DNA of 64,000 bases from Agrobacterium sp. RAC06. GTDB lineage: Bacteria; Pseudomonadota; Alphaproteobacteria; Rhizobiales; Rhizobiaceae. A program made the position numbers and the translations under genes. Shown piece by piece: positions 1-64,000 of this stretch. The stretch is from contig NZ_CP016499.1 in assembly GCF_001713475.1 (NCBI RefSeq), positions 3,422,001 to 3,486,000 on the forward strand. The letters are read 5' to 3'. The first letter of the stretch is position 1, and each line of letters begins with the position of its first letter. Below the pieces are notes generated by a model. That model made no database searches and was not told the origin of the DNA. It saw only the letters and a list, made by a program, of their open reading frames with translations.

Positions 1-2
1 TC

Positions 3-596
3 GGCAAGGTCGAGATGGTAGGGGAAGTCTCTGGCCGCTTCGTCTGCGGTGGCGCCCATCACAAGTCCCGTATCGATCCGACCCTGGTCTGCGAGATCGT
101 CTTCGATATCTCCAGCATCATGCAGAACCAGGTTTATCCGCGTCTGGAATTCAACAAGGCTGACGGCGGCACGCTTTTCGCAGTGGTCGGCTTCGAAGGG
201 CTCGAACCTTTCGCAAATGTCTTGTCGGATCTGCAGAGGACTGTCGATCCGAAGAAGCGGGACCTCACCCGGCCTGACAGACCGGATCTGGACCCTGCCG
301 ATCCGGGACGTCTGCCACTGGATCTAGCCTTGGCCGAGGGCTCTGCGATCACCATTCGTTATGACGAGCCCGGCTTCAGCCAGAGCTGGACGGGACCGGT
401 TACCAAAGTCAGCCCCGGCATGGGCTTCATCAACATCATGACCGAGGATTTTCATCTGCATCTGCTCGGCGGCACTGTCGCACGCTGGGAAGAGACAGAG
501 GTGGCCGAGGGACGGATGCAGCTTGCCGCCATAAACCACGAAGGGCAGCTGGTCGGCTTGACCCTACTGGTTCCAGCATTTGAAGATGCAGTTTGA
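3..596 (+). CDS. HemS/ChuX-like haem-utilisation protein, 5' end outside window
   Basis: The reading frame is open from the first bases of the window, so the true start lies upstream. The visible ~198 residues look like two diverged HemS-type repeats. The second contains GPVTKVSPGMG followed by EDFHLHL, which matches the 'GPI-K-V-P-G----N---FHLHL' segment of HemS/HmuS haem-trafficking and haem-degrading proteins. The first half ends in LEFNKADGG, resembling the FF(N/D)-G-A segment of ChuX/HemS. The linker between the halves is much shorter than in typical HmuS, so this could be a compact, divergent member. The next gene is a ChaN-type haem-binding protein, which supports a haem role. The family assignment comes from motif reading only. 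Confidence 0.55.
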   Translation, partial: GKVEMVGEVSGRFVCGGAHHKSRIDPTLVCEIVFDISSIMQNQVYPRLEFNKADGGTLFAVVGFEGLEPFANVLSDLQRTVDPKKRDLTRPDRPDLDPADPGRLPLDLALAEGSAITIRYDEPGFSQSWTGPVTKVSPGMGFINIMTEDFHLHLLGGTVARWEETEVAEGRMQLAAINHEGQLVGLTLLVPAFEDAV

Positions 597-610
597 CGGT
601 GGAGAAGGGC

Positions 611-1438
611 ATGGTGGAACATCAGCCGGGCAGTTGGCGGGACGGTCATACGTGCGAGATCCTGCAGCATCAGGCGCTAATGCAGACGCTTGCTGAAAAG
701 CAGGCGGTCTTGCTGGGCGAGACCCATGACCGATATGATATACATCGTTGGCAGTTGCATGTCCTTGCCGCGCTGCATGCTTACAAGGCTGATATCGTCG
801 TCGGTTTCGAGATGTTTCCGAGACGCGTTCAGCCGGCGCTGGACCGCTGGGTTGCTGGTGCGCTCACCGTTGAGCAGTTTCTCGAGGAAGCGGAATGGGC
901 AACGGTCTGGGGCTTCCAGGCCGAACTTTACCTGCCGATCTTCCACTATTGCCGGCAGTTCCGTCTGCCGATGAAAGCGCTCAATTGCCACCGACAACTG
1001 GTGACGGAGGTTGGCAAGCTCGGGTGGGAGGCGATCCCGGAGGCGGAGCGGGACGGGTTGACGCCGGCACGGCCGGCGACGGCAGCCTATCGTCGCTTTC
1101 TCTTCGAGTATACGGGAGGTTCAAGGCCGGAACGTGCGGCTCAACATGCGGACGATCCTCAGTTCGATCGATTTGTTCGGGCCCAGCAGACCTGGGACCG
1201 TGCGTTTGCCTGCAATATCGCAACTGCGCTTGAGGCAGACCCGTCGGCTCTGGTCGTCGGCATCATCGGACGTGGGCATCTGGAATATGGTCACGGCACT
1301 CCAGCGCAGCTTGCCGATCTGGGGATTGAGCACGTTGCGGTTCTGTTGCCCGAGGACAGCTTGGAATTCGAGATTGAAAGAAAGCCCGGCATGGCCGATG
1401 CCCTCTTCATGCTTGCTCGACTCGACGCACCTGAATGA
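611..1438 (+). CDS. ChaN family haem-binding protein
   Basis: The product (~275 aa) belongs to the ChaN / haem-binding uptake (Tiki-like, DUF399) family. Family features seen are the early LLGETHD segment, VGFEMFPR about 50 residues later, the ALNCHRQLV segment in the middle, and VVGIIGRGHLEYGHG near the C-terminus, where family members place haem- or metal-binding histidines. I chose ATG 611 because GGAGAAGG (601-608) lies just upstream; an in-frame TTG at 593 overlaps the preceding stop codon and is the alternative. No convincing lipoprotein signal is visible, although many ChaN proteins are lipoproteins. Close spacing to the HemS-like gene suggests one haem-related operon. Confidence 0.75.
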   Translation: MVEHQPGSWRDGHTCEILQHQALMQTLAEKQAVLLGETHDRYDIHRWQLHVLAALHAYKADIVVGFEMFPRRVQPALDRWVAGALTVEQFLEEAEWATVWGFQAELYLPIFHYCRQFRLPMKALNCHRQLVTEVGKLGWEAIPEAERDGLTPARPATAAYRRFLFEYTGGSRPERAAQHADDPQFDRFVRAQQTWDRAFACNIATALEADPSALVVGIIGRGHLEYGHGTPAQLADLGIEHVAVLLPEDSLEFEIERKPGMADALFMLARLDAPE

Positions 1439-1899
1439 ATCGCCAGATTCCACGGTGCTTCTTTGCGCAGCACTCGTCTCTTGGCGATGCTCATCTCAAC
1501 TGGCGCTCATCCTTTGGCTCTCTAGACAGAGATGGTCCGTAGAGGCGAGAGGTCGTTGTGGGGCCGAGCCGGCGACGTCTTATGTTGCTCAATCCTCAGT
1601 TGGACGACATGTCCCTGGGAACTGTCGATGGTGTCGACATGTTTCCGTCGGTGCCACTTGGCACTCCCACCCAAGCGAGGGGACGGCCCCAATTTTCCAA
1701 GCGCATCCTGCCCTTCGATCTAGCTACTTCTCAATTCCAATCCGAACTGATGGTTTGCTCGGGTATTTTGGAATGCTATTGGCACTGCTTGTGGCGATAC
1801 TGCAGGCACCGCGACGGCAAACAGCCTCACAATCGCAAACCGCAACATAAGCCCTTTCGAGGCTGTTGCGCTGAAGGTGATCAATTCCTTGTCCGCATG
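1439..1899. other. Intergenic region between convergent transcription units
   Basis: These 461 bp separate the plus-strand ChaN gene from the end of the minus-strand type I secretion operon. I find no convincing gene: the open frames here are overlaps or shadows of the adaptor gene. A small perfect inverted repeat, GTGCCA-CT-TGGCAC, lies at 1651-1664. No terminator with a T-tract was recognised. Confidence 0.5.
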
Positions 1900-3204
1900 T
1901 TACTCTTCTCTAAACGCCCTGGTGATCTGGTCGGTAAAGGGCTTCGCGAGGAACGAGATGACAGTCCTTTCCTCGGTCTCGATATAAACCTCGACGGGCA
2001 TGCCGGGTGTGAGCTTGGCCGCGAGGTCGCCGAGGTCATTTGGGGAGAAGGTCACGCTGGTCTTGTAGAAGGGCAGGTTTGTTGCCTTGTCGACGATGGT
2101 TGCGCCTGGGATCATGTCGACGGCACCAACGATTTCCGGCGTGGTCTGCCGATTGAAGGCCGTGAAGCGCATGCGCGCGGTCTGGCCCACGAAGACACGA
2201 TCGATGTCGGTGGGGGCGACCTTGACATGGACGTTGAGGGCACTGTCCCTCGGTACGATGGCCATGATCACCTGGCCCGGTGCCACAACGCCGCCGACGG
2301 TATGCGCCTGCAGGTCGTAGATCGTGCCGCTTTCCGGCGCCTTGACCACCGTGCGGTCGAGCCGGTGGGTGAGCTGAAGAGCACGTTGCTCCAGTTCTGA
2401 AAGCCGGGCTTCGACCGAGACGATCTCCTTTTGCAGTTCCGTCCGGCTGGTCTGGTCGACCGACATCAGTCGGACCTTGAGTTCGCTGATCTGGCCTTCG
2501 GCCTCGGCAACACGGGCGAGAAGATCGCCGATCGTGCCCTCGATGCGAACCATCTGGCGGCGCAACCCGCGCAGTTCAGCCGCCTTGGCGAGGCCCTTCT
2601 GCACAAGACCTTCCTGCATGGCGAGTTCTTCGGCGAGCAGTTCGCTCTCGGAGTGGTTCGCCTTTTCCTGTTCTCTCAAGCCGTCGATCTGGTTGCCCAG
2701 CTGCGAGATCTGCATTTCGATCTGCTGCTTCTGGTTTGCCCGCATGTCCCGGTTCTCGGCAAACAGCTTGCTCTCCTCCCGCGTGATGTCCGGGGAAAGA
2801 TCGAGACCGTCAAAGGACAGGAGGTTTTTACCGTCGCGCTCGGCAACGAGGCGCGCGCGCATCGCCTTCAGCTGGGCGACCTGCGATGTGACTATACCGA
2901 GCTCGATGCGCAGCTGCGTGTCGTCGAGGCGCAAGACGACGTCGCCCTTGTCGACCAGAGAGCCTATCTTCACAGGGATCTCGACGATTGTACCACCATC
3001 GACATGCTGGACCTGTTTGGTCTCGCCGATGACGACGAGTTCGCCCTGCGAGATGACGGCGCCCGCGAGCTTCGCCTGGGCGGCCCAGCCGCCAATCCCG
3101 ACCGTCAGGGCAAGACCGAGTACGGTCGCTGCGAGCATGCGTCCCTTCAGCCCCTTGCCGGAGAGCGAGACTTGCGTGTTCTTGTCATCAAGGCGCTGTG
3201 TCAT
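1900..3204 (-). CDS. HlyD-family type I secretion periplasmic adaptor
   Basis: This 434-residue protein has the standard adaptor layout: a short cytoplasmic N-terminus, one membrane segment (about residues 23-45), a first biotinyl-lipoyl half (VQHVDGGTIVEIPV), a long coiled-coil region (about 110-280) and a C-terminal half beginning VKAPESGTIYDLQ. It would bridge the inner-membrane ABC exporter and an outer-membrane TolC-type channel, for which no gene is visible here. It is the last gene of a four-gene minus-strand unit with the giant peroxidase, the ABC exporter and a second RTX protein, so those RTX proteins are its likely cargo. The length is normal for the PrsE/HlyD group of rhizobia. 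ATG at 3204 is preceded by AGGGGACACACC. Confidence 0.92.
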   Translation of the reverse strand: MTQRLDDKNTQVSLSGKGLKGRMLAATVLGLALTVGIGGWAAQAKLAGAVISQGELVVIGETKQVQHVDGGTIVEIPVKIGSLVDKGDVVLRLDDTQLRIELGIVTSQVAQLKAMRARLVAERDGKNLLSFDGLDLSPDITREESKLFAENRDMRANQKQQIEMQISQLGNQIDGLREQEKANHSESELLAEELAMQEGLVQKGLAKAAELRGLRRQMVRIEGTIGDLLARVAEAEGQISELKVRLMSVDQTSRTELQKEIVSVEARLSELEQRALQLTHRLDRTVVKAPESGTIYDLQAHTVGGVVAPGQVIMAIVPRDSALNVHVKVAPTDIDRVFVGQTARMRFTAFNRQTTPEIVGAVDMIPGATIVDKATNLPFYKTSVTFSPNDLGDLAAKLTPGMPVEVYIETEERTVISFLAKPFTDQITRAFREE

Positions 3205-3266
3205 GGTGTGTCCCCTTACGCAGTTTACAGTTTCGGCCCGAAGCGGTGCCGATGATGAGGTTCGGA

Positions 3267-5360
3267 TCAGGCCACGAGGCCCTCGACCTGGCCCGGCAGA
3301 TGGAATGCCGTTAGGATCAGGTCGTCTTCATCGAGGTCGTGCGCACTGATGATGACGATCTCGTAGTCCTGATCACCGTCGATGTCCGTCACGAGCTGCA
3401 GCACCTGATGGCCCGCATCGTCGTCGTCGATCATCTTCTTGTAGAGTTTGACCAGGGTCTTGTGGTCGTGGCGGTCGAGTTCCAGCGAGTTCTCGCCATC
3501 GTCGAAGTAGAGCCGGCCCAACTCCCGTTCGAGCTTCGACAGGTCGACCTTGTCGCCGACGTCGAAGTCGCGGATCTCGTCATGCCCTGCACCGTAATTG
3601 CTGATTGAGGCGACGGAGCCGAAGACGAAACTGTCCTGACCGCCCCTGCCATAGAGAATGTTGACGGCAGAACTCGCTGTGATCGTGTCATTTCCGGCCC
3701 CACCGACGGCATTCTCGATCGAGGCCAGGCGATCGCTGCCGATCTCCGCCCCCGCTGCGACGCCCGCCTCGAGATCGATCCCGACCGCCATGGTCGCGGA
3801 AGATGCATCATAGGTGTCCGCACCTTCACCACCATGGATGACGTCGTCGCCGTCATCGATGCCCGGTGTCGGCGCATCCAGCGGCATCTGGGCCGAAGTG
3901 CGCGCTTCAAGAACGGTCTGGACACCTGCGACGAACGCATCGTCGCCCTCATCACCGACCATGACGTCATCGCCAGCACCGCCGGCAAGCGTGTCGTGGC
4001 CCGTGCCGCCGTCCAGCACGTCATTCCCTGCGTCTCCCGTCAGGACATCATCTCCAGCCTCGCCGAACAGCCGGTCGTCGCCGTCACCACCGGACAGAAT
4101 ATCCTGCCCGTCGCCCCCCATCAGTGTGTCGCGTCCGGCCTCGCCGAACAGCATGTCGTTGCCGGCGTCGCCGAACAGGACATCGTCGCCCTCGCCGCCG
4201 AAGATGCGGTCATCGCCATCACCACCATGAATGACATCGCGGCCTTCGCCACCGATCAATACGTCGTCACCCAGGCCGCCGAGGATCAGGTCGTCGCCCT
4301 CGCGCCCATAGACCGTATCGTTGCCGGCTCCGGCGTCAATCAGATCCTTGCCCGGTGTGGCGAGGAGAATGTCGTCTCCATCGGTTCCGGTGATCTCGGT
4401 TTCGGCATGCGCACGCAGATCGAGAAAGCCCTGGCCCTGGACCGAGGCCTTGCCGTCGCTCAGCGTAAAGGTAAGGTTTACCAAGCCTTGGCTGTCGCGT
4501 TCGGGGACATAGATCCAGGCATCGTCGCCATAAGCGCGGATCTCGCCCGATGTCGCGCGGATGGCGGAGATCGTCAGCGGATCGCCGTCCGGATCTACGG
4601 CTGCGCGCGCAAGGTCGGCCCACATCAGGAGCATCGACAGGTTGACGAGGCCCGTTCCCAGATAGATCGGCCCACGGGACAAGGGGGCACGATTGGTCGG
4701 CGCCGGCGGGTTCCCGGAAGTGCCTCCACTCGAGGAGCCCCCGCCAGACGAGATATCGACCGGCAGACCGCCGTCATCAGGCGCATCGATGTTGCCGTCT
4801 CCCGCCTGACCAGCGGCCGGGGCATCGTTTGCAGCACGCGGAAGGCCGAAGGCTGCAAGCTTCGGCTTGGCCACGCTTGGCGTGACGAAGCGGAAGTCGT
4901 TGGCCGCGACATCAATCGATACCCCCTGGAACGGGCGTCCGGCATAGCCGCCTTCGAGCGTAAAATCCTGAGCGTTGAAGCGGATTGAGGAGTAGAGCCG
5001 GCGCGGTGGCTCGATCTGCTCGACCACGTCCTCATAAGCCCGCTGGATCTCCTGCCAGAAGGCGGCGATGTCCAGCCCGGCCTCGGGCGCATCCAAAACC
5101 GGTGCTGTCGTACCGTCGTCGAGAGCCACGGGCTTCTGTTCGTCCGGGGCTTGTGCATTGGGCGACGGATTGACGATCTCGCGCAGCCGCCCGAGATAGG
5201 CGCCGAGCCCCATGGAAAGCACGGCGAAGATGCCCGGCGACCAAAGCGTGCGATCAGGCGTATCGGGCAGAGCAAACCTGCGCGCCGGCGCCTTGGCCGA
5301 TTGGGCATCGCCATGGCCGAGCTTCAGGGCCTCGTCATGATCGGTAATGGAGCTTGCCAT
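3267..5360 (-). CDS. RTX-repeat protein with cadherin-like domain, T1SS-associated
   Basis: The product has 697 residues. The N-terminal ~40 residues are charged and are followed by a hydrophobic stretch (SPGIFAVLSMGLGAYLG, about 42-58). A Pro/Ala/Asp-rich region comes next, then a Gly/Ser linker and a cadherin-like domain (about 240-335, with AAVDPDGDPLTI). At least a dozen glycine/aspartate nonapeptides of the GGxGxDxL type follow (about 335-500), consistent with calcium-dependent folding outside the cell. The C-terminal third contains DTITASSAVN, also present near the C-terminus of the peroxidase encoded at 7153-16446, and a hydrophobic acidic tail typical of type I secretion substrates. 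The gene sits 6 bp after the ABC exporter and before the adaptor. The hydrophobic N-terminal segment is unusual for a fully released substrate and may be an anchor. No enzymatic domain was recognised. Confidence 0.8.
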   Translation of the reverse strand: MASSITDHDEALKLGHGDAQSAKAPARRFALPDTPDRTLWSPGIFAVLSMGLGAYLGRLREIVNPSPNAQAPDEQKPVALDDGTTAPVLDAPEAGLDIAAFWQEIQRAYEDVVEQIEPPRRLYSSIRFNAQDFTLEGGYAGRPFQGVSIDVAANDFRFVTPSVAKPKLAAFGLPRAANDAPAAGQAGDGNIDAPDDGGLPVDISSGGGSSSGGTSGNPPAPTNRAPLSRGPIYLGTGLVNLSMLLMWADLARAAVDPDGDPLTISAIRATSGEIRAYGDDAWIYVPERDSQGLVNLTFTLSDGKASVQGQGFLDLRAHAETEITGTDGDDILLATPGKDLIDAGAGNDTVYGREGDDLILGGLGDDVLIGGEGRDVIHGGDGDDRIFGGEGDDVLFGDAGNDMLFGEAGRDTLMGGDGQDILSGGDGDDRLFGEAGDDVLTGDAGNDVLDGGTGHDTLAGGAGDDVMVGDEGDDAFVAGVQTVLEARTSAQMPLDAPTPGIDDGDDVIHGGEGADTYDASSATMAVGIDLEAGVAAGAEIGSDRLASIENAVGGAGNDTITASSAVNILYGRGGQDSFVFGSVASISNYGAGHDEIRDFDVGDKVDLSKLERELGRLYFDDGENSLELDRHDHKTLVKLYKKMIDDDDAGHQVLQLVTDIDGDQDYEIVIISAHDLDEDDLILTAFHLPGQVEGLVA

Positions 5361-5366
5361 GACCCC

Positions 5367-7085
5367 TTACTCCGCCGCGATCGGCATCAAGCGGGTCGGC
5401 CGCAGCGGCTTCTCCTGCGTGTTGGCCGGGACCTTGATGATCTCCTCCTTCGGACCGAAGGAGACGAGCTTGCCGCCCTGGACCACGCCGACCATGTCGA
5501 CAGCCTGCAGCACGCTCGGGCGATGCGCAACGATGACGACGATGCCGCCGCGTTCGCGCACCTTGACGATCGCCTTCATTAGCGCCTCTTCGCCCTCGGC
5601 ATCGAGATTGGAGTTCGGCTCGTCGAGCACCACCAGGAAGGGATCGCCATAAAGCGCGCGGGCAAGCGCCACGCGCTGCCGCTGGCCGGCCGAGAGCGAC
5701 TGGCCACTCGGGCCGATCTGGGTCTGGTAGCCGTTCGGCAACCGCACGATCAGATCATGAATGCCGGCGGCGCGTGCGGCCCGGAAGATCATCTTGGAAT
5801 CGGCATCCGGATCGAAACGGGCGATGTTGTCGGCGACCGTCCCGTCGAGAAGGGCCACTTCCTGGGGGAGATAGCCGACATTCTCGGCGAAGAAGCTGGT
5901 CGGCCACTGCTTGAGATCGGCGCCATCGACGCGAACCGAGCCGCGCAAAAGCGGCCAGATACCGAGGAGCGAGCGCGCGAGCGTGGTCTTGCCGCCGCCG
6001 GACGGACCGATCAGCGCCAAGGCCTGACCGGCCGAAAGCCTGAAGGAGACGTCGCTCAGAAGCACGGTGCCGGTCGTAGGGGCGACCGTCGTCATGCCTT
6101 CGACGACAAGGTCCTCGCTCGGCGCCGGCAGGTCGAACTGTGTCGGCGGACGGTCGAGCACGGCGAGGGTGTCCTTGATCCGCGACCAGGAGCGGCGTGC
6201 CGAGATCACGCCCTTCCACTGGGCGATCGCCTGGTCGACCGGGGCAAGGGCACGGCCCGTGACGATCGACGAGGCGATAATGGCGCCGGCTGACATCTCG
6301 CCCTGGATGGTGAGATAGGCGCCAAGGCCAAGTGTTGCCGACTGCAGCATCATGCGCAGGACCTTGGAAATGCCGGCAAAGGTGCCGGCGATGTCGGAGG
6401 TCGCCGTCTGGGTATCGAGGTGACGGCGGTTGGCGCTTTCAAAGCGGTCGATCGCGCGGTCCGTCATGCCCATCGAATGGAGGATGTCACCGTTGCGGAC
6501 ATGATTGTCCGAGACGTTGTTGCGCTGGATCGCGGCCCGCGTCATCTCCTTGGCGTGGCGGCGCGAGAGAAGCTCTGCCGCGATTGTCAGGCATGCGAGG
6601 AAGAGCGCGCCGCCGAGTGTCATCATTCCGAGCACCGGATGCAGCATCCAAACGAAGACCAGGTAGACCGGGATCCAGGGCAGGTCGAACAGAGCGACCG
6701 GGCCTGCACCCGACAGGAAGGAGCGGACCGTATCGACGTCGCGGCCGCGCTCAGACGCTTCCGCCGAGGAATAGCCGAAGCGCGGCATGTCGATCACCAC
6801 CCGGTGGACGAGCGGCGCGATCTGGCGATCGACATTCGAGCCGAAACGCACCAGCATCTGCGATCGCAGGATGTCGAACATACCCTGGAACAGGTAAAGG
6901 CCGACGGCGATCACCGAGAGCCAGATCAGGGTCGGCACGCTGCCGCTGGTCAGCGCCCGGTCGTAGATTTGCAGCATGTAGAAGGCGCCGGTCAGCGCCA
7001 GAATGTTGATAATGCCCGAAAGGCCGAAGACGAAGCCCGTCACGAGGCCGATACCGGACAGTTTGTAGCTTGACTGCTTGTTCAT
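5367..7085 (-). CDS. Type I secretion ABC transporter (permease-ATPase, PrsD-like)
   Basis: This 572-residue half-transporter fuses an N-terminal membrane domain (about six helices in residues 15-300) to an ATPase. Visible nucleotide-binding motifs are Walker A GPSGGGKTT, the signature LSAGQRQR and Walker B LVVLDEPNSNLD, followed by a switch histidine in VAHRP. There is no C39 peptidase domain, as in the PrsD/AprD exporters of RTX proteins. ATG 7085 is preferred over GTG 7097 because GGGGGAAG lies directly before it (7087-7094). It is encoded between its two likely substrates and transcribed with the HlyD-type adaptor. The outer-membrane partner is presumably shared and encoded elsewhere. Confidence 0.93.
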   Translation of the reverse strand: MNKQSSYKLSGIGLVTGFVFGLSGIINILALTGAFYMLQIYDRALTSGSVPTLIWLSVIAVGLYLFQGMFDILRSQMLVRFGSNVDRQIAPLVHRVVIDMPRFGYSSAEASERGRDVDTVRSFLSGAGPVALFDLPWIPVYLVFVWMLHPVLGMMTLGGALFLACLTIAAELLSRRHAKEMTRAAIQRNNVSDNHVRNGDILHSMGMTDRAIDRFESANRRHLDTQTATSDIAGTFAGISKVLRMMLQSATLGLGAYLTIQGEMSAGAIIASSIVTGRALAPVDQAIAQWKGVISARRSWSRIKDTLAVLDRPPTQFDLPAPSEDLVVEGMTTVAPTTGTVLLSDVSFRLSAGQALALIGPSGGGKTTLARSLLGIWPLLRGSVRVDGADLKQWPTSFFAENVGYLPQEVALLDGTVADNIARFDPDADSKMIFRAARAAGIHDLIVRLPNGYQTQIGPSGQSLSAGQRQRVALARALYGDPFLVVLDEPNSNLDAEGEEALMKAIVKVRERGGIVVIVAHRPSVLQAVDMVGVVQGGKLVSFGPKEEIIKVPANTQEKPLRPTRLMPIAAE

Positions 7086-7152
7086 GGCTTCCCCCACTCA
7101 ACGTCTGTCTGTCTGCCGGCCCGGGCGGGCCGGCAGTGCTGCCATGTCGTCC

Positions 7153-10100
7153 TCAGGATACGCCGAGGAAGTCGTTGATCGTCAGGTTGTGGCGGCCTTG
7201 CAGCGAGAGTTCGAAGTCCGCCGCATTGTCCCCTTGCGTATTGCCCCTGATCACCGTGAACTCTTCGCCGTCGCGCATCTCATGCGTGATGGTCACGTCG
7301 CCGATCGCATCGATGGTCTGGCCTGCCTCGAGCTTCATCGCACCCATGCCGGAGAAGTCGATCCGGTCGCCGGTCTGGAAGCCGTAGATCGTGTCGCCAT
7401 TCGCATTGGCTGCCGAGGTGAACTTGAAGATATCGTCGCCAAGCCCAGCATCGATGACGTTGACCGCCGAAGAGGCTGTGATCGTGTCGTGGCCGGAACC
7501 GCCGATGAAATTCTCGAAGCCGTAGAAGGTATCCGAGCCCGTTGTCCCGCCGCTCACCGAGCCACGCTGGTTGAAGCCATTGCCGAGATCAACCGTCAGG
7601 TTGGCGCTGGTCGCTGCATAGTCCAGCGTGTCGGTGCCGTCTTCGCCATAGTAGACGTCATTGCCGTCATTCAGCGTCGCAATCACCGTGTCGTCGCCGG
7701 CACCCGCCCAGACACGGTCGTCGCCTGCTCCACCCTCGATCACGTCATTGCCGGCATCGCCGAAGATGAGGTCTGCACCGGCCCCGCCGAAGACGATGTC
7801 GTTGCCACCGCCGGCATGCACCTCGTCATCGCCGAGCCCGGCATTGATGACGTCATTGCCGTCACCGCCCGACACCACGTCGTCGCCGTCCTCGCCACGC
7901 AGAATGTCCGAGCCGCCCTGACCGACCAGAACATCCGTCCCAGCACCACCCAGGATCGTGTCGTCACCACCGGCGCCAACAAGTGCATCCGCCGAGGCTG
8001 TGCCGATCAGCGTCAGTGCTGCAATCGGAACCGGCGTTGGCGTCGTTCCACCACCCGTGCCTGTGCCGCCGCCTGTGCTGCCACCAGAGCCACCACCTGT
8101 GCCAGAGCCGGCGCCATCGCCGTCCCCTTCGCCTTCCGAGGCGCCGTCGTCCTCATCTTCACCATCGTCGATGCCATCGTCGTCTTCATCGTCGTTGTCG
8201 GTCTGGCCGTCATCGCCGCCGTCATCGCCGCCATCACCGTTGTCTTCCCCGCCATCGGTGGGGCCATCCTCGAGATCCGACGAGAAGATGTCTTCCGGCA
8301 GGCCGGTGAGACCGGTGTTGCGGGTGACGATGTCAGAGAAGCCCTGGCCATCAATGAAGTTCTCATAGAGGTCGAAATTGTCGAAGCGCTCCAGATAGTA
8401 GAGGCGATCCGCTTCCTGCAGGCGATCGAACTGCTCATGCAGGACGACCCAGAAGGTGTCGCCGGCCATGCCGCCGTTGAAGTGCCTCTCGGCAAGACCA
8501 CCGACCCAGAGATCGACGCGATCAATGCCCTTGACCAGACCGGTGCCATCGGGCTGGACCGCGACGACATTGCCGTTGATTGCCTTGAAGGCTGCGATCT
8601 GGTCGGCCTGCAACACGAGATCCGGATAAGCTGCGATGAACTGCGCAAGTACGACATCGCTGAGCCCGTTGCGCTGCTGGAAGTCCTGCCAGCTGGAGTA
8701 GGGGTTCATCGAACCGCCATTGGCTTCGAGGAACTCGACAGCGAACTTGATGTAGGGATCGGTCGAGGCCTGCAGATCGGCCTTGACCTGATTGAGCGTG
8801 CCGAGACCGACGTCGCGTCCACGCGCCACGTTGAAGGCGAAGAGATCGGCGCGGATACGCACGAGGTCGTTTCGAACCGCATCGACGATGTTGAAGTCTA
8901 CGTCTTCCGCCGGTTGCTCGACGATGCCAGCAAGGATCGCACCGGTGCCGAGCTGCTCGTAGCCGGGCTTCGGATCGTAACCCATGGCCTGCAGCTGCGC
9001 GACCTGTTGCGGTGTGAACACATCGTTGGTCGGGTTCAAGAAGGCATCGAACAGATTGACCGAGACGTTTTGCCCATCCGGCCCCTTGACCGTGATCGTG
9101 TCGCCGATCAGCGAGTGGCCGATACGGTAGACCGCAGCCGCAAACTCGTGGCTGATGCCGGCGTTTGCCGTGTCGTTGTACCCTTCGAAGCCATGGCTGC
9201 CGTCGCCCTGGATGCCGCCGATGAGCGCATCGGCGAATTCCGTGAAGACGACGCGCTGATACTCGGCTTCATTGACCATCTTGGCCGCCTGGAAGAGTTC
9301 TTCCGGGGTGCCCTCAAAACCCGCAGCCTGCAGCTTCTCGACGTGGAAGTTGTGGTTGCGGGCCCAGATGGTGTGCATCGAGGTCAGCGTGAAGTTTTCG
9401 TTCGCACGACCGTCACCGCCGATATAGTGATCAAGCGGGCTGATCATCGGGTTGGCGTCGAGCAACAGGGCGTGGCTCGAGCCCATGAAGTCACCGGCGA
9501 GCTGCCGGACGACGGTCATGTTGTAGCCGTCCGCCTGCGTCCACAGGGTCGGATAGTACTCGAGCAGGGTCTTGCCAGTGCCGAGGCCCGGCCCTTCGAA
9601 GATGGTTCCGGCTGCCCGGTGATGATCGAGCAATTCGCGCAGCGTCGACATCAGGTGGAAGCCCTCCGCCGAGGGATCTTCCGGACCCATCAGGATCCGC
9701 GAACCGACACCGCCGGCGCCGTCGCTTTCCCGCAGGAACTGACCTACGATCACATTCGAACCATAGACCTGGTTCTGGTCGACGTAAGGCGAGGTCTTGT
9801 TGATATGCTGGGGCGTATCACTCGCCGATTGCAGCGGGCTCGCCAGCGAGCCACGGGTGAGATCGGTGAAGTTGGCCGCCGTCGGTCCGGGGATGTCGGC
9901 ACCGTCGATGATCACCTTGCCGGCCCCACCCTTTGGCAGGAAGTCGAGACCGTGGTCGAAATACTGACCGAAGGCCATGAAGAAGATGTTGGCCTCGTTC
10001 GGCGCCTTCGGCAGGTTTGCCTCCTGCGCACCGATGGCATTGGAGATCGCCCGTGGATCGAGCCCGTCGAAGATCGGGTTGAGGGCCCGGTTGATGATGT

Positions 10101-13100
10101 TGCCCTGGGCATCCAGCTCGACACCGGCTCCATAGCGGGCTTCGGTCAGGCGGAGGAAGGGCTCGTCGGCGGACCCGAACGTCGGATTGTCGATGTTGTT
10201 GCCGTTGCCCGAGAGATCACGGACGCCGCCAGCACCTGCCGTATCATCATCTCCCTCGAAGGCGGGCAAGCCCTTGAGGAGGTTGGTGATGCCCTGGATA
10301 TCGCGCGCTGTGTATTCGAAGGCGCCCGCCGGGCCGGGAACATCGTCGGGACTGTTTCCTTCACCCTCCGAATGCTCACCCGGCACGGCCAGTTGAGGGG
10401 TCTCGCCGGAGAAGGTTATCGAATGCGACCCATTCGAAAGGGTCTTGGTTCCATTGGCGTTGACCGTCAGGGTGTAGCTTGCCGGATCTGCTCCTTCTGG
10501 GATTTCGACCACGTCCTGGTCACGTAGTGTTCCGACGATTGTGTCTTCTCCGCCGCCCGACCGGAATAGAATACGATGAACCGAAGTAAGACCGGAGATG
10601 TCAACCGTATCATCACCTTCAGAGCCATTGATCGTGATTGTGTTGACGTTCAGGCTGGTCTGATTGAAGTTGCCGATCGGAATGACCTGATCGGCACCGG
10701 CACCCGTGTTGATGACGATCTCCTCGATGTTGTCGAGCTCGGCAATGATGTTGGCATTCGTCGTGCCACCGCGGGTGATGACGATTTCGGTCGCCCCGTT
10801 CAGTCCGGTGATGCCGGCGGCAAGCGCTGCGACACGGGAGTAGACGCGGAAGACTTCATTTGTACCGTCGCCGTTGACGATGATCGTATCGTTGCCGGTG
10901 CCGCCGTTGACGAAGTCACGGCCGTCGCCGACGTTCCAGACGATGATATCATTGCCCGTTCCGGCATCGACCGTGTCGTTGCCTGCGCCGGTGAAGATAA
11001 TGTCGTTTCCGCCTTGAGCAGCAATCGTTGATCCGGTGGCGTCGCCGACGATGATGTTCCCGGCATTCGTCCCGTTGATGGTGCCGGCGTCAAAGGAGAT
11101 GTTCACGGATGCCGTATCGGAGGCCACCCCGTCGCTGACGGTATAGGTTGCGGTCCGGTTCGCCTGGGTCGTGTAGGTAAAGGTGGTTGAAGCGCCCGTT
11201 CGCTGAACCCCAAACTGAGTCTGGTTTTCCGTCATGCCGGTAATCGACAGGACCCCGTCCGGATCGGTGTCGTTCTGCAGCAATACCCAATCGGGCAGTG
11301 TGAAGCTGCCCTGGACATTGGTGATGACACCGTCATTCCCAGCATTCGGCACGTCATTGACCGCGACCACGTTGATCGTCGTTGTCGCGGTGTTGCTGTT
11401 GAAGACACCGTCACTGACCGTAACTTCGATGATGCGGTCGACGATGCTGGGATTCTCAGAGTTGTTGCGGAACTCAATCGCCTGGATCGCGGCTTGCCAG
11501 AAGCCGATCTGCGGCTCGTTGCCGGTGAGGGTAACCGTGATGCGGCCGGCAACACTCGTGTCGACCGAGCTGTTGATGTTGCCCGGCAGGTTATTCGGGA
11601 TGTCGAAACTATCTCCCTGCTGTGCATTCGTCAGAACGATGCGCGCCGAGACGATCCGATCATTTTCGATGATGACCGGACTTGCGGCCACGTTCTGGTC
11701 TGCACCGTCTTCCGTGAAGGTCGTCTCGTAATCGACCACGGGGGCGGTGGTGTAGGTAATCGCCAGGTTGTCGATGCGGACCTGGTCATTGTTGCCGAGT
11801 GACGTGGTTACGAACCGAACGCTCGCATTTTCAGTGAAAGGTCCGGTCAGCGTAATGCTGCGATTGGCATTGTTTGTGTTGCTGTTGATGACATCGACCT
11901 GAACGAAGTTTGCCTCGCTGCCGTCTCTGGAGAACCAAACACGGACGGACTCGTTGTCGTTTGCATCGAGGCCATCTTCCTGAATTGAATAGGCAAGTGT
12001 CGCGGTTGTCGCTCCGGCAAGGTTCACTGCTCTCTGGATCTGCGCACCATCACCGCCCACGAAGCGAAGCTGGTTCGTGCCATTGTCGAGCTGAATCTGG
12101 CCGCCGGTGACAACATTACCCGTGACGGTGTCGTTTGTTTCGCCCCAGGATGAAGCCCAGGCTGCGGTTCCGTTGGAATTGTTGTGCGCAGGCGTGTCGA
12201 AGTTGTCGCGATACTGGCTCGAGGGCGTCTGCAGATAGAGCTTCGGCGGTGTCAGCGAAACATCGCCATCGGCAAACCGCAGCACCTCGATGTTTTTCAA
12301 GCGGTCGACGCCGTCTGAATCGATCAACCCGAGCGCACCGGTCGGATCAACCTGCACATGGGTGACCGTAAAGCTGCCATCTGCATTCTGCTCGATCGAA
12401 TAATTCGCCCGAACGTCGGAATAGACTGCGACATCGACATCGCCCGCTTTGCCGCCGTTTACGATTTCGCGAACGATCTCCATCTGGCCCGGTGTGATGG
12501 TCCGCGCCAGCAGGAGATCAGACAGCGCCTTGCCACCGAAAGACGGCGCTGCGTTGGCCGGGATTTCGCCATTGACCAGCTGCGACTGCAGATAGACAGG
12601 ACCCGCCAGACTGTCGGCCGTATAGATAGTGTCGCCATCCTTGATGCGGATGCGCACGTTAAGCCAGGCATCGCCATCGATGACGTCGTCGCCACCGCGA
12701 CCTTCGATGAGGTCGCTGCCGCCGCCGCCGAGCAGGATATTGCCGTCGTCGAAGGCGATTTCAGCCTCGCGGGCGGCTTCGCCTACAGTTGTGGAGTTCT
12801 GGACGAGGTTGCCCAGCAGTTCCCGCAGGCCGGCGATGCGATCGATGCCTGCCTGGCTGAGGTGGTGCTTGACCATGGTGTTTTCGGCGCCGGCAAGATT
12901 GGCGTCGGGCTCGGCTTCCGGATCAGGCTCTGCCGGGAAGGCTGTCGAGCGGTTGTCACCCTTCAGGACGTCGTTCAGGCGGTAGCCAGATAGTCCTTCC
13001 ACGGCATCGAAACGATTGCGCAGGATATCCTGTTGATCGGTCGTGAAGATCGGCCGCAAAAGATCGGCATCAGCCGACTTGGTGCTGCCCTTGTGGATCG

Positions 13101-16100
13101 CCCAGTCATAGCCCCACATGCCTTCATTGCGCATGACGCTTTCGCCCTGCACCATGATGTCGTCGCCGGACTCGGCGTCAAAGTCATGTTCGTTCTCGCC
13201 GGCGAACATGACGTCGTGGCCGAGGATAGTCGAGTTGAAGAACAGTTCGGAATTGTCGCCGGCTGTCGTGTCGAAGCCGTTGCCGCCTTCGATCCAGTCG
13301 TCGCCTTCGTTGCCGAGCAGGAAGTCGCCGCCTTCGCCGCCGAGCATGAAGTCGTCGCCTTCGCCGCCGAACATCTCCTTGCCATCAGGGCCGGCGATCA
13401 ACACGTCAGAGCCCTGGTTGCCAAAGACAAGCGCCAGGCCGGAGCCGCCATGGATGACGTCGTCTCCTTCCTCACCCATGAGGAAGTCGGTTTCGCCGAT
13501 GTCGGTGCCGGAATTGGTGATGATATCGTCGCCTTCACCCCCGTGGATCTTGTCGACACCATAGCCGGCTTCGATCCGGTCATTGCCGCCACGGCCCCAG
13601 ACGGTGTCGTCGCCGCCACCAGAAATGATGATGTCGTCACCGTCAGTGCCCTGGATCAAGGCGTGATCGAGACTGTTGAACTGGAGGAAATTGGTGCTCG
13701 CATCCCGCTTCACCATGGGCGACAGCGCGTTCTGGAAGAGATCGGTACCCGTCGGATCGTCGTACCCCCACTTCTCCTGCTCTTCGAGGTCGACGTAGAG
13801 CACATGATCCGGGACGGAGAAGATGTCGCCCGGCACGGCATATCCGGTCTCGCCGATATCGGTGTTGCGGATGACCATTTCGGCGAAGGAATTGGCTTCC
13901 AGTTCGTTGAGAAGGTTCAGACCCTGGGTGCGCGACAGATAGTAGAAACGGTCGCCGTTCTGCAGGTTTTCAAGCTGGAGTTCGAAGACGAAGGAGAAGG
14001 TCGAGCCCAGCATGCCGCCGAAGGCCATCTTCTTCTCGGCCAGACCGCCAATCCAGAGATCGACGTCGTTGAGGCCGCCAAGGCTCTGCGCATATTGCCC
14101 TGTGCCATTGAGGAAGGCCTGGCGATCCGTCTCAGTCAGCGTGCTGTCACCGAAGACGAGCTTCATCGCTGCATCACGTTTGGCCTCAGCAGTCGTGGCA
14201 CCGGTAATCGTCGCATGCGTTCCATAGGCAGCGATAAAGTTAACGATCGAGGCCGGGTTCTTGAGGTTCATGCCGAAGTCGACCCAGTTCTTGTAGGGGT
14301 CGAGCTGTGTGTCGCCGTTGGCGATTTCCTTGAACTGGGCGCGCGCAGCATTGAGGCCCGGAAGACCGGTCTCGCGGCCGCGAGCGATGTTCAGCGCCGC
14401 AAGGTCGAGCGGAATGCCAACCAGATGGTTGCGCAGAACGTCCGTGACGAATTCGTCGATCTCGTTGCCGACCTGACCGGTCATGCCGCGAATGACGGCG
14501 CCGGCGCCCTGGTCGGCGGTGATCTGACCCGGTGCGTAAGCTGTCGGGTTCAGGAAGGCGGTGAACAGGTCCATCGACGACTTGGCACCTGAGGCGCTCA
14601 CGCTGTCTACCGTCTCATTCAGCATCGAATGGCCGAAGCGATAGACGACATGGGCGAACTCGGCGAAGATCGCCGGATTGATATCCATCGACGGATTGAA
14701 GACGAAGGCGTCGACATCCGGCTGGACCTTGCGGGCGAACTCTTCGAAGACCAGATGCTGGTACTGCATTTCGGTGGTGAAGCGGGCTGCCTGGAACAGA
14801 CGCTCGCCATCCCAGTTCAGCGTGGCAAGGTTGCCGGGCAGAGCCGTCACGTCCGTCGCGAGCCATTCGTTCAGGAAGGCCAAGTTGCCGCTTTGGGCCG
14901 CAGCGATCGCCTGTGCCTTCACCTGCTCGACAATGCGGTTGTGCTCGGAGTGGAAAATGTGGTGGACGGCGGTCAGGCCGATGTTTTCGTTGCCGCGACC
15001 GTCGCCCGTGACGAAATGCGCGTCGAGCAGTTCGTTGTCATAGGTGGTGGCCTGACCGAACTCATTGAGCGGGATGGCATTGTTTGCGACAGCATCGGTA
15101 TCCGCCGTCTTCATGATGGCGGGGGTGGCCGGGTTGCGGTCGTTGTCGACCAGGCCGGGCACAGCATTATGCGCGATGTCGTCGAGGAAGGCATGGCTGG
15201 TCAGGACGGCATTTGCGAGATTGATCGGCGTGGTGAGATTACCTTCGACCCATACGATATTGTTGGGAGTACCGGTGGCGACCATCGGAAGGCCGCTCGG
15301 CCCGCGAACGAATTCGCCGTAGGCATCCATCTTGAACAACGGCACCGCCCCGACAAATTCGTCGGTCAGATTGATGCCGAGCATCTCACGCGCCTGTGCC
15401 TTGACTTCGCCCCAAGTGGCGATGCCCTTGGCCCCTTCGAGCAGGTGACCGGTCGATACGGGCTTGCCGTCGACCATCTTGTACTCGCGCAGAAAAAGCT
15501 GCTTTGACGCGACAGACGAATAGGTCTGGTTCTGATCGACGAACGGCGTGGTCAGGTTGAGCGGCTGTTGTGGCGCGCGTGTCAGCACCATGTAGTTGGT
15601 GAAACTGCCGGGCACGTATAGCGGGTCATCCTGTGCCAGCGGAATGTAGATCTTGTCGTTGCCGCCCTTCTGGACCAGATCGAGGCCGTGATCGAAGAAC
15701 TGGCCGAACAGCGTGAACCAAGAATTGTAGGGCGCCGATAGGCCTTCGTCCGGCGCCACGTTCTCGATCAGTATGGAAGGGCCATCGAAGGTGATGCCGT
15801 AGGTCGTCTCAAGCGCAGGCGCCACCGTCTTCGTGACGTCAGCAATGAGCACTGCAACAGTCTTCTGTTCGGCTGCCGGAAGCAGACCGTTGGCCGTCTT
15901 GGCCGAAGCCAGAAGCCCATCGAACTGCGTCTTGATTGCCGTCACAGCGTTGAGGACATTGCCTGTGAAGCCGGCCTGCAGGAGGGCCGTGTAGATCGCA
16001 GCGGGGTTGGACAGCGTCTGATCGACGATGAGGTTAGAGATCAGTCGGGGATCCGCATCGGCCACGGCGCCGGTCGGGTTGTAGGCGCCGCCGATCGTTG

Positions 16101-16446
16101 TGAAACTGTTCTGCCCGGTCCGGATCTGAAACGTGTCCCCGTCGCTGACGCGCCACTCGTCGCCAAGCAGGTCGAGGAACGGCTGATCGACGGCGCCCCA
16201 ATTCTCGCGACCGGCGCCCAGATTGTTGTAGCTGCCGTCGACGGTGCGCAGACCGTAGGGTACGTGCTCGGCGCTGATCGCGAGTGTTGCGCCGGCAGTG
16301 CCCGCCGGCACCAAGTTGCCGAGCTCATCGACCCAGATGTTCATCAGGGCCTTCGCATCGGCCCCAGAATGAGCGACCGAGTTCGCCTCGGCGATCTTGA
16401 TCTGCCGCAGGATGAATTCGAGATCGTGCTGGTTGACCTGGACCAT
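7153..16446 (-). CDS. Giant secreted haem peroxidase with two animal-peroxidase domains and RTX repeats (MopA-like)
   Basis: The product has 3,097 residues counted from ATG 16446; an in-frame ATG at 16569 would add 41 unlikely residues. Domain 1 (about 60-900) has distal D252-H253 in FFDHGLD, R484 and E487 in GDGRGNEN, and proximal H606 in YRFGHS. RTX repeats (about 925-1110), a jelly-roll-like region (about 1415-1565), cadherin-like modules and more RTX (about 1795-1840) follow. Domain 2 (about 2040-2680) keeps H2165, R2347, E2350 and H2444. An Asp/Gly linker (about 2720-2805) and C-terminal RTX repeats precede the export signal. Equivalent residues bind haem and carry catalysis in mammalian peroxidases. 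The combination resembles MopA, the Mn(II)-oxidising peroxidase of Aurantimonas; the substrate here is inferred. It heads the type I secretion operon. No good Shine-Dalgarno was found. Confidence 0.9.
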   Translation of the reverse strand: MVQVNQHDLEFILRQIKIAEANSVAHSGADAKALMNIWVDELGNLVPAGTAGATLAISAEHVPYGLRTVDGSYNNLGAGRENWGAVDQPFLDLLGDEWRVSDGDTFQIRTGQNSFTTIGGAYNPTGAVADADPRLISNLIVDQTLSNPAAIYTALLQAGFTGNVLNAVTAIKTQFDGLLASAKTANGLLPAAEQKTVAVLIADVTKTVAPALETTYGITFDGPSILIENVAPDEGLSAPYNSWFTLFGQFFDHGLDLVQKGGNDKIYIPLAQDDPLYVPGSFTNYMVLTRAPQQPLNLTTPFVDQNQTYSSVASKQLFLREYKMVDGKPVSTGHLLEGAKGIATWGEVKAQAREMLGINLTDEFVGAVPLFKMDAYGEFVRGPSGLPMVATGTPNNIVWVEGNLTTPINLANAVLTSHAFLDDIAHNAVPGLVDNDRNPATPAIMKTADTDAVANNAIPLNEFGQATTYDNELLDAHFVTGDGRGNENIGLTAVHHIFHSEHNRIVEQVKAQAIAAAQSGNLAFLNEWLATDVTALPGNLATLNWDGERLFQAARFTTEMQYQHLVFEEFARKVQPDVDAFVFNPSMDINPAIFAEFAHVVYRFGHSMLNETVDSVSASGAKSSMDLFTAFLNPTAYAPGQITADQGAGAVIRGMTGQVGNEIDEFVTDVLRNHLVGIPLDLAALNIARGRETGLPGLNAARAQFKEIANGDTQLDPYKNWVDFGMNLKNPASIVNFIAAYGTHATITGATTAEAKRDAAMKLVFGDSTLTETDRQAFLNGTGQYAQSLGGLNDVDLWIGGLAEKKMAFGGMLGSTFSFVFELQLENLQNGDRFYYLSRTQGLNLLNELEANSFAEMVIRNTDIGETGYAVPGDIFSVPDHVLYVDLEEQEKWGYDDPTGTDLFQNALSPMVKRDASTNFLQFNSLDHALIQGTDGDDIIISGGGDDTVWGRGGNDRIEAGYGVDKIHGGEGDDIITNSGTDIGETDFLMGEEGDDVIHGGSGLALVFGNQGSDVLIAGPDGKEMFGGEGDDFMLGGEGGDFLLGNEGDDWIEGGNGFDTTAGDNSELFFNSTILGHDVMFAGENEHDFDAESGDDIMVQGESVMRNEGMWGYDWAIHKGSTKSADADLLRPIFTTDQQDILRNRFDAVEGLSGYRLNDVLKGDNRSTAFPAEPDPEAEPDANLAGAENTMVKHHLSQAGIDRIAGLRELLGNLVQNSTTVGEAAREAEIAFDDGNILLGGGGSDLIEGRGGDDVIDGDAWLNVRIRIKDGDTIYTADSLAGPVYLQSQLVNGEIPANAAPSFGGKALSDLLLARTITPGQMEIVREIVNGGKAGDVDVAVYSDVRANYSIEQNADGSFTVTHVQVDPTGALGLIDSDGVDRLKNIEVLRFADGDVSLTPPKLYLQTPSSQYRDNFDTPAHNNSNGTAAWASSWGETNDTVTGNVVTGGQIQLDNGTNQLRFVGGDGAQIQRAVNLAGATTATLAYSIQEDGLDANDNESVRVWFSRDGSEANFVQVDVINSNTNNANRSITLTGPFTENASVRFVTTSLGNNDQVRIDNLAITYTTAPVVDYETTFTEDGADQNVAASPVIIENDRIVSARIVLTNAQQGDSFDIPNNLPGNINSSVDTSVAGRITVTLTGNEPQIGFWQAAIQAIEFRNNSENPSIVDRIIEVTVSDGVFNSNTATTTINVVAVNDVPNAGNDGVITNVQGSFTLPDWVLLQNDTDPDGVLSITGMTENQTQFGVQRTGASTTFTYTTQANRTATYTVSDGVASDTASVNISFDAGTINGTNAGNIIVGDATGSTIAAQGGNDIIFTGAGNDTVDAGTGNDIIVWNVGDGRDFVNGGTGNDTIIVNGDGTNEVFRVYSRVAALAAGITGLNGATEIVITRGGTTNANIIAELDNIEEIVINTGAGADQVIPIGNFNQTSLNVNTITINGSEGDDTVDISGLTSVHRILFRSGGGEDTIVGTLRDQDVVEIPEGADPASYTLTVNANGTKTLSNGSHSITFSGETPQLAVPGEHSEGEGNSPDDVPGPAGAFEYTARDIQGITNLLKGLPAFEGDDDTAGAGGVRDLSGNGNNIDNPTFGSADEPFLRLTEARYGAGVELDAQGNIINRALNPIFDGLDPRAISNAIGAQEANLPKAPNEANIFFMAFGQYFDHGLDFLPKGGAGKVIIDGADIPGPTAANFTDLTRGSLASPLQSASDTPQHINKTSPYVDQNQVYGSNVIVGQFLRESDGAGGVGSRILMGPEDPSAEGFHLMSTLRELLDHHRAAGTIFEGPGLGTGKTLLEYYPTLWTQADGYNMTVVRQLAGDFMGSSHALLLDANPMISPLDHYIGGDGRANENFTLTSMHTIWARNHNFHVEKLQAAGFEGTPEELFQAAKMVNEAEYQRVVFTEFADALIGGIQGDGSHGFEGYNDTANAGISHEFAAAVYRIGHSLIGDTITVKGPDGQNVSVNLFDAFLNPTNDVFTPQQVAQLQAMGYDPKPGYEQLGTGAILAGIVEQPAEDVDFNIVDAVRNDLVRIRADLFAFNVARGRDVGLGTLNQVKADLQASTDPYIKFAVEFLEANGGSMNPYSSWQDFQQRNGLSDVVLAQFIAAYPDLVLQADQIAAFKAINGNVVAVQPDGTGLVKGIDRVDLWVGGLAERHFNGGMAGDTFWVVLHEQFDRLQEADRLYYLERFDNFDLYENFIDGQGFSDIVTRNTGLTGLPEDIFSSDLEDGPTDGGEDNGDGGDDGGDDGQTDNDDEDDDGIDDGEDEDDGASEGEGDGDGAGSGTGGGSGGSTGGGTGTGGGTTPTPVPIAALTLIGTASADALVGAGGDDTILGGAGTDVLVGQGGSDILRGEDGDDVVSGGDGNDVINAGLGDDEVHAGGGNDIVFGGAGADLIFGDAGNDVIEGGAGDDRVWAGAGDDTVIATLNDGNDVYYGEDGTDTLDYAATSANLTVDLGNGFNQRGSVSGGTTGSDTFYGFENFIGGSGHDTITASSAVNVIDAGLGDDIFKFTSAANANGDTIYGFQTGDRIDFSGMGAMKLEAGQTIDAIGDVTITHEMRDGEEFTVIRGNTQGDNAADFELSLQGRHNLTINDFLGVS

Positions 16447-16763
16447 GCTTTTATCGGGGAAGCCCCCGCCTCCGATGTTCGCCCCTGTACGTCCTGTCAG
16501 GGTTTTGTCAGGAGAGCAGGGTCTCACAGCCACGCGGAATGGTAAGGGTACTTGGTCTCGCGAAATCATGGATCAAAGTCCAAACTTAGTTCAGACCTTG
16601 GTCTGAACTTCTGCAGAACGCAGTCGACAAGAAGACTTAAGCGTGCATCAATTCGAGCCCAAGTGTAGGCAGGGAAACTGCATCACTATACTGGGTGCCT
16701 CTGGAAGGCGCGGGGGAAGGGAAAACCGATGCTTATGCCCTGGGCAGAACTCGGCCCGGTGTG
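16447..16763. other. Divergent intergenic region, peroxidase operon / histidine kinase
   Basis: These 317 bp must contain the promoter of the minus-strand peroxidase-export operon and that of the plus-strand histidine kinase. The only strong signal is the 22-bp dyad at 16588-16609. No clear sigma-70 -35/-10 pair was identified, and no small gene is supported. Confidence 0.6.
16588..16609. promoter_or_regulatory. 22-bp dyad, candidate operator for the peroxidase operon
   Basis: Perfect 10-bp arms AGTTCAGACC and GGTCTGAACT are separated by TT. The dyad lies 142 bp upstream of the chosen peroxidase start and 155 bp upstream of the histidine kinase start, so it could serve either promoter. There is no T-tract, so it does not look like a terminator. 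The binding protein is unknown; the neighbouring response regulator is one candidate. Confidence 0.5.
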
Positions 16764-18200
16764 ATGAACACCAAGTCGAAGAAGATTGCACATGAAATTG
16801 CGCCGCTATCCTTGGTCCAGAGCGCCTGGACAAGGCTGAAATGCCTGTCGCTGTCGGCACAGTTCCTGATTGCGGCATCCCTGATCGTCTTTGGCCTGAT
16901 GACCGGCGTGAGCCTGTTTGTCGCCGCACAGGTCGAAAAGGCGGCCCGGAATGCGGCGGGCTCCGCAGGAGGCGTCAGACTGCAGACCCTCGTCGCCCCC
17001 CTGTTGGAGCGCGCCGAAGACGGGGAGTTTCGCTTCGATGAGAAATTTCAAACCAATGTTTCCAGCCTGATCGGGACCGGGCCTCCGGGACAGCGGATCA
17101 TCAACATCAAGATCTGGTCTGCCGATGGCCGACAGGTCTATCCACCTGATGCCTCCGGAGAGCCCCTGCTGTTTGACGAGCTCGAACAAGCCCTCGCCGG
17201 AAGGACGATCGTCTCCCGTACCACGGTTGCCAAACACGCCTATACGGACGAAGAGGAAGCCCAGTCTCTTCTCGAGGTTTATAGTCCTCTCGTCAGGTCG
17301 TCCGAAGGTGTGGTTTTGCTGGCGGGTGAGATCTACGAAGAATCCGAAGTGCTCGAACGGCAGATTGCAGAGACCCGGCAAACGTCGATGGCTGGCGTCT
17401 TTCTTCTGTCTGTGCCGATGCTGTCAATGCTCTATCTTGTGGTCAGGCGAGGCGCGCAGCTTATCGAACAACAGCGCCGAACTCTGAAGGAAAGCCTCCG
17501 CAACGCCATCGAGCTGTCGGTTGAGAACAATCGCCTCCGCCTCCTCGCCGACAATGCGCGGACAGAAGCCGGCAAGCTGAATGAGCGCATCCTGGATCAG
17601 ATCGGTGCGGACCTGCATGATGGTTCGGTTCAGCTTCTCACGCTCCTGAAGCTGCGTTTGAGCGATCTGGTCACGCCGCGGCCGGATGTCTCCCCAGAGA
17701 TGCGGGATGCCCTCACCAAGATCCTGGATCTCGTGGGCAGTGTTCTCGATGAGGTACGTAACCTGTCGGCCGGGTTGGTGCTTCCCGAGCTTGAGCATGC
17801 CACCATTGACGAGGCTCTCCAGTTGGCAACCAAGCGTTACCTTGAGATCACGGGACGTGAAACGGTCTTGACTGGGGGCGCGGGCACGGATCTGCGCATT
17901 CCTGATCTGTCAATCTGCCTCTACCGGTTCGTTCTCGAAGGGCTGATGAACAGCTACCGTCACGCCCACGGTAATTCTCACATGGTGCGCTGCAGCTTCA
18001 AACGCGGACGTCTGTTCGTCGCGGTGGTGGATATTGGCCAACGCCCGGTCTTGTCGTCGAAACGTGAGGTGCAGAGGGCGCGATTGGGCAAGGTCAGCCA
18101 GAAGCGACGCGTTCGCACATTTGGTGGTCGGGTACGCTATTTCCCTCGCCGAAACGGTTCATTTGTGGTGGCGAGCTTGCCGATTGGAAACGTCGACTGA
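16764..18200 (+). CDS. NarL-type sensor histidine kinase with degenerate ATP-binding domain
   Basis: The product has 478 residues from ATG 16764; an upstream GTG at 16695 is possible. Two membrane segments (about 30-55 and 213-233) frame an extracytoplasmic sensor region of ~155 residues with no recognised domain. The HisKA_3 dimerisation motif is clear (ADLHDGSVQLL, phospho-acceptor H285), as is the N box (EGLMNSYRHAHG, N396). Beyond that the HATPase domain is poorly conserved: DIGQRP replaces the usual D-x-G-x-G box, and the following glycine-rich lid is not recognisable. The kinase may therefore have weak activity or act mainly as a phosphatase or scaffold. The likely partner is the convergent LuxR-type regulator. 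Confidence 0.8.
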   Translation: MNTKSKKIAHEIAPLSLVQSAWTRLKCLSLSAQFLIAASLIVFGLMTGVSLFVAAQVEKAARNAAGSAGGVRLQTLVAPLLERAEDGEFRFDEKFQTNVSSLIGTGPPGQRIINIKIWSADGRQVYPPDASGEPLLFDELEQALAGRTIVSRTTVAKHAYTDEEEAQSLLEVYSPLVRSSEGVVLLAGEIYEESEVLERQIAETRQTSMAGVFLLSVPMLSMLYLVVRRGAQLIEQQRRTLKESLRNAIELSVENNRLRLLADNARTEAGKLNERILDQIGADLHDGSVQLLTLLKLRLSDLVTPRPDVSPEMRDALTKILDLVGSVLDEVRNLSAGLVLPELEHATIDEALQLATKRYLEITGRETVLTGGAGTDLRIPDLSICLYRFVLEGLMNSYRHAHGNSHMVRCSFKRGRLFVAVVDIGQRPVLSSKREVQRARLGKVSQKRRVRTFGGRVRYFPRRNGSFVVASLPIGNVD

Positions 18201-18257
18201 TACCAAGTGTTGATGACAAGAAGCCACCCTATCGGTTCCTATCATCGACACTTGGTA
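18201..18257. terminator. Inverted repeat between convergent kinase and regulator genes
   Basis: Arms TACCAAGTGTTGATGA (18201-18216) and TCATCGACACTTGGTA (18242-18257) pair over 16 bp with a single G-U wobble around a 25-nt loop. The repeat begins right after the kinase stop codon and ends 6 bp from the regulator stop, the place for a bidirectional terminator. No long T-tract follows on either side, so termination efficiency is uncertain. Confidence 0.55.
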
Positions 18258-18263
18258 CGATCG

Positions 18264-18920
18264 TCAGCTTGCGATCCGGTCCCGCGGCGACGTCCGGTTC
18301 CTCACGGCAATCACGAGTTCGACGCGATTGCGGACGTTGAGTTTGCTCATCAGTGAAGTCATGTAGTGTTTGACCGTCTTTTCGCTGATGTTCAGGCCGA
18401 CACCGATTTCCCTGTTCGTCATGCCCTTGAGCAGGCCGCTGACGATCTGCTCCTCGCGATGGTGTAGCTGCTCACGCGGCTGTGCCTTGCGCCGCAGCTC
18501 CGACGTCTTCATCGACACGATGACTTTGGTTGCAAAGCCGGGTGTGATGTAGGTCTCGCCGCTGTGAGCACTGATGATGGCGTGATGCAAATCCGAAGAT
18601 GATGCGCCCTTGAGGACATAACCGCTGATACCAGCTTCGATGAGTTCGACGGCGGGCTGGATCGCGCTGGAAGCCGTGAAAACGATAACCTTGGTCGCGG
18701 GATAGGAGGCCAGCATAACGTCGATCGCTGCGAAGGCGTCTCCCGGCATGCTCAGATCCATGACGATTACGTCTGGATGATGGTTTTCCAGGATGTTCAG
18801 CGCATCCACGCTGGTATGGCCCATTGCCACGACATCAAGATCAGCCTTGGTCCTGTACAGGCTGACCAGTCCCTCCAACAGTATCGGATGATCGTCTACA
18901 AACGCGACACGTACAAGCAT
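18264..18920 (-). CDS. LuxR/NarL-family response regulator
   Basis: This 218-residue protein has a receiver domain (about 1-120) with acidic residues FVDD, phospho-acceptor D55 in VIVMDLSMPG, the conserved threonine in VFTAS and lysine in YVLKG. A LuxR-type helix-turn-helix follows (about 150-210, including LLKGMTNREIGVGLNISEKTVKHYM). It is the expected phosphorylation partner of the kinase encoded at 16764-18200; the two genes converge rather than forming an operon. Targets are unknown. The peroxidase-export operon next to the kinase is the obvious candidate by location only. Confidence 0.9.
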   Translation of the reverse strand: MLVRVAFVDDHPILLEGLVSLYRTKADLDVVAMGHTSVDALNILENHHPDVIVMDLSMPGDAFAAIDVMLASYPATKVIVFTASSAIQPAVELIEAGISGYVLKGASSSDLHHAIISAHSGETYITPGFATKVIVSMKTSELRRKAQPREQLHHREEQIVSGLLKGMTNREIGVGLNISEKTVKHYMTSLMSKLNVRNRVELVIAVRNRTSPRDRIAS

Positions 18921-19285
18921 TACCCCTACCCCTCTAGGGATATATTTACCATGGCAAATACCTTTCAGGAAGCAGTTGTTTAAAGTTCAGTTAATACTGG
19001 CGCGGCCTTTTCTGGTAGAGTCGGCGAGCCGGCGCCCCGGCTGCAGTTGCTGGTCTGCGCTGGGCCACGACTACTGTGATACCAGTTTGACCCTCAAAGC
19101 GATTTACGGCGGGCCAGCTTATATTCTAAACTGTATATGTTTATTATCTAATATTGACTTCTTGGAAGCCGTTAGTTGGCGAGTGATGAGCTTGGCGTTT
19201 GCGCTTACTGTCGGGTTCGACCAGACAATCTGGAAAGCCCGTCATTGGGAATTGCGCGCTGTCGGTGGACGAGCTTCAACGCAGC
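18921..19285. other. Intergenic region upstream of response regulator
   Basis: These 365 bp hold the promoter region of the minus-strand response regulator and the region after fhuC. A markedly AT-rich patch lies at about 19110-19170. A perfect 6-bp hairpin with a CGCC loop (AGCCGG/CCGGCT) lies at 19027-19042. I see no supportable gene. Confidence 0.5.
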
Positions 19286-20074
19286 CTAACTCGCAATCGC
19301 CAGAGGTTTCCGCGTTGGCTCGTGGATCATGACGTCCATCGGCAAACCATAGATGCGCTGGAGTGCTTCAGGCGTCATGATCGTCTCTGAGGCTCCCTGC
19401 ATGATCACGCGGCCTGAATGGAGCGCCGTGATGGTATCGCAAAAGCGGGACGCCATGTCGATGTCGTGCAGCACGATGATGATGCCGAGACCCTTCTCCT
19501 GAGACAGTTTGCGGACCAGTGAGAGGACCTCGATCTGATGGGAAATGTCGAGGGCCGAGATCGGTTCGTCGAGCAACAGGTATTCCGTATCCTGAGCCAC
19601 CAGCATGGCGAGCCAGGCGCGTTGTCTTTCACCGCCCGATAGCGTGTCGACGAGGCGGTCGGCGCGTGGGGCGACACCGGTCAATGCAATTGCTTCCTCT
19701 GTCTTTTGTCTGTCCACCTCGCCGAAACGACCGAAGGCGCCGTGCCAGGGATAGCGTCCAAGCGACACGAGTTCGCGGACGGTCATTCCGGCAGCCGAGG
19801 GCAGGTGCTGCGCCAGATAGGCGACCTTGCGCGCCAGCGCCCGGTCGCCCCAGGTGTCGAGCCGTCGTCCGTTCAGGGTGATGCTGCCGCTCGTGGGCAT
19901 TTGCTGACGTGCCAACAGTTTCAGAAGCGTCGATTTGCCTGAGCCGTTGTGCCCTATCAGCCCGAGAACCTGGCCATCCATCGGGATATCGAGCGTCAGC
20001 GGTGCAAGAATGGGCCGCTCGGCCACATCGAAGGCGACGTCGCAAAGAGAGAAGGTCGATCTCTGTCTGTTCAA
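19286..20074 (-). CDS. fhuC: Ferric hydroxamate siderophore ABC transporter ATPase
   Basis: The 262-residue ATPase has Walker A GHNGSGKST, the signature LSGGERQR, Walker B LLLDEPISALD and the switch histidine in VLHDI, with the overall FhuC/FecE layout (for example VSLGRYPWHG). I chose TTG 20074: AAAAAGGAT lies 5-13 nt upstream, the resulting length is typical for FhuC, and the codon overlaps the stop of the frame that would complete fhuF. It would energise uptake of ferric hydroxamates, but its permease gene is truncated at 20747-21403 and no binding protein or receptor gene is nearby. The ATPase is therefore intact but probably orphaned, unless it works with permeases encoded elsewhere. Confidence 0.85.
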   Translation of the reverse strand: MNRQRSTFSLCDVAFDVAERPILAPLTLDIPMDGQVLGLIGHNGSGKSTLLKLLARQQMPTSGSITLNGRRLDTWGDRALARKVAYLAQHLPSAAGMTVRELVSLGRYPWHGAFGRFGEVDRQKTEEAIALTGVAPRADRLVDTLSGGERQRAWLAMLVAQDTEYLLLDEPISALDISHQIEVLSLVRKLSQEKGLGIIIVLHDIDMASRFCDTITALHSGRVIMQGASETIMTPEALQRIYGLPMDVMIHEPTRKPLAIAS

Positions 20075-20750
20075 GATTTCATCCTTTTTACTCGATCTGG
20101 GCAGAGACTGCGGCAATCCTCGATGCCCGGAATGCGATCCCTCAGACAGCAGACTTCCGGCGACGCACGCGCAATCCGTCTTCCTCGAAGTAGCGGATGG
20201 CATCCGTCGTCGGGGCGGGTAGGTTGAAGGCTGGGTTTTTTCCGGGAAGCTGCCGGACAATCCACTCGAGATAATGCGCCGCATTGCCCCAGAATACTTT
20301 TCTCGACAGGCCGCTCTGCCTTGCCAAGGCATCAACGAGCGGGGTCAGGTGGGTGGACACCAGCAGGGAGGCTGCCTGGTCTGCCTCTTCTGTCGTGAAA
20401 GCGGTGGGCAGACGCAAGGCGACCGGCTCGCCGTCGTCATCGACGACGATCGCTGTGTTCTCGATGTCTGCATGAACGGCTTTTCCCCCGATCAGGGACA
20501 AGGCCATGACGGGGATGATCACGGTTGCCAGATATTTCTGCGACCATAGGGAAACCAGATAGCCATCTGGTTTGACGCCAAAGCGACGTGCGTAGCTTTG
20601 CATGAGACAAGCAAAGGCATCGGCTTCCAGCACCTGTGCGGATGGCTCCACCCTGCGGATTTCCGGTCCATCAGACAGTTTATCCCGGATCGGCGCCAGC
20701 GGGCCGCTCAATCGAGAGAGCCGATCCTGCGGACTGCTGATCCCGTTCAT
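20071..20750 (-). pseudogene. fhuF: Ferric-siderophore reductase FhuF, frameshifted before its Fe-S motif
   Basis: From ATG 20750 the frame reads as an FhuF-type protein of 202 residues and stops at 20142 just after RVRRRKSAV. The missing C-terminus is present in the neighbouring frame and reads CCLRDRIPGIEDCRSLCP, the hallmark FhuF [2Fe-2S] cysteine motif, ending at a TGA (20073-20071). One extra base around 20148-20156 (TCT-GCT-GTC to TCT-TGC-TGT-C) would restore one frame. The restored stop would overlap the fhuC start codon, and the gene start overlaps the fhuB stop as ATGA, so the ancestral operon was translationally coupled. The cause may be a real mutation or a sequencing error. FhuF normally reduces ferric hydroxamate complexes in the cytoplasm. 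Confidence 0.8.
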
Positions 20751-21403
20751 GGGTGCCTCCGGTAAAGGAGCCAAAGGAAGTAAGGTCTACCGACGAAGGC
20801 TGCGAGGACGCCTGCGGGGATTTCGTAGGGGAAGTGAATGCTGCGACCGAGCCAGTCAGCCGCGGTCATCAAGGTTGCCCCGATGGCTGCGGCGCAAAAG
20901 GCCCGGTTCAGCGGTTTCGGAGGCGTGGTCATCGCCGCGATATGAGGAGCGATCAGTCCGACAAAGCTCAAGGGACCGACGATCAAGGTAGCGGTAGCTG
21001 TGAGGACGGCTGACAGCGACAGGAGCCACGTTCGGCACCGTCGTGGGTGAAGCCCCAGTTCGCGCGCCGCCTGGTCTCCGAGTGGCAGGATTTGCAGCCA
21101 GCGTCGAATAAGCGGAAGCAGAGCAAGAGCGACCAGCAAGATCGCCAATCCCGCCAACCCGGTGATTGCCGTGGCGCGGTAGGTCGGCCCCATCGACCAG
21201 GCCAGCACATAGACCGCACGCGGATCGCCGCTTGCCAGCACAACAGTGATGAGCGTGGCGGCAAAGGTGTCGATGGCGGCACCTGTGAGCAAGACCGGTC
21301 CGGGCGCATGGGCGGATTTGGCGGTGATGGCCATCATCACCAGAAATGTCGCGAGCGCCCCGCCAATGCCGCCGAGCAACATGACCAGCGGAGAGGACAA
21401 CAC
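20747..21403 (-). pseudogene. fhuB: 3' remnant of ferric hydroxamate permease FhuB
   Basis: About 218 residues of a FecCD/BtuC-type permease are readable, with hydrophobic helices and the family segment GPLSFVGLIAPHIA in the C-terminal third and the terminal GRPYFLWLL. FecCD permeases have about 330 residues and alphaproteobacterial FhuB is usually a double-length fusion, so most of the protein is missing. An in-frame TGA (21406-21404) lies immediately upstream, and no FhuB-like sequence is recognisable in any frame beyond it. The break therefore looks like a deletion or recombination junction rather than a frameshift. The remnant still overlaps fhuF by ATGA. Confidence 0.8.
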
Positions 21404-21706
21404 TCACGGCGGTGTGGATCACAAAGAAACATGCATTGAAAACTCATGTTAAACTTTTGTGGGCGCTGCGTGCAAGCACAAAGCCCAAGCCGCGAGCCGG
21501 TATCGCCCAAAGGGTTTGGCGTGCGCCACTGTCGATCCTCTCGCAAGCAGACAGCCAACGCCCAGCAGGACCTGATATCGGTTGGAACAAAGTCGGGTCG
21601 GGTGGCTTTTGCAAACTTGGCGCGGCTGTGGCTGGTCGAGTGTCGGTCGCATCCCGGCGAATAGGCCGGAACCGTTCCCGTGGGGACGCGATAACGAGGT
21701 GAGTTG
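21404..21706. other. Junction region between fhuB remnant and paoA
   Basis: About 300 bp without a recognisable gene. It contains the breakpoint of the truncated fhuB at its left edge and must hold the promoter of the pao genes. No direct repeats, insertion-sequence ends or tRNA fragment were recognised. GAGGTGA at 21696-21702 is the ribosome-binding site for paoA. Confidence 0.5.
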
Positions 21707-22225
21707 ATGAATGAGACTAGCAAGGTTCGCCTGACGGTGAACCGGATATCCCGCGAGATCGACCTCGACAACCGAACCACATTGCTCGACCTCTTGCGAG
21801 AAAACCTGCAGCTCACGGGCACCAAAAAAGGCTGCGATCATGGCCAGTGCGGCGCATGCACCGTCATCGTCGACGGACGTCGGATCAATTCGTGCCTGAC
21901 ACTCGCCGTCATGAACGAGGGCGCTGAGGTCACCACGATCGAGGGGCTGGGCGCGCCCGGCGATCTGCACCCGATGCAGGCCGCTTTCGTAAGGCATGAC
22001 GGTTTCCAGTGTGGCTACTGCACGCCCGGTCAGATCTGTTCCTCCGTCGCGATGCTCGAAGAGATCGCGACCGACGTCCCCAGCCACGTTACCGATGATC
22101 TGATGAACAAGGCACGACCGACCGCCGAGGAGATCCGCGAGCGGATGAGCGGCAATATCTGTCGCTGCGGTGCCTATTCCAACATCGTCGATGCCATTAC
22201 CGAGGTCGCGGAAACACGCTCATGA
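21707..22225 (+). CDS. paoA: Aldehyde oxidoreductase [2Fe-2S] subunit, PaoA-like, no Tat signal
   Basis: The 172-residue protein has the two-domain iron-sulfur fold of the xanthine oxidase family. Plant-type [2Fe-2S] ligands are C43, C48, C51 and C63 ([10 protein letters not shown] ... NSC). The second cluster uses C102, C105, C152 and C154 (QCGYC ... ICRC). The body closely resembles E. coli PaoA (YagT), but the N-terminal twin-arginine signal that sends the E. coli enzyme to the periplasm is absent. An in-frame stop at 21692-21694 rules out an upstream start. The enzyme is therefore probably cytoplasmic. Its stop overlaps the paoB start as ATGA. Confidence 0.9.
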
Positions 22226-23172
22226 AAGCCTTCACCTATGAACGCGCGGCCTCGGCCGAAGCGGCAGCGCAAATTGCCGCATCAAATCCGCATGCCAAGT
22301 TTATCGCCGGCGGTACCAATCTTCTCGATTTGATGAAGCTCCAAATCGAGACGCCGACCCATCTGATCGATGTCAACGGGCTGGACCTCGACGAGATTGA
22401 ACCGACGGCGGAAGGTGGCTTGCGGATCGGGGCCTTGGTGCGCAATACAGATCTGGCAGCCCATGAGATTGTCCGTCGAGACTACCCGCTGCTTGCGCGG
22501 GCGCTGCTTTCCGGTGCTTCCGGGCAATTGCGCAACCGCGCCACGACCGGCGGAAACCTTCTGCAGCGGACCCGCTGTCCTTACTTCTACGACACCAATC
22601 AACCCTGCAACAAGCGGCAGCCGGGCAGCGGCTGTTCGGCCATCGGTGGCTTCAGTCGGCAGCATGCGGTCCTCGGGGTAAGCGACGCCTGCATCGCGAC
22701 CCATCCCAGCGACATGGCCGTTGCGATGCGCGCGCTCGATGCCGTCGTCGAGACTGTGAAGGCGGATGGCAGCCGGCGGGTCATTCCGCTTGCCGACTTT
22801 CACCGTCTGCCGGGAGACACGCCGCATATCGAAACGGTCCTGGAGCAGGGCGAGATCATCGCGGCAGTCTGTCTGCCGCCGCCGATCGGCGGCACCCAGA
22901 TCTATCGCAAGGTTCGCGACCGCGCATCCTATGCCTTCGCGCTCGTGTCTGTCGCAGCCGTGATCCAGCCGGACGGGTCCGGGCGGATCACTCTCGGGGG
23001 CGTCGCGCACAAGCCGTGGCGGATCGAGGATGCGGAGGCACAACTGCCGAACGGTGCTCAAGCGACGGCGGCAGTCTTGCTCGCTGGCGCCCGACCCACG
23101 GACCAGAACCGTTTCAAGCTCGCTCTCGTGGAGCGCTTGCTGAGCGCCGTCATTGCGCAAGCCAAGGATTAA
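22222..23172 (+). CDS. paoB: Aldehyde oxidoreductase FAD subunit with [4Fe-4S] insertion, PaoB-like
   Basis: The 316-residue FAD subunit has the [13 protein letters not shown] flavin-binding motif and the CO-dehydrogenase flavoprotein C-terminal domain. As in E. coli PaoB (YagS), it carries an extra cysteine-rich segment that binds a [4Fe-4S] cluster: C119, C129, C138 and C157 in [18 protein letters not shown] and DACIATH. This insertion distinguishes Pao-type enzymes from ordinary xanthine dehydrogenase flavin subunits. It would pass electrons from the iron-sulfur subunit to FAD. It overlaps paoA by 4 bp and paoC starts 5 bp after it. Confidence 0.93.
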
Positions 23173-23177
23173 AGCTC

Positions 23178-25376
23178 ATGAAGTTCGACAGGCCAGAAAC
23201 GACCAATCCCATCGACAATCTGAAGGTGATCGGCCGGCCCACGCACCGGATCGACGGCGAGCTCAAGACGACGGGTCGCGCCACCTATGCCTATGAGCAC
23301 TGGGATCTCGGTCTCAAGATTGCCTATGGCTATCCGGTGGCTGCCGGCATCGCCAAAGGGCGCATCATCAAGATCGACAGCGAGTGCGCCCGGCAGGCAC
23401 CTGGCGTCATTGCCGTGGTCACCACACTTGACGTCGGAAAGCGCGAGAAGGGTGAGCACAATACGGCAACGCTCTTTGGCGGAGATGTCGTGCAGCATTA
23501 TCATCAGGCAATCGCGCTTGTCGTTGCCGAGACATTCGAGCAGGCACGGGCGGCTGCTTCGCTGATCGACGTCTCCTACGAGCGCGAGGAGGGGTTTTTC
23601 GATCTGTCCGAGGCCATGAAAACGGCTGAAAAGCCTTCGGAAGATGAGGCGCCCGACACTGCCTTCGGCGACTTCGATGATGCCTATGCTCGCTCGTCTG
23701 TGACGCTCGATGCCGAGTACAGCACGCCGGACCAGTCGCATGCGGCGATGGAGCCGCATGCCTCGATGGCCGTCTGGGACGGTGATGAACTGAAGATCTG
23801 GACCTCGAGCCAGATGATCGACTGGTGGCGGACGGATCTTGCGACCTTCCTTGGCATGGACAAGGAGAAGATCCGGCTGATGTCACCCTTCATCGGCGGA
23901 GGCTTCGGCGGCAAGTTGTTTCTCAGGGCGGATGCGGTGCTTGCCGCGCTGGGTGCCAAGGCTGCTCGATGCGCGGTCAAGGTCTCCCTGCCGAGGCCGG
24001 TGATCATGAACAATACCACCCATCGGCCGGCGACGATCCAGCGTGTCCGGATCGGTGCCGATAGCCATGGAAAGATCGAGGCGATTGCACATGAGAGCTG
24101 GTCCGGCAACTTGCCGGAGGGAAGCCTCGAAACGGCGGTCAACCAGACGCGACTTCTCTATGCGGGCGAAAACCGCATGACCGCCATGCGCCTGGCCATG
24201 CTCGACCTGCCCGAGGGCAATGCGATGCGCGCGCCGGGCGAAGCGCCGGGTCTGATGGCACTCGAAATTGCCATGGACGAGATGGCAGAAAAGCTCGGCA
24301 TCGATCCTGTCGACTTCAGGGTCATCAACGACACGCAGGTCGATCCGGAAAACCCGGATCGCCCCTTCTCGAAACGCGACCTGATCGGTTGTTTGCGCCT
24401 CGGTGCAGAACGCTTCGGCTGGAGCGACCGGGGAAAGCCTGGAGCGCGGCGCGACGGCAACTGGCTTGTCGGAACCGGGGTCGCCGCAGCCTATCGCGAC
24501 AACTTGCTGGTTGAGTCCGGTGCCCGGGTCCGCCTCGAAAGCAATGGTCGGATTACCGTCGAGACTGACATGACCGATATCGGCACGGGCAGCTACACCA
24601 TCATCGCGCAGACCGCTGCCGAAATGATGGGGGTGACGCTGGAGGAAGTCGATGTCCGGCTCGGCGATTCCAGCTTTCCGGTATCCGCCGGCTCCGGCGG
24701 TCAGTTCGGTGCCAATTGTTCGACGGCTGGCGTCTATGCAGCCTGCGTCAAGCTGCGCGAGGCCGTCGTCAAGAAACTCGGTCTCAATGCTCAGGACGTT
24801 CGATTCGAAGGCGGTCAGGTTCGCTCGGGCAATCATGCTATCCCGCTATCGGATGCTGTCGGTGCTGATGCCCTGGTCGGCGAGGACACGATCGAATGGG
24901 GTGATCTCTCCAAGACCCATCAGCAATCGACCTTCGGCGCGCACTTCGTCGAAGTGGGTGTGGATATCGTCACCGGAGAATGCCGAGTTCGCCGTATGTT
25001 GGCCGTTTGCGCCGCCGGCCGCATTCTCAACCCGATTACCGCGCGGAGCCAGGTGATCGGTGCGATGACCATGGGCATTGGGGCCGCGCTTTCGGAGGAG
25101 CTTATCGTCGACACGAGCCGAGGCTTTTTTGTCAACCACGATCTCGCCGGTTACGAGGTGCCCGTGCACGCGGACATTCCGAGCCAAGAGGTGATCTTCC
25201 TCGACGAAACCGATCCGATGTCGTCACCGATGAAGGCCAAGGGTGTCGGCGAACTGGGGCTGTGCGGCGTATCCGCGGCGATTGCGAATGCCATCTACAA
25301 CGCCATAGGTGCTCGTGTCCGCGACTATCCGGTTACGCTGGACAAGCTGATCGGACATCTGCCCGCCGATTTTTGA
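23178..25376 (+). CDS. paoC: Aldehyde oxidoreductase molybdenum-binding subunit, PaoC-like
   Basis: The 732-residue large subunit starts at ATG 23178; the open frame upstream overlaps paoB and is not used. It shows the GGGFGGK molybdopterin-cytosine-dinucleotide segment and the catalytic glutamate in KGVGELG at position 692, the same number as the catalytic Glu of E. coli PaoC. With paoA and paoB it forms a heterotrimer that oxidises aldehydes to carboxylic acids, probably aromatic ones by analogy with PaoABC. The dedicated MCD-insertion chaperone (PaoD/XdhC type) normally needed for this family is not in the window. No regulator is adjacent. Confidence 0.93.
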   Translation: MKFDRPETTNPIDNLKVIGRPTHRIDGELKTTGRATYAYEHWDLGLKIAYGYPVAAGIAKGRIIKIDSECARQAPGVIAVVTTLDVGKREKGEHNTATLFGGDVVQHYHQAIALVVAETFEQARAAASLIDVSYEREEGFFDLSEAMKTAEKPSEDEAPDTAFGDFDDAYARSSVTLDAEYSTPDQSHAAMEPHASMAVWDGDELKIWTSSQMIDWWRTDLATFLGMDKEKIRLMSPFIGGGFGGKLFLRADAVLAALGAKAARCAVKVSLPRPVIMNNTTHRPATIQRVRIGADSHGKIEAIAHESWSGNLPEGSLETAVNQTRLLYAGENRMTAMRLAMLDLPEGNAMRAPGEAPGLMALEIAMDEMAEKLGIDPVDFRVINDTQVDPENPDRPFSKRDLIGCLRLGAERFGWSDRGKPGARRDGNWLVGTGVAAAYRDNLLVESGARVRLESNGRITVETDMTDIGTGSYTIIAQTAAEMMGVTLEEVDVRLGDSSFPVSAGSGGQFGANCSTAGVYAACVKLREAVVKKLGLNAQDVRFEGGQVRSGNHAIPLSDAVGADALVGEDTIEWGDLSKTHQQSTFGAHFVEVGVDIVTGECRVRRMLAVCAAGRILNPITARSQVIGAMTMGIGAALSEELIVDTSRGFFVNHDLAGYEVPVHADIPSQEVIFLDETDPMSSPMKAKGVGELGLCGVSAAIANAIYNAIGARVRDYPVTLDKLIGHLPADF

Positions 25377-25685
25377 TCTCGGACCGCTAGAGGGCGCGCG
25401 CGGCATCGATGTCGGGCGCGTCTTTGCTCCCCGTGTGAGGGTGCCGCAGTTGGGGTGCCCAGAGGCTGAACAAAGCACCATCCTGCAGCACTGCGCCGCG
25501 CTGATCTCGGAAACTTCACCACGTTCGGGTGCCGCCTATGGAAGGCGGAGCGTTGCGATCCTGTCGAGTTTGAGGATAGCATCGCCGCCTCGGAACTGGC
25601 GTACTTTTCGCGGTGCGCCGGCAAACTACGATGGCGAGGTCACAGGGCCGCCTGTTCGCTAATGCCTTCTGGAGAGGCCAAGTGC
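25377..25685. other. Intergenic region between paoC and the glycerate kinase gene
   Basis: About 310 bp with no recognisable gene in any frame. It probably contains the terminator of the pao operon and the promoter of the glycerate kinase gene, but neither was identified clearly. GGAGAGG at 25671-25677 is the ribosome-binding site of the downstream gene. Confidence 0.5.
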
Positions 25686-26966
25686 ATGATCGAAAGACCA
25701 GAATTTTTCCTGCGCCAGCTGTTCGACCGTGCCGTAGAGGTGGCGGATCCGATGCGGACGCTCAAGGATTTTCTGCCTGAAAAGCCGAAGGGTCGGGTGA
25801 TCGTCGTCGGAGCTGGCAAGGCGAGTGCGCGGATGGCGGAAGCGGTCGAGGCGGTCTGGGGTCCCTGTGAAGGCCTCGTCATCACGCGTTATGGTTATGG
25901 CAGGCCCTGTCGTGGCATCGAGATCGTAGAGGCGGCCCATCCGGTCCCCGACGAGGCGGGCCTGAAGGCGACGGCGCGTCTGCTGGATCTGGTCGAAAGT
26001 GCCGGCGAAGGCGATTTCGTGCTGGCGCTGATCTCGGGCGGAGCCTCGGCGTTGCTGGTCCAGCCGGTGCCGGGCGTCTCGCTTGCCGAAAAGCAGGCGG
26101 TCAATCAGGCCCTGCTCGCGTCAGGCGCGCCGATCGACCGGATGAATACGGTTCGAAAACATCTCAGCCGAGTGAAGGGTGGGCAATTGGCCGCCGCAGC
26201 CTGGCCGGCTCAGCTCTTCGCCTTGATGATCTCGGATGTGCCGGGAGACGATCCGGCCTTCATCGGCTCCGGTCCGACCGTTGGCGATCCGTCGAGCCCC
26301 GACGACGCTCTGGCCGTGATCGATCAATGGAAGGTCGCACTTCCTGGCGGGGTTCGCGAGGCATTGGAGCGCGGCTCCGCGGTCGTCAGGCCCGACGATC
26401 CGCGCCTCGCCCGCGTGCGCAACGTTATCTATGCCGCGCCCCGGCAATCGCTGGAGGCGGCTGCGGAACTCGCCCGAGAGGCGGGTTGCGATGTTCGCAT
26501 TGTCGGCGATGCCCTGGAAGGGGAGGCGAGGCTGGTGGCCGAGGCCCAGGCGAAAGAGGCTCTAACCTTGCAGCACTCCCTGCGTGCCGGGGATTCGCCG
26601 ATCCTTCTCCTCTCCGGCGGCGAACTGACGGTCACCCGGCGCGGCGACGGCATTGGCGGGCCCAATGCCGAGTTCTGTCTGGCGCTTGCGCTGGCTCTGG
26701 ATGGCGTTGCAGGTATCCATGCGCTCGCTTGCGATACGGATGGTGTTGATGGTGCCGCCGAAGTCGCCGGCGCCGTCATCGGTCCCGAACTTCTGAAGAA
26801 GGCTGCCGAACTGCGTTGCGACCCAGAGGTCGCTCTGCAACGAAATGACGCCCATTCGTTCTTCGCAGCGTTGGACGCGCAGGTTGTCACCGGCCCCACC
26901 CTGACCAACGTCAACGATTTCCGCGCGATCCTCGTGCAGCCGCGTCCGACCCCATCAAGGCTTTAG
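25686..26966 (+). CDS. Glycerate 2-kinase, MOFRL family
   Basis: This 426-residue protein is a type-2 glycerate kinase (historically annotated hydroxypyruvate reductase TtuD, or GckA): an N-terminal DUF4147 domain with VVGAGKASARMAEA and ALISGGASALL, and a C-terminal MOFRL domain with LLSGGELTVT and ACDTDGVDG. It would phosphorylate D-glycerate to 2-phosphoglycerate, feeding C2/C3 acids such as glyoxylate or tartrate products into glycolysis. ATG 25686 has GGAGAGG eight bases upstream; the earlier in-frame ATG at 25662 has none. It lies just before a peptide-type ABC importer, but whether the importer brings in a glycerate precursor cannot be told from sequence. Confidence 0.9.
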   Translation: MIERPEFFLRQLFDRAVEVADPMRTLKDFLPEKPKGRVIVVGAGKASARMAEAVEAVWGPCEGLVITRYGYGRPCRGIEIVEAAHPVPDEAGLKATARLLDLVESAGEGDFVLALISGGASALLVQPVPGVSLAEKQAVNQALLASGAPIDRMNTVRKHLSRVKGGQLAAAAWPAQLFALMISDVPGDDPAFIGSGPTVGDPSSPDDALAVIDQWKVALPGGVREALERGSAVVRPDDPRLARVRNVIYAAPRQSLEAAAELAREAGCDVRIVGDALEGEARLVAEAQAKEALTLQHSLRAGDSPILLLSGGELTVTRRGDGIGGPNAEFCLALALALDGVAGIHALACDTDGVDGAAEVAGAVIGPELLKKAAELRCDPEVALQRNDAHSFFAALDAQVVTGPTLTNVNDFRAILVQPRPTPSRL

Positions 26967-27059
26967 CCGAAACTTCCGTTCACTGACGAAACCTGACGCG
27001 TGATGGGGGCTGGTGCTCGCTGCATTGGTGTGCCTGCGAGAAATCCTGTGGTTGATATC

Positions 27060-27106
27060 TATCATGATAAATTATTGCATTCAAGTTATCTATGTGAATT
27101 AATAAC
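27060..27106. promoter_or_regulatory. AT-rich promoter region with dyads before the peptide-type ABC operon
   Basis: A perfect palindrome TATCATGATA lies at 27060-27069, and a spaced inverted pair GTTAT (27085-27089) / ATAAC (27102-27106) follows. Both sit in an unusually AT-rich stretch less than 85 bp from the binding-protein start. The FadR-like regulator at the end of the operon (32322-33104) is the natural candidate ligand. Confidence 0.4.
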
Positions 27107-27141
27107 GCACATAAAGGATGCCAAATCGAAAGGATTTCCCC

Positions 27142-28707
27142 ATGAAGAGGCTGTTCCGGAGCGCATTTGCCGCTGCCGCCTTGAGTGCCGCCATGATCGC
27201 CGCCCAACCGGCGAGCGCGCAGACCCCGCCCAATGTCCTCGTCGTCGGGCAGATCGCCGAACCCAAGTCTCTCGATCCGCATACGGTGACCGCCACCAAT
27301 GATTTCCGCATTCTGGTGAATGTTTATGAGGGCCTTGTGCGCTTCAAGGACGGGACGCTGGAGATCGAGCCGGCACTTGCGGAGAGCTGGGATATCTCGG
27401 AGGACGGCAAGACCTATACGTTCAAGCTGCGTCAGGGGGTGAAGTTTCACGACGGTTCGGACTTCACCGCCGAGGCCGTCAAGTTCAACTTCGACCGGAT
27501 GCTGAAAGAGGACCATCCTTTCTACAATACCGGCCCCTTTCCCCTGTCGTTCAACTTCGCCTCTGTCGAGGCCGTCAACGTGATTGACAGCCAGACTGTC
27601 GAGTTCAAGCTGAGCGAGGCTTTTGCGCCCTTCCTGTCCAATCTCGCCTATCCCACGGGGCTGATCGTTTCTCCGGCTGCGGTGGAGCAGCATGGCGCCG
27701 ACTATGGCCGGAACCCCTCTGGTACCGGACCCTTCAAGTTTGCCGAATGGCTGTCCAACCAACGTGTGGTCGTCGAGCGCAACCCGGACTACTGGGGTGA
27801 GGCTGCGGCCCTCGAAGCCGTCGTCTTTCGACCCGTGACAGATGCAAACACGCGTGTTGCCGAAATGCTTTCCGGAGGCATCGACGTGATGGTCGAGGTG
27901 CCGCCGGACAATCTCACGACCTTCCAGCAGGATGCCGCGTTCTCTGTCGCCGAGCAGGCGGGGCCGCATGTCTGGTTCGGCATCCTGAACACGAAGAGCG
28001 GTCCGTTCGCCGACAAGCGCGTTCGTCAGGCCGCCAACTACGCCGTCAACAAGGAGACGCTGGTCAACGATGTGCTCCAGGGCACGGCAACAGTGGCCGC
28101 TGGACCGATTCCGCCTGCCTTCAACTGGGTGGAAAGCTCGGTCGAGCCCTATGCCTACGATCCAGAGAAGGCCAAGGCCTTGCTTGCCGAGGCAGGTGTC
28201 GAGGCGCCGGAACTGACATTCTATGTCACTGAAGGCGGCTCGGGCATGCTCGATCCGGTGACGATGGGCGCAGCCATTCAGGCCGATCTGCAGGCTGTCG
28301 GCTTCAACGTCAAGATCGAGACCTATGAGTGGAATACCTTCCTCGGTCGCGTGAACCAAGGTCTCGACGGTCAGGCTGATATGGCCGAAATGGCCTGGAT
28401 GACGAATGATCCCGACACCGTGCCCTATCTCACGCTGCGCAGCGATGCGATGCCGGATAAGGGAGGTTTCAACTCGGGCTACTATTCCAATCCTGAGGTC
28501 GACGCTTTGCTGGAGAAGGCGCGCACATCGACGGATCAGGCTGAACGCGGCAAGCTTTACGCCCAGGTCCAGCAAATCGTGCATGACGATGCGCCCTGGC
28601 TGTTTGTTGCCAACTGGAAGCAGAACGCGGTCACGACGGCAGCTGTCCAAGGCTTCAAGCTTCAGCCCTCCTTTCTTCTCAACCTGCACGGTGTGACGAA
28701 GCAGTAA
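27142..28707 (+). CDS. ABC transporter substrate-binding protein, peptide/opine family 5
   Basis: The 521-residue protein belongs to solute-binding family 5 (DppA/OppA). A signal peptide is clear (KR near the start, alanine-rich core, cleavage after PASA before QTPP). The mature part begins with the typical AEPKSLDPHTVTA segment and contains GTGPFKF and ADKRVRQA family landmarks. It would capture oligopeptides, opines or similar compounds in the periplasm; the ligand cannot be read from sequence. It is the first gene of a five-gene unit with two permease domains, two ATPase domains and a regulator, and is followed by a strong hairpin at 28719-28753. Confidence 0.92.
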   Translation: MKRLFRSAFAAAALSAAMIAAQPASAQTPPNVLVVGQIAEPKSLDPHTVTATNDFRILVNVYEGLVRFKDGTLEIEPALAESWDISEDGKTYTFKLRQGVKFHDGSDFTAEAVKFNFDRMLKEDHPFYNTGPFPLSFNFASVEAVNVIDSQTVEFKLSEAFAPFLSNLAYPTGLIVSPAAVEQHGADYGRNPSGTGPFKFAEWLSNQRVVVERNPDYWGEAAALEAVVFRPVTDANTRVAEMLSGGIDVMVEVPPDNLTTFQQDAAFSVAEQAGPHVWFGILNTKSGPFADKRVRQAANYAVNKETLVNDVLQGTATVAAGPIPPAFNWVESSVEPYAYDPEKAKALLAEAGVEAPELTFYVTEGGSGMLDPVTMGAAIQADLQAVGFNVKIETYEWNTFLGRVNQGLDGQADMAEMAWMTNDPDTVPYLTLRSDAMPDKGGFNSGYYSNPEVDALLEKARTSTDQAERGKLYAQVQQIVHDDAPWLFVANWKQNAVTTAAVQGFKLQPSFLLNLHGVTKQ

Positions 28708-28718
28708 TCCTCCTGCGA

Positions 28719-28753
28719 CTGACGCCAGCGGGTAATCCGCTCGCCGGCGTCAG
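28719..28753 (+). other. Stem-loop between binding-protein and permease genes
   Basis: Arms CTGACGCC (28719-28726) and GGCGTCAG (28746-28753) enclose a second stem AGCGG/CCGCT with a five-base loop; four unpaired bases (28742-28745) lie on the 3' side. No T-tract follows, so it is more likely an mRNA 3'-end stabiliser or partial attenuator than a full terminator. It would favour more binding protein than permease. Confidence 0.6.
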
Positions 28754-28777
28754 CCTTGAACGTTCCCGGAGGTTGCG

Positions 28778-29725
28778 ATGTCGGCCTATATTCTCAAACG
28801 TCTGATCGCGGTCGTGCCCGTGCTGTTCGGCCTGTCGATCATCGTCTTCCTGGTGATGGCCCTCATTCCCGGGGATACGGCGACCGCCATTCTTGGCGCC
28901 TATGCAACGCCTGAAAATGTCGAGCGGATCAATCGCGACCTCGGTCTCGACCAGCCTCTGTTTCAGCAATACCTGGTCTGGATCGGCAATGTGCTGCAGG
29001 GTGATTTCGGCCGCTCCTATGCCCTGAACCGACCCGTGCTGGACGAGGTCCTCGAGCGTTTCGGCGCGACCCTCATCCTTGCCGGCGTCTCTCTCGTCTT
29101 GTGCACGGTCATCGGCCTTCTCGCCGGTGTTGTCTCGGCTGTCCGGCAATTTGGATGGGCGGACCGCGCGATCACCTTCTTCGTGCTGGCCGGGATCTCC
29201 ATGCCATCCTTCTGGCTGGGGCTCCTTCTCATCTACCTCTTCGCGGTCAAGTGGCGCATGCTGCCGGCCTCGGGCATGTATGCCGTCTATGGGGGAGGAG
29301 ACATCAAGGACCTTCTGCTTCATCTGGTGCTGCCCGCCGTCACGCTGTCGGTCGTCGCGGCAGGCGTGATCGCGCGTCTGACGCGGGGCGCCATGCTGGA
29401 AGTGCTTCGGCAGGACTTTGTCCGCACAGCCCGCGCCAAGGGACTTTCGGAACGGCGGGTCATCTATGGTCACGCGTTTCGATCGGCACTGGTCAGCATC
29501 ATTCCGGTGATCGGCATCCAGTCCGGCTTCGTGCTCGGCGGCGCCGTCTATATCGAGACCGTGTTCCAGTGGCCGGGTGTCGGGGCCATGCTGGTCAAGG
29601 CCATCTCCAGCCGCGACATCCTGCTGGTCCAGGGCGGTGTGCTGGTCGTTGCCGCGAGCTACGTGCTCTTCAACCTCGTCGCCGATGTTCTCCAATCCAT
29701 GCTCGACCCGAGGATCCGCACGTGA
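28778..29725 (+). CDS. ABC transporter permease, DppB-like
   Basis: The 315-residue inner-membrane protein is a DppB/OppB-type permease, with the N-terminal YILKRLIAVVPVLFG segment, about six membrane helices, and the EAA loop around ARAKGLSERRVIYGHAFRSAL, which contacts the ATPase. It pairs with the permease half of the following fusion protein. Its stop codon overlaps the next gene's GTG start as GTGA, showing translational coupling. A Shine-Dalgarno GGAGGT precedes ATG 28778. Confidence 0.93.
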   Translation: MSAYILKRLIAVVPVLFGLSIIVFLVMALIPGDTATAILGAYATPENVERINRDLGLDQPLFQQYLVWIGNVLQGDFGRSYALNRPVLDEVLERFGATLILAGVSLVLCTVIGLLAGVVSAVRQFGWADRAITFFVLAGISMPSFWLGLLLIYLFAVKWRMLPASGMYAVYGGGDIKDLLLHLVLPAVTLSVVAAGVIARLTRGAMLEVLRQDFVRTARAKGLSERRVIYGHAFRSALVSIIPVIGIQSGFVLGGAVYIETVFQWPGVGAMLVKAISSRDILLVQGGVLVVAASYVLFNLVADVLQSMLDPRIRT

Positions 29726-31521
29726 GTACCGTATCCGAGGTTGCCCAGCCCAAAGTCGCTTCCAGCCGGATCACATCCTGGCGGCTGCTTCTCAACAACC
29801 GTCTCGCGGCGGCAGGTCTCGTGCTGATCGGGTTGATCGCTCTCCTGATCCTGCTTGTGCCGATCCTGCCTCTGCCCGATCCCGATGCCACCGCGCCGGC
29901 AGAACGGCTGAAGCCGGTTCTGACGGCCGGGCATCTTCTCGGCACCGATCAGCTTGGCCGCGATATCCTGAGCCGGCTTTTGTGGGGCGCGCGTCTGTCC
30001 GTCACGGTCGGCTTCACGGCGACGCTGATCGCCGCGCTGATCGGGTCGGTCATCGGCATTGTCGCTGGCTATGTCGGTGGACGCACGGACAATGCCATCA
30101 TGCGTGGCATCGACATGCTGATGGCCTTTCCCTACATCCTGCTGGCGCTGGCGATCGTTGCCGCGCTCGGGCCGGGCCTGATGAACGCGCTCTATGCCAT
30201 CGCCATCGTCAACATCCCCTTTTTCGCGCGCAATGTGCGCGGCGTGACGCTCGGATACGCCCATCGCGAATTCGTCGATGCTGCGCGCCTGTCCGGCAAG
30301 GGGCACCTGTCCGTCATGTTCACCGAGGTGTTGCCGAATGTGGCGCCGGTCATCGTCATCACGATGTCGACGACAGCCGGCTGGATGATCCTGGAAACGG
30401 CGGGGCTCAGCTTCCTCGGTCTTGGCGCGCAGCCGCCGCAAGCCGATCTCGGCTCGATGCTGGGTGAGGGGCGGGCGCAGCTCTTCACCGCTCCGCATGT
30501 TTCGATCGTGCCGGGCGTCATGATCTTCCTCATCGTCATCAGCCTCAATGTGCTGGGTGACGGCATTCGCGACGTTCTCGATCCACGTCTGCGCTCCGGG
30601 GCGCTTGCCCGCCCGGGACCTGTCACGGAAGTTGCGACCGATCGAAACGTTCCGGAGAACTCAGTCCGGGACGCTGCTCTTTCCATCGAAGGTCTGGAGA
30701 CCGGTTTCCGCAGCGGAGACGACATTATTCCGGCCGTGCGTGGGGTTTCCCTGCATGTGAAGCGCGGCGAATGTCTCGGGTTGATCGGTGAAAGCGGGTC
30801 GGGGAAGAGCGTTACGGCACTATCTGTGATGGGGCTCGTTGCCTCCCCACCGGGCATCATCCAGAGTGGCGCCATTTATGTGGGCAATGAAGACGTGCTG
30901 GCGATGCCGCAGACACGACTGATCTCCCTGCGTGGTAGTCGCGTCGCCTATGTGTTTCAGGATCCCCTGACCACCCTGCACCCCATGTATCCCGTCGGAC
31001 GGCAAGTCGAGGAAGCGATCGCCGCGCATCAGTCGCTCGGTGCACGTGAGCGACGTGAACGGGCGATTGCGCTGCTTGAAAAGGTTGGCATACCGGAGGC
31101 CCGGGAAAGGGCGAAACACTACCCACATCAGCTTTCGGGCGGTCAGCGCCAGCGTATCGGCATTGCCATGGCGCTTGCCAACGATCCTGATGTAATCATT
31201 GCCGACGAGCCGACGACCGCTCTCGACGTGACCGTGCAGGCCCGCATTCTGGAACTCTTGCGTGATCTGCAGCGAGAGCGCGGGATGGCGCTTCTCTTCA
31301 TCACCCATGATTTCGGCGTCGTGTCGGATATTTGTGACCGCGTCGCCGTGATGAAGGACGGTCAGATCGTCGAGACCGGTGAAACGCGCGCGGTTCTCGC
31401 CAACCCGCAGCATGACTACACGAAGCGGCTGATCGCCTGCGTGCCCGAACTCGGGACCGGCGCGCAATTCCTGGAGCGTGTCGCCCGGCTCTTCCCTAAG
31501 CAGAAAGCGGAGGTGTCATGA
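29722..31521 (+). CDS. Fused ABC permease-ATPase (DppC-DppD type)
   Basis: One 599-residue frame contains a full DppC-like permease (about residues 15-290, with helices, the DQLGRDILSRLLWGAR segment and EAA loop), followed after a short linker by a DppD-like ATPase. ATPase motifs are Walker A GESGSGKS, signature LSGGQRQR and Walker B VIIADEPTTALD. No stop or frameshift separates the halves, so this is a genuine fusion; such fusions occur in some proteobacterial peptide transporters. Start is GTG 29722, overlapping the upstream stop. The protein complements the DppB-like permease and the separate DppF-like ATPase. Confidence 0.92.
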   Translation: MSTVSEVAQPKVASSRITSWRLLLNNRLAAAGLVLIGLIALLILLVPILPLPDPDATAPAERLKPVLTAGHLLGTDQLGRDILSRLLWGARLSVTVGFTATLIAALIGSVIGIVAGYVGGRTDNAIMRGIDMLMAFPYILLALAIVAALGPGLMNALYAIAIVNIPFFARNVRGVTLGYAHREFVDAARLSGKGHLSVMFTEVLPNVAPVIVITMSTTAGWMILETAGLSFLGLGAQPPQADLGSMLGEGRAQLFTAPHVSIVPGVMIFLIVISLNVLGDGIRDVLDPRLRSGALARPGPVTEVATDRNVPENSVRDAALSIEGLETGFRSGDDIIPAVRGVSLHVKRGECLGLIGESGSGKSVTALSVMGLVASPPGIIQSGAIYVGNEDVLAMPQTRLISLRGSRVAYVFQDPLTTLHPMYPVGRQVEEAIAAHQSLGARERRERAIALLEKVGIPEARERAKHYPHQLSGGQRQRIGIAMALANDPDVIIADEPTTALDVTVQARILELLRDLQRERGMALLFITHDFGVVSDICDRVAVMKDGQIVETGETRAVLANPQHDYTKRLIACVPELGTGAQFLERVARLFPKQKAEVS

Positions 31522-32315
31522 CGACGTCTGCGATCCAGGTCCGTGAGCTCACCAAGTCCTTCGGTGGCGGGCGCAGCCTGTTCGGCAAGGAACGGTACGA
31601 GGTCAAGGCCGTGAAATCCGTGTCGCTGGATCTGATGCGAGGTGAAACGCTTGCCGTCGTCGGGGAAAGCGGATCGGGAAAGAGCACACTTGCCCGCATG
31701 CTGGTCGGGCTCGAGACGCCGACCTCCGGCAGTATGCTGATCGGGGGCAAGGATGCGGAGGCGCTTCGGCGGGAAGGGCCGCGGGCCTTCGGCAAGACGA
31801 TCCAGTATGTCTTTCAGGACCCGGTTGCTTCGCTGAACCCGCGCAAGACAATCAGCAACATCCTCGAGACCCCGCTCAAGCTGCTGTGCGGATACGAGGC
31901 GCCCAAGCGGCGCCAACGGATGAACGAGCTGCTGGACGCGGTGCAGATGCCGGAAAACACGCTCTCGCGCTATCCGCACGAATTTTCCGGCGGGCAAGCA
32001 CAACGGATCGCGATCGCCCGGGCACTCGCTGCAGAAGCGGAGATCCTGGTGTTCGACGAGCCGGTGAGCGCACTCGACGTAGGTGTGCAGGCACAGGTGC
32101 TGTTGCTTCTCAGCGATCTGAAAACGCGTTTCGACTTGTCCTATCTGTTCATTAGTCACGACCTTGCCGTTGTCGAGGCAATCTGTGACCGCGTCGCTGT
32201 CATGTATTTCGGTGTGATTGTCGAGCTGGCACCCGCTGCAAGGCTTTTTGCCGATCCTGAACACGCCTATACAAGGCGGCTCGTGGCCAGTGCGCCTCGC
32301 ATCAGGAGAGAATGA
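31518..32315 (+). CDS. ABC transporter ATPase, DppF-like
   Basis: The 265-residue ATPase has Walker A GESGSGKST, signature FSGGQAQR, Walker B ILVFDEPVSALD and the peptide-importer C-terminal extension (HAYTRRLVASAPR). The FSGGQAQR variant of the usual LSGGQRQR signature is still compatible with function. It would form an ATPase pair with the DppD-like half of the preceding fusion protein; its start overlaps that gene's stop by 4 bp (ATGA). Confidence 0.93.
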   Translation: MTTSAIQVRELTKSFGGGRSLFGKERYEVKAVKSVSLDLMRGETLAVVGESGSGKSTLARMLVGLETPTSGSMLIGGKDAEALRREGPRAFGKTIQYVFQDPVASLNPRKTISNILETPLKLLCGYEAPKRRQRMNELLDAVQMPENTLSRYPHEFSGGQAQRIAIARALAAEAEILVFDEPVSALDVGVQAQVLLLLSDLKTRFDLSYLFISHDLAVVEAICDRVAVMYFGVIVELAPAARLFADPEHAYTRRLVASAPRIRRE

Positions 32316-32321
32316 CGCGCG

Positions 32322-33104
32322 ATGACCGATACTGAGGAGAGGGCGAAGACAGGCAGCGAAGACGGTAAGCGCCTGTTTACCCCGGCGGGAAAGCCGAAGC
32401 GCCGACCTGACGCCATCGCCGATCTGATGAAGGACTTCATCCGTTTGCAAGGGCTTCAGCCCGGCGATCGTCTGCCGCAGGAGCGCGAGTTGATGGACCG
32501 CTTCAAGGCCGCCAAGGGTACGGTGCGCGAGGCGATGAAGGCGCTGGAAACCCAGGGCCTGATCTTTACACGCAGCGGCCCCGGCGGCGGTGCCTTCGTC
32601 GCCGCTCCCTCCGCCCGGCACGCCATGGAGCTCTTGTCCACGCACTTCTTCTTCAATACGCCGACCCTCTCCGACATCTATGCAATCCGCAAGGCGCTGG
32701 AGCCTGAGGTTGCCGCCTCGCTTGCGGGCCTGATTTCGGGCCAGCAACTGTCGCTGCTCGAACGGACGATCCGCCTCTACGATCACCCTCCGGTCGATCC
32801 TGACGATCAATATCGTCAACGCGTCGCTGAACTCGATTTCCACTCGCAACTGGCTCAGTTCTGTCCCAACCCGCTTCTCGGGTTTCTCTGCGGCCTGATG
32901 CACAATCTGTTGCGCGATCTGCCGCTAGCGAGGCAGATCTATGCCGACCCGGCGCCCAGCTCGCGGGAGGAGGGGCTCTCCTACCAGTACCGGCTCATGG
33001 CGGCCATGAAGGACGGACGGACGGAGGATGCGCGCGCGATCGCGGCCGAACACATGGCATTCGCCGAGGCCTATATGCTGGGGCGGGCAAAAACGATCGG
33101 ATAG
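32322..33104 (+). CDS. GntR-family (FadR subfamily) transcriptional regulator
   Basis: The 260-residue protein has an N-terminal winged helix (about 25-95, with LQPGDRLPQERELMDRFK and GTVREAMKALETQGL) and a C-terminal all-helical FCD ligand domain (about 115-250), in which FHSQLAQF carries the family's acidic/His metal-ligand pattern. It lies 6 bp after the last transporter gene and probably controls this operon in response to the imported compound or a metabolite of it. A candidate target is the dyad-rich region before the binding-protein gene; a perfect 19-bp palindrome also follows the regulator at 33137. Confidence 0.88.
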   Translation: MTDTEERAKTGSEDGKRLFTPAGKPKRRPDAIADLMKDFIRLQGLQPGDRLPQERELMDRFKAAKGTVREAMKALETQGLIFTRSGPGGGAFVAAPSARHAMELLSTHFFFNTPTLSDIYAIRKALEPEVAASLAGLISGQQLSLLERTIRLYDHPPVDPDDQYRQRVAELDFHSQLAQFCPNPLLGFLCGLMHNLLRDLPLARQIYADPAPSSREEGLSYQYRLMAAMKDGRTEDARAIAAEHMAFAEAYMLGRAKTIG

Positions 33105-33136
33105 TGGCGGGGCAGGCGAGGAGATCGAGCTATGGA

Positions 33137-33155
33137 TTGCACGTGGCACGTGCAA
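33137..33155. promoter_or_regulatory. Perfect 19-bp palindrome upstream of the SLC13 permease gene
   Basis: Arms TTGCACGTG and CACGTGCAA flank a single central G. It sits 33 bp after the FadR-like regulator stop and 105 bp before the permease start, where an operator would be expected. The lack of a T-tract and the 1-base centre make a terminator unlikely. Confidence 0.55.
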
Positions 33156-33259
33156 AGTGCAGTGGGTCACTTCGCCTTCGATATTTTTGCGAGCCGGTGG
33201 AGCCAGATCGCATGTCGCGCGTTTATTCACGCGGTCAGTCGGGGGCTTTTCGAAATAAC

Positions 33260-35041
33260 ATGATGCAATTCTTCTCGGGCTACGAGGCTCAGATCTCTCT
33301 GGGTCTGGTGATCTTGCTGTTTGGTCTGTTCGTCTGGGAGAAGTATCCCGCAGAGGTGACCGCATCCGCCGGTGCGGCAGTCTTCATCGTGCTCGGCTTC
33401 GTGCCGACCGACAAGGCGATGGCGGTGTTTTCGAATTCCGCGCCGCTGACGATTGGCGCGATGTTCGTTCTCACCGGGGCTCTGGTGCGCACGGGTGTCC
33501 TGGAACGGGTGGCGGCCGTGGTTCTCGAACGATCGAAGAAACGGCCACAGCTGGCGCTTGCCGTGTTCCTGCTGACTGCCCTTGTCGCGTCGGCCTTCAT
33601 GAACAACACGCCGGTAGTCCTTGTCCTGATCCCGATCGTGATCCGGCTCGCCGCCTCGCTCGACATTGCCGCGACAAGGCTTCTCATTCCCGTGTCCTAC
33701 GCCGCCATTCTGGGCGGAACCTTGACGCTGATCGGGACGTCGACCAACCTGCTCGTTGATGGCGTTGCGCGCGGGCAGGGCCTCGAGCCCTTTTCACTTT
33801 TCGAAATCACGCCGATCGGTCTCGTGGCAGTCGTAACGGGCATGCTCACCATGCTCGTGCTCGGAAAGTTTCTTTTGCCGGATCGCCGCGAGGAAGGTGG
33901 CGAGCTGGATGATCAGGACGACGCCGAATTTCTCTCGGAAATCACCGTGCTCGCAGATGGTCCCTTCACCGAAAAACCGATCGGCGAAATTGCGGAATTC
34001 AAGCAGCCGGGCCTGCGCATCGTCGGCCTGCATGCCAATGGCGAGGTGATCCGCAAGGATGTCGAGACCATGACCCTGAAGAAGGGCGATGGGCTGATCA
34101 TTCTCGCCAGATCGACCGATCTCTTGACTCTGAACGATAAGGAAGGGTTGCGTGTCGGTCAAAGACGCGGAGCCGCGCCCAAGGGCGAGGTCATCGTCGT
34201 CGAGGCGGTCGTTGCCCCCGGCCGCTACGGCAATCGGACGCGTCTTTCCAGTCTGACCCTTGGCCGCCGTTTCGGCGTGCGCATCATCGGTGCCCACCGA
34301 CACCGGCATGTGCCGGGTCCGGACCTTGCCAATGTCCGTCTTCGGCCGGCAGACAAGCTGCTCATCGAGGGTACCGCCGAAGCGCTGGACGAACTCTCGC
34401 AGCAGAATGAGCTGATATCCGTCACGCGTTCGTCCGCCCGTGCCTTCAGGCCGACCAAGGCGCCTTTGGCGTTGCTTGCTCTCGGTCTCGTGGTGCTGCT
34501 TGCTGCATTCAATGTCATGGACATCGGCATCCTGGCGATGATCGCCGTGCCGGCTATCCTGATCTTGCGCTGTATCGACGCCGATGAAGCCTGGGGCTCG
34601 ATCGAAGGTGGTATTCTGATCCTGATCTTTGCGATGCTGATTGTGGGGCAGGGATTGCAGGAAACCGGAGCCGTTGCACTGGTTGTTGAAACGGCAATGC
34701 CGCTGATGTCGACCGTCTCTCCCTTTGTGCTGGTGCTTCTGGTCTACACGCTGTCGTCGACGCTCACCGAATGCGTGACCAACAACGCGGTGGCCGTCAT
34801 CCTGACGCCAATCGTCATCGGTCTCGGTCAGCAATTGGGTATTGATCCCAGGGCCCTTGTGGTGGCGGTCATGTTTGGTGCAAGTGCAAGCTTCGCCACG
34901 CCGATCGGCTATCAGACGAACACACTGGTCTATGGCGCCGGGAACTACCGCTTCAGCGATTTCGTCAAGATCGGCTTGCCGATGAACATCATCGTGGGCT
35001 TGGCGTCCTGCTACGCCATCTATCTTTATTATGGTCTTTGA
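33260..35041 (+). CDS. SLC13/DASS-type permease with two TrkA-C domains
   Basis: The 593-residue protein has two blocks of membrane helices (about 10-235 and 405-593) flanking two cytoplasmic TrkA-C (RCK_C) domains (about 220-310 and 320-395). The segments AFMNNTPVV and TECVTNNAVAVILTPI are the paired N-N-T/A motifs of the Na+/sulfate-dicarboxylate (SLC13, also called CitMHS/SAC1-like) family. Members of this architecture transport sulfate, dicarboxylates or similar anions; the substrate is not determined. I chose ATG 33260; the frame is open further upstream but overlaps the regulator gene and a palindrome. An aminoacid:cation symporter gene follows after 11 bp, suggesting co-transcription. 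Confidence 0.85.
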   Translation: MMQFFSGYEAQISLGLVILLFGLFVWEKYPAEVTASAGAAVFIVLGFVPTDKAMAVFSNSAPLTIGAMFVLTGALVRTGVLERVAAVVLERSKKRPQLALAVFLLTALVASAFMNNTPVVLVLIPIVIRLAASLDIAATRLLIPVSYAAILGGTLTLIGTSTNLLVDGVARGQGLEPFSLFEITPIGLVAVVTGMLTMLVLGKFLLPDRREEGGELDDQDDAEFLSEITVLADGPFTEKPIGEIAEFKQPGLRIVGLHANGEVIRKDVETMTLKKGDGLIILARSTDLLTLNDKEGLRVGQRRGAAPKGEVIVVEAVVAPGRYGNRTRLSSLTLGRRFGVRIIGAHRHRHVPGPDLANVRLRPADKLLIEGTAEALDELSQQNELISVTRSSARAFRPTKAPLALLALGLVVLLAAFNVMDIGILAMIAVPAILILRCIDADEAWGSIEGGILILIFAMLIVGQGLQETGAVALVVETAMPLMSTVSPFVLVLLVYTLSSTLTECVTNNAVAVILTPIVIGLGQQLGIDPRALVVAVMFGASASFATPIGYQTNTLVYGAGNYRFSDFVKIGLPMNIIVGLASCYAIYLYYGL

Positions 35042-35052
35042 GGAGTAGACGC

Positions 35053-36516
35053 ATGGATATCATCACCGGATTTTTCGGACTGGTCGAGGATCTCACATGG
35101 GGATGGGCTTTGATCCCCATGCTCGTTGTCTTCGGCGTGTTCATCACGGTGATGACCGGGTTCGTGCAGGTCAGGTTCTTCAAGCGAATGTTTCGCGTGC
35201 TGTTCGCCAAGAACCAGACCGGCGATCCGAATGCGATCAGCGCACGTGAGGCTCTGCTCGTGTCGGTCGGTGGACGCGTCGGTGGCGGTAACATTGCAGG
35301 TGTTGCGGTCGCGATCACGCTCGGAGGGCCGGGTGCGGTCTTCTGGATGTGGGCGATTGCGGTCATCGGCATGGCGACGAGCCTCGTCGAATCGACGCTT
35401 GCCCAGCTTTACAAGCGTTCCAACGGTGACGGCACCTATCAGGGCGGGCCTGCCGGCTACATCATCTATGGGCTCGGCGCGAAGCACAAATGGCTGGCCG
35501 TGGTCTATGCCGTGTGCCTGATGCTGGCCTTCGCCTTCGGTTTCAACGCCTTCCAGGGCAATACCTTTGCCGGTGCCGTCTATGACAGCCTCGGCGTCGA
35601 GCGTGTCTGGAGCGGCATTGGTCTTGCGATCATCACCGGCTTCATCGTCTATGGCGGCATCCGCCGTATCGCGAAGGTCGCTGATGTGATCATTCCGATC
35701 ATGGCCTTCATCTATATCGGCCTGACACTGCTGGTCATCCTGTCCAACATCACGGAGATTCCGGGCGTCATCTGGTCGATCATTGCCAATGCCTTTGGCC
35801 TGGAAGAGGTCGTCGGCGGCGGCTTCGGCGCTGCCCTGGCGCAAGGACTTCGCCGTGGGCTGTTCTCCAACGAGGCCGGCCTCGGATCCACCCCGAACGT
35901 TGCGGCGACGGCCGATGTCCGCCATCCTATCAGCCAGGGTATCACCCAGTCCTTCTCGGTGTTCATCGACACCATCGTGATCTGCACCTGCACGGCCTTC
36001 ATCATCCTGCTCAGCCCCGTCTATCAGCCGGGCGTGGAAGGCATCGACGGCATCGTGCTCACCCAGCAATCGCTGGTCAGCCAGGTCGGCGAGTGGTCGC
36101 AGTATTTCCTGACTTTCGCCATCCTGCTCTTTGCCTTCAGTTCGATCATCTACAACTACTATCTCGGTGAGACGGCCCTGAAGGTCATGACCGCACGGCC
36201 GGGCGCCTTGCATGTACTGAGGTTTGCCATCGTCATCGTCGTCTTCCTGGGGGCAACGGCTCCAGGCGCAACGGCGGTCTTCTTCTTCTCCGACCCGCTG
36301 ATGGGCGTGCTCGCGGTGGTCAACCTCACCGTAATCCTGATGCTCTTCCCCGTCGCCTTGCGGATCCTCGACGATTTCCGCTCGCAGCTGAAGGCCGGTG
36401 TGGAGCGGCCGGTCTTTGAGCCGACGGCGTTTCCGGATCTCGATCTTGATCACTCCGCCTGGCCTCATGCGCAAAGAGTGGCGGGACCGAACGGGGGCGC
36501 TCTCGCCAAGGCTTGA
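35053..36516 (+). CDS. Alanine/glycine:cation symporter (AGCS family)
   Basis: The 487-residue membrane protein shows AGCS (AlsT/DagA) family landmarks: GGRVGGGNIAGVAVAI early on, QGGPAGYI, FSNEAGLGSTPNVAATA in the middle, and about ten membrane helices. It would import alanine, glycine or a related amino acid with Na+ or H+. The start ATG 35053 has GAGGAG 7-12 bases upstream. It lies directly after the SLC13-type gene and is followed by a hairpin terminator at 36590. The coupling with an anion permease is unexplained. Confidence 0.93.
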   Translation: MDIITGFFGLVEDLTWGWALIPMLVVFGVFITVMTGFVQVRFFKRMFRVLFAKNQTGDPNAISAREALLVSVGGRVGGGNIAGVAVAITLGGPGAVFWMWAIAVIGMATSLVESTLAQLYKRSNGDGTYQGGPAGYIIYGLGAKHKWLAVVYAVCLMLAFAFGFNAFQGNTFAGAVYDSLGVERVWSGIGLAIITGFIVYGGIRRIAKVADVIIPIMAFIYIGLTLLVILSNITEIPGVIWSIIANAFGLEEVVGGGFGAALAQGLRRGLFSNEAGLGSTPNVAATADVRHPISQGITQSFSVFIDTIVICTCTAFIILLSPVYQPGVEGIDGIVLTQQSLVSQVGEWSQYFLTFAILLFAFSSIIYNYYLGETALKVMTARPGALHVLRFAIVIVVFLGATAPGATAVFFFSDPLMGVLAVVNLTVILMLFPVALRILDDFRSQLKAGVERPVFEPTAFPDLDLDHSAWPHAQRVAGPNGGALAKA

Positions 36517-36589
36517 GGATGTTTGTGGGGCGGCGGCAACGCGGCCCCCGCAAACGTCTCAAAGCGGTTGATGATATTGTCGGCTGATT

Positions 36590-36623
36590 GATGCCGCCTC
36601 GGTTTTCCGGGGCGGCATCTTTG
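36590..36623 (+). terminator. Rho-independent-like terminator after the symporter gene
   Basis: Arms GATGCCGCC (36590-36598) and GGCGGCATC (36611-36619) form a GC-rich stem, followed by TTTG. It lies 73 bp after the symporter stop codon and before the promoter of the sugar operon. Confidence 0.7.
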
Positions 36624-36661
36624 TGCTTGCCTCGTTGATAGGGCCGTTCCCATCATTTCCG

Positions 36662-36690
36662 TTGACACGCTTTAGGCGCGCTACTAGCCT
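36662..36690 (+). promoter_or_regulatory. Promoter of the sugar operon
   Basis: A perfect -35 TTGACA (36662-36667) and a -10-like TAGCCT (36685-36690) are separated by 17 bp. They lie directly before the LacI-type operator and 36 bp before the aldolase start. Confidence 0.65.
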
Positions 36691-36691
36691 G

Positions 36692-36709
36692 TGTGGAAAC
36701 GTTACCACA
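36692..36709. promoter_or_regulatory. LacI-family operator overlapping the transcription start
   Basis: TGTGGAAACGTTACCACA is palindromic except for one mismatched pair and has the central CG of LacI/GalR operators. It begins one base after the -10 box, so a bound repressor would block initiation. The LacI-type gene at 40444-41469, at the other end of this operon, is the obvious regulator. Confidence 0.75.
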
Positions 36710-36725
36710 TCGGGAGAAGATAACG

Positions 36726-37550
36726 ATGAAACAGGCGCGGTTGAACCGCCTCTTCGGCACGTCTGGAAACTGCTTCGACGTGGCCATCGATCACGGCATG
36801 TTCAATGAACGCACGTTTCTCGCCGGTATCGAGAACATGCGCAAAGCCATCGAGGTCATCGCTGCGGCAGGCCCTGACGCGATCCAGCTGCCGCCGGGTA
36901 CGGCGCCCATGCTGCAGTCGATCCCGGGCAAGGCTCGCCCAGCGCTCGTGCTGCGTACCGATATTGCCAACATCTATGGCAACCCGCTGCCGAGTGCTCT
37001 GTTCTCCGAGGTGATCGATCGTCCGGTCGAGCAGGCGATCGCGCTCGATGCCGCCTGTGTCGTGGTCAATCTGCTGATGCTGCCCAACCAGCCCGAGGTT
37101 TATCGGGCCTGCGTGCGCAACGTGAACAGCCTGAAGCGCGAATGCGAGATCTACGGCATGCCGCTGATGGTGGAGCCGCTGGTCATGCAGGACAATTCCA
37201 AGGGCGCCTACATGGTGGACGGCGCAATCGACAAGATCCTGCCGCTGGTCCGCCAGGCTGCCGAACTCGGCGCGGACATCATCAAGGCCGACCCCTGTGA
37301 CGACGTGGCAGAATACCATCGGGTGATCGAGATCGCTCAGGGGCTGCCGGTGCTCGTGCGCGGCGGGGGCAGGGTCTCCGATGAGGAAATTCTATCGCGT
37401 ACCAAGGTGCTGATGGATCAGGGAGCCCGCGGCATCGTCTACGGCCGCAATGTCATCCAGCATGCCAATCCGGGCGGCATGACGCGGGCGCTGATGGCGA
37501 TCGTGCATGACGGCGTAACGGCAGAGGAAGCGTCGCGCCATCTCGCCTGA
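36726..37550 (+). CDS. Class I (DhnA/FbaB-type) aldolase
   Basis: The 274-residue TIM-barrel protein resembles DhnA/LsrF/FbaB class I aldolases: N-terminal FDVAIDHGMF, Schiff-base lysine K187 in ADIIKADP, and phosphate-binding loops VLVRGGGRVSDEEIL and GIVYGRNVIQH. It would cleave (or thiolyse, as LsrF does) a ketose phosphate. The neighbouring PfkB kinase could supply a ketose 1-phosphate, giving dihydroxyacetone phosphate plus an aldehyde; this is inference. ATG 36726 follows GGGAGAAG. It is the first gene of a four-gene operon behind a LacI-type operator. Confidence 0.85.
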   Translation: MKQARLNRLFGTSGNCFDVAIDHGMFNERTFLAGIENMRKAIEVIAAAGPDAIQLPPGTAPMLQSIPGKARPALVLRTDIANIYGNPLPSALFSEVIDRPVEQAIALDAACVVVNLLMLPNQPEVYRACVRNVNSLKRECEIYGMPLMVEPLVMQDNSKGAYMVDGAIDKILPLVRQAAELGADIIKADPCDDVAEYHRVIEIAQGLPVLVRGGGRVSDEEILSRTKVLMDQGARGIVYGRNVIQHANPGGMTRALMAIVHDGVTAEEASRHLA

Positions 37551-37575
37551 GATTGCGTGACGGGAGGAGGACCCC

Positions 37576-38715
37576 ATGAAGACCTTTCGTTTCGGCGTCA
37601 TCGGCTGCGGCCTGATGGGCCGCGAATTTGCCAGCGCCGCTGCGCGCTGGATGCATCTGACCGACGCCAAGGCGAGGCCAGAGATCGTCGCCGTCTGTGA
37701 CACCAATACGGAGCTGATGGCGTGGTTCCAGACCCACGTTCCCTCCGTTCGACAGGCAACCACTGACTACCGCGAACTTCTCGCCAATCCGGAGGTCGAC
37801 GCCATCTACTGCGCCGTTCCGCATGTCCTGCACGCCGAGTTTTACACCGACATCATCAAGGCAGGAAAACATCTGCTGGGTGAAAAGCCCTTCGGGATGG
37901 ACCTGGCGCAGAACAGGGCGATCATGGCCGTTCTTGCCGAGCATCCGGAAAGCATCGTCCGCTGCTCATCGGAAATGCCTTTCTTCCCCGGCGCGCAGAA
38001 GGTCATTGCTATGGCGGCGAGTGGCGAGATGGGCGACATTCTCGAAGTCGAAGCCAGCTTTCTGCATTCTTCCGACATCGATCCCAACAAGCCGATCAAC
38101 TGGAAGCGCATGGAGCATGTCAACGGCGCCTATGGCTGCATGGGGGATCTGGGCATGCATGTGCTGCATGTTCCCTTGAGGCTTGGCTGGCGGCCGGAAA
38201 CGTTGCATGCCAACCTCGTCAAGCGGATCACCGAGCGGCCGGATGGCAAGGGCAACAGGGTACCCTGCACCACCTGGGACAATGCGACGATCAGCAGCCG
38301 CGTGCGCACCGCTGACCAGGATTTCCCTCTGGTTCTCAAGACATGGCGCATCGCACCGGGCGAATCCAACACCTGGTACATCCGCATCCTCGGCATGAAG
38401 AAGAGCGCCTTCTTCTCGACCAAGCAGCCGCGCCAGTGGCAGTGGATGGATTACCAGGGCAGCACCCAGTCCTGGAACACGGAAGACCTTGGCTATGGCT
38501 CTGTCTTCCCCGCCATCACAGGCAAGATCTTCGAATTCGGCTTCGCCGATGCGATCCAGCAAATGTGGGCGGCCTTCGTCGACGAATTGGCGGGTGGCAC
38601 TGCGAATGGCTTCCCCTGTGCAAGCCCCGCGGAAGCGGCTGCCCATCACGCCGTGCTGACGGCCGCGCTGCAATCCGGTCTGGAAAACCGGGTCGTTTCT
38701 GTCGACTACGATTGA
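37576..38715 (+). CDS. Gfo/Idh/MocA-family NAD(P)-dependent oxidoreductase
   Basis: The 379-residue protein has an N-terminal Rossmann fold (GVIGCGLMGREFA), the EKPFG motif in LLGEKPFGMD around residue 100, and an alpha/beta C-terminal domain. Family members oxidise sugars, inositols or sugar acids at a hydroxyl group. The exact substrate is unknown; the adjacent isomerase and kinase point to a pentose or hexose. It starts 26 bp after the aldolase with GGGAGGAGG before ATG and is followed after 9 bp by the isomerase gene. Confidence 0.88.
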   Translation: MKTFRFGVIGCGLMGREFASAAARWMHLTDAKARPEIVAVCDTNTELMAWFQTHVPSVRQATTDYRELLANPEVDAIYCAVPHVLHAEFYTDIIKAGKHLLGEKPFGMDLAQNRAIMAVLAEHPESIVRCSSEMPFFPGAQKVIAMAASGEMGDILEVEASFLHSSDIDPNKPINWKRMEHVNGAYGCMGDLGMHVLHVPLRLGWRPETLHANLVKRITERPDGKGNRVPCTTWDNATISSRVRTADQDFPLVLKTWRIAPGESNTWYIRILGMKKSAFFSTKQPRQWQWMDYQGSTQSWNTEDLGYGSVFPAITGKIFEFGFADAIQQMWAAFVDELAGGTANGFPCASPAEAAAHHAVLTAALQSGLENRVVSVDYD

Positions 38716-38724
38716 GGTGGGACC

Positions 38725-39396
38725 ATGCGACGCTCCGAGATCAACGAAGCCCTGCGGTTTGCCATCGGGATGCTCGAGACCTGGCGCTGGTCCCTGCCTG
38801 TCTGGGGGCAATGGGGCGCTGCCGACTTTGCAGCCCATCCCGAGGCCTCGCGCTATCTGGCCAGCCGACAGCTCGGCTGGGACGTTACCGACTTTGGCTC
38901 CGGCCGCTTTGTCGAGCAGGGGCTCGTGCTCTTTTGCCTGCGCAACGGCATCCTCGGCATGGAGGGCGAGCGCAGCTATGCGGAGAAGCTGCTCTTCATC
39001 CAGGAAGGCCAGTTGACCCCGGCCCATCTGCACAAGGCGAAGCAGGAAGACATCATCAACCGGGCGGGTGGCGATCTCGTCATCGAATTCTGTGCGGCTG
39101 ATGCGACGGGCAAGGTCACCGAATCCGAGGTCTCTGTCCTTGTCGACGGGATCGAGCAGCGTCTCCAGACCTGGGAGCCTCTTGTCCTGCATGCTGGCCA
39201 GAGCGTAACGATCCCTACGGGTCTCTATCACCGCTTCTATGGCGCGAAGGGCAAGGGCCCGGTGCTGGTCGGCGAAGTCAGTCAGGTTAACGACGACAGG
39301 ACCGACAACTATTTCCTCGAACCCATCGGCCGTTTCGCCGAGATCGAGGAGGATGAGCCGCCGCTGAGACCCCTCTGGAACGAGGGGACTGTCTGA
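38725..39396 (+). CDS. D-lyxose ketol-isomerase family protein
   Basis: The 223-residue protein matches the cupin-type D-lyxose isomerase family (Lyx_isomer, formerly DUF1498). The metal-binding pattern is visible as PAHLHKAKQEDIINRAGG (His-x-His plus downstream Glu/Asp) with a later histidine in GLYHRFYG. Such enzymes interconvert D-lyxose and D-xylulose, and often D-mannose and D-fructose. It would feed a ketose to the adjacent PfkB kinase. Its stop overlaps the kinase start (TGATG). Confidence 0.85.
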   Translation: MRRSEINEALRFAIGMLETWRWSLPVWGQWGAADFAAHPEASRYLASRQLGWDVTDFGSGRFVEQGLVLFCLRNGILGMEGERSYAEKLLFIQEGQLTPAHLHKAKQEDIINRAGGDLVIEFCAADATGKVTESEVSVLVDGIEQRLQTWEPLVLHAGQSVTIPTGLYHRFYGAKGKGPVLVGEVSQVNDDRTDNYFLEPIGRFAEIEEDEPPLRPLWNEGTV

Positions 39397-40433
39397 TGAG
39401 AGCCGGGGAGGAGGTTCAAATCAGACAAGACACCGGAACGGCTGGTGGCATCGTCTGCGTCGGCAACTTTATCGTCGATCGCATCCACACTTTGTCCTAC
39501 TGGCCGGAACAGGGCAGTCTCGCGCATATTTTGCACCAGGACATGGGCGTCGGCGGCGGTGCGGCCAATGTGGTGACCGACCTTGCTTCGCTTGGGTTCA
39601 AGGGACGACTTTCGGTGGCGGGTGCGGTGGGGAACGATCGGGACGGCGCCTATGTCCGGGATCGTCACGCGGCCCTCGGTATCGATGTTGCCGGTCTCCG
39701 TGTTCTTGATGGCCAGGCGACTGCACATACCCATGTCATGAACGTGCCCGGCCAAAGCCGCACCTTCTTCTATCACGGCGGCTCCAACGACCTGCTGACG
39801 GACGATCTCATCGACCCTGCCGCCTTTGCAGCCAGTGGGCACAGGATCTTCTATCTTGGCTATCTCATGCTCCTGCCGGCTCTCGACCGGAAGGATGCAA
39901 GCGGCTCTTCCGGGGCGGCGCGGCTTTTGAAGGCGGCACGCGAAGCGGGGCTGACGACTTGCGTCGATTTCGTCTCCAGCGAGGACCCTGCCTTTGCCGA
40001 TCAGGTCGCCGTTGCACTACCCCATTGCGATTATGTGATCGTCAACGAGACCGAAGCCGGACGCGCAACGGGTGTGGCCGTCCGCGACAAGTCGGGCACT
40101 CTGCTGCTGTCAGCTGTGGAAGAGGCTGGTCAGCGGCTTCTGGACGGCGGGGTGGCGCAAGGCGTCGTCATTCATGCGCCGGAGCTCTCCATCTGGCTTT
40201 CACCCGACAAGGCCCCGGTTATCACGCCTGCACTTGCCGTCGATCCGGCCGCCATCGTCAGCCCCGTCGGGGCCGGAGATGCCTTCTGCGCGGCGGTGCT
40301 CTACGGTTTGCACGAGGGCTGGCCGATCGAGACCATTTCGGCTGTTGCCCATCGCGCGGCGGTCCATTGTCTCGGCGGCGCGACTGCTACCGACGGCATA
40401 CCCGACATGTCGATCCTGCTCGCCGAAATCTGA
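39396..40433 (+). CDS. PfkB-family carbohydrate kinase
   Basis: The 345-residue protein shows PfkB/ribokinase signatures: N-terminal GNFIVD, GGGAANVV in the substrate region, and SPVGAGDAFCAAV near the C-terminus with the catalytic aspartate. It would phosphorylate a sugar made by the lyxose-isomerase-like protein, giving a substrate for the class I aldolase at the start of the operon. It ends 10 bp from the convergent LacI-type regulator gene. Confidence 0.9.
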   Translation: MRAGEEVQIRQDTGTAGGIVCVGNFIVDRIHTLSYWPEQGSLAHILHQDMGVGGGAANVVTDLASLGFKGRLSVAGAVGNDRDGAYVRDRHAALGIDVAGLRVLDGQATAHTHVMNVPGQSRTFFYHGGSNDLLTDDLIDPAAFAASGHRIFYLGYLMLLPALDRKDASGSSGAARLLKAAREAGLTTCVDFVSSEDPAFADQVAVALPHCDYVIVNETEAGRATGVAVRDKSGTLLLSAVEEAGQRLLDGGVAQGVVIHAPELSIWLSPDKAPVITPALAVDPAAIVSPVGAGDAFCAAVLYGLHEGWPIETISAVAHRAAVHCLGGATATDGIPDMSILLAEI

Positions 40434-40443
40434 ACGACTGCAA

Positions 40444-41469
40444 TCAGATGTCTGCAGGGGCCGGCCCGGTCGATTCCCGGATGACCAGATCAACGGGCAT
40501 GCGCGTGAGCGAGGCGGGCCGGCGTTCCAGATCCTGCCTGTGGTCCTGCAGGCGCTCTTCGAGCCTGCGGGTCGCTTCGAGTGCGACCGCGCGGATCGGC
40601 TGGGCCACCGTTGTCAGCCGCGGCAGGACATAGGCTGCCTCCGGCAGGTCGTCGAAGCCGATGACAGAGCAATCGTCCGGCACGATGCGGCCGCTGTCGC
40701 GAACGGCGTGGATCGCTGCTATGGCCGCGATGTCCGTCGTTCCGATGATCGCGGTGATGTCGGTGTGATCTTGCAGAACGGACTGCGCCAGCGCGTAGGT
40801 GGCGGCGAAGCTGTGATCCTCGCCGATTGCTTCGATGGCCGGTGCAAGTCCATGTTCGCGCAGCACGGCCCGAATGCCTTCCATGCGAAGCCGGATCGGC
40901 TGGCTGTGTCCCGGCGCCCCGACGACCGCGATCTTCTGATGGCCGAGATCCACAAGGTGCCGGGTCATCATGCGTCCGCCTTCGACATGATCGGCCATCA
41001 CGGTATCGTCCGATATGCCGACGAGTTCGCGGTCGATCGCGATCACCGGGATCCCGGAACCGACCAGCGGCTGGAGATGCGCCGTGCCGCCATAGGCGCT
41101 GGCGACAATGACACCTTCGACCCTTTGGGCCCGCAGCATCGCGACATAGCGGGCCTCGTGCTCTTCGTTTTCCGCTGAACTGCAAATCAGGGTGTGGTAG
41201 CCGCGTTCGAAGAGTTCGCGCTCGATGGTATTTGCAAGAATGCCGAAGAAGGGGACATCGATGGAGGGCAGCATCAGGCCGATCATCCGGCTCGCTTCGC
41301 CGCGCAGCATGCGAGCGCCCTTGCTGGGCGCATAGTTGAGGTCCCTGATCGCGGCTTCCACGCGCTGGCGCACCTCTGGCGAGACATAACCACTGTTGTT
41401 CAGGACGCGCGAGACTGATGATACCGACGTTTCGGCAACCTTCGCGATCGTCCTGATACTGGCAGCCAT
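40444..41469 (-). CDS. LacI-family transcriptional repressor of the sugar operon
   Basis: The 341-residue protein has an N-terminal LacI helix-turn-helix (TIAKVAETSVSSVSRVLNNSGYV) with hinge helix, then a periplasmic-binding-protein-like ligand domain (GLMLPSIDVPFFG, TRHLVDLGHQKIAVVG, DDLPEAAYVLPRLTTV). It is convergent with the four-gene sugar operon, whose promoter carries a TGTGG-AAACGTTA-CCACA operator, so it probably represses that operon and is induced by its sugar or an intermediate. Confidence 0.9.
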   Translation of the reverse strand: MAASIRTIAKVAETSVSSVSRVLNNSGYVSPEVRQRVEAAIRDLNYAPSKGARMLRGEASRMIGLMLPSIDVPFFGILANTIERELFERGYHTLICSSAENEEHEARYVAMLRAQRVEGVIVASAYGGTAHLQPLVGSGIPVIAIDRELVGISDDTVMADHVEGGRMMTRHLVDLGHQKIAVVGAPGHSQPIRLRMEGIRAVLREHGLAPAIEAIGEDHSFAATYALAQSVLQDHTDITAIIGTTDIAAIAAIHAVRDSGRIVPDDCSVIGFDDLPEAAYVLPRLTTVAQPIRAVALEATRRLEERLQDHRQDLERRPASLTRMPVDLVIRESTGPAPADI

Positions 41470-41792
41470 TCCGGTATTCCCGCATCCGTTATGGTGATCG
41501 GAGTACGCAGAATTGCGGGCCCCGGCAAGTCGCGATTGTATCGTCGGCCAAGACTACCAGAGAGGGGCGCTCGCCTCGTCTTCGAGTATGGTGTCTCTCC
41601 AGCTATTGCTTGGGGGCCGCACCGGTGTCTCAAAGAGCGTTTGCCTGATCATTCCCTTCCGGCCGTATCTGTCATGCTACGTCGTCCCTTTGCTTTGCAA
41701 AGAGAGGCGCATTTTACTTAAGATTCACGATAATTCCGAACGTTCGCTTGCCGTTAATCTGCCTTTCGTGGCTGTTTGGTAGGGATCGGTGC
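41470..41792. other. Divergent intergenic region before the Dlt-like cassette
   Basis: About 320 bp between the minus-strand LacI-type gene and the GNAT gene. It holds a perfect palindrome CGAACGTTCG (41737-41746) and an AT-rich stretch at about 41700-41735. The palindrome is 47 bp before the GNAT start and may be an operator. No gene is supported here. Confidence 0.5.
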
Positions 41793-42968
41793 ATGGTTAT
41801 TGCAAGCGATCCACGTCTGACTGAGGCAGGCCACGCCGATGCGGGGGCAGAAACGTCGTTCGTCGTCGAGGCCGTGACGGAAGCCTTCTTCCAGTCCGCC
41901 GACTATGCGGCCCTGCATGCGCGCTCGAATGCGTCGGCTTTCCAGCATCCGCTCTGGCTCCAGGCTTTCCACCGTCATCTTGCCCCGTCGCGGGGCGCGC
42001 AAGGCGTGACGCTCGTGGGACGGCCGGGACCCGGCAAGCCTCCGTGTTTCGTTCTGCCGATGATAGCCCGGAAGCTCTCCGGCGTGACGATCCTTGAAAG
42101 TGCGGATCTCGGCGTCAGTGACTACGCGGCGCCGCTGGTTGATCCTGACTGGTGGGAGCGACAGCATGATCATGCTGCGGTTCGCGCCTGTGTTGCCGCT
42201 GCCTTTCCATCACATGACATCTTGCGGGTGAAGCCGATCCGCGATGAGCATCTGGCCCTCTGGCAGGCGTTCCTGCCGGGAAGCACGAAGACACTTGGAT
42301 TTTCCGCCCATGCCACTTCGCTCGTAGCGTCGGTAGAGCATTGGCGAGAGCAGGCGCTGACCGACAGTTTCGCACGCTATCTTGCCCGCAAACGCAAGCG
42401 CTTCTTCAAGATGGAAGGGGCACGGCTTGTTGTCGTTCAGGGAGCGCAGGCGATCGCCCGCGCGATGGAGCGGCTGGCTCAGCTGCGCGAGGGCCGTTTC
42501 GAGCAGGACGTGATTGCCGCGCCCGCAGCGCGAGCCTTCTACAGCGCCGTTGCGCAATCCGGGGAGCAGGCAGGTTTTGCCCGCGTCTATGCGCTCGAAC
42601 TGGGCGGCGAGGCGATCGGTTATACCTTCTGTCTCGCGTTTGGCGGACGGCTCCACTACCTGCTGATCGGCTGCGATTACCAGACCCATGGGCGCCATTC
42701 GCCGGGTTTGCTGCTCTATGATGGGATGATCGGCGACTGGATCGAGACCGGTGGCGAGATCTTCGACTTCACCATTGGCGATGAGCCCTTCAAGGCAGAT
42801 TTCGGCACGGTGGCCACCCCCCTTCATGTGTTGACGCATACGCCGACCGTGCGCGGCGCATTGGCGCTGGCCGCGATGCGTTGGCGCGAGCGGTGGCGCG
42901 AGGCTTCGGCCGCCACAACCACGACACCGTTTGCCCGCCGCCAGACATCCGGGGAGGACAATGGATGA
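41793..42968 (+). CDS. CelD/BcsL-like GNAT acyltransferase
   Basis: The 391-residue protein is of the FemAB/CelD-like GNAT group (Acetyltransf_6), recognised by FDFTIGDEPFKADFG near residue 330 and the preceding acyl-CoA-fold segment LELGGEAIGYTFCLAFGGRLHYLLIGCD. Such proteins transfer acyl or aminoacyl groups to cell-surface glycans or lipids. ATG 41793 has TAGGGATCGG upstream. It is the first of five tightly linked genes and overlaps the PIG-L gene by ATGA, so the two enzymes probably act on the same surface molecule. The acyl donor is unknown. Confidence 0.82.
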   Translation: MVIASDPRLTEAGHADAGAETSFVVEAVTEAFFQSADYAALHARSNASAFQHPLWLQAFHRHLAPSRGAQGVTLVGRPGPGKPPCFVLPMIARKLSGVTILESADLGVSDYAAPLVDPDWWERQHDHAAVRACVAAAFPSHDILRVKPIRDEHLALWQAFLPGSTKTLGFSAHATSLVASVEHWREQALTDSFARYLARKRKRFFKMEGARLVVVQGAQAIARAMERLAQLREGRFEQDVIAAPAARAFYSAVAQSGEQAGFARVYALELGGEAIGYTFCLAFGGRLHYLLIGCDYQTHGRHSPGLLLYDGMIGDWIETGGEIFDFTIGDEPFKADFGTVATPLHVLTHTPTVRGALALAAMRWRERWREASAATTTTPFARRQTSGEDNG

Positions 42969-43852
42969 ACGCGCGCCCAGCATTCCTCGAGAATTCGGTC
43001 ATTGTTGCAGCGCATCCGGACGATGAACTGCTGTGGTTCAATGCGATTTTGCATGAGGTCGACGAGGTGATCGTCGTCTACAGGGATTTCTGGGCCCAGC
43101 CGGGGCTCGGCGAAAAGCGAGCTGCCGCTCTCGCCGATTTTCCCCGCGCGGGCGTCAGCTGTCTGAATATCGCGGAATCCGGTGCGGCTGGCTGCGCAAA
43201 TTGGGATGACCCGCGAGAAAGCCCGGATGGTCTCGTCCTCAGCTTCGAAAGCCAGCGACGGGAACTGACGCGCATGTCGCGCCTCGCGCTTGGCAAGGTC
43301 GGCATGGGTGAGCGGCGCGTGGCCGAATATAGTGTTCTGACGGCCTATCAGAACAACTTCGTGAAGATACAAACCTTGCTGCGGGAGCGCCTGCGTCCGG
43401 GCATGAACGTCTTCACACACAATCCCTGGGGCGAATACGGACATGAGGAACATGTCCAGCTCTTCCGCGTGCTCCAAGGGCTGAGGGATGAGATTGGCTT
43501 CAATCTCTGGATGTCGAATTATTGCACCAATCGGTCACTGCCTCTGGCGATGCGATACTTCCAGACATCTCCCGGACAGCCGATCCGTCTGCCGACCAAC
43601 AAGGCATTCGCGGAAGAGGTGGCCTCTGTCTACAAGAGGCATGATTGCTGGACCTGGGCGGACGATTGGCAATGGTTCGATGACGAGTGGTATCTGCCGG
43701 CACCCCGTCAGGGCGCGACGCCACAGCCACATCAGCACCTGTTTCCGCTCAATCTTTTCACCATCGATGTCGCGCAGAAGCGACCCTGGCTCTCGATGGC
43801 CGTCGGCTCGGCTGCGGCGGCCTCGGCGCTCATGGTTGCCGCCGACTTCTAG
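42965..43852 (+). CDS. PIG-L family deacetylase
   Basis: The 295-residue protein starts with VIVAAHPDDELLWF, the zinc-binding AHPDDE motif of the PIG-L/LmbE family, and carries a second metal/catalytic element in NPWGEYGHEEH (about residue 160). Family members remove N-acetyl groups from GlcNAc-containing glycolipids, mycothiol-type conjugates or antibiotic precursors. Beside a GNAT acyltransferase and a Dlt-like esterification set, the likely role is to unmask an amino group on a glycan or glycolipid; this is inference. The N-terminus shows no signal peptide. Confidence 0.82.
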   Translation: MNARPAFLENSVIVAAHPDDELLWFNAILHEVDEVIVVYRDFWAQPGLGEKRAAALADFPRAGVSCLNIAESGAAGCANWDDPRESPDGLVLSFESQRRELTRMSRLALGKVGMGERRVAEYSVLTAYQNNFVKIQTLLRERLRPGMNVFTHNPWGEYGHEEHVQLFRVLQGLRDEIGFNLWMSNYCTNRSLPLAMRYFQTSPGQPIRLPTNKAFAEEVASVYKRHDCWTWADDWQWFDDEWYLPAPRQGATPQPHQHLFPLNLFTIDVAQKRPWLSMAVGSAAAASALMVAADF

Positions 43853-43932
43853 CTGTGCGCGGACGGGTAACGATCAACGCCGGCAGAACAACAAACGTCA
43901 GTGACACGGGCTTAATCTTGAACGGTGTTCCA

Positions 43933-45501
43933 GTGCAAACAACGCATGAAAACTTCAACATCGCCGCACCCTTCTGGCAAGGCGCGCATGCTCATCCCGG
44001 TGCGACTGCCCTGGTCGTTGCGCGGCGCGAGTTTACCTATGAGGCCCTCGCGCAAAAGGTTGCGCGCCTCGCCGGCCATCTGGCGCCGCGTTTGAAGCAA
44101 CGGCGCGTCGGGATTTTCGCCACCCGAAGCCTCGAGGGTTATGTCGGCATACTCGGCGCCTGCATGGCGGGTGCGACCTATGTGCCGCTTAACCAGAAAT
44201 GGCCGCCGGAGCGGCTGGTCACGCTGCTGGGGCTGCTCGAGCTCGATGCGCTGATCGTCGATCGCAATGGGATCGGCCTTCTGACGCCGGAGGTCCTGGC
44301 TGCCGCGCCCGCCATCATCATCGGACCGGAGCAGGCCGATATGCCGGCAACGGCGGATGCCGCGATCACGCCGCTCGACGCCCTGACTGACCCGCCGCTT
44401 GGCGAACCCGCGATAGTGGGGCCGGATCATGAGGCCTATATCATCTTCACCTCCGGCACGACCGGGCTTCCCAAGGGCGTGGTGATCTCGGCCGCTTCTC
44501 TTGCGTCCTATCTGGTGCAGGCGCGCCCATGGACGACGCTTGGGAAAGAAGACCGGGTCGCCGAAGCGCATGACCTTACCTTCGACCTCAGTGTCCACAA
44601 TCTGTTCCTGACACTGGAATCGGGCGCCGCACTGCATGTGATGTCGGCGCTTGAGCTATCGGCACCGCAGCATTTCATTCGCAGCCATGGCATCACGGCC
44701 TGGATGTCGGTGCCGACGATCGTCAACATGATGCGTACGGCGGGTTCACTGAAGCCCGGACTGTTCGAGACGATTCGCCTGTCGGTCTTTTGCGGTGAGC
44801 CGCTGCCGGGCATGACGGTCGAGGCCTGGAAGGTTGCCGCGCCAAACAGCGCCGTCGAGAATATCTATGGGCCAACGGAATGCACCGTCGTCATGCTCAG
44901 GCAAAGCGTGGGTGCCGAGATGCCGCTGACGCCAGGGCGCGGGGTGGTGGCGATTGGAACCCCCTTCAGCGACGGCAAGATCGCCATCCTCGGTCCTGAC
45001 CTGCAGCCGGTGGCCCCGGGTATGCCGGGAGAAATCGCGCTGGGCGGGCCGCAAGTCGGTATTGGTTATTTTGCGTCGCCGGAACAGACGGCGGACCGTT
45101 TCCGCGACATGAATGGTGAGCGCTGGTACCTGACGGGGGACCTCGGCCTGTGCGATGCCGAGGGCATCTACCACCATCTTGGCCGGACGGATAACCAGGT
45201 CAAGGTCAAGGGTAACCGGATCGAGCTGGAAGAGGTCGAGGCGCATCTGCGGCTGGCGGCGGACAGCACGGTCGTTGCGGTGGTGGCCTGGCCCCATGTC
45301 GATGGCGCTGCCACCGGGCTGGTCGGATTCGTCGCCGGCAGTGATGAAACGGCTGCATCGATCCAGGCGAAGATGTTGCGGTCGCTGCCGCGCTACATGG
45401 TTCCGGAAGCCATTCATCTCCAGGATACGCTACCCGTCAACATCAACGGCAAGGTGGATCGGCGCGCATTGCGTGACTTCCTCGAAGGGGGCGCGTCTTG
45501 A
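43933..45501 (+). CDS. DltA-like amino-acid adenylating enzyme
   Basis: This AMP-forming ligase (522 aa from GTG 43933) has the P-loop FTSGTTGLPKG, NIYGPTE, YLTGDLG, the GRTDNQVKVKG hinge and catalytic K507 in NINGKVDRRAL. It resembles D-alanine:carrier ligase DltA more than a free NRPS module. The two DltA pocket landmarks are kept: D218 in TFDLSVHN (the amino-group-binding Asp) and C287 in VFCGEPLP (the Cys linked to D-Ala selectivity). It probably activates a small amino acid and loads it on the ACP encoded at 46989. The start is uncertain: TTG 43918 is another option and neither has a strong ribosome-binding site. Confidence 0.8.
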   Translation: MQTTHENFNIAAPFWQGAHAHPGATALVVARREFTYEALAQKVARLAGHLAPRLKQRRVGIFATRSLEGYVGILGACMAGATYVPLNQKWPPERLVTLLGLLELDALIVDRNGIGLLTPEVLAAAPAIIIGPEQADMPATADAAITPLDALTDPPLGEPAIVGPDHEAYIIFTSGTTGLPKGVVISAASLASYLVQARPWTTLGKEDRVAEAHDLTFDLSVHNLFLTLESGAALHVMSALELSAPQHFIRSHGITAWMSVPTIVNMMRTAGSLKPGLFETIRLSVFCGEPLPGMTVEAWKVAAPNSAVENIYGPTECTVVMLRQSVGAEMPLTPGRGVVAIGTPFSDGKIAILGPDLQPVAPGMPGEIALGGPQVGIGYFASPEQTADRFRDMNGERWYLTGDLGLCDAEGIYHHLGRTDNQVKVKGNRIELEEVEAHLRLAADSTVVAVVAWPHVDGAATGLVGFVAGSDETAASIQAKMLRSLPRYMVPEAIHLQDTLPVNINGKVDRRALRDFLEGGAS

Positions 45502-46982
45502 GCATCGTTTTCGAGCAAGAGCCGCTTCGCCCGCTCAGCCGCCTCATGCAGTGGCGGCGTGCCTGGTTGACGATCGACGCCAATCCAGCGGCGCGCAACT
45601 TTGCCGGGACCATCCGCGGGCTGCTTCTGATACACGGGCTTTTCCTCGCGGCTCTTGCCGTGAGCCTGCAGATCAGTCTGTCGGCACTTGCACTGATCGG
45701 ATTGACCCTTCTTGCTGCCGCGCGCTGGCCAGAGCGCCGGCTCACCATTCTGATCACGTCGAGCCTGGTCTTCCTGTTGCTCCGGCCCTTCCGAACCGCT
45801 GACATGAACACGCTTGTCGTCGACTTGGCTGCGGCGGTCGGGAACGGCGTGTCCGTGCCTCCGCTCGCCCTCCAGGTGTTCGGTGTCGTCCTTTTCCTCG
45901 GTTTTGCGCAGCTCATGATCGCAGGCCAGCGCATGAGCAGCGGCATCTGGTCCCGCCGTCCTGTGTTGGTGCAGCTTGTCGGCTTCCTCGCGGTGCTTGC
46001 TGTTGCCGCCTTCGTGCCACCGGGGGACTACGGGCATGCCATGCTCTGGGCTTTCCTCGCTGTCTGGGCATCCTGCTTCTGGTTTCTCGCCTATGCGGCT
46101 GTCGACCTGAAGGCCAAGGCTGCAGCACCGGACGGTGTGCGGGCGCTCTACATGCGTCCGGTCTGGGGCGGTGACGTCGCGCCGTTCGGCAAGGGCCTGT
46201 CCTTCCTCAAGCGCTTCGAAGCAAAGGATGACGACGCCCTGGCGGTGACGCGTCTGAAGGCACTGAAACTCGCCGTCTGGACGGCCATTCTCAGCTGGAC
46301 TGCGCTTGCGGCCACGACACTGTTTCATGAGATGCTGGGTGTGCCGAAACTCGGCTTCATGATCCTCAATCCGCAGGATACTGCGGCCATGCCCCTTGGC
46401 CTGCAATGGGCAGGTTTGATCGTCAACTACGGTGTGGATCTGCTGATCATTGCGGCCTGGGGCCATGCGATTGTCGCCGTGGCGCGGATGATGGGTTACA
46501 ATATTCCGCGCAACACCGTGAACCCGCTGGCATCCCGCTCGATCGCCGAGTTCTGGAACCGCTACTACTATTACTTCAAAGAGGTTCTGGTCGATTTCTT
46601 CTTCTATCCGGCCTTCATGCGCTGGTTCAAGACATCGCCACGCCTGCGGATCGCGTTCGCGACCTTCTGTGCGGCCGGGTTCGGCAATTTCCTCTACCAT
46701 CTGATCTTCGTCTCCCATGTCTTCGCAGATGGGACGCCGTTCGACGAACTCGATCGTTTTGCAACGCTGGCCTTTTATGTCGGTCTGCTCTCGGCGGGCC
46801 TGATCATCTCGCAGATCTGGGGCCGCAAGACCTCGTCGGCGGATGGCTTCTGGCGTCACGATGTTCTGCCCCGGATCAATGTGGCGCTGTTCTTCTGCTT
46901 TCTGAAAATCTTCGACAGTGTGTGGCTCGAAGGCCAGCTGTCGGATCGCTTCCACTTTCTGTTTGGCCTGTTTGGAGTTTGA
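45498..46982 (+). CDS. MBOAT-like membrane acyltransferase (DltB-like role)
   Basis: The 494-residue protein has about ten membrane helices. The segment EFWNRYYYYFKEVLVDFFFYP (from residue ~351) matches the MBOAT 'FWRRWH-SL---LRDYLY-P' motif. The following NFLYHLIFVSH contains H401 and H407 in the region where MBOAT proteins have their catalytic histidine, though without the usual WHG. Start TTG 45498 overlaps the ligase stop (TTGA), showing translational coupling. Its position between an adenylating enzyme and a carrier protein parallels DltA-DltB-DltC, so it probably moves the activated acyl group across or onto a membrane-side acceptor. Confidence 0.72.
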   Translation: MSIVFEQEPLRPLSRLMQWRRAWLTIDANPAARNFAGTIRGLLLIHGLFLAALAVSLQISLSALALIGLTLLAAARWPERRLTILITSSLVFLLLRPFRTADMNTLVVDLAAAVGNGVSVPPLALQVFGVVLFLGFAQLMIAGQRMSSGIWSRRPVLVQLVGFLAVLAVAAFVPPGDYGHAMLWAFLAVWASCFWFLAYAAVDLKAKAAAPDGVRALYMRPVWGGDVAPFGKGLSFLKRFEAKDDDALAVTRLKALKLAVWTAILSWTALAATTLFHEMLGVPKLGFMILNPQDTAAMPLGLQWAGLIVNYGVDLLIIAAWGHAIVAVARMMGYNIPRNTVNPLASRSIAEFWNRYYYYFKEVLVDFFFYPAFMRWFKTSPRLRIAFATFCAAGFGNFLYHLIFVSHVFADGTPFDELDRFATLAFYVGLLSAGLIISQIWGRKTSSADGFWRHDVLPRINVALFFCFLKIFDSVWLEGQLSDRFHFLFGLFGV

Positions 46983-46988
46983 CCTGCC

Positions 46989-47240
46989 ATGACCGTCGAC
47001 AAGATTGCATCCATCCGTGCTCGTGTTCAGGGACTGCTCGAAGAGCGCGGCGACAGGCAGCCGCTTCTGGATACGGATTCGCTCTTCTTCAGCGGACGGC
47101 TGGATTCGCTCGCGGCCACGCATTTGATGATGCTGCTCGAGGAGACTTTCGGGATCGATCTGGCTGCTGCCGATTTCGACGTGACCCGTCTCGACAGTCT
47201 CGCCGAGATCGAAGCCTTTGTCAGCGAGACGCAAGGATAA
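46989..47240 (+). CDS. Acyl/aminoacyl carrier protein (DltC-like)
   Basis: The 83-residue protein is an acyl carrier protein: four-helix pattern and the phosphopantetheine site S40 in RLDSLAATH. The LDSL context, rather than the DSL-M of fatty-acid ACPs, is common in DltC and stand-alone peptidyl carriers. It starts 6 bp after the MBOAT-like gene and is the probable partner of the DltA-like ligase encoded upstream. It is the last gene of the five-gene cassette. Confidence 0.85.
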   Translation: MTVDKIASIRARVQGLLEERGDRQPLLDTDSLFFSGRLDSLAATHLMMLLEETFGIDLAAADFDVTRLDSLAEIEAFVSETQG

Positions 47241-47359
47241 GGCTTCACGGCGGATCAGATTTCCCGGCAATCCACGTCGTCGTGTTGCGTCAGGACGGCG
47301 CTCTGCATAGGTCCGTTCCGTCTTCAAGGAAGTGCTTGTATCGATCTCCGCAGTGGCCT

Positions 47360-47375
47360 AGTAAATATTTTCCTG
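47360..47375. promoter_or_regulatory. LacR-operator-like motif upstream of lacR
   Basis: AGTAAATATTTTCCTG matches 14 of 16 bases of AGTAAAAATTTTCTTG in front of lacE (48551-48566). A further inverted TTTACT lies at 47379-47384. It lies 49 bp before the lacR start, so it may mediate autoregulation. Confidence 0.5.
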
Positions 47376-47423
47376 AGGTTTACTGGTTTCCTTGGGAAAC
47401 AGGTGGAGGAGGGACAGGCCGCC

Positions 47424-48494
47424 GTGGTGACGATCAAGGAAATCGCGAAGGCCGTCGGCGTTTCGTCGGGGACCGTCTCCCGTGTCTTGAACTACGACCA
47501 GACGCTGTCGGTCTCCGAGGCCAAGCGGCAGGCGATCATCGAAACGGCCGAAGCGCTGAACTATGCGACGCCACGCGCGCGCAAGAGCGCCCATCTTCCT
47601 CCGCTCAATATTCCGATGGCCAGCCATGCGGACGTGTCGGCGCATGTCGCCATCGTTCACTTCCTGGCGCCGCAGGAGGAGCTGGTCGATCCCTATTATG
47701 TCGGTGTGCGGCTCGGCATCGAGGCCCGCTGCCGCGAGTACAAGATCGAGATCGCACGGGTGTTCAATCCCGATGTGCCCGTCGATCTTGCGCTGTTGAC
47801 GGGTATCTCCGCAGCGATCGTGGTCGGGCATCATCCCAAGGCAGAGATCGAGGCGATGGCCAAGGTCTGTCCGCATCTGATCATGGCCGACTACAATCCG
47901 CGCATGCCGCAATTCGACTGCGTTCGCGCTGATCTGGGCGAGGCGACGACAACTATCCTCGACAGTCTGGAACAGGCGGGATATCGCCGAATCGGCTTTG
48001 TCGGCGGCTACGAGCTGATGGACAATGATGCGCTGATGCATGGGGAGCAGCGCTGCAAGGCCTTCATCGAATGGCACGAGGCGCGCGGGAGCTACCAGCC
48101 CGAGCTCATGGCGCTTGGCCAGAGCGAGCGCTTCGGACAGAACCTCCGGCTGGAGACCGGTTACCAGCAGGCGAAATCGCTGCTCGCACTCGATACGCCC
48201 CCCGATGCCATCGTTGCGGCGAACGACAATATGGCGATCGGTACCTACAGGGCCATCCAGGAGGCCGGGATGTCCATACCTGATGATGTCGCGGTGGTGG
48301 CCTTCAACGACATTCCTGTTGCGCAATTTCTTAACCCGCCGCTGTCGACCATGCGCATTCCCGGCGAGCTGATCGGCGAAGTGGCTGTCGACCTGCTTGT
48401 CGAGCGGCTGAACGGGCGCGACTATTCCAAGCATGTTACCCTGCCGACCGAAATGGTCTGGCGCGGCAGTGCGAGAAAGCCTGTGCGCACTTAA
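47424..48494 (+). CDS. lacR: LacI-family regulator of the lactose operon
   Basis: The 356-residue protein has a LacI helix-turn-helix (TIKEIAKAVGVSSGTVSRVLNY) and a sugar-binding core (AIVVGHHPKAEIEAMA, GYRRIGFVGGYE, DAIVAANDNMAIG, VAFNDIPVAQFLNPPLSTMRI). GTG 47424 is preferred because GGAGGAGGG (47405-47413) lies upstream; a GTG at 47403 would lack one. It precedes lacE in the order known for the lac clusters of Agrobacterium radiobacter and Sinorhizobium meliloti, and a shared motif lies before both lacR and lacE. It is expected to repress lactose genes until lactose or a derivative is present. Confidence 0.8.
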   Translation: MVTIKEIAKAVGVSSGTVSRVLNYDQTLSVSEAKRQAIIETAEALNYATPRARKSAHLPPLNIPMASHADVSAHVAIVHFLAPQEELVDPYYVGVRLGIEARCREYKIEIARVFNPDVPVDLALLTGISAAIVVGHHPKAEIEAMAKVCPHLIMADYNPRMPQFDCVRADLGEATTTILDSLEQAGYRRIGFVGGYELMDNDALMHGEQRCKAFIEWHEARGSYQPELMALGQSERFGQNLRLETGYQQAKSLLALDTPPDAIVAANDNMAIGTYRAIQEAGMSIPDDVAVVAFNDIPVAQFLNPPLSTMRIPGELIGEVAVDLLVERLNGRDYSKHVTLPTEMVWRGSARKPVRT

Positions 48495-48541
48495 GTCTTC
48501 GTGGAAAGGTTGTGAGATCCTCGTGACTTACCGCAGCGCAC

Positions 48542-48562
48542 AAAATATTTAGTAAAAATTTT
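48542..48562. promoter_or_regulatory. 21-bp dyad, candidate LacR operator before lacE
   Basis: The site is palindromic around position 48552 except for the central base and one mismatched pair: AAAATATTTA mirrors TAAAAATTTT. The right half matches the motif upstream of lacR. It lies 86 bp before the lacE start in an AT-rich promoter region. Confidence 0.6.
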
Positions 48563-48647
48563 CTTGGCTGTCTTCCGATTTTGAGGAATAGTCACCGCGA
48601 GGCAGGGGATGGAGCTGCCGCGTTCAACGATACAGTGGGAGGAAGAC

Positions 48648-49916
48648 ATGGACTATTCTCGCGCCTTCAAGCGCTCGATTTCGGCCACCGTTGCTGGCGC
48701 CGCACTTCTCTGCAGCACCGCCGCCTTTGCCGGTGAAGTCACCATCTGGTGCTGGGACCCGAACTTCAACGTCGCCATCATGAAGGAAGCGGCGGCGCGC
48801 TATACCGCCAAGAACCCTGACACGACCTTCAACATCGTCGACTTCGCCAAGGCCGATGTCGAGCAGAAGCTGCAGACGGGTCTGGCCTCCGGCATGACTG
48901 ACACGCTGCCGGATATCGTGCTGATTGAAGATTATGGCGCGCAGAAATATCTGCAGTCCTTCCCCGGCTCCTTTGCCGCGCTGACTGACAAGATCGACTA
49001 TTCCGGCTTTGCCAAATACAAGGTCGACCTGATGACGCTCGAAGGCCAGGTCTATGGCGTTCCCTTCGATTCCGGCGTGACCGGCCTTTACTATCGCACT
49101 GATTATCTTGAGCAGGCCGGCTACAAGGCCTCCGATATGGAGAACCTGACCTGGGACCGCTTCATCGAGATCGGCAAGGACGTGAAGGCCAAGACCGGCC
49201 ATGAGATGATGGCGCTCGACTCGAATGACGGCGGCCTGATCCGCATCATGATGCAGTCTGGCGGCCAGTGGTATTTCAACGAGGACGGCAGCCTCAACAT
49301 CACCGGCAATGCTGCGCTGAAGGCCGCACTCGAAACCCAGGCCCGCATCGTCAACGAAGGCGTTGCCAAGCCAACCAGCGGCTGGAATGACGGCATCAGC
49401 GCTCTGACTTCGGGCGATGTGGCCTCGGTTCTGATGGGCGTCTGGATTACCGGCACCGTCAAGTCGCAGGCCGACCAGGCCGGCAAGTGGGCGCTGACCG
49501 CCATTCCGAAACTCAACATCGAGGGTGCGACGGCTGCGTCGAACCTTGGCGGTTCGAGCTGGTATGTGCTGGAAGCCTCCGCCGAGAAGGATGAGGCGAT
49601 CGACTTCCTCAATGAGATCTATGCCAAGGACCTCGATTTCTACCAGAAGATCCTGACCGAACGTGGCGCCGTGGGCTCGCTGCTTGCTGCCCGCACCGGT
49701 GAAGCCTATCAAAAGCCCGACGAGTTCTTCGGCGGCCAGACGGTCTGGCAGAACTTTGCCGATTGGCTCGTGCAGGTACCTGCCGTCAACTACGGCATTT
49801 TCACCAACGAGCTCGATACGGCTGTCACGGCCAATTTCCCGGCGCTCTTGAAGGGCACACCGGTGGATGAGGTCTTGAAGGCGATCGAAGATCAGGCTGC
49901 CACTCAGATCCAGTAA
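48648..49916 (+). CDS. lacE: Lactose ABC transporter substrate-binding protein
   Basis: The 422-residue protein belongs to solute-binding family 1 (sugars). A signal peptide is clear (AFKRSISATVAGAALL core, cleavage after AAFA before GEVT). The segments YGVPFDSGVTGLYYR and NLGGSSWYVLEASAEKD are typical of disaccharide-binding proteins. ATG 48648 has GGGAGGAAGAC upstream. The downstream order of two permeases, a GH2 beta-galactosidase and an ATPase is that of rhizobial lacEFGZK, so lactose is the likely ligand. It is followed by a hairpin before lacF. Confidence 0.85.
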   Translation: MDYSRAFKRSISATVAGAALLCSTAAFAGEVTIWCWDPNFNVAIMKEAAARYTAKNPDTTFNIVDFAKADVEQKLQTGLASGMTDTLPDIVLIEDYGAQKYLQSFPGSFAALTDKIDYSGFAKYKVDLMTLEGQVYGVPFDSGVTGLYYRTDYLEQAGYKASDMENLTWDRFIEIGKDVKAKTGHEMMALDSNDGGLIRIMMQSGGQWYFNEDGSLNITGNAALKAALETQARIVNEGVAKPTSGWNDGISALTSGDVASVLMGVWITGTVKSQADQAGKWALTAIPKLNIEGATAASNLGGSSWYVLEASAEKDEAIDFLNEIYAKDLDFYQKILTERGAVGSLLAARTGEAYQKPDEFFGGQTVWQNFADWLVQVPAVNYGIFTNELDTAVTANFPALLKGTPVDEVLKAIEDQAATQIQ

Positions 49917-49925
49917 ACCCATCCC

Positions 49926-49958
49926 ACAGGGGCGTCTTCCCAAGGATTACGCCCCTGT
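49926..49958 (+). other. Stem-loop between lacE and lacF
   Basis: Perfect 10-bp arms ACAGGGGCGT (49926-49935) and ACGCCCCTGT (49949-49958) enclose a 13-base loop, 9 bp after the lacE stop. No T-tract follows. A stem of this kind can protect the upstream lacE message or attenuate transcription into lacF. Confidence 0.7.
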
Positions 49959-50047
49959 CCTCCCGGAGACGTGCGGCGGCAACGCCGCGCGCCTTCCCTT
50001 TGCATAACATGGTTCAGTGACCACTGATCGGGTTCGGGGATAACCGC

Positions 50048-50944
50048 ATGGCGACCACATCCAGATCCAGTTTGAAGCGCTATTACGACGTCAACGGATG
50101 GCTGTTCGTGGCGCCCGCCATCGCGCTGATCTCGCTCTTCATGCTCTATCCGATTGCCCGCTCGCTCGTTCTCTCCCTGTATTCGGGACGCGGAATGATG
50201 CTGAAGTTCTCAGGCACGGGTAACCTCGTGCGTCTCTGGAACGATCCCGTCTTCTGGCAGGCGCTGCAAAACACCGTCATTTTCTTCATCATTCAGGTGC
50301 CGATCATGATCACCATGGCACTGATCCTGGCGGCCATGCTGAACAATCCGAAACTGCGCTTTTCCGGCCTCTTCCGGACGATGATCTTCCTGCCCTGTGT
50401 TGCCTCGCTGGTGGCCTATTCCATCCTGTTCAAGAGCATGTTTTCGCTCGACGGCGTGGTGAACAACACGCTGCTTACGATCGGCATCATCGGCGAGCCG
50501 ATCGGCTGGCTGACCGATCCCTTCTGGGCCAAGGTGCTGATCATCATCGCCATTACCTGGCGCTGGACCGGCTACAACATGATTTTCTATCTGGCGGCGC
50601 TGCAGAATATCGATCGCTCGCTCTATGAGGCGGCGAAGATCGACGGCGTGCCGTCCTGGGGGCGTTTCGCCTTCCTGACCATTCCGATGTTGAAGCCGGT
50701 GATCCTGTTCACCACGATCACCTCGACGATTGGCACGCTACAGCTCTTCGACGAGGTCTATAACTTCACCGAAGGCACGGGCGGGCCGGCGAATTCGACG
50801 CTGACCTTGTCACTCTACATCTACAATCTGACCTTCCGCTTCATGCCGAGCTTCGGTTATGCGGCAACCGTCTCCTATGTCATCGTGCTGATGGTGGCGG
50901 TTCTCTCCTTCCTGCAATTCTATGCCGCGAGGGAACGTCGATGA
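50048..50944 (+). CDS. lacF: Lactose ABC transporter permease (LacF/MalF type)
   Basis: The 298-residue permease has six membrane helices and the MalF-type EAA loop YEAAKIDGVPSWGRFAFLTIPML. The N-terminal KRYYDVNGWLFVAPAIALI is typical of sugar permeases of the CUT1 group. It overlaps lacG by 4 bp (ATGA). It forms the membrane channel with LacG for lactose delivered by LacE. Confidence 0.88.
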   Translation: MATTSRSSLKRYYDVNGWLFVAPAIALISLFMLYPIARSLVLSLYSGRGMMLKFSGTGNLVRLWNDPVFWQALQNTVIFFIIQVPIMITMALILAAMLNNPKLRFSGLFRTMIFLPCVASLVAYSILFKSMFSLDGVVNNTLLTIGIIGEPIGWLTDPFWAKVLIIIAITWRWTGYNMIFYLAALQNIDRSLYEAAKIDGVPSWGRFAFLTIPMLKPVILFTTITSTIGTLQLFDEVYNFTEGTGGPANSTLTLSLYIYNLTFRFMPSFGYAATVSYVIVLMVAVLSFLQFYAARERR

Positions 50945-51762
50945 TGACAACGCTTCGCCGCCGCCTGCCTGATATCGTGCAGTATGCCGTGCTGTCGCTT
51001 GCCGCCTTCCTCTCGATCTTTCCGTTCATCTGGATGGTGATCGGCGCGACCAATACGACAAGCCAGATCATCCGCGGGAAGGTTACCTTCGGCACGGCGC
51101 TCTTCGACAACATCGCGTCCTTCTTCGCGCAGGTGGATGTGCCGCTGGTGTTCTGGAATTCGGTGAAGATCGCGCTTGTGGGAACGGCGCTCACGCTGCT
51201 CGTCTCTTCGCTTGCCGGCTATGGTTTCGAGATGTTCCGCTCGAAGCTCCGCGAGCGCGTCTATACCGTGATCCTGCTGACGCTGATGGTGCCGTTCGCG
51301 GCTCTGATGATCCCGCTCTTCATGCTGATGGGGCAGGCGGGGCTTCTGAATACCCATATCGCCATCATGCTGCCGATGATCGCGTCTGCCTTCATCATCT
51401 TCTATTTCCGCCAGGCCTCGAAGGCCTTCCCGACCGAGCTTCGCGATGCGGCCAAGGTCGACGGGCTGAAGGAGTGGCAGATCTTCTTCTACATCTATGT
51501 GCCGGTGATGCGCTCCACCTATGCGGCGGCCTTCGTCATCGTTTTCATGCTGAACTGGAACAATTATCTCTGGCCGCTGATCGTGCTGCAGTCGAACGAT
51601 ACCAAGACGATCACGCTTGTCGTGTCCTCGCTCGCTTCTGCCTATTCGCCCGAATACGGCACCGTGATGATCGGCACGATCCTCGCCACCCTTCCCACTC
51701 TTCTCGTTTTCTTCGCCATGCAACGCCAATTCGTGCAGGGCATGCTCGGCTCCGTGAAATAG
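50941..51762 (+). CDS. lacG: Lactose ABC transporter permease (LacG/MalG type)
   Basis: The 273-residue permease has six helices, the MalG-type EAA loop ELRDAAKVDGLKEWQIFFYIYVPVM and the terminal family segment FVQGMLGSVK. It is the second permease of the lactose importer, overlapping lacF and ending 9 bp before lacZ. Confidence 0.9.
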   Translation: MMTTLRRRLPDIVQYAVLSLAAFLSIFPFIWMVIGATNTTSQIIRGKVTFGTALFDNIASFFAQVDVPLVFWNSVKIALVGTALTLLVSSLAGYGFEMFRSKLRERVYTVILLTLMVPFAALMIPLFMLMGQAGLLNTHIAIMLPMIASAFIIFYFRQASKAFPTELRDAAKVDGLKEWQIFFYIYVPVMRSTYAAAFVIVFMLNWNNYLWPLIVLQSNDTKTITLVVSSLASAYSPEYGTVMIGTILATLPTLLVFFAMQRQFVQGMLGSVK

Positions 51763-51771
51763 GACTTTGAA

Positions 51772-54015
51772 ATGCGCATTATCGAGAACTTCAACCGGGA
51801 CTGGACCTTCCTGGCCGGCTTCGAACTCGCCTTCGCCTCGGCCCGCCAGTCGGGCGAAAACGTCCAGCTTCCCCATACGGCGGTCGAGCTGCCCTACAAT
51901 TACTTCGACGAGAAGAGCTATCAGAAGGCTTTTACATACCAGAAGGTGATCGCCTGGGATCCGCGTTTTGAGGGCCGCGAAGTCTCGCTGGTTTTCGACG
52001 GGGCCATGGCTGATAGCGTGGTCTATCTGAATGGTATTGAGATCACTGCCCACAAGGATGGCTACACGCCGTTCGAGGCCCGGCTCACGCCGCATCTGAA
52101 GGCTGGTAACAATCTGCTGACAGTGAAGATCGACGGCTCGGAAAACCCCGAGATCCCGCCCTTCGGCGGCGTGATCGACTATCTCACCTATGCCGGCATC
52201 TATCGCGACGTCTGGCTCAAGATTACCGCGCCGGTTTCGATCAAGAACGTCAAGATCGAGACGCCGGATGTTCTGGCCGAAGCCAAGCAGGTGACGGCGA
52301 AGGTCTGGATTTCCAATCCAACCGATCAGGCGCTTTCGGGCAAGGTCACGGCTGTTCTGAAAGATGGTGCAGGTCAGGAGATCGCGCGGACCGAGGCGAC
52401 CGTATCAGGCGCAGAGGTCTCGCTCGGCTTTTCCGGACTTCAGGGCATCACGCTCTGGGATATCGACAATCCGGCGCTCTACCGTCTGACCGTTATGCTG
52501 GAGACCGCTGCCGGTACCGATGAGACGACGAGCCGTTTCGGCTTCCGTTCTGCCGAATACACGATCGAGGGCTTCAAGTTGAATGGCCGTGTGGTCAAGC
52601 TGCGGGGCCTCAACCGCCATCAGGCCTGGCCGCATCTCGGCTATGCCATGGGCCGGCGCGGTCAGGAGAAGGATGCCGACATCCTGAAATACGACCTCGC
52701 TTGCAACATCGCCCGGACCTCCCACTACCCGCAGTCTAAATACTTCCTCGACCGCTGCGACGAGATCGGTCTGCTCGTCTTCGAAGAGATCCCCGGCTGG
52801 CAGCATATCGGCGGCGAGGCCTGGAAGGCGGAGAGCGTTCAGAACGTGCGCCGGATGATCGAGCGCGACTGGAACCATCCCTCTGTTATCATCTGGGGCG
52901 TGCGCATCAACGAAAGCCAGGATGCCCATGACTTCTATGTCGAGACGAATGCCATGGCGCGTTCGCTCGATACCACCCGCCAGACAGGCGGCGTGCGCTA
53001 CATCACCGAGAGCGAGCTGCTCGAAGACGTCTACACAATGAACGACTTCATTCTCGGCATGGAGGAAATGCCGGGGCACAACCGGGAGCGCCTGGTGCTG
53101 CGTGACCAGCGCGAGGTCACGGGGCTCGACCGCAAGGTGCCCTACATGATCACCGAATATGGCGGTCACATGTATCCGACCAAGCGCTTCGATCAGGAGC
53201 AGCGGCAGGCGGAGCATGTCGGTCGTCACCTGGCGATCCTGAATGCGGCCGCAGGCGACCCCTCGATCTCAGGCTCCACCGGCTGGTGCATGTTCGACTA
53301 CAACACCCACAAGGATTTCGGCTCGGGCGACCGCATCTGCTATCACGGCGTCACCGACATGTATCGCGAGCCGAAATTCGCCGGTTACGCCTATGCCTCG
53401 CAGGGCGATCCAAAGGATGGGATCGTGCTTCAGCCGGTCAGCTTCTGGGCACGCGGCGAGCGCAATATCGGCGGCGTGTTGCCGCTGATCGTGCTCACCA
53501 ATTGCGACTATGTCGAAATCCGCATGGGGCATATCGTCAAGCGGATCGAACCCGATACCAAGACCTATCCGCATCTGCCGCATCCGCCCTGCATTCTCGA
53601 CCACAGCATGGTGACGCCGGAAGAGTTTGGCGAATGGGGAATGACCTGGCGGGATGGCGAACTCGTCGGCTTTGTCAACGGCGAGGAAGTGGTTCGCCGC
53701 CATCTGCCGGCCGATCCGCTGCCGACGGCGCTCGACATCGCGGCCGATGACACAGAGCTCAGGTCTGGCGAGAAGGACACGGTTCGCGTCATCCTGCGTG
53801 CGCTCGATCAGGGCGGCAATGTCTTGGGCTTCTTCGACGATCCGGTCGAGGTCTCGCTTGAGGGCCCGGGCCGTATTATCGGCCCCTCGCTTCTGTCCTT
53901 CAAGGGTGGCGCGGTGGGCGTCTATGTCGAAGCCGGAAACGAAGCCGGTCACTTGACGCTATCTGCGACTTGCTGTCCCTTCGGGACCAAGCGCATCACC
54001 TTCAACGTCACCTGA
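51772..54015 (+). CDS. lacZ: Beta-galactosidase, glycoside hydrolase family 2
   Basis: The 747-residue enzyme has a GH2 sugar-binding N-terminal domain (GVIDYLTYAGIYRDVWL), an immunoglobulin-like domain (about 160-265) and a TIM barrel (about 265-550). The acid/base is E381 in WGVRINESQD, a variant of the usual W-x-x-G-N-E; the nucleophile is E462 in ITEYGGH. It is shorter than E. coli LacZ (~1,020 aa), as in other rhizobial lac operons. No signal peptide is present, so it hydrolyses imported lactose in the cytoplasm. Its place between permease and ATPase genes is characteristic of the Agrobacterium/Sinorhizobium cluster. Confidence 0.88.
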   Translation: MRIIENFNRDWTFLAGFELAFASARQSGENVQLPHTAVELPYNYFDEKSYQKAFTYQKVIAWDPRFEGREVSLVFDGAMADSVVYLNGIEITAHKDGYTPFEARLTPHLKAGNNLLTVKIDGSENPEIPPFGGVIDYLTYAGIYRDVWLKITAPVSIKNVKIETPDVLAEAKQVTAKVWISNPTDQALSGKVTAVLKDGAGQEIARTEATVSGAEVSLGFSGLQGITLWDIDNPALYRLTVMLETAAGTDETTSRFGFRSAEYTIEGFKLNGRVVKLRGLNRHQAWPHLGYAMGRRGQEKDADILKYDLACNIARTSHYPQSKYFLDRCDEIGLLVFEEIPGWQHIGGEAWKAESVQNVRRMIERDWNHPSVIIWGVRINESQDAHDFYVETNAMARSLDTTRQTGGVRYITESELLEDVYTMNDFILGMEEMPGHNRERLVLRDQREVTGLDRKVPYMITEYGGHMYPTKRFDQEQRQAEHVGRHLAILNAAAGDPSISGSTGWCMFDYNTHKDFGSGDRICYHGVTDMYREPKFAGYAYASQGDPKDGIVLQPVSFWARGERNIGGVLPLIVLTNCDYVEIRMGHIVKRIEPDTKTYPHLPHPPCILDHSMVTPEEFGEWGMTWRDGELVGFVNGEEVVRRHLPADPLPTALDIAADDTELRSGEKDTVRVILRALDQGGNVLGFFDDPVEVSLEGPGRIIGPSLLSFKGGAVGVYVEAGNEAGHLTLSATCCPFGTKRITFNVT

Positions 54016-54026
54016 GCGAGGCTTAA

Positions 54027-55118
54027 ATGGCAGAGGTCCGGCTCACCGATATCCGCAAGTCCTATGGCTCGCTCGAGGTCATCAAGGGGGTAAACCTCGA
54101 GGTGCGTTCGGGGGAGTTTGTCGTCTTCGTCGGCCCTTCCGGCTGCGGCAAGTCCACGCTGCTCAGAATGATCGCGGGGCTTGAGGATATCTCCTCCGGG
54201 GAGCTGACGATCGGCGGCAGCGTGATGAACGATGTCGATCCATCGAAGCGTGGCATTGCCATGGTGTTCCAGACCTATGCGCTTTATCCGCACATGACCG
54301 TGCGCGAGAACATGGGCTTTGCGCTCCGCTTTGCCGGTATGGCGAAGGACGAGATCGAGCGCCGCGTCAATGCGGCGGCGAAGATCCTGGAACTCGACGC
54401 GCTGATGGATCGCAAGCCCAAGGCTCTGTCCGGTGGTCAGCGCCAGCGCGTCGCCATCGGTCGCGCCATCGTGCGTCAGCCTGACGTTTTCCTGTTCGAT
54501 GAGCCGCTCTCCAACCTCGATGCGGAGCTGCGCGTGCATATGCGCGTCGAGATCGCCCGGCTGCACAAGGAGCTCAACGCCACGATCGTCTATGTCACGC
54601 ATGACCAGGTCGAGGCGATGACGCTGGCCGACAAGATCGTCGTCATGCGTGGCGGCATTGTCGAGCAGGTCGGAGCGCCGCTTGTGCTCTATGACGATCC
54701 CGACAACATGTTCGTCGCCGGTTTCATCGGTTCGCCCCGGATGAACTTTTTGCCGGCGGTGGTGATCGGCCAAGCGGAGGGTGGACAGGTGACGGTGGCG
54801 CTCAAGGCGCGACCGGATACGCAGCTGACGGTTGCCTGCGCGACCCCGCCAAAGGTCGGTGATGCCGTGACCATCGGGGTGCGCCCCGAGCATTTCCTGC
54901 CTGATGGCAGCGGCGATACGCAGCTGACGGCGCATGTCGATGTGGTCGAGCATCTCGGCAATACCAGCTATGTCTATACGCACACAATGCCTGGCGAGCA
55001 GATCATCATCGAGCAGGAAGAGCGCCGTCACGGAGGCCGGCTGGGCGATGAAATCACGGTCGGGCTTTCGGCGAAGACCAGCTTTCTCTTCGATGCCTCG
55101 GGGCGGCGTATTCGCTAG
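54027..55118 (+). CDS. lacK: Lactose ABC transporter ATPase (LacK/MalK type)
   Basis: The 363-residue ATPase has Walker A GPSGCGKST, signature LSGGQRQR, Walker B FLFDEPLSNLD, the switch histidine in VYVTHDQ, and a C-terminal TOBE regulatory domain (about 240-360; VTIGVRPEHF) as in MalK/UgpC. It energises LacFG. It is the last gene of the lac operon and is followed by a hairpin with a T-rich tail at 55144-55168. Confidence 0.9.
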   Translation: MAEVRLTDIRKSYGSLEVIKGVNLEVRSGEFVVFVGPSGCGKSTLLRMIAGLEDISSGELTIGGSVMNDVDPSKRGIAMVFQTYALYPHMTVRENMGFALRFAGMAKDEIERRVNAAAKILELDALMDRKPKALSGGQRQRVAIGRAIVRQPDVFLFDEPLSNLDAELRVHMRVEIARLHKELNATIVYVTHDQVEAMTLADKIVVMRGGIVEQVGAPLVLYDDPDNMFVAGFIGSPRMNFLPAVVIGQAEGGQVTVALKARPDTQLTVACATPPKVGDAVTIGVRPEHFLPDGSGDTQLTAHVDVVEHLGNTSYVYTHTMPGEQIIIEQEERRHGGRLGDEITVGLSAKTSFLFDASGRRIR

Positions 55119-55143
55119 ACGAAAGGCCCGGATCGACAAGACC

Positions 55144-55168
55144 AAAAGGCGTGTGGAGGCACGCTTTT
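55144..55168 (+). terminator. Terminator of the lac operon
   Basis: AAAAGGCGTG (55144-55153) pairs with CACGCTTTT (55160-55168) with one bulged G around a six-base loop; the 3' arm ends in TTTT. It lies 25 bp after lacK and 40 bp before the RidA gene. Confidence 0.7.
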
Positions 55169-55207
55169 CCCTTTCGCACACGTGCTCGCCGCGCTAGGCT
55201 CAAGCCC

Positions 55208-55597
55208 ATGAAAAAGGTCTTCAATCCCCCTTCCGTCCGCCGTCCCTTCGGGCATTACAATCACGGTCTGCTCGTGCCGCCGGGCGCGAGCCTTCTGGTC
55301 ACCTCCGGCCAGCTCGGCATCCACCCCGATGACACGATACCACCTGATGTCACCGGCCAGGCCGAGCTGTGTTTCGAGGCGATCAAAGCGATTCTGGAAG
55401 AGGCCGAGATGACGTTCGCGGATGTGATCCGGATCTCCGGCTTTGTGACGAGACGCGAAGCTTTTCCTGACTATATGGCGGTGCGTGATCGCTACACGCT
55501 CGACCCCAAACCGGTCTCGACACTGCTGGTGGTGGGTGGCTTCACGCGGCCGGAGTTTCTGGTCGAAGTCGAGGTGACGGCGGCCAAGGTGGTCTGA
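55208..55597 (+). CDS. RidA family enamine/imine deaminase
   Basis: The 129-residue protein matches the RidA/YjgF/UK114 family: PFGHYNHGLLVPPG, SGQLGI, the substrate-binding arginine in FTRPEFLVEVEVTAAK, and the length of the trimer subunit. RidA proteins hydrolyse reactive enamine/imine intermediates from amino-acid metabolism. The start ATG 55208 gives the family length; the longer frame would add an unlikely Arg-rich tail. It lies downstream of the lac terminator, so it probably has its own promoter. Confidence 0.9.
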   Translation: MKKVFNPPSVRRPFGHYNHGLLVPPGASLLVTSGQLGIHPDDTIPPDVTGQAELCFEAIKAILEEAEMTFADVIRISGFVTRREAFPDYMAVRDRYTLDPKPVSTLLVVGGFTRPEFLVEVEVTAAKVV

Positions 55598-55612
55598 CCG
55601 CCAGCCTTTCTC

Positions 55613-56194
55613 TCAGAAATTTTCCATCTCGCGGCGCACCTTGGCCATGAAGGCGGCACGGGTTTCTTCCGTGCAGTTGTTCATGTCGTAATGGGCAAGA
55701 TACTTCACCGGGGCACCGATCTTGATCTGGGCGCGGATGACGCGCTTGACGATCTTCTTCGGTGGATTGCCGGCGAGGAAGGCGCGCATTGGGGTGGCGC
55801 CATAGGTCATGACGGCGGCGAGTTTTTTGATGTGGCGGAGCGTCGGGGTGAGCTTGCCGTCCACCAGGTCGAAGGAGACGCCGGGCAGCCAGACGCGATC
55901 GAAATAGCCCTTCAGCATAGCCGGGAAGCCGAAGTTCCAGACTGGCGTCACGATAACAAGTGCTTCGGCTCTTTTCAGGCGGTCGACATAGGGTTGTACC
56001 AGCGAGAGGTTGTCCGGGATGTCGTGATAGACGCGGCGGTCATGGGCAGAAAGGACAGGGTCGAAACCCTCTTCGTAGAGATTGCAGCCGTCGACCTCGT
56101 GGCCGGCCTTTTCCAGGCTCTCGCAGGTGAGCTTATAAAGGGCTCGACCGAAGCTTTCATCGAGGGGGTGGGAGTGAAGGACGAGTACGCGCAT
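55613..56194 (-). CDS. Flavodoxin-fold NAD(P)H:quinone oxidoreductase
   Basis: The 193-residue protein has the flavodoxin_2/NQO1/KefF-like fold: MRVLVLHSHPLDESFGRALY at the FMN phosphate end, VTPVWNFGFPAMLKGYFDRV in the middle and MTYGATP later. It probably reduces quinones with two electrons from NAD(P)H. It converges with the RidA gene (15 bp apart) and stands apart from the minus-strand operon that ends at 56432. Confidence 0.85.
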   Translation of the reverse strand: MRVLVLHSHPLDESFGRALYKLTCESLEKAGHEVDGCNLYEEGFDPVLSAHDRRVYHDIPDNLSLVQPYVDRLKRAEALVIVTPVWNFGFPAMLKGYFDRVWLPGVSFDLVDGKLTPTLRHIKKLAAVMTYGATPMRAFLAGNPPKKIVKRVIRAQIKIGAPVKYLAHYDMNNCTEETRAAFMAKVRREMENF

Positions 56195-56431
56195 TTCAAA
56201 AGCTCCAAGTCGTTGCCCGCCGCTTTCGCAGTCGGGGTCCAGTTGAAAACTTCCGCGCCGTTTGTCCCAGCATCCCTGTCCTTCGCCGCCTGATGCCGAG
56301 GGATGGGGGATGCCATGTCAGGTGTTGCATGGGCCGGACTGATCCGGCCGGGAGTACCTTCGGAATAAGTTCGTTCCGGCGGTTATCCGTTGCGGCTCCG
56401 GAACGGGAAGCCGCAACGCATCTGATGTGCC

Positions 56432-57841
56432 TTATGAGGCTTCGGAAAACACCTCCAGGCCCGGGAACAGGTAGTTCTTGCCGGCGGAGAAATCGAAATC
56501 AGGGTTCTCCCAGGCAATCATCTTGCCGGGGTTGAGCAGGCCCTTCGGATCCGTCTCCTTCTTGAAGGCGAGCTGGACCTGGTCGGTCTGCTTCATGCCG
56601 CCTTCTTCGAGCGTATAGCGGTGCGGGTTGAAGATAGGGCAGCCGTTTTCCTCGTGGATGCGGATGATCTCCTCCAACCTCTCCTTGGTGGTGTAGCGCA
56701 CCAGCGGCAGGCCGGCGCACTGGATCTGGCCGTCGAACTTGATGAATTCTAGATGGCCGATGACCTCGTCGGGGAAGAGCTCGGTCATGATCCGAACCTT
56801 CTCGACATGGTCGGGGCCGGGATACTGGACCTGGAGATAGGTGATGTTGGTATCGAGCTTCAGCGCCCGCAGCGTCGTATGGTTCCAGGTCAGCTCATAG
56901 GCATGCGGGATGCCCTTCATGCTTTCGACCGTGTCGGAGCGGAAGCGCACATCGCCCTTCATCCGCTCGACGAGCGCGAGGAAAGGCTCCATCGAATGCG
57001 GCGCGACCATCAGCACGACCACTGACTGGCCTTCCTTCAGCCAGGGCTTATGGCGGGTGAAGTAGTCGAATGGAATGGGAGCTGCGATCGGGGCGACTTC
57101 CTTCAGGAGAATGCCGTTCTTGTGGGAGAGCGCATCGGCGAATTTTACCGCGTCCATGAACTCGCCATAGCCGACGATCACATCGATCCAGTCATAAGCC
57201 GGTGCCAGCGGCATCTCGACTTCGGTGATGATGCCGTTCGTGCCATAGGCATGTGAGACCTTCTGCAGATCCCAGGCGGAGAGTTCGAGCACGCGGGGCT
57301 CGGCTTCCATGGTGACGACGCGCAGGCGCAGGATATTGCCGAGGTCGCGCAAGCCGCCCCAGGTGATCGAGCCGACGCCGCCGGAGCCACCAGCGATGAA
57401 GCCGGCGACGCTCGCGGTCTGCTTGGTCGAGGGATGGAAGCGCAGTTCCTGGCCGGAGTGTTCCTTGGTCTGGCGGTCGAGTTCGGCGATGATGATGCCG
57501 GGCTCGCAGATGACGCGACCGGGCAGGATCTCCTTCACCTTGTTCATGTTGATGAGGTTCAACACGATGCCGCCCGAGAGCGGCATGGCCTGGCCATAAT
57601 TGCCAGTGCCGCCGCCGCGCGGCGTGACCGGCACGCCGTGGGCATAGGCCACTTTCAGCGTGCGGATGACCTCTTCTTCCGTCGTCGGCGAGACGACGAG
57701 GTCACCGACGACATTGTCGAGTTCTTCCTTCAGGATCGGCGAATACCAGTAGAAATCGCGGCTCTTCTGTTTGACCAGCGCCGGATTGTCCTCGACGGCG
57801 ATGCCTTCCAGCTCTTCGATGATTTTGGCGTAGTCGGCCAT
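56432..57841 (-). CDS. FAD-binding oxidoreductase (GlcD/PCMH-type)
   Basis: The 469-residue protein has a PCMH-type FAD domain (TPRGGGTGNYGQAMPLSGGIVLNL; SVAGFIAGGSGGVGSITWGGLRD) and a C-terminal GlcD-like domain ending in KGLLNPGKMIAW. Family members oxidise 2-hydroxy acids or similar alcohols with FAD. The substrate is unknown; it is the last gene of an operon for import and deamination of a probable nitrogen heterocycle. It starts 2 bp after the amidohydrolase gene. Confidence 0.85.
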   Translation of the reverse strand: MADYAKIIEELEGIAVEDNPALVKQKSRDFYWYSPILKEELDNVVGDLVVSPTTEEEVIRTLKVAYAHGVPVTPRGGGTGNYGQAMPLSGGIVLNLINMNKVKEILPGRVICEPGIIIAELDRQTKEHSGQELRFHPSTKQTASVAGFIAGGSGGVGSITWGGLRDLGNILRLRVVTMEAEPRVLELSAWDLQKVSHAYGTNGIITEVEMPLAPAYDWIDVIVGYGEFMDAVKFADALSHKNGILLKEVAPIAAPIPFDYFTRHKPWLKEGQSVVVLMVAPHSMEPFLALVERMKGDVRFRSDTVESMKGIPHAYELTWNHTTLRALKLDTNITYLQVQYPGPDHVEKVRIMTELFPDEVIGHLEFIKFDGQIQCAGLPLVRYTTKERLEEIIRIHEENGCPIFNPHRYTLEEGGMKQTDQVQLAFKKETDPKGLLNPGKMIAWENPDFDFSAGKNYLFPGLEVFSEAS

Positions 57842-57843
57842 GT

Positions 57844-59157
57844 CTATGCTCCAAGCAACGGGTCAAGTTCGCGGTAATCCGGCAGGCTGCGGTCGATGCC
57901 CATGCCATTCCGCATCACGATGCGGTCGGCCTGCGGACGGGAAAGGTATTCGCTCCAGCGGCGGGCACTGAAGAGGACGAGATCCGCCTTGCCGCCGACT
58001 GTGATGCGGCCGTGGTCGGGGCGCTTGAGGATATCGGCGGGGGTGCGGGTGACGACGCGGGCTGCGGTGTCCAGCGGATGGTCGAGATGGATGATGCGCA
58101 CTGCCTCGCGGAAGACTTCGACGGGGTCGAGATCGCCATAGGCATAGAAGGGGTCGCGGGTGTTGTCGGAGGAGACGGCGGTGGCGACGCCGGCTGCTGA
58201 CAGTTCGTGGAAGAGGGTGACGCCGCGCTGGCGGGGCGTGCGGCCCGGGTGACGGTCCTGCAGATACATGTTGCACATCGGCAGCGAGACAACCGAGAGG
58301 CCGGCCTCCGCCACCAGATCGATGGTGCGTTTCGCCATGTCCTCGTCCTGCCGGGCAAGCGAGCAGCAGTGGCCGACGGTGATAGAACCCTCGAAGCCAT
58401 TGCGTATCTTCGCCTCCGCGATGGTCTTCAGCGTCAGGGTTTCCTTGTCCTGCGTCTCGTCGACATGCAGATCGATGTCGAGGCCATTCTCGGAGGCGGT
58501 GCGGAACAGGATGTCGAGCTTCTGGTCAAGCTCCGGCATCAGATAGGTGACGCCGCCGAGCAGGCCTTTGTTGGCGACTATGACCTCGACCAGATCCTTG
58601 AAGAAGGCCTCGTCGGTGATCTGGTCGAAGGGGAAGAGGGCGGCGGCCTGCAGGTCGATCTTGCCGGCCCAGGCTTCGCGAACTTCGGCAAAGACTTCGA
58701 AAGAGATGCGGTGCTGGGGCGCCAGACTGTCGAGATGGGTGCGGATCAGGCTGGTCCCATGGGCATAGGCCGTACGCAGCGAGAATTCCATGCGGGCCTT
58801 GACGTCTTCAGCCGACCAGCGGGCTTCGCGATCGGTTTTCACGGCTTCGAGCGCGCCTACGAAGTCGCCCGAGGGGTTGGGCCGGCGGTCCCAGATATGG
58901 CCCTTGTCGAGATGGGTGTGCATGTCGACGAAAGTCGGCCAGACCATGCCATTGCGGAGATCCGTCGACGGCAGGCCTGATGGAGCCTCGCCGGGCTTCA
59001 GGATCGCCTCGACCTTGCCGTCTGCGACGACAATGTCGGCGCTGATCAGGCCTTCACAGGCGGGCGCTTCGACGCCGTCGACGCAGACTTCCGGCAGCGT
59101 CGCATTGGCAAGGACGAAGCGCTTGGCGGCGGGCAGGTTGGTAATCGGGCTCGACAT
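57844..59157 (-). CDS. Cytosine-deaminase-like amidohydrolase
   Basis: The 437-residue protein has amidohydrolase-superfamily metal motifs in the cytosine deaminase pattern: DMHTHLDKGH, LHVDETQD, VGHCCSLA and SSDNTRDPFYAYGD. It probably deaminates a cyclic amidine such as a pyrimidine, pterin or creatinine-type ring. Substrate specificity cannot be read from sequence. Its ATG overlaps the permease stop by one base (TGATG), so it is co-transcribed with the ABC importer and acts on what that importer brings in. Confidence 0.85.
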   Translation of the reverse strand: MSSPITNLPAAKRFVLANATLPEVCVDGVEAPACEGLISADIVVADGKVEAILKPGEAPSGLPSTDLRNGMVWPTFVDMHTHLDKGHIWDRRPNPSGDFVGALEAVKTDREARWSAEDVKARMEFSLRTAYAHGTSLIRTHLDSLAPQHRISFEVFAEVREAWAGKIDLQAAALFPFDQITDEAFFKDLVEVIVANKGLLGGVTYLMPELDQKLDILFRTASENGLDIDLHVDETQDKETLTLKTIAEAKIRNGFEGSITVGHCCSLARQDEDMAKRTIDLVAEAGLSVVSLPMCNMYLQDRHPGRTPRQRGVTLFHELSAAGVATAVSSDNTRDPFYAYGDLDPVEVFREAVRIIHLDHPLDTAARVVTRTPADILKRPDHGRITVGGKADLVLFSARRWSEYLSRPQADRIVMRNGMGIDRSLPDYRELDPLLGA

Positions 59158-59951
59158 CAGTTTTCTCGTTTCAGGCTGCTCTCGTGCCAGCGATGCAGCG
59201 CCAGCCAGGAAATGAACGAGGTAATGGCGAAGATCACCACACCGAGGCAGGAAAGCAGGAAGAGGGCGGCAAACAGGCGCGGAATGTTCAGACGGAACTG
59301 GGCCTCGAGCAGGCGGAAGGCAAGGCCCGATCCGGCGCCCGCCGATCCGGCGGCAAATTCTGCGACGACGGCAGCAATCAGGGCGAGGCCGCCACCGATG
59401 CGCAGGCCCGTCATGAAATAGGGAAGCGAGGCTGGGAGCTTCAGATAGAGGAGGGTCTGCCAGCGCGAGGCGCCGTAGAGGTCGAAGAGATTGAGCAGGT
59501 TATGATCGACGCTCTTCAGGCCCTGGACCATGTTCGACAGGATCGGGAAGAAGGCGACGAGGAAGGCGCAGATCAGCAGCGCCACTTGCGTCGAGGGGGA
59601 ATAGATCAGGATCAGCGGGGCGATCGCGACGATCGGGGTCACCTGCAGGATGACGGTGATCGGGTAGAAGGCGATCTCGATCCATTTCGACTGGACGAGG
59701 GCAACGGCGATGCCGACGCCGCCCAACAGCGCTAGCCCAAGCGACATCAGGGTGATCTTGGTGGTGACCCAGAGGGCTGGCGACAGCGTGCCCCAGTCCT
59801 TGAACAGGGCGCCGGCAACCGCGATCGGGCCGGGCAGGATGTATTGCGGAACGCCCGAGACCCAAACGCCGACCTGCCAGACGATAATCAGCAGACAGAC
59901 AACGAGGATGGGAACGAGGATTTTCAACAGCGTTTCGGCCGGTCCGGTCAT
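59157..59951 (-). CDS. ABC transporter permease, NitT/TauT/ThiX type
   Basis: The 264-residue inner-membrane permease is of the SsuC/TauC/ThiX group: six helices, an EAA loop around LYGASRWQTLLYLKLPASLPYFMTGLRIG and the C-terminal AQFRLNIPRLFAALFLL segment. It is encoded between the ATPase and the amidohydrolase with TGATG overlaps on both sides. It works as a homodimer with the ATPase at 59951 and the binding protein at 61035. Confidence 0.9.
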   Translation of the reverse strand: MTGPAETLLKILVPILVVCLLIIVWQVGVWVSGVPQYILPGPIAVAGALFKDWGTLSPALWVTTKITLMSLGLALLGGVGIAVALVQSKWIEIAFYPITVILQVTPIVAIAPLILIYSPSTQVALLICAFLVAFFPILSNMVQGLKSVDHNLLNLFDLYGASRWQTLLYLKLPASLPYFMTGLRIGGGLALIAAVVAEFAAGSAGAGSGLAFRLLEAQFRLNIPRLFAALFLLSCLGVVIFAITSFISWLALHRWHESSLKREN

Positions 59952-60781
59952 CAGTGATGCTCCCCGCCCATGGCTTCGATCAGGGTCTTCGAAACGGTTT
60001 CACAGGCCTGACGGTATTCCTCGGAGGTGCGGTAAAATGCGTCCCGTTCCAGGCTGGTCTGCAGCGGGAAGTCGGCATGCACGCGGCCTGGCCTTGCCTT
60101 CATCACCACAATGCGGCTCGAGAGGTAAGCGCTTTCGAAGACGGAGTGGGTGACGAAGATTACCGTGATGCCGGTCTCCTTCCAGAGGGCCAGCACATCG
60201 TCGTTCAGCTTCTGCCGGGTGATTTCGTCGAGGGCGGCGAAGGGTTCGTCCATCAAAAGCAGTTTCGGCTTGGTGACGAGGGCGCGGGCGATCGAGACGC
60301 GCATCTTCATGCCGCCGGAAAGTTCGCGCGGATAGGCGTCCGTGAAATCCTTGAGGCCGACCCGATCGAGGGCAGCCAGGATATCAGCCCTGGCGGCAGA
60401 CTTGGAGATGCCGCGCAGCTTGAGCGGCAGGTAGACATTGCCGAAGACGGTCGCCCAGGGCATCAGCGTCGGTTCCTGGAAGACGAAGGAAATGTCGCCT
60501 TCGGGCAGGCCTTTGGAGTTGATGCGGGAGCTTGGCCAGTCAATGGTGCCGGTTGTGACGTCACCGAGGCCGGCGATGATGCGCAGTGCCGTCGACTTGC
60601 CGCAGCCGGAGGGGCCGAGCAGCGAGACGAACTCGCCGCCGTTGACGGTGAGCGACATGTCCGTGAGTGCGACCGTGCCGCTGGAAAAGACCTTGGACAC
60701 GTCCTTCATCACCACGAGCGCCCGGCGCTGTTCGGGAGGGGGCGAGGTGATGGGGTCTTCGGTGGCTGGCAAACTGGTCAT
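59951..60781 (-). CDS. ABC transporter ATPase, NitT/TauT/ThiZ type
   Basis: The 276-residue ATPase has Walker A GPSGCGKST, signature LSGGMKMR, Walker B LLLMDEPFAALD and FVTHSVFESAYLSSRIVVM, typical of the NitD/TauB/SsuB family. I chose ATG 60781; the frame is open further upstream but runs into a repeat element. The signature LSGGMKMR is the version usual for this subfamily. A RIME-like repeat separates it from the binding-protein gene. Confidence 0.9.
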   Translation of the reverse strand: MTSLPATEDPITSPPPEQRRALVVMKDVSKVFSSGTVALTDMSLTVNGGEFVSLLGPSGCGKSTALRIIAGLGDVTTGTIDWPSSRINSKGLPEGDISFVFQEPTLMPWATVFGNVYLPLKLRGISKSAARADILAALDRVGLKDFTDAYPRELSGGMKMRVSIARALVTKPKLLLMDEPFAALDEITRQKLNDDVLALWKETGITVIFVTHSVFESAYLSSRIVVMKARPGRVHADFPLQTSLERDAFYRTSEEYRQACETVSKTLIEAMGGEHH

Positions 60782-60838
60782 TCTGTCTCGCGTTACATCC
60801 GCGTTGCATTCTGGTGTTGCGGCAGTGGTGGTGTTGCG

Positions 60839-61030
60839 AGGTGGGTTACCCCCCTCTGTCCTGCCGGACATCTCCCCCTCAAGGGGGGAGATCGGATTGC
60901 GGCTTATGCTTTACCCTCCCCTCGAGGGGGAGGGTCGGCACGCAGTGCCGGGGTGGGGTGATGTCAGCGGATACGGCCGATCACACCCACCCGCAGCTTC
61001 GCTGCGACCTCCCCCCTCAAGGGGGAGGTG
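60839..61030. repeat. RIME-like intergenic palindromic repeat
   Basis: Three long GC hairpins lie in ~190 bp: ATCTCCCCC.../GGGGGAGAT (60870-60892), ACCCTCCCC.../GGGGAGGGT (60913-60935) and ACCTCCCCC.../GGGGGAGGT (61007-61029), with a GCAGC/GCTGC mini-hairpin at 60993-61005. The wording of the repeats is that of rhizobial intergenic mosaic elements. It lies inside an operon between binding-protein and ATPase genes, so it would be transcribed and could stabilise the upstream message. Confidence 0.75.
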
Positions 61031-61034
61031 GAGA

Positions 61035-62051
61035 TTACTTCTTCAGCCCCATGCCCACGCCCTTGCAGACGAACTGGGTGGTGTAGGCCTTCTTGTAGTC
61101 GAGGTCTGCCGGCTGGACGCCGATCTGGACCATGGCGTCGAAGAAGGCCTTGTACTTCTCGTCGGTCATGCAGCCGATGCCCTTTTCCAGCGCTTCGGCG
61201 GATTCGACGATGCCATATTCCTTCATCTTGGCGATCGAATACTCGATCTGACCATCCGTCATTTCCGGATTGTCCTTCTTGATGAGGTCGTTGGCGGCCT
61301 TGTTGTCGCCGTAGAGGTAGTTGTACCAGCCTTCAGCCGAGGCATCGACGAAGCGCTGGACGAGATCGGGCTTGCTTTCGACCATGGTCGTCGTGGTCGT
61401 GATCATCGTCGAATAGGGATTGTAGCCGTTGTCGGCGAGAAGGAAGACCTTCGGTGCCCAGCCGGCCTGCTTCTCGATCTCATAGGGTTCCGACGTCAGG
61501 TAACCCTGCTGCGCGGACTTCGGGTCGGCGATGAAGGGGGCGGGGTTGAAGGTATAGGGCTTGTACTTCTCGTCGGTGAAGCCCTCGAAGTTCTTCTTCA
61601 TCCACTCATAATAGGTGACGTAGCCGTCCTTGCCCATGAAGATGCTATCGAGCTTGGCGAGGTCGGCAAACTTCTCGATGCCCTGATCGGGATGGGCGAG
61701 CAGGACCTGTGGGTCCTTCTGGAAGATGGCTGCGACGTCGATGAGCGGGATGCCTTCCTTGACGGCATCCATTTCGCCGAGCGGGCTGCCCATGTAGAAA
61801 TCAACCTTGCCGGCGATCAGCAGTGCGCGGTTCGCAGCCTGCGGGCCGCCCTGGATCACGGTGACCTTCAGGCCGTATTTTTCATAGGTGCCGTCGGCCA
61901 CGGCCTGGTAGAAGCCGCCATGTTCAGCCTGGGCCAGCCAGTTGGTGCCGTAGGTGACCTCGTCGAGGGCGAGAGCGGCGGAAGTTGAACACAGCGAAGC
62001 TGCAAGGCCCATCAGGGCAAAGAGGCTGGTCTTGGTGAGCGTGTCGCGCAT
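61035..62051 (-). CDS. ABC transporter substrate-binding protein, NMT1/ThiY-like
   Basis: The 338-residue protein has a signal peptide (KTSLFALMGLAASLCSTSAALA, cleaved about residue 28) and the NMT1/ThiY/SsuA fold: YGTNWLAQAEHGGFYQA at the start, YGLKVTVIQGGPQ, VDFYMGSPLGEM and FNPAPFIADPKSAQQGYLTSEPYEIEK. ThiY-type proteins bind pyrimidines such as HMP and FAMP; this one's ligand is inferred to be a nitrogen heterocycle because deaminase and creatininase-type genes flank it. ATG 62051 has AGGGGAACG upstream; an earlier in-frame ATG would spoil the signal peptide. Confidence 0.88.
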   Translation of the reverse strand: MRDTLTKTSLFALMGLAASLCSTSAALALDEVTYGTNWLAQAEHGGFYQAVADGTYEKYGLKVTVIQGGPQAANRALLIAGKVDFYMGSPLGEMDAVKEGIPLIDVAAIFQKDPQVLLAHPDQGIEKFADLAKLDSIFMGKDGYVTYYEWMKKNFEGFTDEKYKPYTFNPAPFIADPKSAQQGYLTSEPYEIEKQAGWAPKVFLLADNGYNPYSTMITTTTTMVESKPDLVQRFVDASAEGWYNYLYGDNKAANDLIKKDNPEMTDGQIEYSIAKMKEYGIVESAEALEKGIGCMTDEKYKAFFDAMVQIGVQPADLDYKKAYTTQFVCKGVGMGLKK

Positions 62052-62132
62052 TGATCGTTCCCCTGTTCGTTGCAGGACCCGTTTTCGGGCTCCCTTTTCA
62101 GTCATTTGATCGGTCCGATTGCGTCTTGAAAA

Positions 62133-62197
62133 GCATCAAATTTCGCCCGCATCGATGCTTTTTTTGCACTGCTCACGAGATTGATGCATAGTGATGC
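62133..62197. promoter_or_regulatory. GATGC/GCATC repeat cluster in the divergent LysR promoter
   Basis: GCATC or GATGC occurs at 62133-62137, twice in the perfect palindrome GCATCGATGC (62149-62158), at 62183-62187 and at 62193-62197. The cluster lies between the divergent binding-protein and LysR genes, where LysR-type regulators usually bind. Confidence 0.5.
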
Positions 62198-62229
62198 GGC
62201 ATGACTAATTTTTACGCAGCGGAGGCCTC

Positions 62230-63183
62230 GTGCTGCACTCCAGAAAGCTCATCTACATCAACGAAATCGTCCGTTGTGGCTCTATCCGGAAGGCGGCCCA
62301 GCGCCTCAATGTCGCATCATCTGCGGTCAACCGCCAGATCCTGGCGCTGGAGGAAGAACTCGGGGCGCCACTCTTCGAGCGTTTGCCGAAAGGGCTCAGG
62401 CTGACGGCCGCCGGTGAGCTCTGTGTCGAGCACATCCGCGATGTGCTGAAGAACTACGAGCGGCTTGAGGGTCGGATCCGCGGCTTGAAGACGCCGCATG
62501 CCGGCAAGGTGTCGCTTGTCACGACGGTCGGGCTTGCCTCCGGGCCGCTGCCGGAAATCCTTGCCGGTTTCGTCGCCGAGCATCCCCGCATCCAGATCAA
62601 GCTGCGCAATGATGGGGGCTCAACGACGATCAATCCCGTGCTGACCGGCGAGGTCGATCTCGGTCTCGGCTTCAACATCCCGGCGACCCCCGGTATCCGC
62701 ACGCTTGCGAATGTCGATGTGCCCGTGGGCGTCGTGTTGCCGCCCGGGCATCGGCTGGCGCGGGAGGAGGGGCCGATAGACCTCGTCGAGGTGGTTCAGG
62801 AGCCCTTGATCCTGGCGCAGTCAGGCACCAGCCTGCGCAACATCATCGATCTGGCGCTGGCGCCGCTGCCGCTGCTTGTCGAGCCTGTTGTCGAGACCAA
62901 CTCCTCGGAATTGATGAAGCAGCTGGTCAAGGCCGGTACGGGGCTCACCATGCTCAACCCGCTCGATGCCGTCGCCGAATGCCGACGCGGCGAGCTGATC
63001 TTCCGGCCCTTGACCGAGGCGCATGTCCGTCATCAGCCGATGAAGCTTTTTGCCCGTGCAAGGGCGCCGCTCGACTCCGCGACCAGCCTCTTCGTCGAAT
63101 ATCTGATGCAGGAGCTTCTGGCGCTTGTTCAGGATCTCAAGGCGCGGGGACATATTCCTGAGACCATTCGCGGTCAGAGCTGA
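62230..63183 (+). CDS. LysR-family transcriptional regulator
   Basis: The 317-residue protein has an N-terminal LysR helix-turn-helix (SIRKAAQRLNVASSAVNRQILALEEELG) and a periplasmic-binding-like effector domain. The start is GTG 62230 with GGAGG at 62221-62225. It is divergent from the ABC-deaminase operon and probably activates it in response to the imported compound; the GATGC cluster between them is the likely site. It ends 15 bp from the convergent creatininase gene. Confidence 0.9.
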   Translation: MLHSRKLIYINEIVRCGSIRKAAQRLNVASSAVNRQILALEEELGAPLFERLPKGLRLTAAGELCVEHIRDVLKNYERLEGRIRGLKTPHAGKVSLVTTVGLASGPLPEILAGFVAEHPRIQIKLRNDGGSTTINPVLTGEVDLGLGFNIPATPGIRTLANVDVPVGVVLPPGHRLAREEGPIDLVEVVQEPLILAQSGTSLRNIIDLALAPLPLLVEPVVETNSSELMKQLVKAGTGLTMLNPLDAVAECRRGELIFRPLTEAHVRHQPMKLFARARAPLDSATSLFVEYLMQELLALVQDLKARGHIPETIRGQS

Positions 63184-63198
63184 GGGGCGAGTGTTCGG

Positions 63199-63999
63199 TC
63201 AGCCGGGCGTGTAGAGGTTCGAGAGCGGATAAGCCATGACGTCGCGCAAGAGTTCGATGAAGCCCGCGACCTGATGGCGGCAGATCGCGGCACCCTTTTC
63301 GGCAGTGCCCTTCGAGGCGTCGCCGACCACGCCATGCGGGTTGAGGTCATGGGCGATCCAGGCGAGCGAATGCGGCGGCAGGGGTGTCAGATAATTCGAG
63401 CTGGCGCGCATCTCCTCGGCTTTCGAGATAAAGTTCTGGGCCTTGTCCATTCGGACGAGCTCGGGGCGAAAGTGCAGCATCAGCGATGTCTCGACTTCAC
63501 CGCCATGGATGCCGTAGCGGCTCTCATGCTCGGAGATCATGCCCTCCGGGTTTCCGAAGCGGCCCCATTGGGTCGAGACGACGACCATCTGGTGTCGGAC
63601 CCGCAGTTCGCGGCCGACAATGCTCATGACGTCGACATTGCCGCCATGGGAATTGACGATGACGAGCTTGCGAATGCCGGCTTCTGCCACCTTCGCGCCG
63701 ATGGCCGTCCAGGCCGGGATCAGGATCTCCGGGCCGAAGGACAGGCTGCCGGGCCCGTACACATGCTCGTTGGCCTTGCCGATTTCCTGGGTGGGAAGAA
63801 CGAGGAAGTCGAGATCATCGGGGCGCTGGGTCTGCAATTCCGCCAGCATGCCGTTTGCGATGGCCACGTCGGTGGCAATGGGCAGGTGGGGTCCGTGCTG
63901 CTCGGTCGAGGCGATCGGCAGGATGGCGATCGTCGTATCCGGCGAAAGCCCTGCAAAATCCGTCGTCGTCAGTTCGTTCCAGAAAAATGGTCTGGTCAT
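63199..63999 (-). CDS. Creatininase family protein
   Basis: The 266-residue protein has the creatininase metal signature: LPIASTEQHGPHLPIATDVAIAN, then NSHGGNVDVM and GGEVETSLML. Members hydrolyse creatinine, formamidopyrimidines or related cyclic amides. ATG is at 63999-63997, at the window edge, so its promoter is not visible. Together with the adjacent deaminase and importer it suggests breakdown of a nitrogen heterocycle; the exact compound is not determined. Confidence 0.88.
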   Translation of the reverse strand: MTRPFFWNELTTTDFAGLSPDTTIAILPIASTEQHGPHLPIATDVAIANGMLAELQTQRPDDLDFLVLPTQEIGKANEHVYGPGSLSFGPEILIPAWTAIGAKVAEAGIRKLVIVNSHGGNVDVMSIVGRELRVRHQMVVVSTQWGRFGNPEGMISEHESRYGIHGGEVETSLMLHFRPELVRMDKAQNFISKAEEMRASSNYLTPLPPHSLAWIAHDLNPHGVVGDASKGTAEKGAAICRHQVAGFIELLRDVMAYPLSNLYTPG

Positions 64000-64000
64000 T

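Follow-up and report, generated by a model that had tools for sequence, protein, structure and literature searches.

The question raised by this locus is what a ligase, a carrier and a membrane protein that recall the Dlt system, packed together with two further genes, would do in a Gram-negative bacterium. The window is the stretch of 64,000 nucleotides from Agrobacterium sp. RAC06 that was analysed here, and its features of interest are the following:

41793..42968, plus strand: GNAT protein (Acetyltransf_6), 391 aa, PF13480 at 2.2e-27
42965..43852, plus strand: predicted PIG-L/LmbE-type deacetylase, 295 aa, with AHPDDE and GHEEH motifs
43933..45501, plus strand: adenylation-domain ligase (AlmE/DltA type), 522 aa, from TIGR01733, pocket code and pocket region
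45498..46982, plus strand: MBOAT-superfamily membrane protein of an unnamed subfamily, 494 aa, from fold and catalytic His
46989..47240, plus strand: phosphopantetheine carrier protein, 83 aa, Ser40 in a DSL motif, PF00550 at 9.2e-8 (Pfam)
41711..47330, no strand: cassette block, approximate extent, from congener comparison

The tight packing claimed by the first-pass annotation is borne out by the positions of the ORFs, and the Gram-negative setting that it named is supported as well. The GNAT ORF runs from an ATG at 41793 to a stop at 42966-42968 and shares an ATGA overlap with the PIG-L ORF (ATG 42965, stop 43850-43852). After a gap of 80 bp the ligase starts at GTG 43933 (stop 45499-45501); an alternative start, TTG 43918, would leave a gap of 65 bp. 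The MBOAT ORF begins at TTG 45498 within a TTGA overlap with the ligase and stops at 46980-46982, followed after 6 bp by the carrier (ATG 46989, stop 47238-47240). Cassette presence and the upstream flank vary between congeners: a cassette-bearing congener matches the window across 41711 to 49633, and in six congeners that lack a full-length MBOAT but possess the LacI gene downstream, similarity beside LacI begins only at 47323-47421.

The reading favoured here, at a probability of roughly 0.6, is an envelope aminoacylation cassette in which the ligase-MBOAT-carrier triad loads and transfers a small amino acid while the GNAT-PIG-L pair acts alongside. An envelope lipid or glycan would probably be decorated in this way by a route unlike the two described for carrier-based envelope aminoacylation, Dlt and Alm (PMC12148441, PMC12930378, both in excerpt). 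Among the papers listed in the literature searched (titles and abstract openings, with subscription journals mostly outside), no ligase-MBOAT-carrier triad lacking an SGNH protein was described in Gram-negatives; a Leptospira paper (in excerpt) does no more than list proteins named DltB, and the word AlmE occurs in it as an author name.

The first step would be the adenylation of a small amino acid, for which family and pocket point to glycine as the likeliest, and its passage to the phosphopantetheine arm on Ser40 of the carrier, in the manner of AlmE/AlmF or DltA/DltC. The ligase matches AMP-binding at 2e-68 (Pfam), reaches 308 bits against the amino acid adenylation model TIGR01733 (curated cutoff 317) and falls far below the cutoff of the DltA equivalog model (241 bits, cutoff 560; both NCBIfam). 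The DltA pocket residues D218 and C287 and the carrier S40 are found where the first-pass annotation had placed them, with D218 in FDLSVHN and C287 in FCGEP (numbered from the GTG start), and the two pocket residues support the amino-acid-type adenylation that it had proposed. Their counterparts in DltA bind and select D-Ala (PMC4176424, in excerpt). The pocket code of the window ligase, DLHMVCIVV, agrees exactly with AlmE at 4 of nine positions and with DltA at 4. On the pocket region, AlmE (4oxi) matches at 90 bits (7e-25) and DltA (3e7w) at 47 bits (2e-11), with three other ligases scoring in between; when the whole-length ligase is compared, NRPS domains outscore AlmE. The advantage of AlmE on the pocket region favours glycine over D-alanine, and from the sequence the ligase probably activates glycine. 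Among 23 ligases at triad-type loci, 21 carry the AlmE-like combination D-L-H plus C301, and agreement with AlmE reaches 7 of nine code positions; the other two (at L142 and L152) have quite different codes, so the substrate may vary.

Several genes near related loci belong to one-carbon metabolism. A DAO-GCV_T fusion adjoins the MBOAT-carrier locus L006, triad L007 is preceded by a fragment of only 85 aa from that protein cluster, and a longer, possibly non-orthologous relative occurs at 13 of 32 GNAT/PIG-L loci; a formate-THF ligase gene lies in a Pseudochrobactrum neighbourhood. These neighbours fit glycine, yet they may reflect old synteny and are not proof.

The membrane protein has no match in Pfam and reaches only 26 bits against the DltB model (cutoff 375, NCBIfam), and none of 46 family members matches a Pfam MBOAT-family model at E 0.1. 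The PIG-L model likewise matches the second gene below its cutoff (1e-4, 22.9 bits, cutoff 28.2; Pfam). Neither the ligase nor the membrane protein reached a curated cutoff. The weak MBOAT and PIG-L calls were examined by profile comparison and structure models. These recovered an MBOAT fold with DltB as the nearest solved structure, which upholds the MBOAT-like assignment made earlier and, given the modelled fold, suggests that the Pfam miss reflects a limit of the Pfam model. A PDB sequence search with the single MBOAT sequence also found DltB, weakly (E 2e-4); the MBOAT alignment profile A1 had no match among PDB sequences. In the alignment H401 falls on the WHG-motif His, and 45 of 46 relatives retain this residue. 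The branch has an invariant FWNRYxxYxKE motif and two invariant, putative active-site tyrosines, Y356 and Y359.

Fold and catalytic His are thus supported, and in the second step the carrier would hand its aminoacyl group to the MBOAT on the cytoplasmic side of the membrane. With H401, the MBOAT would then pass the group directly to a membrane-borne acceptor, with neither a DltX-DltD nor an FxYxxF-SGNH relay. O-acetylases of the PatA-PatB and AlgI type use acetyl-CoA, as shown for PatA, and rely on an FxYxxF shuttle together with an SGNH partner (PMC12148441, in excerpt). The cassette MBOAT shares with them the superfamily and the aligned catalytic His but lacks the C-terminal hexapeptide, which is present in all 16 complete canonical MBOATs from related genomes; an FxYxxF C-terminus occurs in 0 of the 46 relatives. 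A Pfam scan of the five genes found no SGNH partner inside the cassette.

Could this be Dlt after all? In Dlt, DltA, DltB, DltC, DltD and DltX place D-alanine on teichoic acids (PMC12148441, in excerpt). In a Gram-negative version, D-alanine would reach a polyol-phosphate or glycan by way of the MBOAT and an SGNH protein encoded elsewhere, and the combination of ligase, carrier and MBOAT, the structural proximity to DltB, the D-Ala-type residues D218 and C287 and a code agreement equal to that of AlmE all speak for it. However, DltD and DltX models found no match in the genome although their controls worked, the MBOAT motifs differ and the pocket is closer to AlmE. Together with the DltA and DltB scores far under their cutoffs and the missing FxYxxF ends, this makes such a version unlikely. 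A plain Dlt orthologue was ruled out by the missed cutoffs, the unfound DltD and DltX and the absent FxYxxF end, and as far as sequence can tell the cassette is no complete Dlt system.

In the Alm system, AlmE, AlmF and AlmG place glycine on lipid A (PMC12930378, in excerpt). The cassette resembles it in its stand-alone amino-acid ligase, its separate carrier, its best pocket-region match and the H239 and C301 shared with AlmE; in contrast, its membrane transferase has the MBOAT fold. AlmG is an LpxL-type lipid A acyltransferase with a fold other than MBOAT, and GNAT and PIG-L are not known to be part of alm.

The first-pass annotation described a five-gene cassette, which is present here, but as the basic conserved unit it was ruled out in favour of the triad. 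Ligase, MBOAT and carrier keep this order and a common strand at 22 of the 27 loci compared, that of the window among them, so the packing is not due to chance, and at 23 of the 27 the MBOAT gene is followed by a same-strand gene for a carrier relative (one locus set plus the window, which avoids repeat genomes across sets). All five genes occur in one order in L151, from a genome of another family. Among the 22 genomes with a full-length MBOAT, one (G355) has no ligase beside it and another (G218) has a rearranged triad. A home-made gene caller missed some genes in the context maps; the triad counts came from a separate analysis. Triad neighbourhoods vary. A scan of 91 of 112 neighbouring genes (the other 21 comprised the L151 genes for PIG-L and GNAT and, for the most part, ORFs that were short or of uncertain status) revealed no shared neighbour hinting at the acceptor, with no family in more than 4 of the 91 proteins and no SGNH family among the 25 families listed out of 145. 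The ligases that accompany distant, Accumulibacter-type MBOATs lack the Asp that binds the amino acid, and these MBOATs were excluded from the argument.

GNAT and PIG-L form a pair separate from the triad: they are adjacent on the same strand in 32 of 33 sampled Rhizobiaceae genomes with strong matches to both. The gene contexts of the pair come from 32 hand-chosen loci, three without any called gene. Both family assignments of the first-pass annotation held, for GNAT through its PF13480 match and for PIG-L through an LmbE fold with HPDDE and HxxH metal-site motifs; the C-terminal helix of the PIG-L model has low confidence. The second gene shares fold and zinc-site motifs with the LmbE/PIG-L deacetylases teicoplanin Orf2, MshB and BshB but is far from them in sequence (9-20% identity in structural alignments), and PDB sequence searches with PIG-L and with GNAT gave no match. 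The pair and the MBOAT share genomes more often than expected: PIG-L occurs in 11 of 22 genomes with a full-length MBOAT vs 34 of 372 others (p 3.6e-6; at genus level p 6e-4; both uncorrected for phylogeny). Only strong matches were counted, in genome and genus lists compiled by hand; this set aside 18 of 40 genomes with short A1 matches (19-33 bits; canonical MBOATs where read), the PIG-L matches in genomes G219 and G237, whose best E lay between 1e-24 and 1e-26, and any GNAT match weaker than 370 bits, among them the split genes in G066 and G082. On the same count GNAT is missing in 10 and PIG-L in 11 of the 22 MBOAT genomes, so the first two steps cannot generally need a third. In that third step, the weakest, PIG-L may release an amine in a lipid or lipid-linked glycan that contains an amino sugar, and GNAT may modify the same molecule; the order originally suggested, in which PIG-L exposes an amine that GNAT acylates, is a conjecture from family names and co-occurrence. 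Pair and triad would work together, here as parts of one operon and elsewhere from loci that lie apart.

Alternatively, the carrier-bound group could serve the GNAT, acting as a FemAB-like or N-acyl transferase that attaches the amino acid by an amide bond to an amino sugar or lipid precursor in the cytoplasm, with the MBOAT acting later on the product. On Pseudochrobactrum plasmids a ligase of almost identical code and its carrier lie beside a GNAT-like protein with no MBOAT in the plasmids searched, which implies that the MBOAT may not be the sole outlet. A Shinella polysaccharide cluster holds a distant relative of this third protein with a carrier and a ligase, and GNAT directly precedes an MBOAT in three genomes. 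Each of those three also has a separate triad (in one, G012, the GNAT match is interrupted by stop codons), an arrangement that also speaks for the favoured reading. Yet no GNAT lies within 3.5 kb of 20 of the 22 triads, and the Pseudochrobactrum protein has no detectable relation to the window GNAT (hhalign probability 1.9%), which renders this alternative improbable. The Pseudochrobactrum third gene was expected to be AlmG-like, an idea that was dropped; the protein looks GNAT-like by eye, has no Pfam or NCBIfam match, and a plasmid relative (26% identity) is annotated as an acyl-CoA acyltransferase. A small secreted metabolite or signal is a very improbable product: natural-product clusters also hold an A-domain, a carrier and acyltransferases, and congeners differ in cassette presence and upstream flank, but the cassette joins a single ligase and a single carrier to an MBOAT, Pfam and NCBIfam reveal neither a condensation nor a thioesterase domain in it, and no single exporter family appears in more than 3 of the 91 triad-neighbour proteins.

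Cell-surface aminoacylation alters charge and can alter resistance to cationic peptides, as established for Dlt. If envelope aminoacylation by the triad is correct, a carrier-fed MBOAT would complete the reaction alone, without shuttle peptide and SGNH enzyme, a case outside the current MBOAT-SGNH model and a possible way for amino acids to reach the surface lipids or glycans of rhizobia. More tentatively, and with the odds against it, the cassette might represent a third envelope aminoacylation route, with the SGNH-free FWNRYxxYxKE MBOAT moving glycine in one step from an AlmF-like carrier onto a lipid of the membrane or a lipid-linked amino sugar, possibly via either Y356 or Y359, and with GNAT-PIG-L as dedicated acceptor-tailoring partner. 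The MBOAT family counts at least 318 proteins, and source-named entries among the 120 matches listed are called 'hypothetical protein'; as a large family found in many Rhizobiaceae, it lends itself to tests in laboratory rhizobia.

The cassette consists of five open reading frames in series on one strand of the window:

41793-47240, + strand: GNAT, PIG-L, ligase (522 aa), membrane protein (MBOAT, 494 aa) and phosphopantetheine carrier protein (83 aa)

The tight packing described in the first-pass annotation is borne out by the coordinates of the reading frames: an ATGA overlap joins GNAT and PIG-L, a TTGA overlap joins the ligase and the MBOAT, and the carrier is preceded by a gap of 6 bp. Before the ligase the gap is 80 bp if translation begins at GTG and 65 bp if it begins at TTG. 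Pfam backs the assignments of the GNAT, ligase and carrier; PIG-L scores below its cutoff and the Pfam search returned no match for the membrane protein. The families, folds, catalytic residues and gene order of the cassette are supported. The closest named locus found is in Rhizobium sp. RU33A, where the MBOAT is 97% identical.

The ligase is of the amino-acid type, scoring 308 bits with TIGR01733 (slightly below the cutoff of 317) and 241 bits with the DltA model (cutoff 560). D218 and C287, put forward from the first as retained DltA pocket residues, are indeed the counterparts of DltA residues responsible for amino-group binding and enantiomer selection, as given in PMC4176424. The nine-position code of the ligase is DLHMVCIVV. 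Relatives were compared at 27 loci, 25 from the Rhizobiaceae sample plus 2 more from the order sample, the window being one of the 27. D-L-H and C301 recur in 21 of the 23 ligases at these loci (e.g., DLHMICIVV, DLHLLCIIA, DLHLWCFVA), and the codes deviate at loci L142 and L152; they also deviate in the ligase-MBOAT-carrier triads of other phyla.

When the pocket region is searched alone, the top match is AlmE (4oxi, 7e-25, 90 bits), the ligase of the Alm system that places glycine on lipid A, followed by three other ligases and then DltA (3e7w, 2e-11, 47 bits). Over the whole length, NRPS domains lead and AlmE scores above DltA; for the ligase of locus L144, two further stand-alone domains rank ahead of AlmE. 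Against the codes read off printed alignments (DLHLFCLIA for AlmE, DLMTMCTVA for DltA), the window ligase shares four exact positions with each, and the relative code DLHLLCIIA shares seven with AlmE and four with DltA. The cassette departs from the D-alanine system of teichoic acids both in this pocket region, nearer AlmE than DltA, and in that model searches of the genome (4.96 Mb, two contigs) found neither DltD nor DltX. According to PMC12930378, glycine is the amino acid of AlmE, which can also mis-activate D-alanine. Given this lean of the pocket toward AlmE, glycine is favoured on sequence grounds as the amino acid of the cassette ligase, and alanine is possible.

In the proposed mechanism, Ser40 of the carrier would receive glycine or another small amino acid, which the MBOAT would then hand to a membrane-borne acceptor without an FxYxxF/SGNH-type acyl relay (shuttle), while PIG-L and the GNAT would tailor the amino group of that acceptor. 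The components are individually of known kinds. A stand-alone amino-acid ligase with a separate carrier is common to the cassette and the Alm system, but the cassette combines its AlmE-like loading pair with a shuttle-less MBOAT; no description of this combination occurs among the literature matches listed, at the level of titles and abstract openings and with few subscription journals covered.

Full-length relatives of the MBOAT are present in 22 of 394 Rhizobiaceae genomes and, counting the source genome itself, in 3 of 397 genomes drawn from the order and 6 of 60 from the genus. The five-gene neighbourhood proposed in the first-pass annotation held in part when sought across Rhizobiales: the whole set occurs in the window, at loci L001-L004, in the sampled genome G778 and at L151, and the widespread arrangement is instead the triad, found in the order ligase-MBOAT-carrier on one strand at 22 of the 27 loci. 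The remainder comprises one rearranged triad, one MBOAT-carrier pair lacking the ligase and three GNAT-MBOAT arrangements; all three genomes with the latter carry a second, ordinary triad elsewhere, and in one of them stop codons lie inside the GNAT match. The surroundings of the triad are variable: each Pfam family appears in at most 4 of the 91 neighbour proteins scanned.

The G778 stretch is collinear with the window (93% over 14.5 kb), and L151, which belongs to a different family within the order, shows identities of 53% for the GNAT, 68% for PIG-L, 67% for the ligase and 65% for the carrier. Six congeners without a full-length MBOAT retain the downstream LacI gene, and beside it their similarity to the window starts only at 47323-47421, so the cassette, judged by these borders, behaves as a discrete block. 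Sugar-utilisation genes flank it at 36693-41469 and 47403-54015, with a LacI-type regulator on either side; the upstream flank is not the same across congeners.

Ligase and carrier genes also occur on plasmids with other partners:

L153 (6995-9724) and L154, Pseudochrobactrum plasmids: ligase with a near-identical pocket code, carrier and GNAT-like protein
L249, 5998-9924, polysaccharide cluster of a Shinella plasmid: GNAT-like protein, acyl carrier, AMP-binding enzyme and type III PLP enzyme
L155, 5992-8583, Solidesulfovibrio plasmid: A-domain ligase and carrier, together with a 241-aa protein that matches no family

In the Pseudochrobactrum sets (ligase code DLHMICIVI), a 282-aa GNAT-like protein stands where the MBOAT would be, and the Shinella cluster combines its carrier and ligase with a distant relative of this protein; the loaded amino acid may thus reach glycans via different transferases. 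No MBOAT of the cassette's family was found in the collection searched, which holds plasmids only, nor beside the L153 and L154 sets. A formate-THF ligase and an ABC transporter adjoin the Pseudochrobactrum sets, and an aspartate/glutamate racemase family gene lies near the Shinella cluster.

Loci L031-L054 (Accumulibacter and others) form a distant MBOAT clade, many members of which adjoin ligases without the amino-acid Asp; neighbours there include a PEP mutase family protein and sulfatase/EptA-like membrane enzymes. At L218-L229 and L240, a DAO-GCV_T fusion lies near GNAT-PIG-L pairs, accompanied at some of these loci by a GbdR-like regulator, a DprE1-like oxidase, an ArnF-like flippase subunit and a class III aminotransferase.
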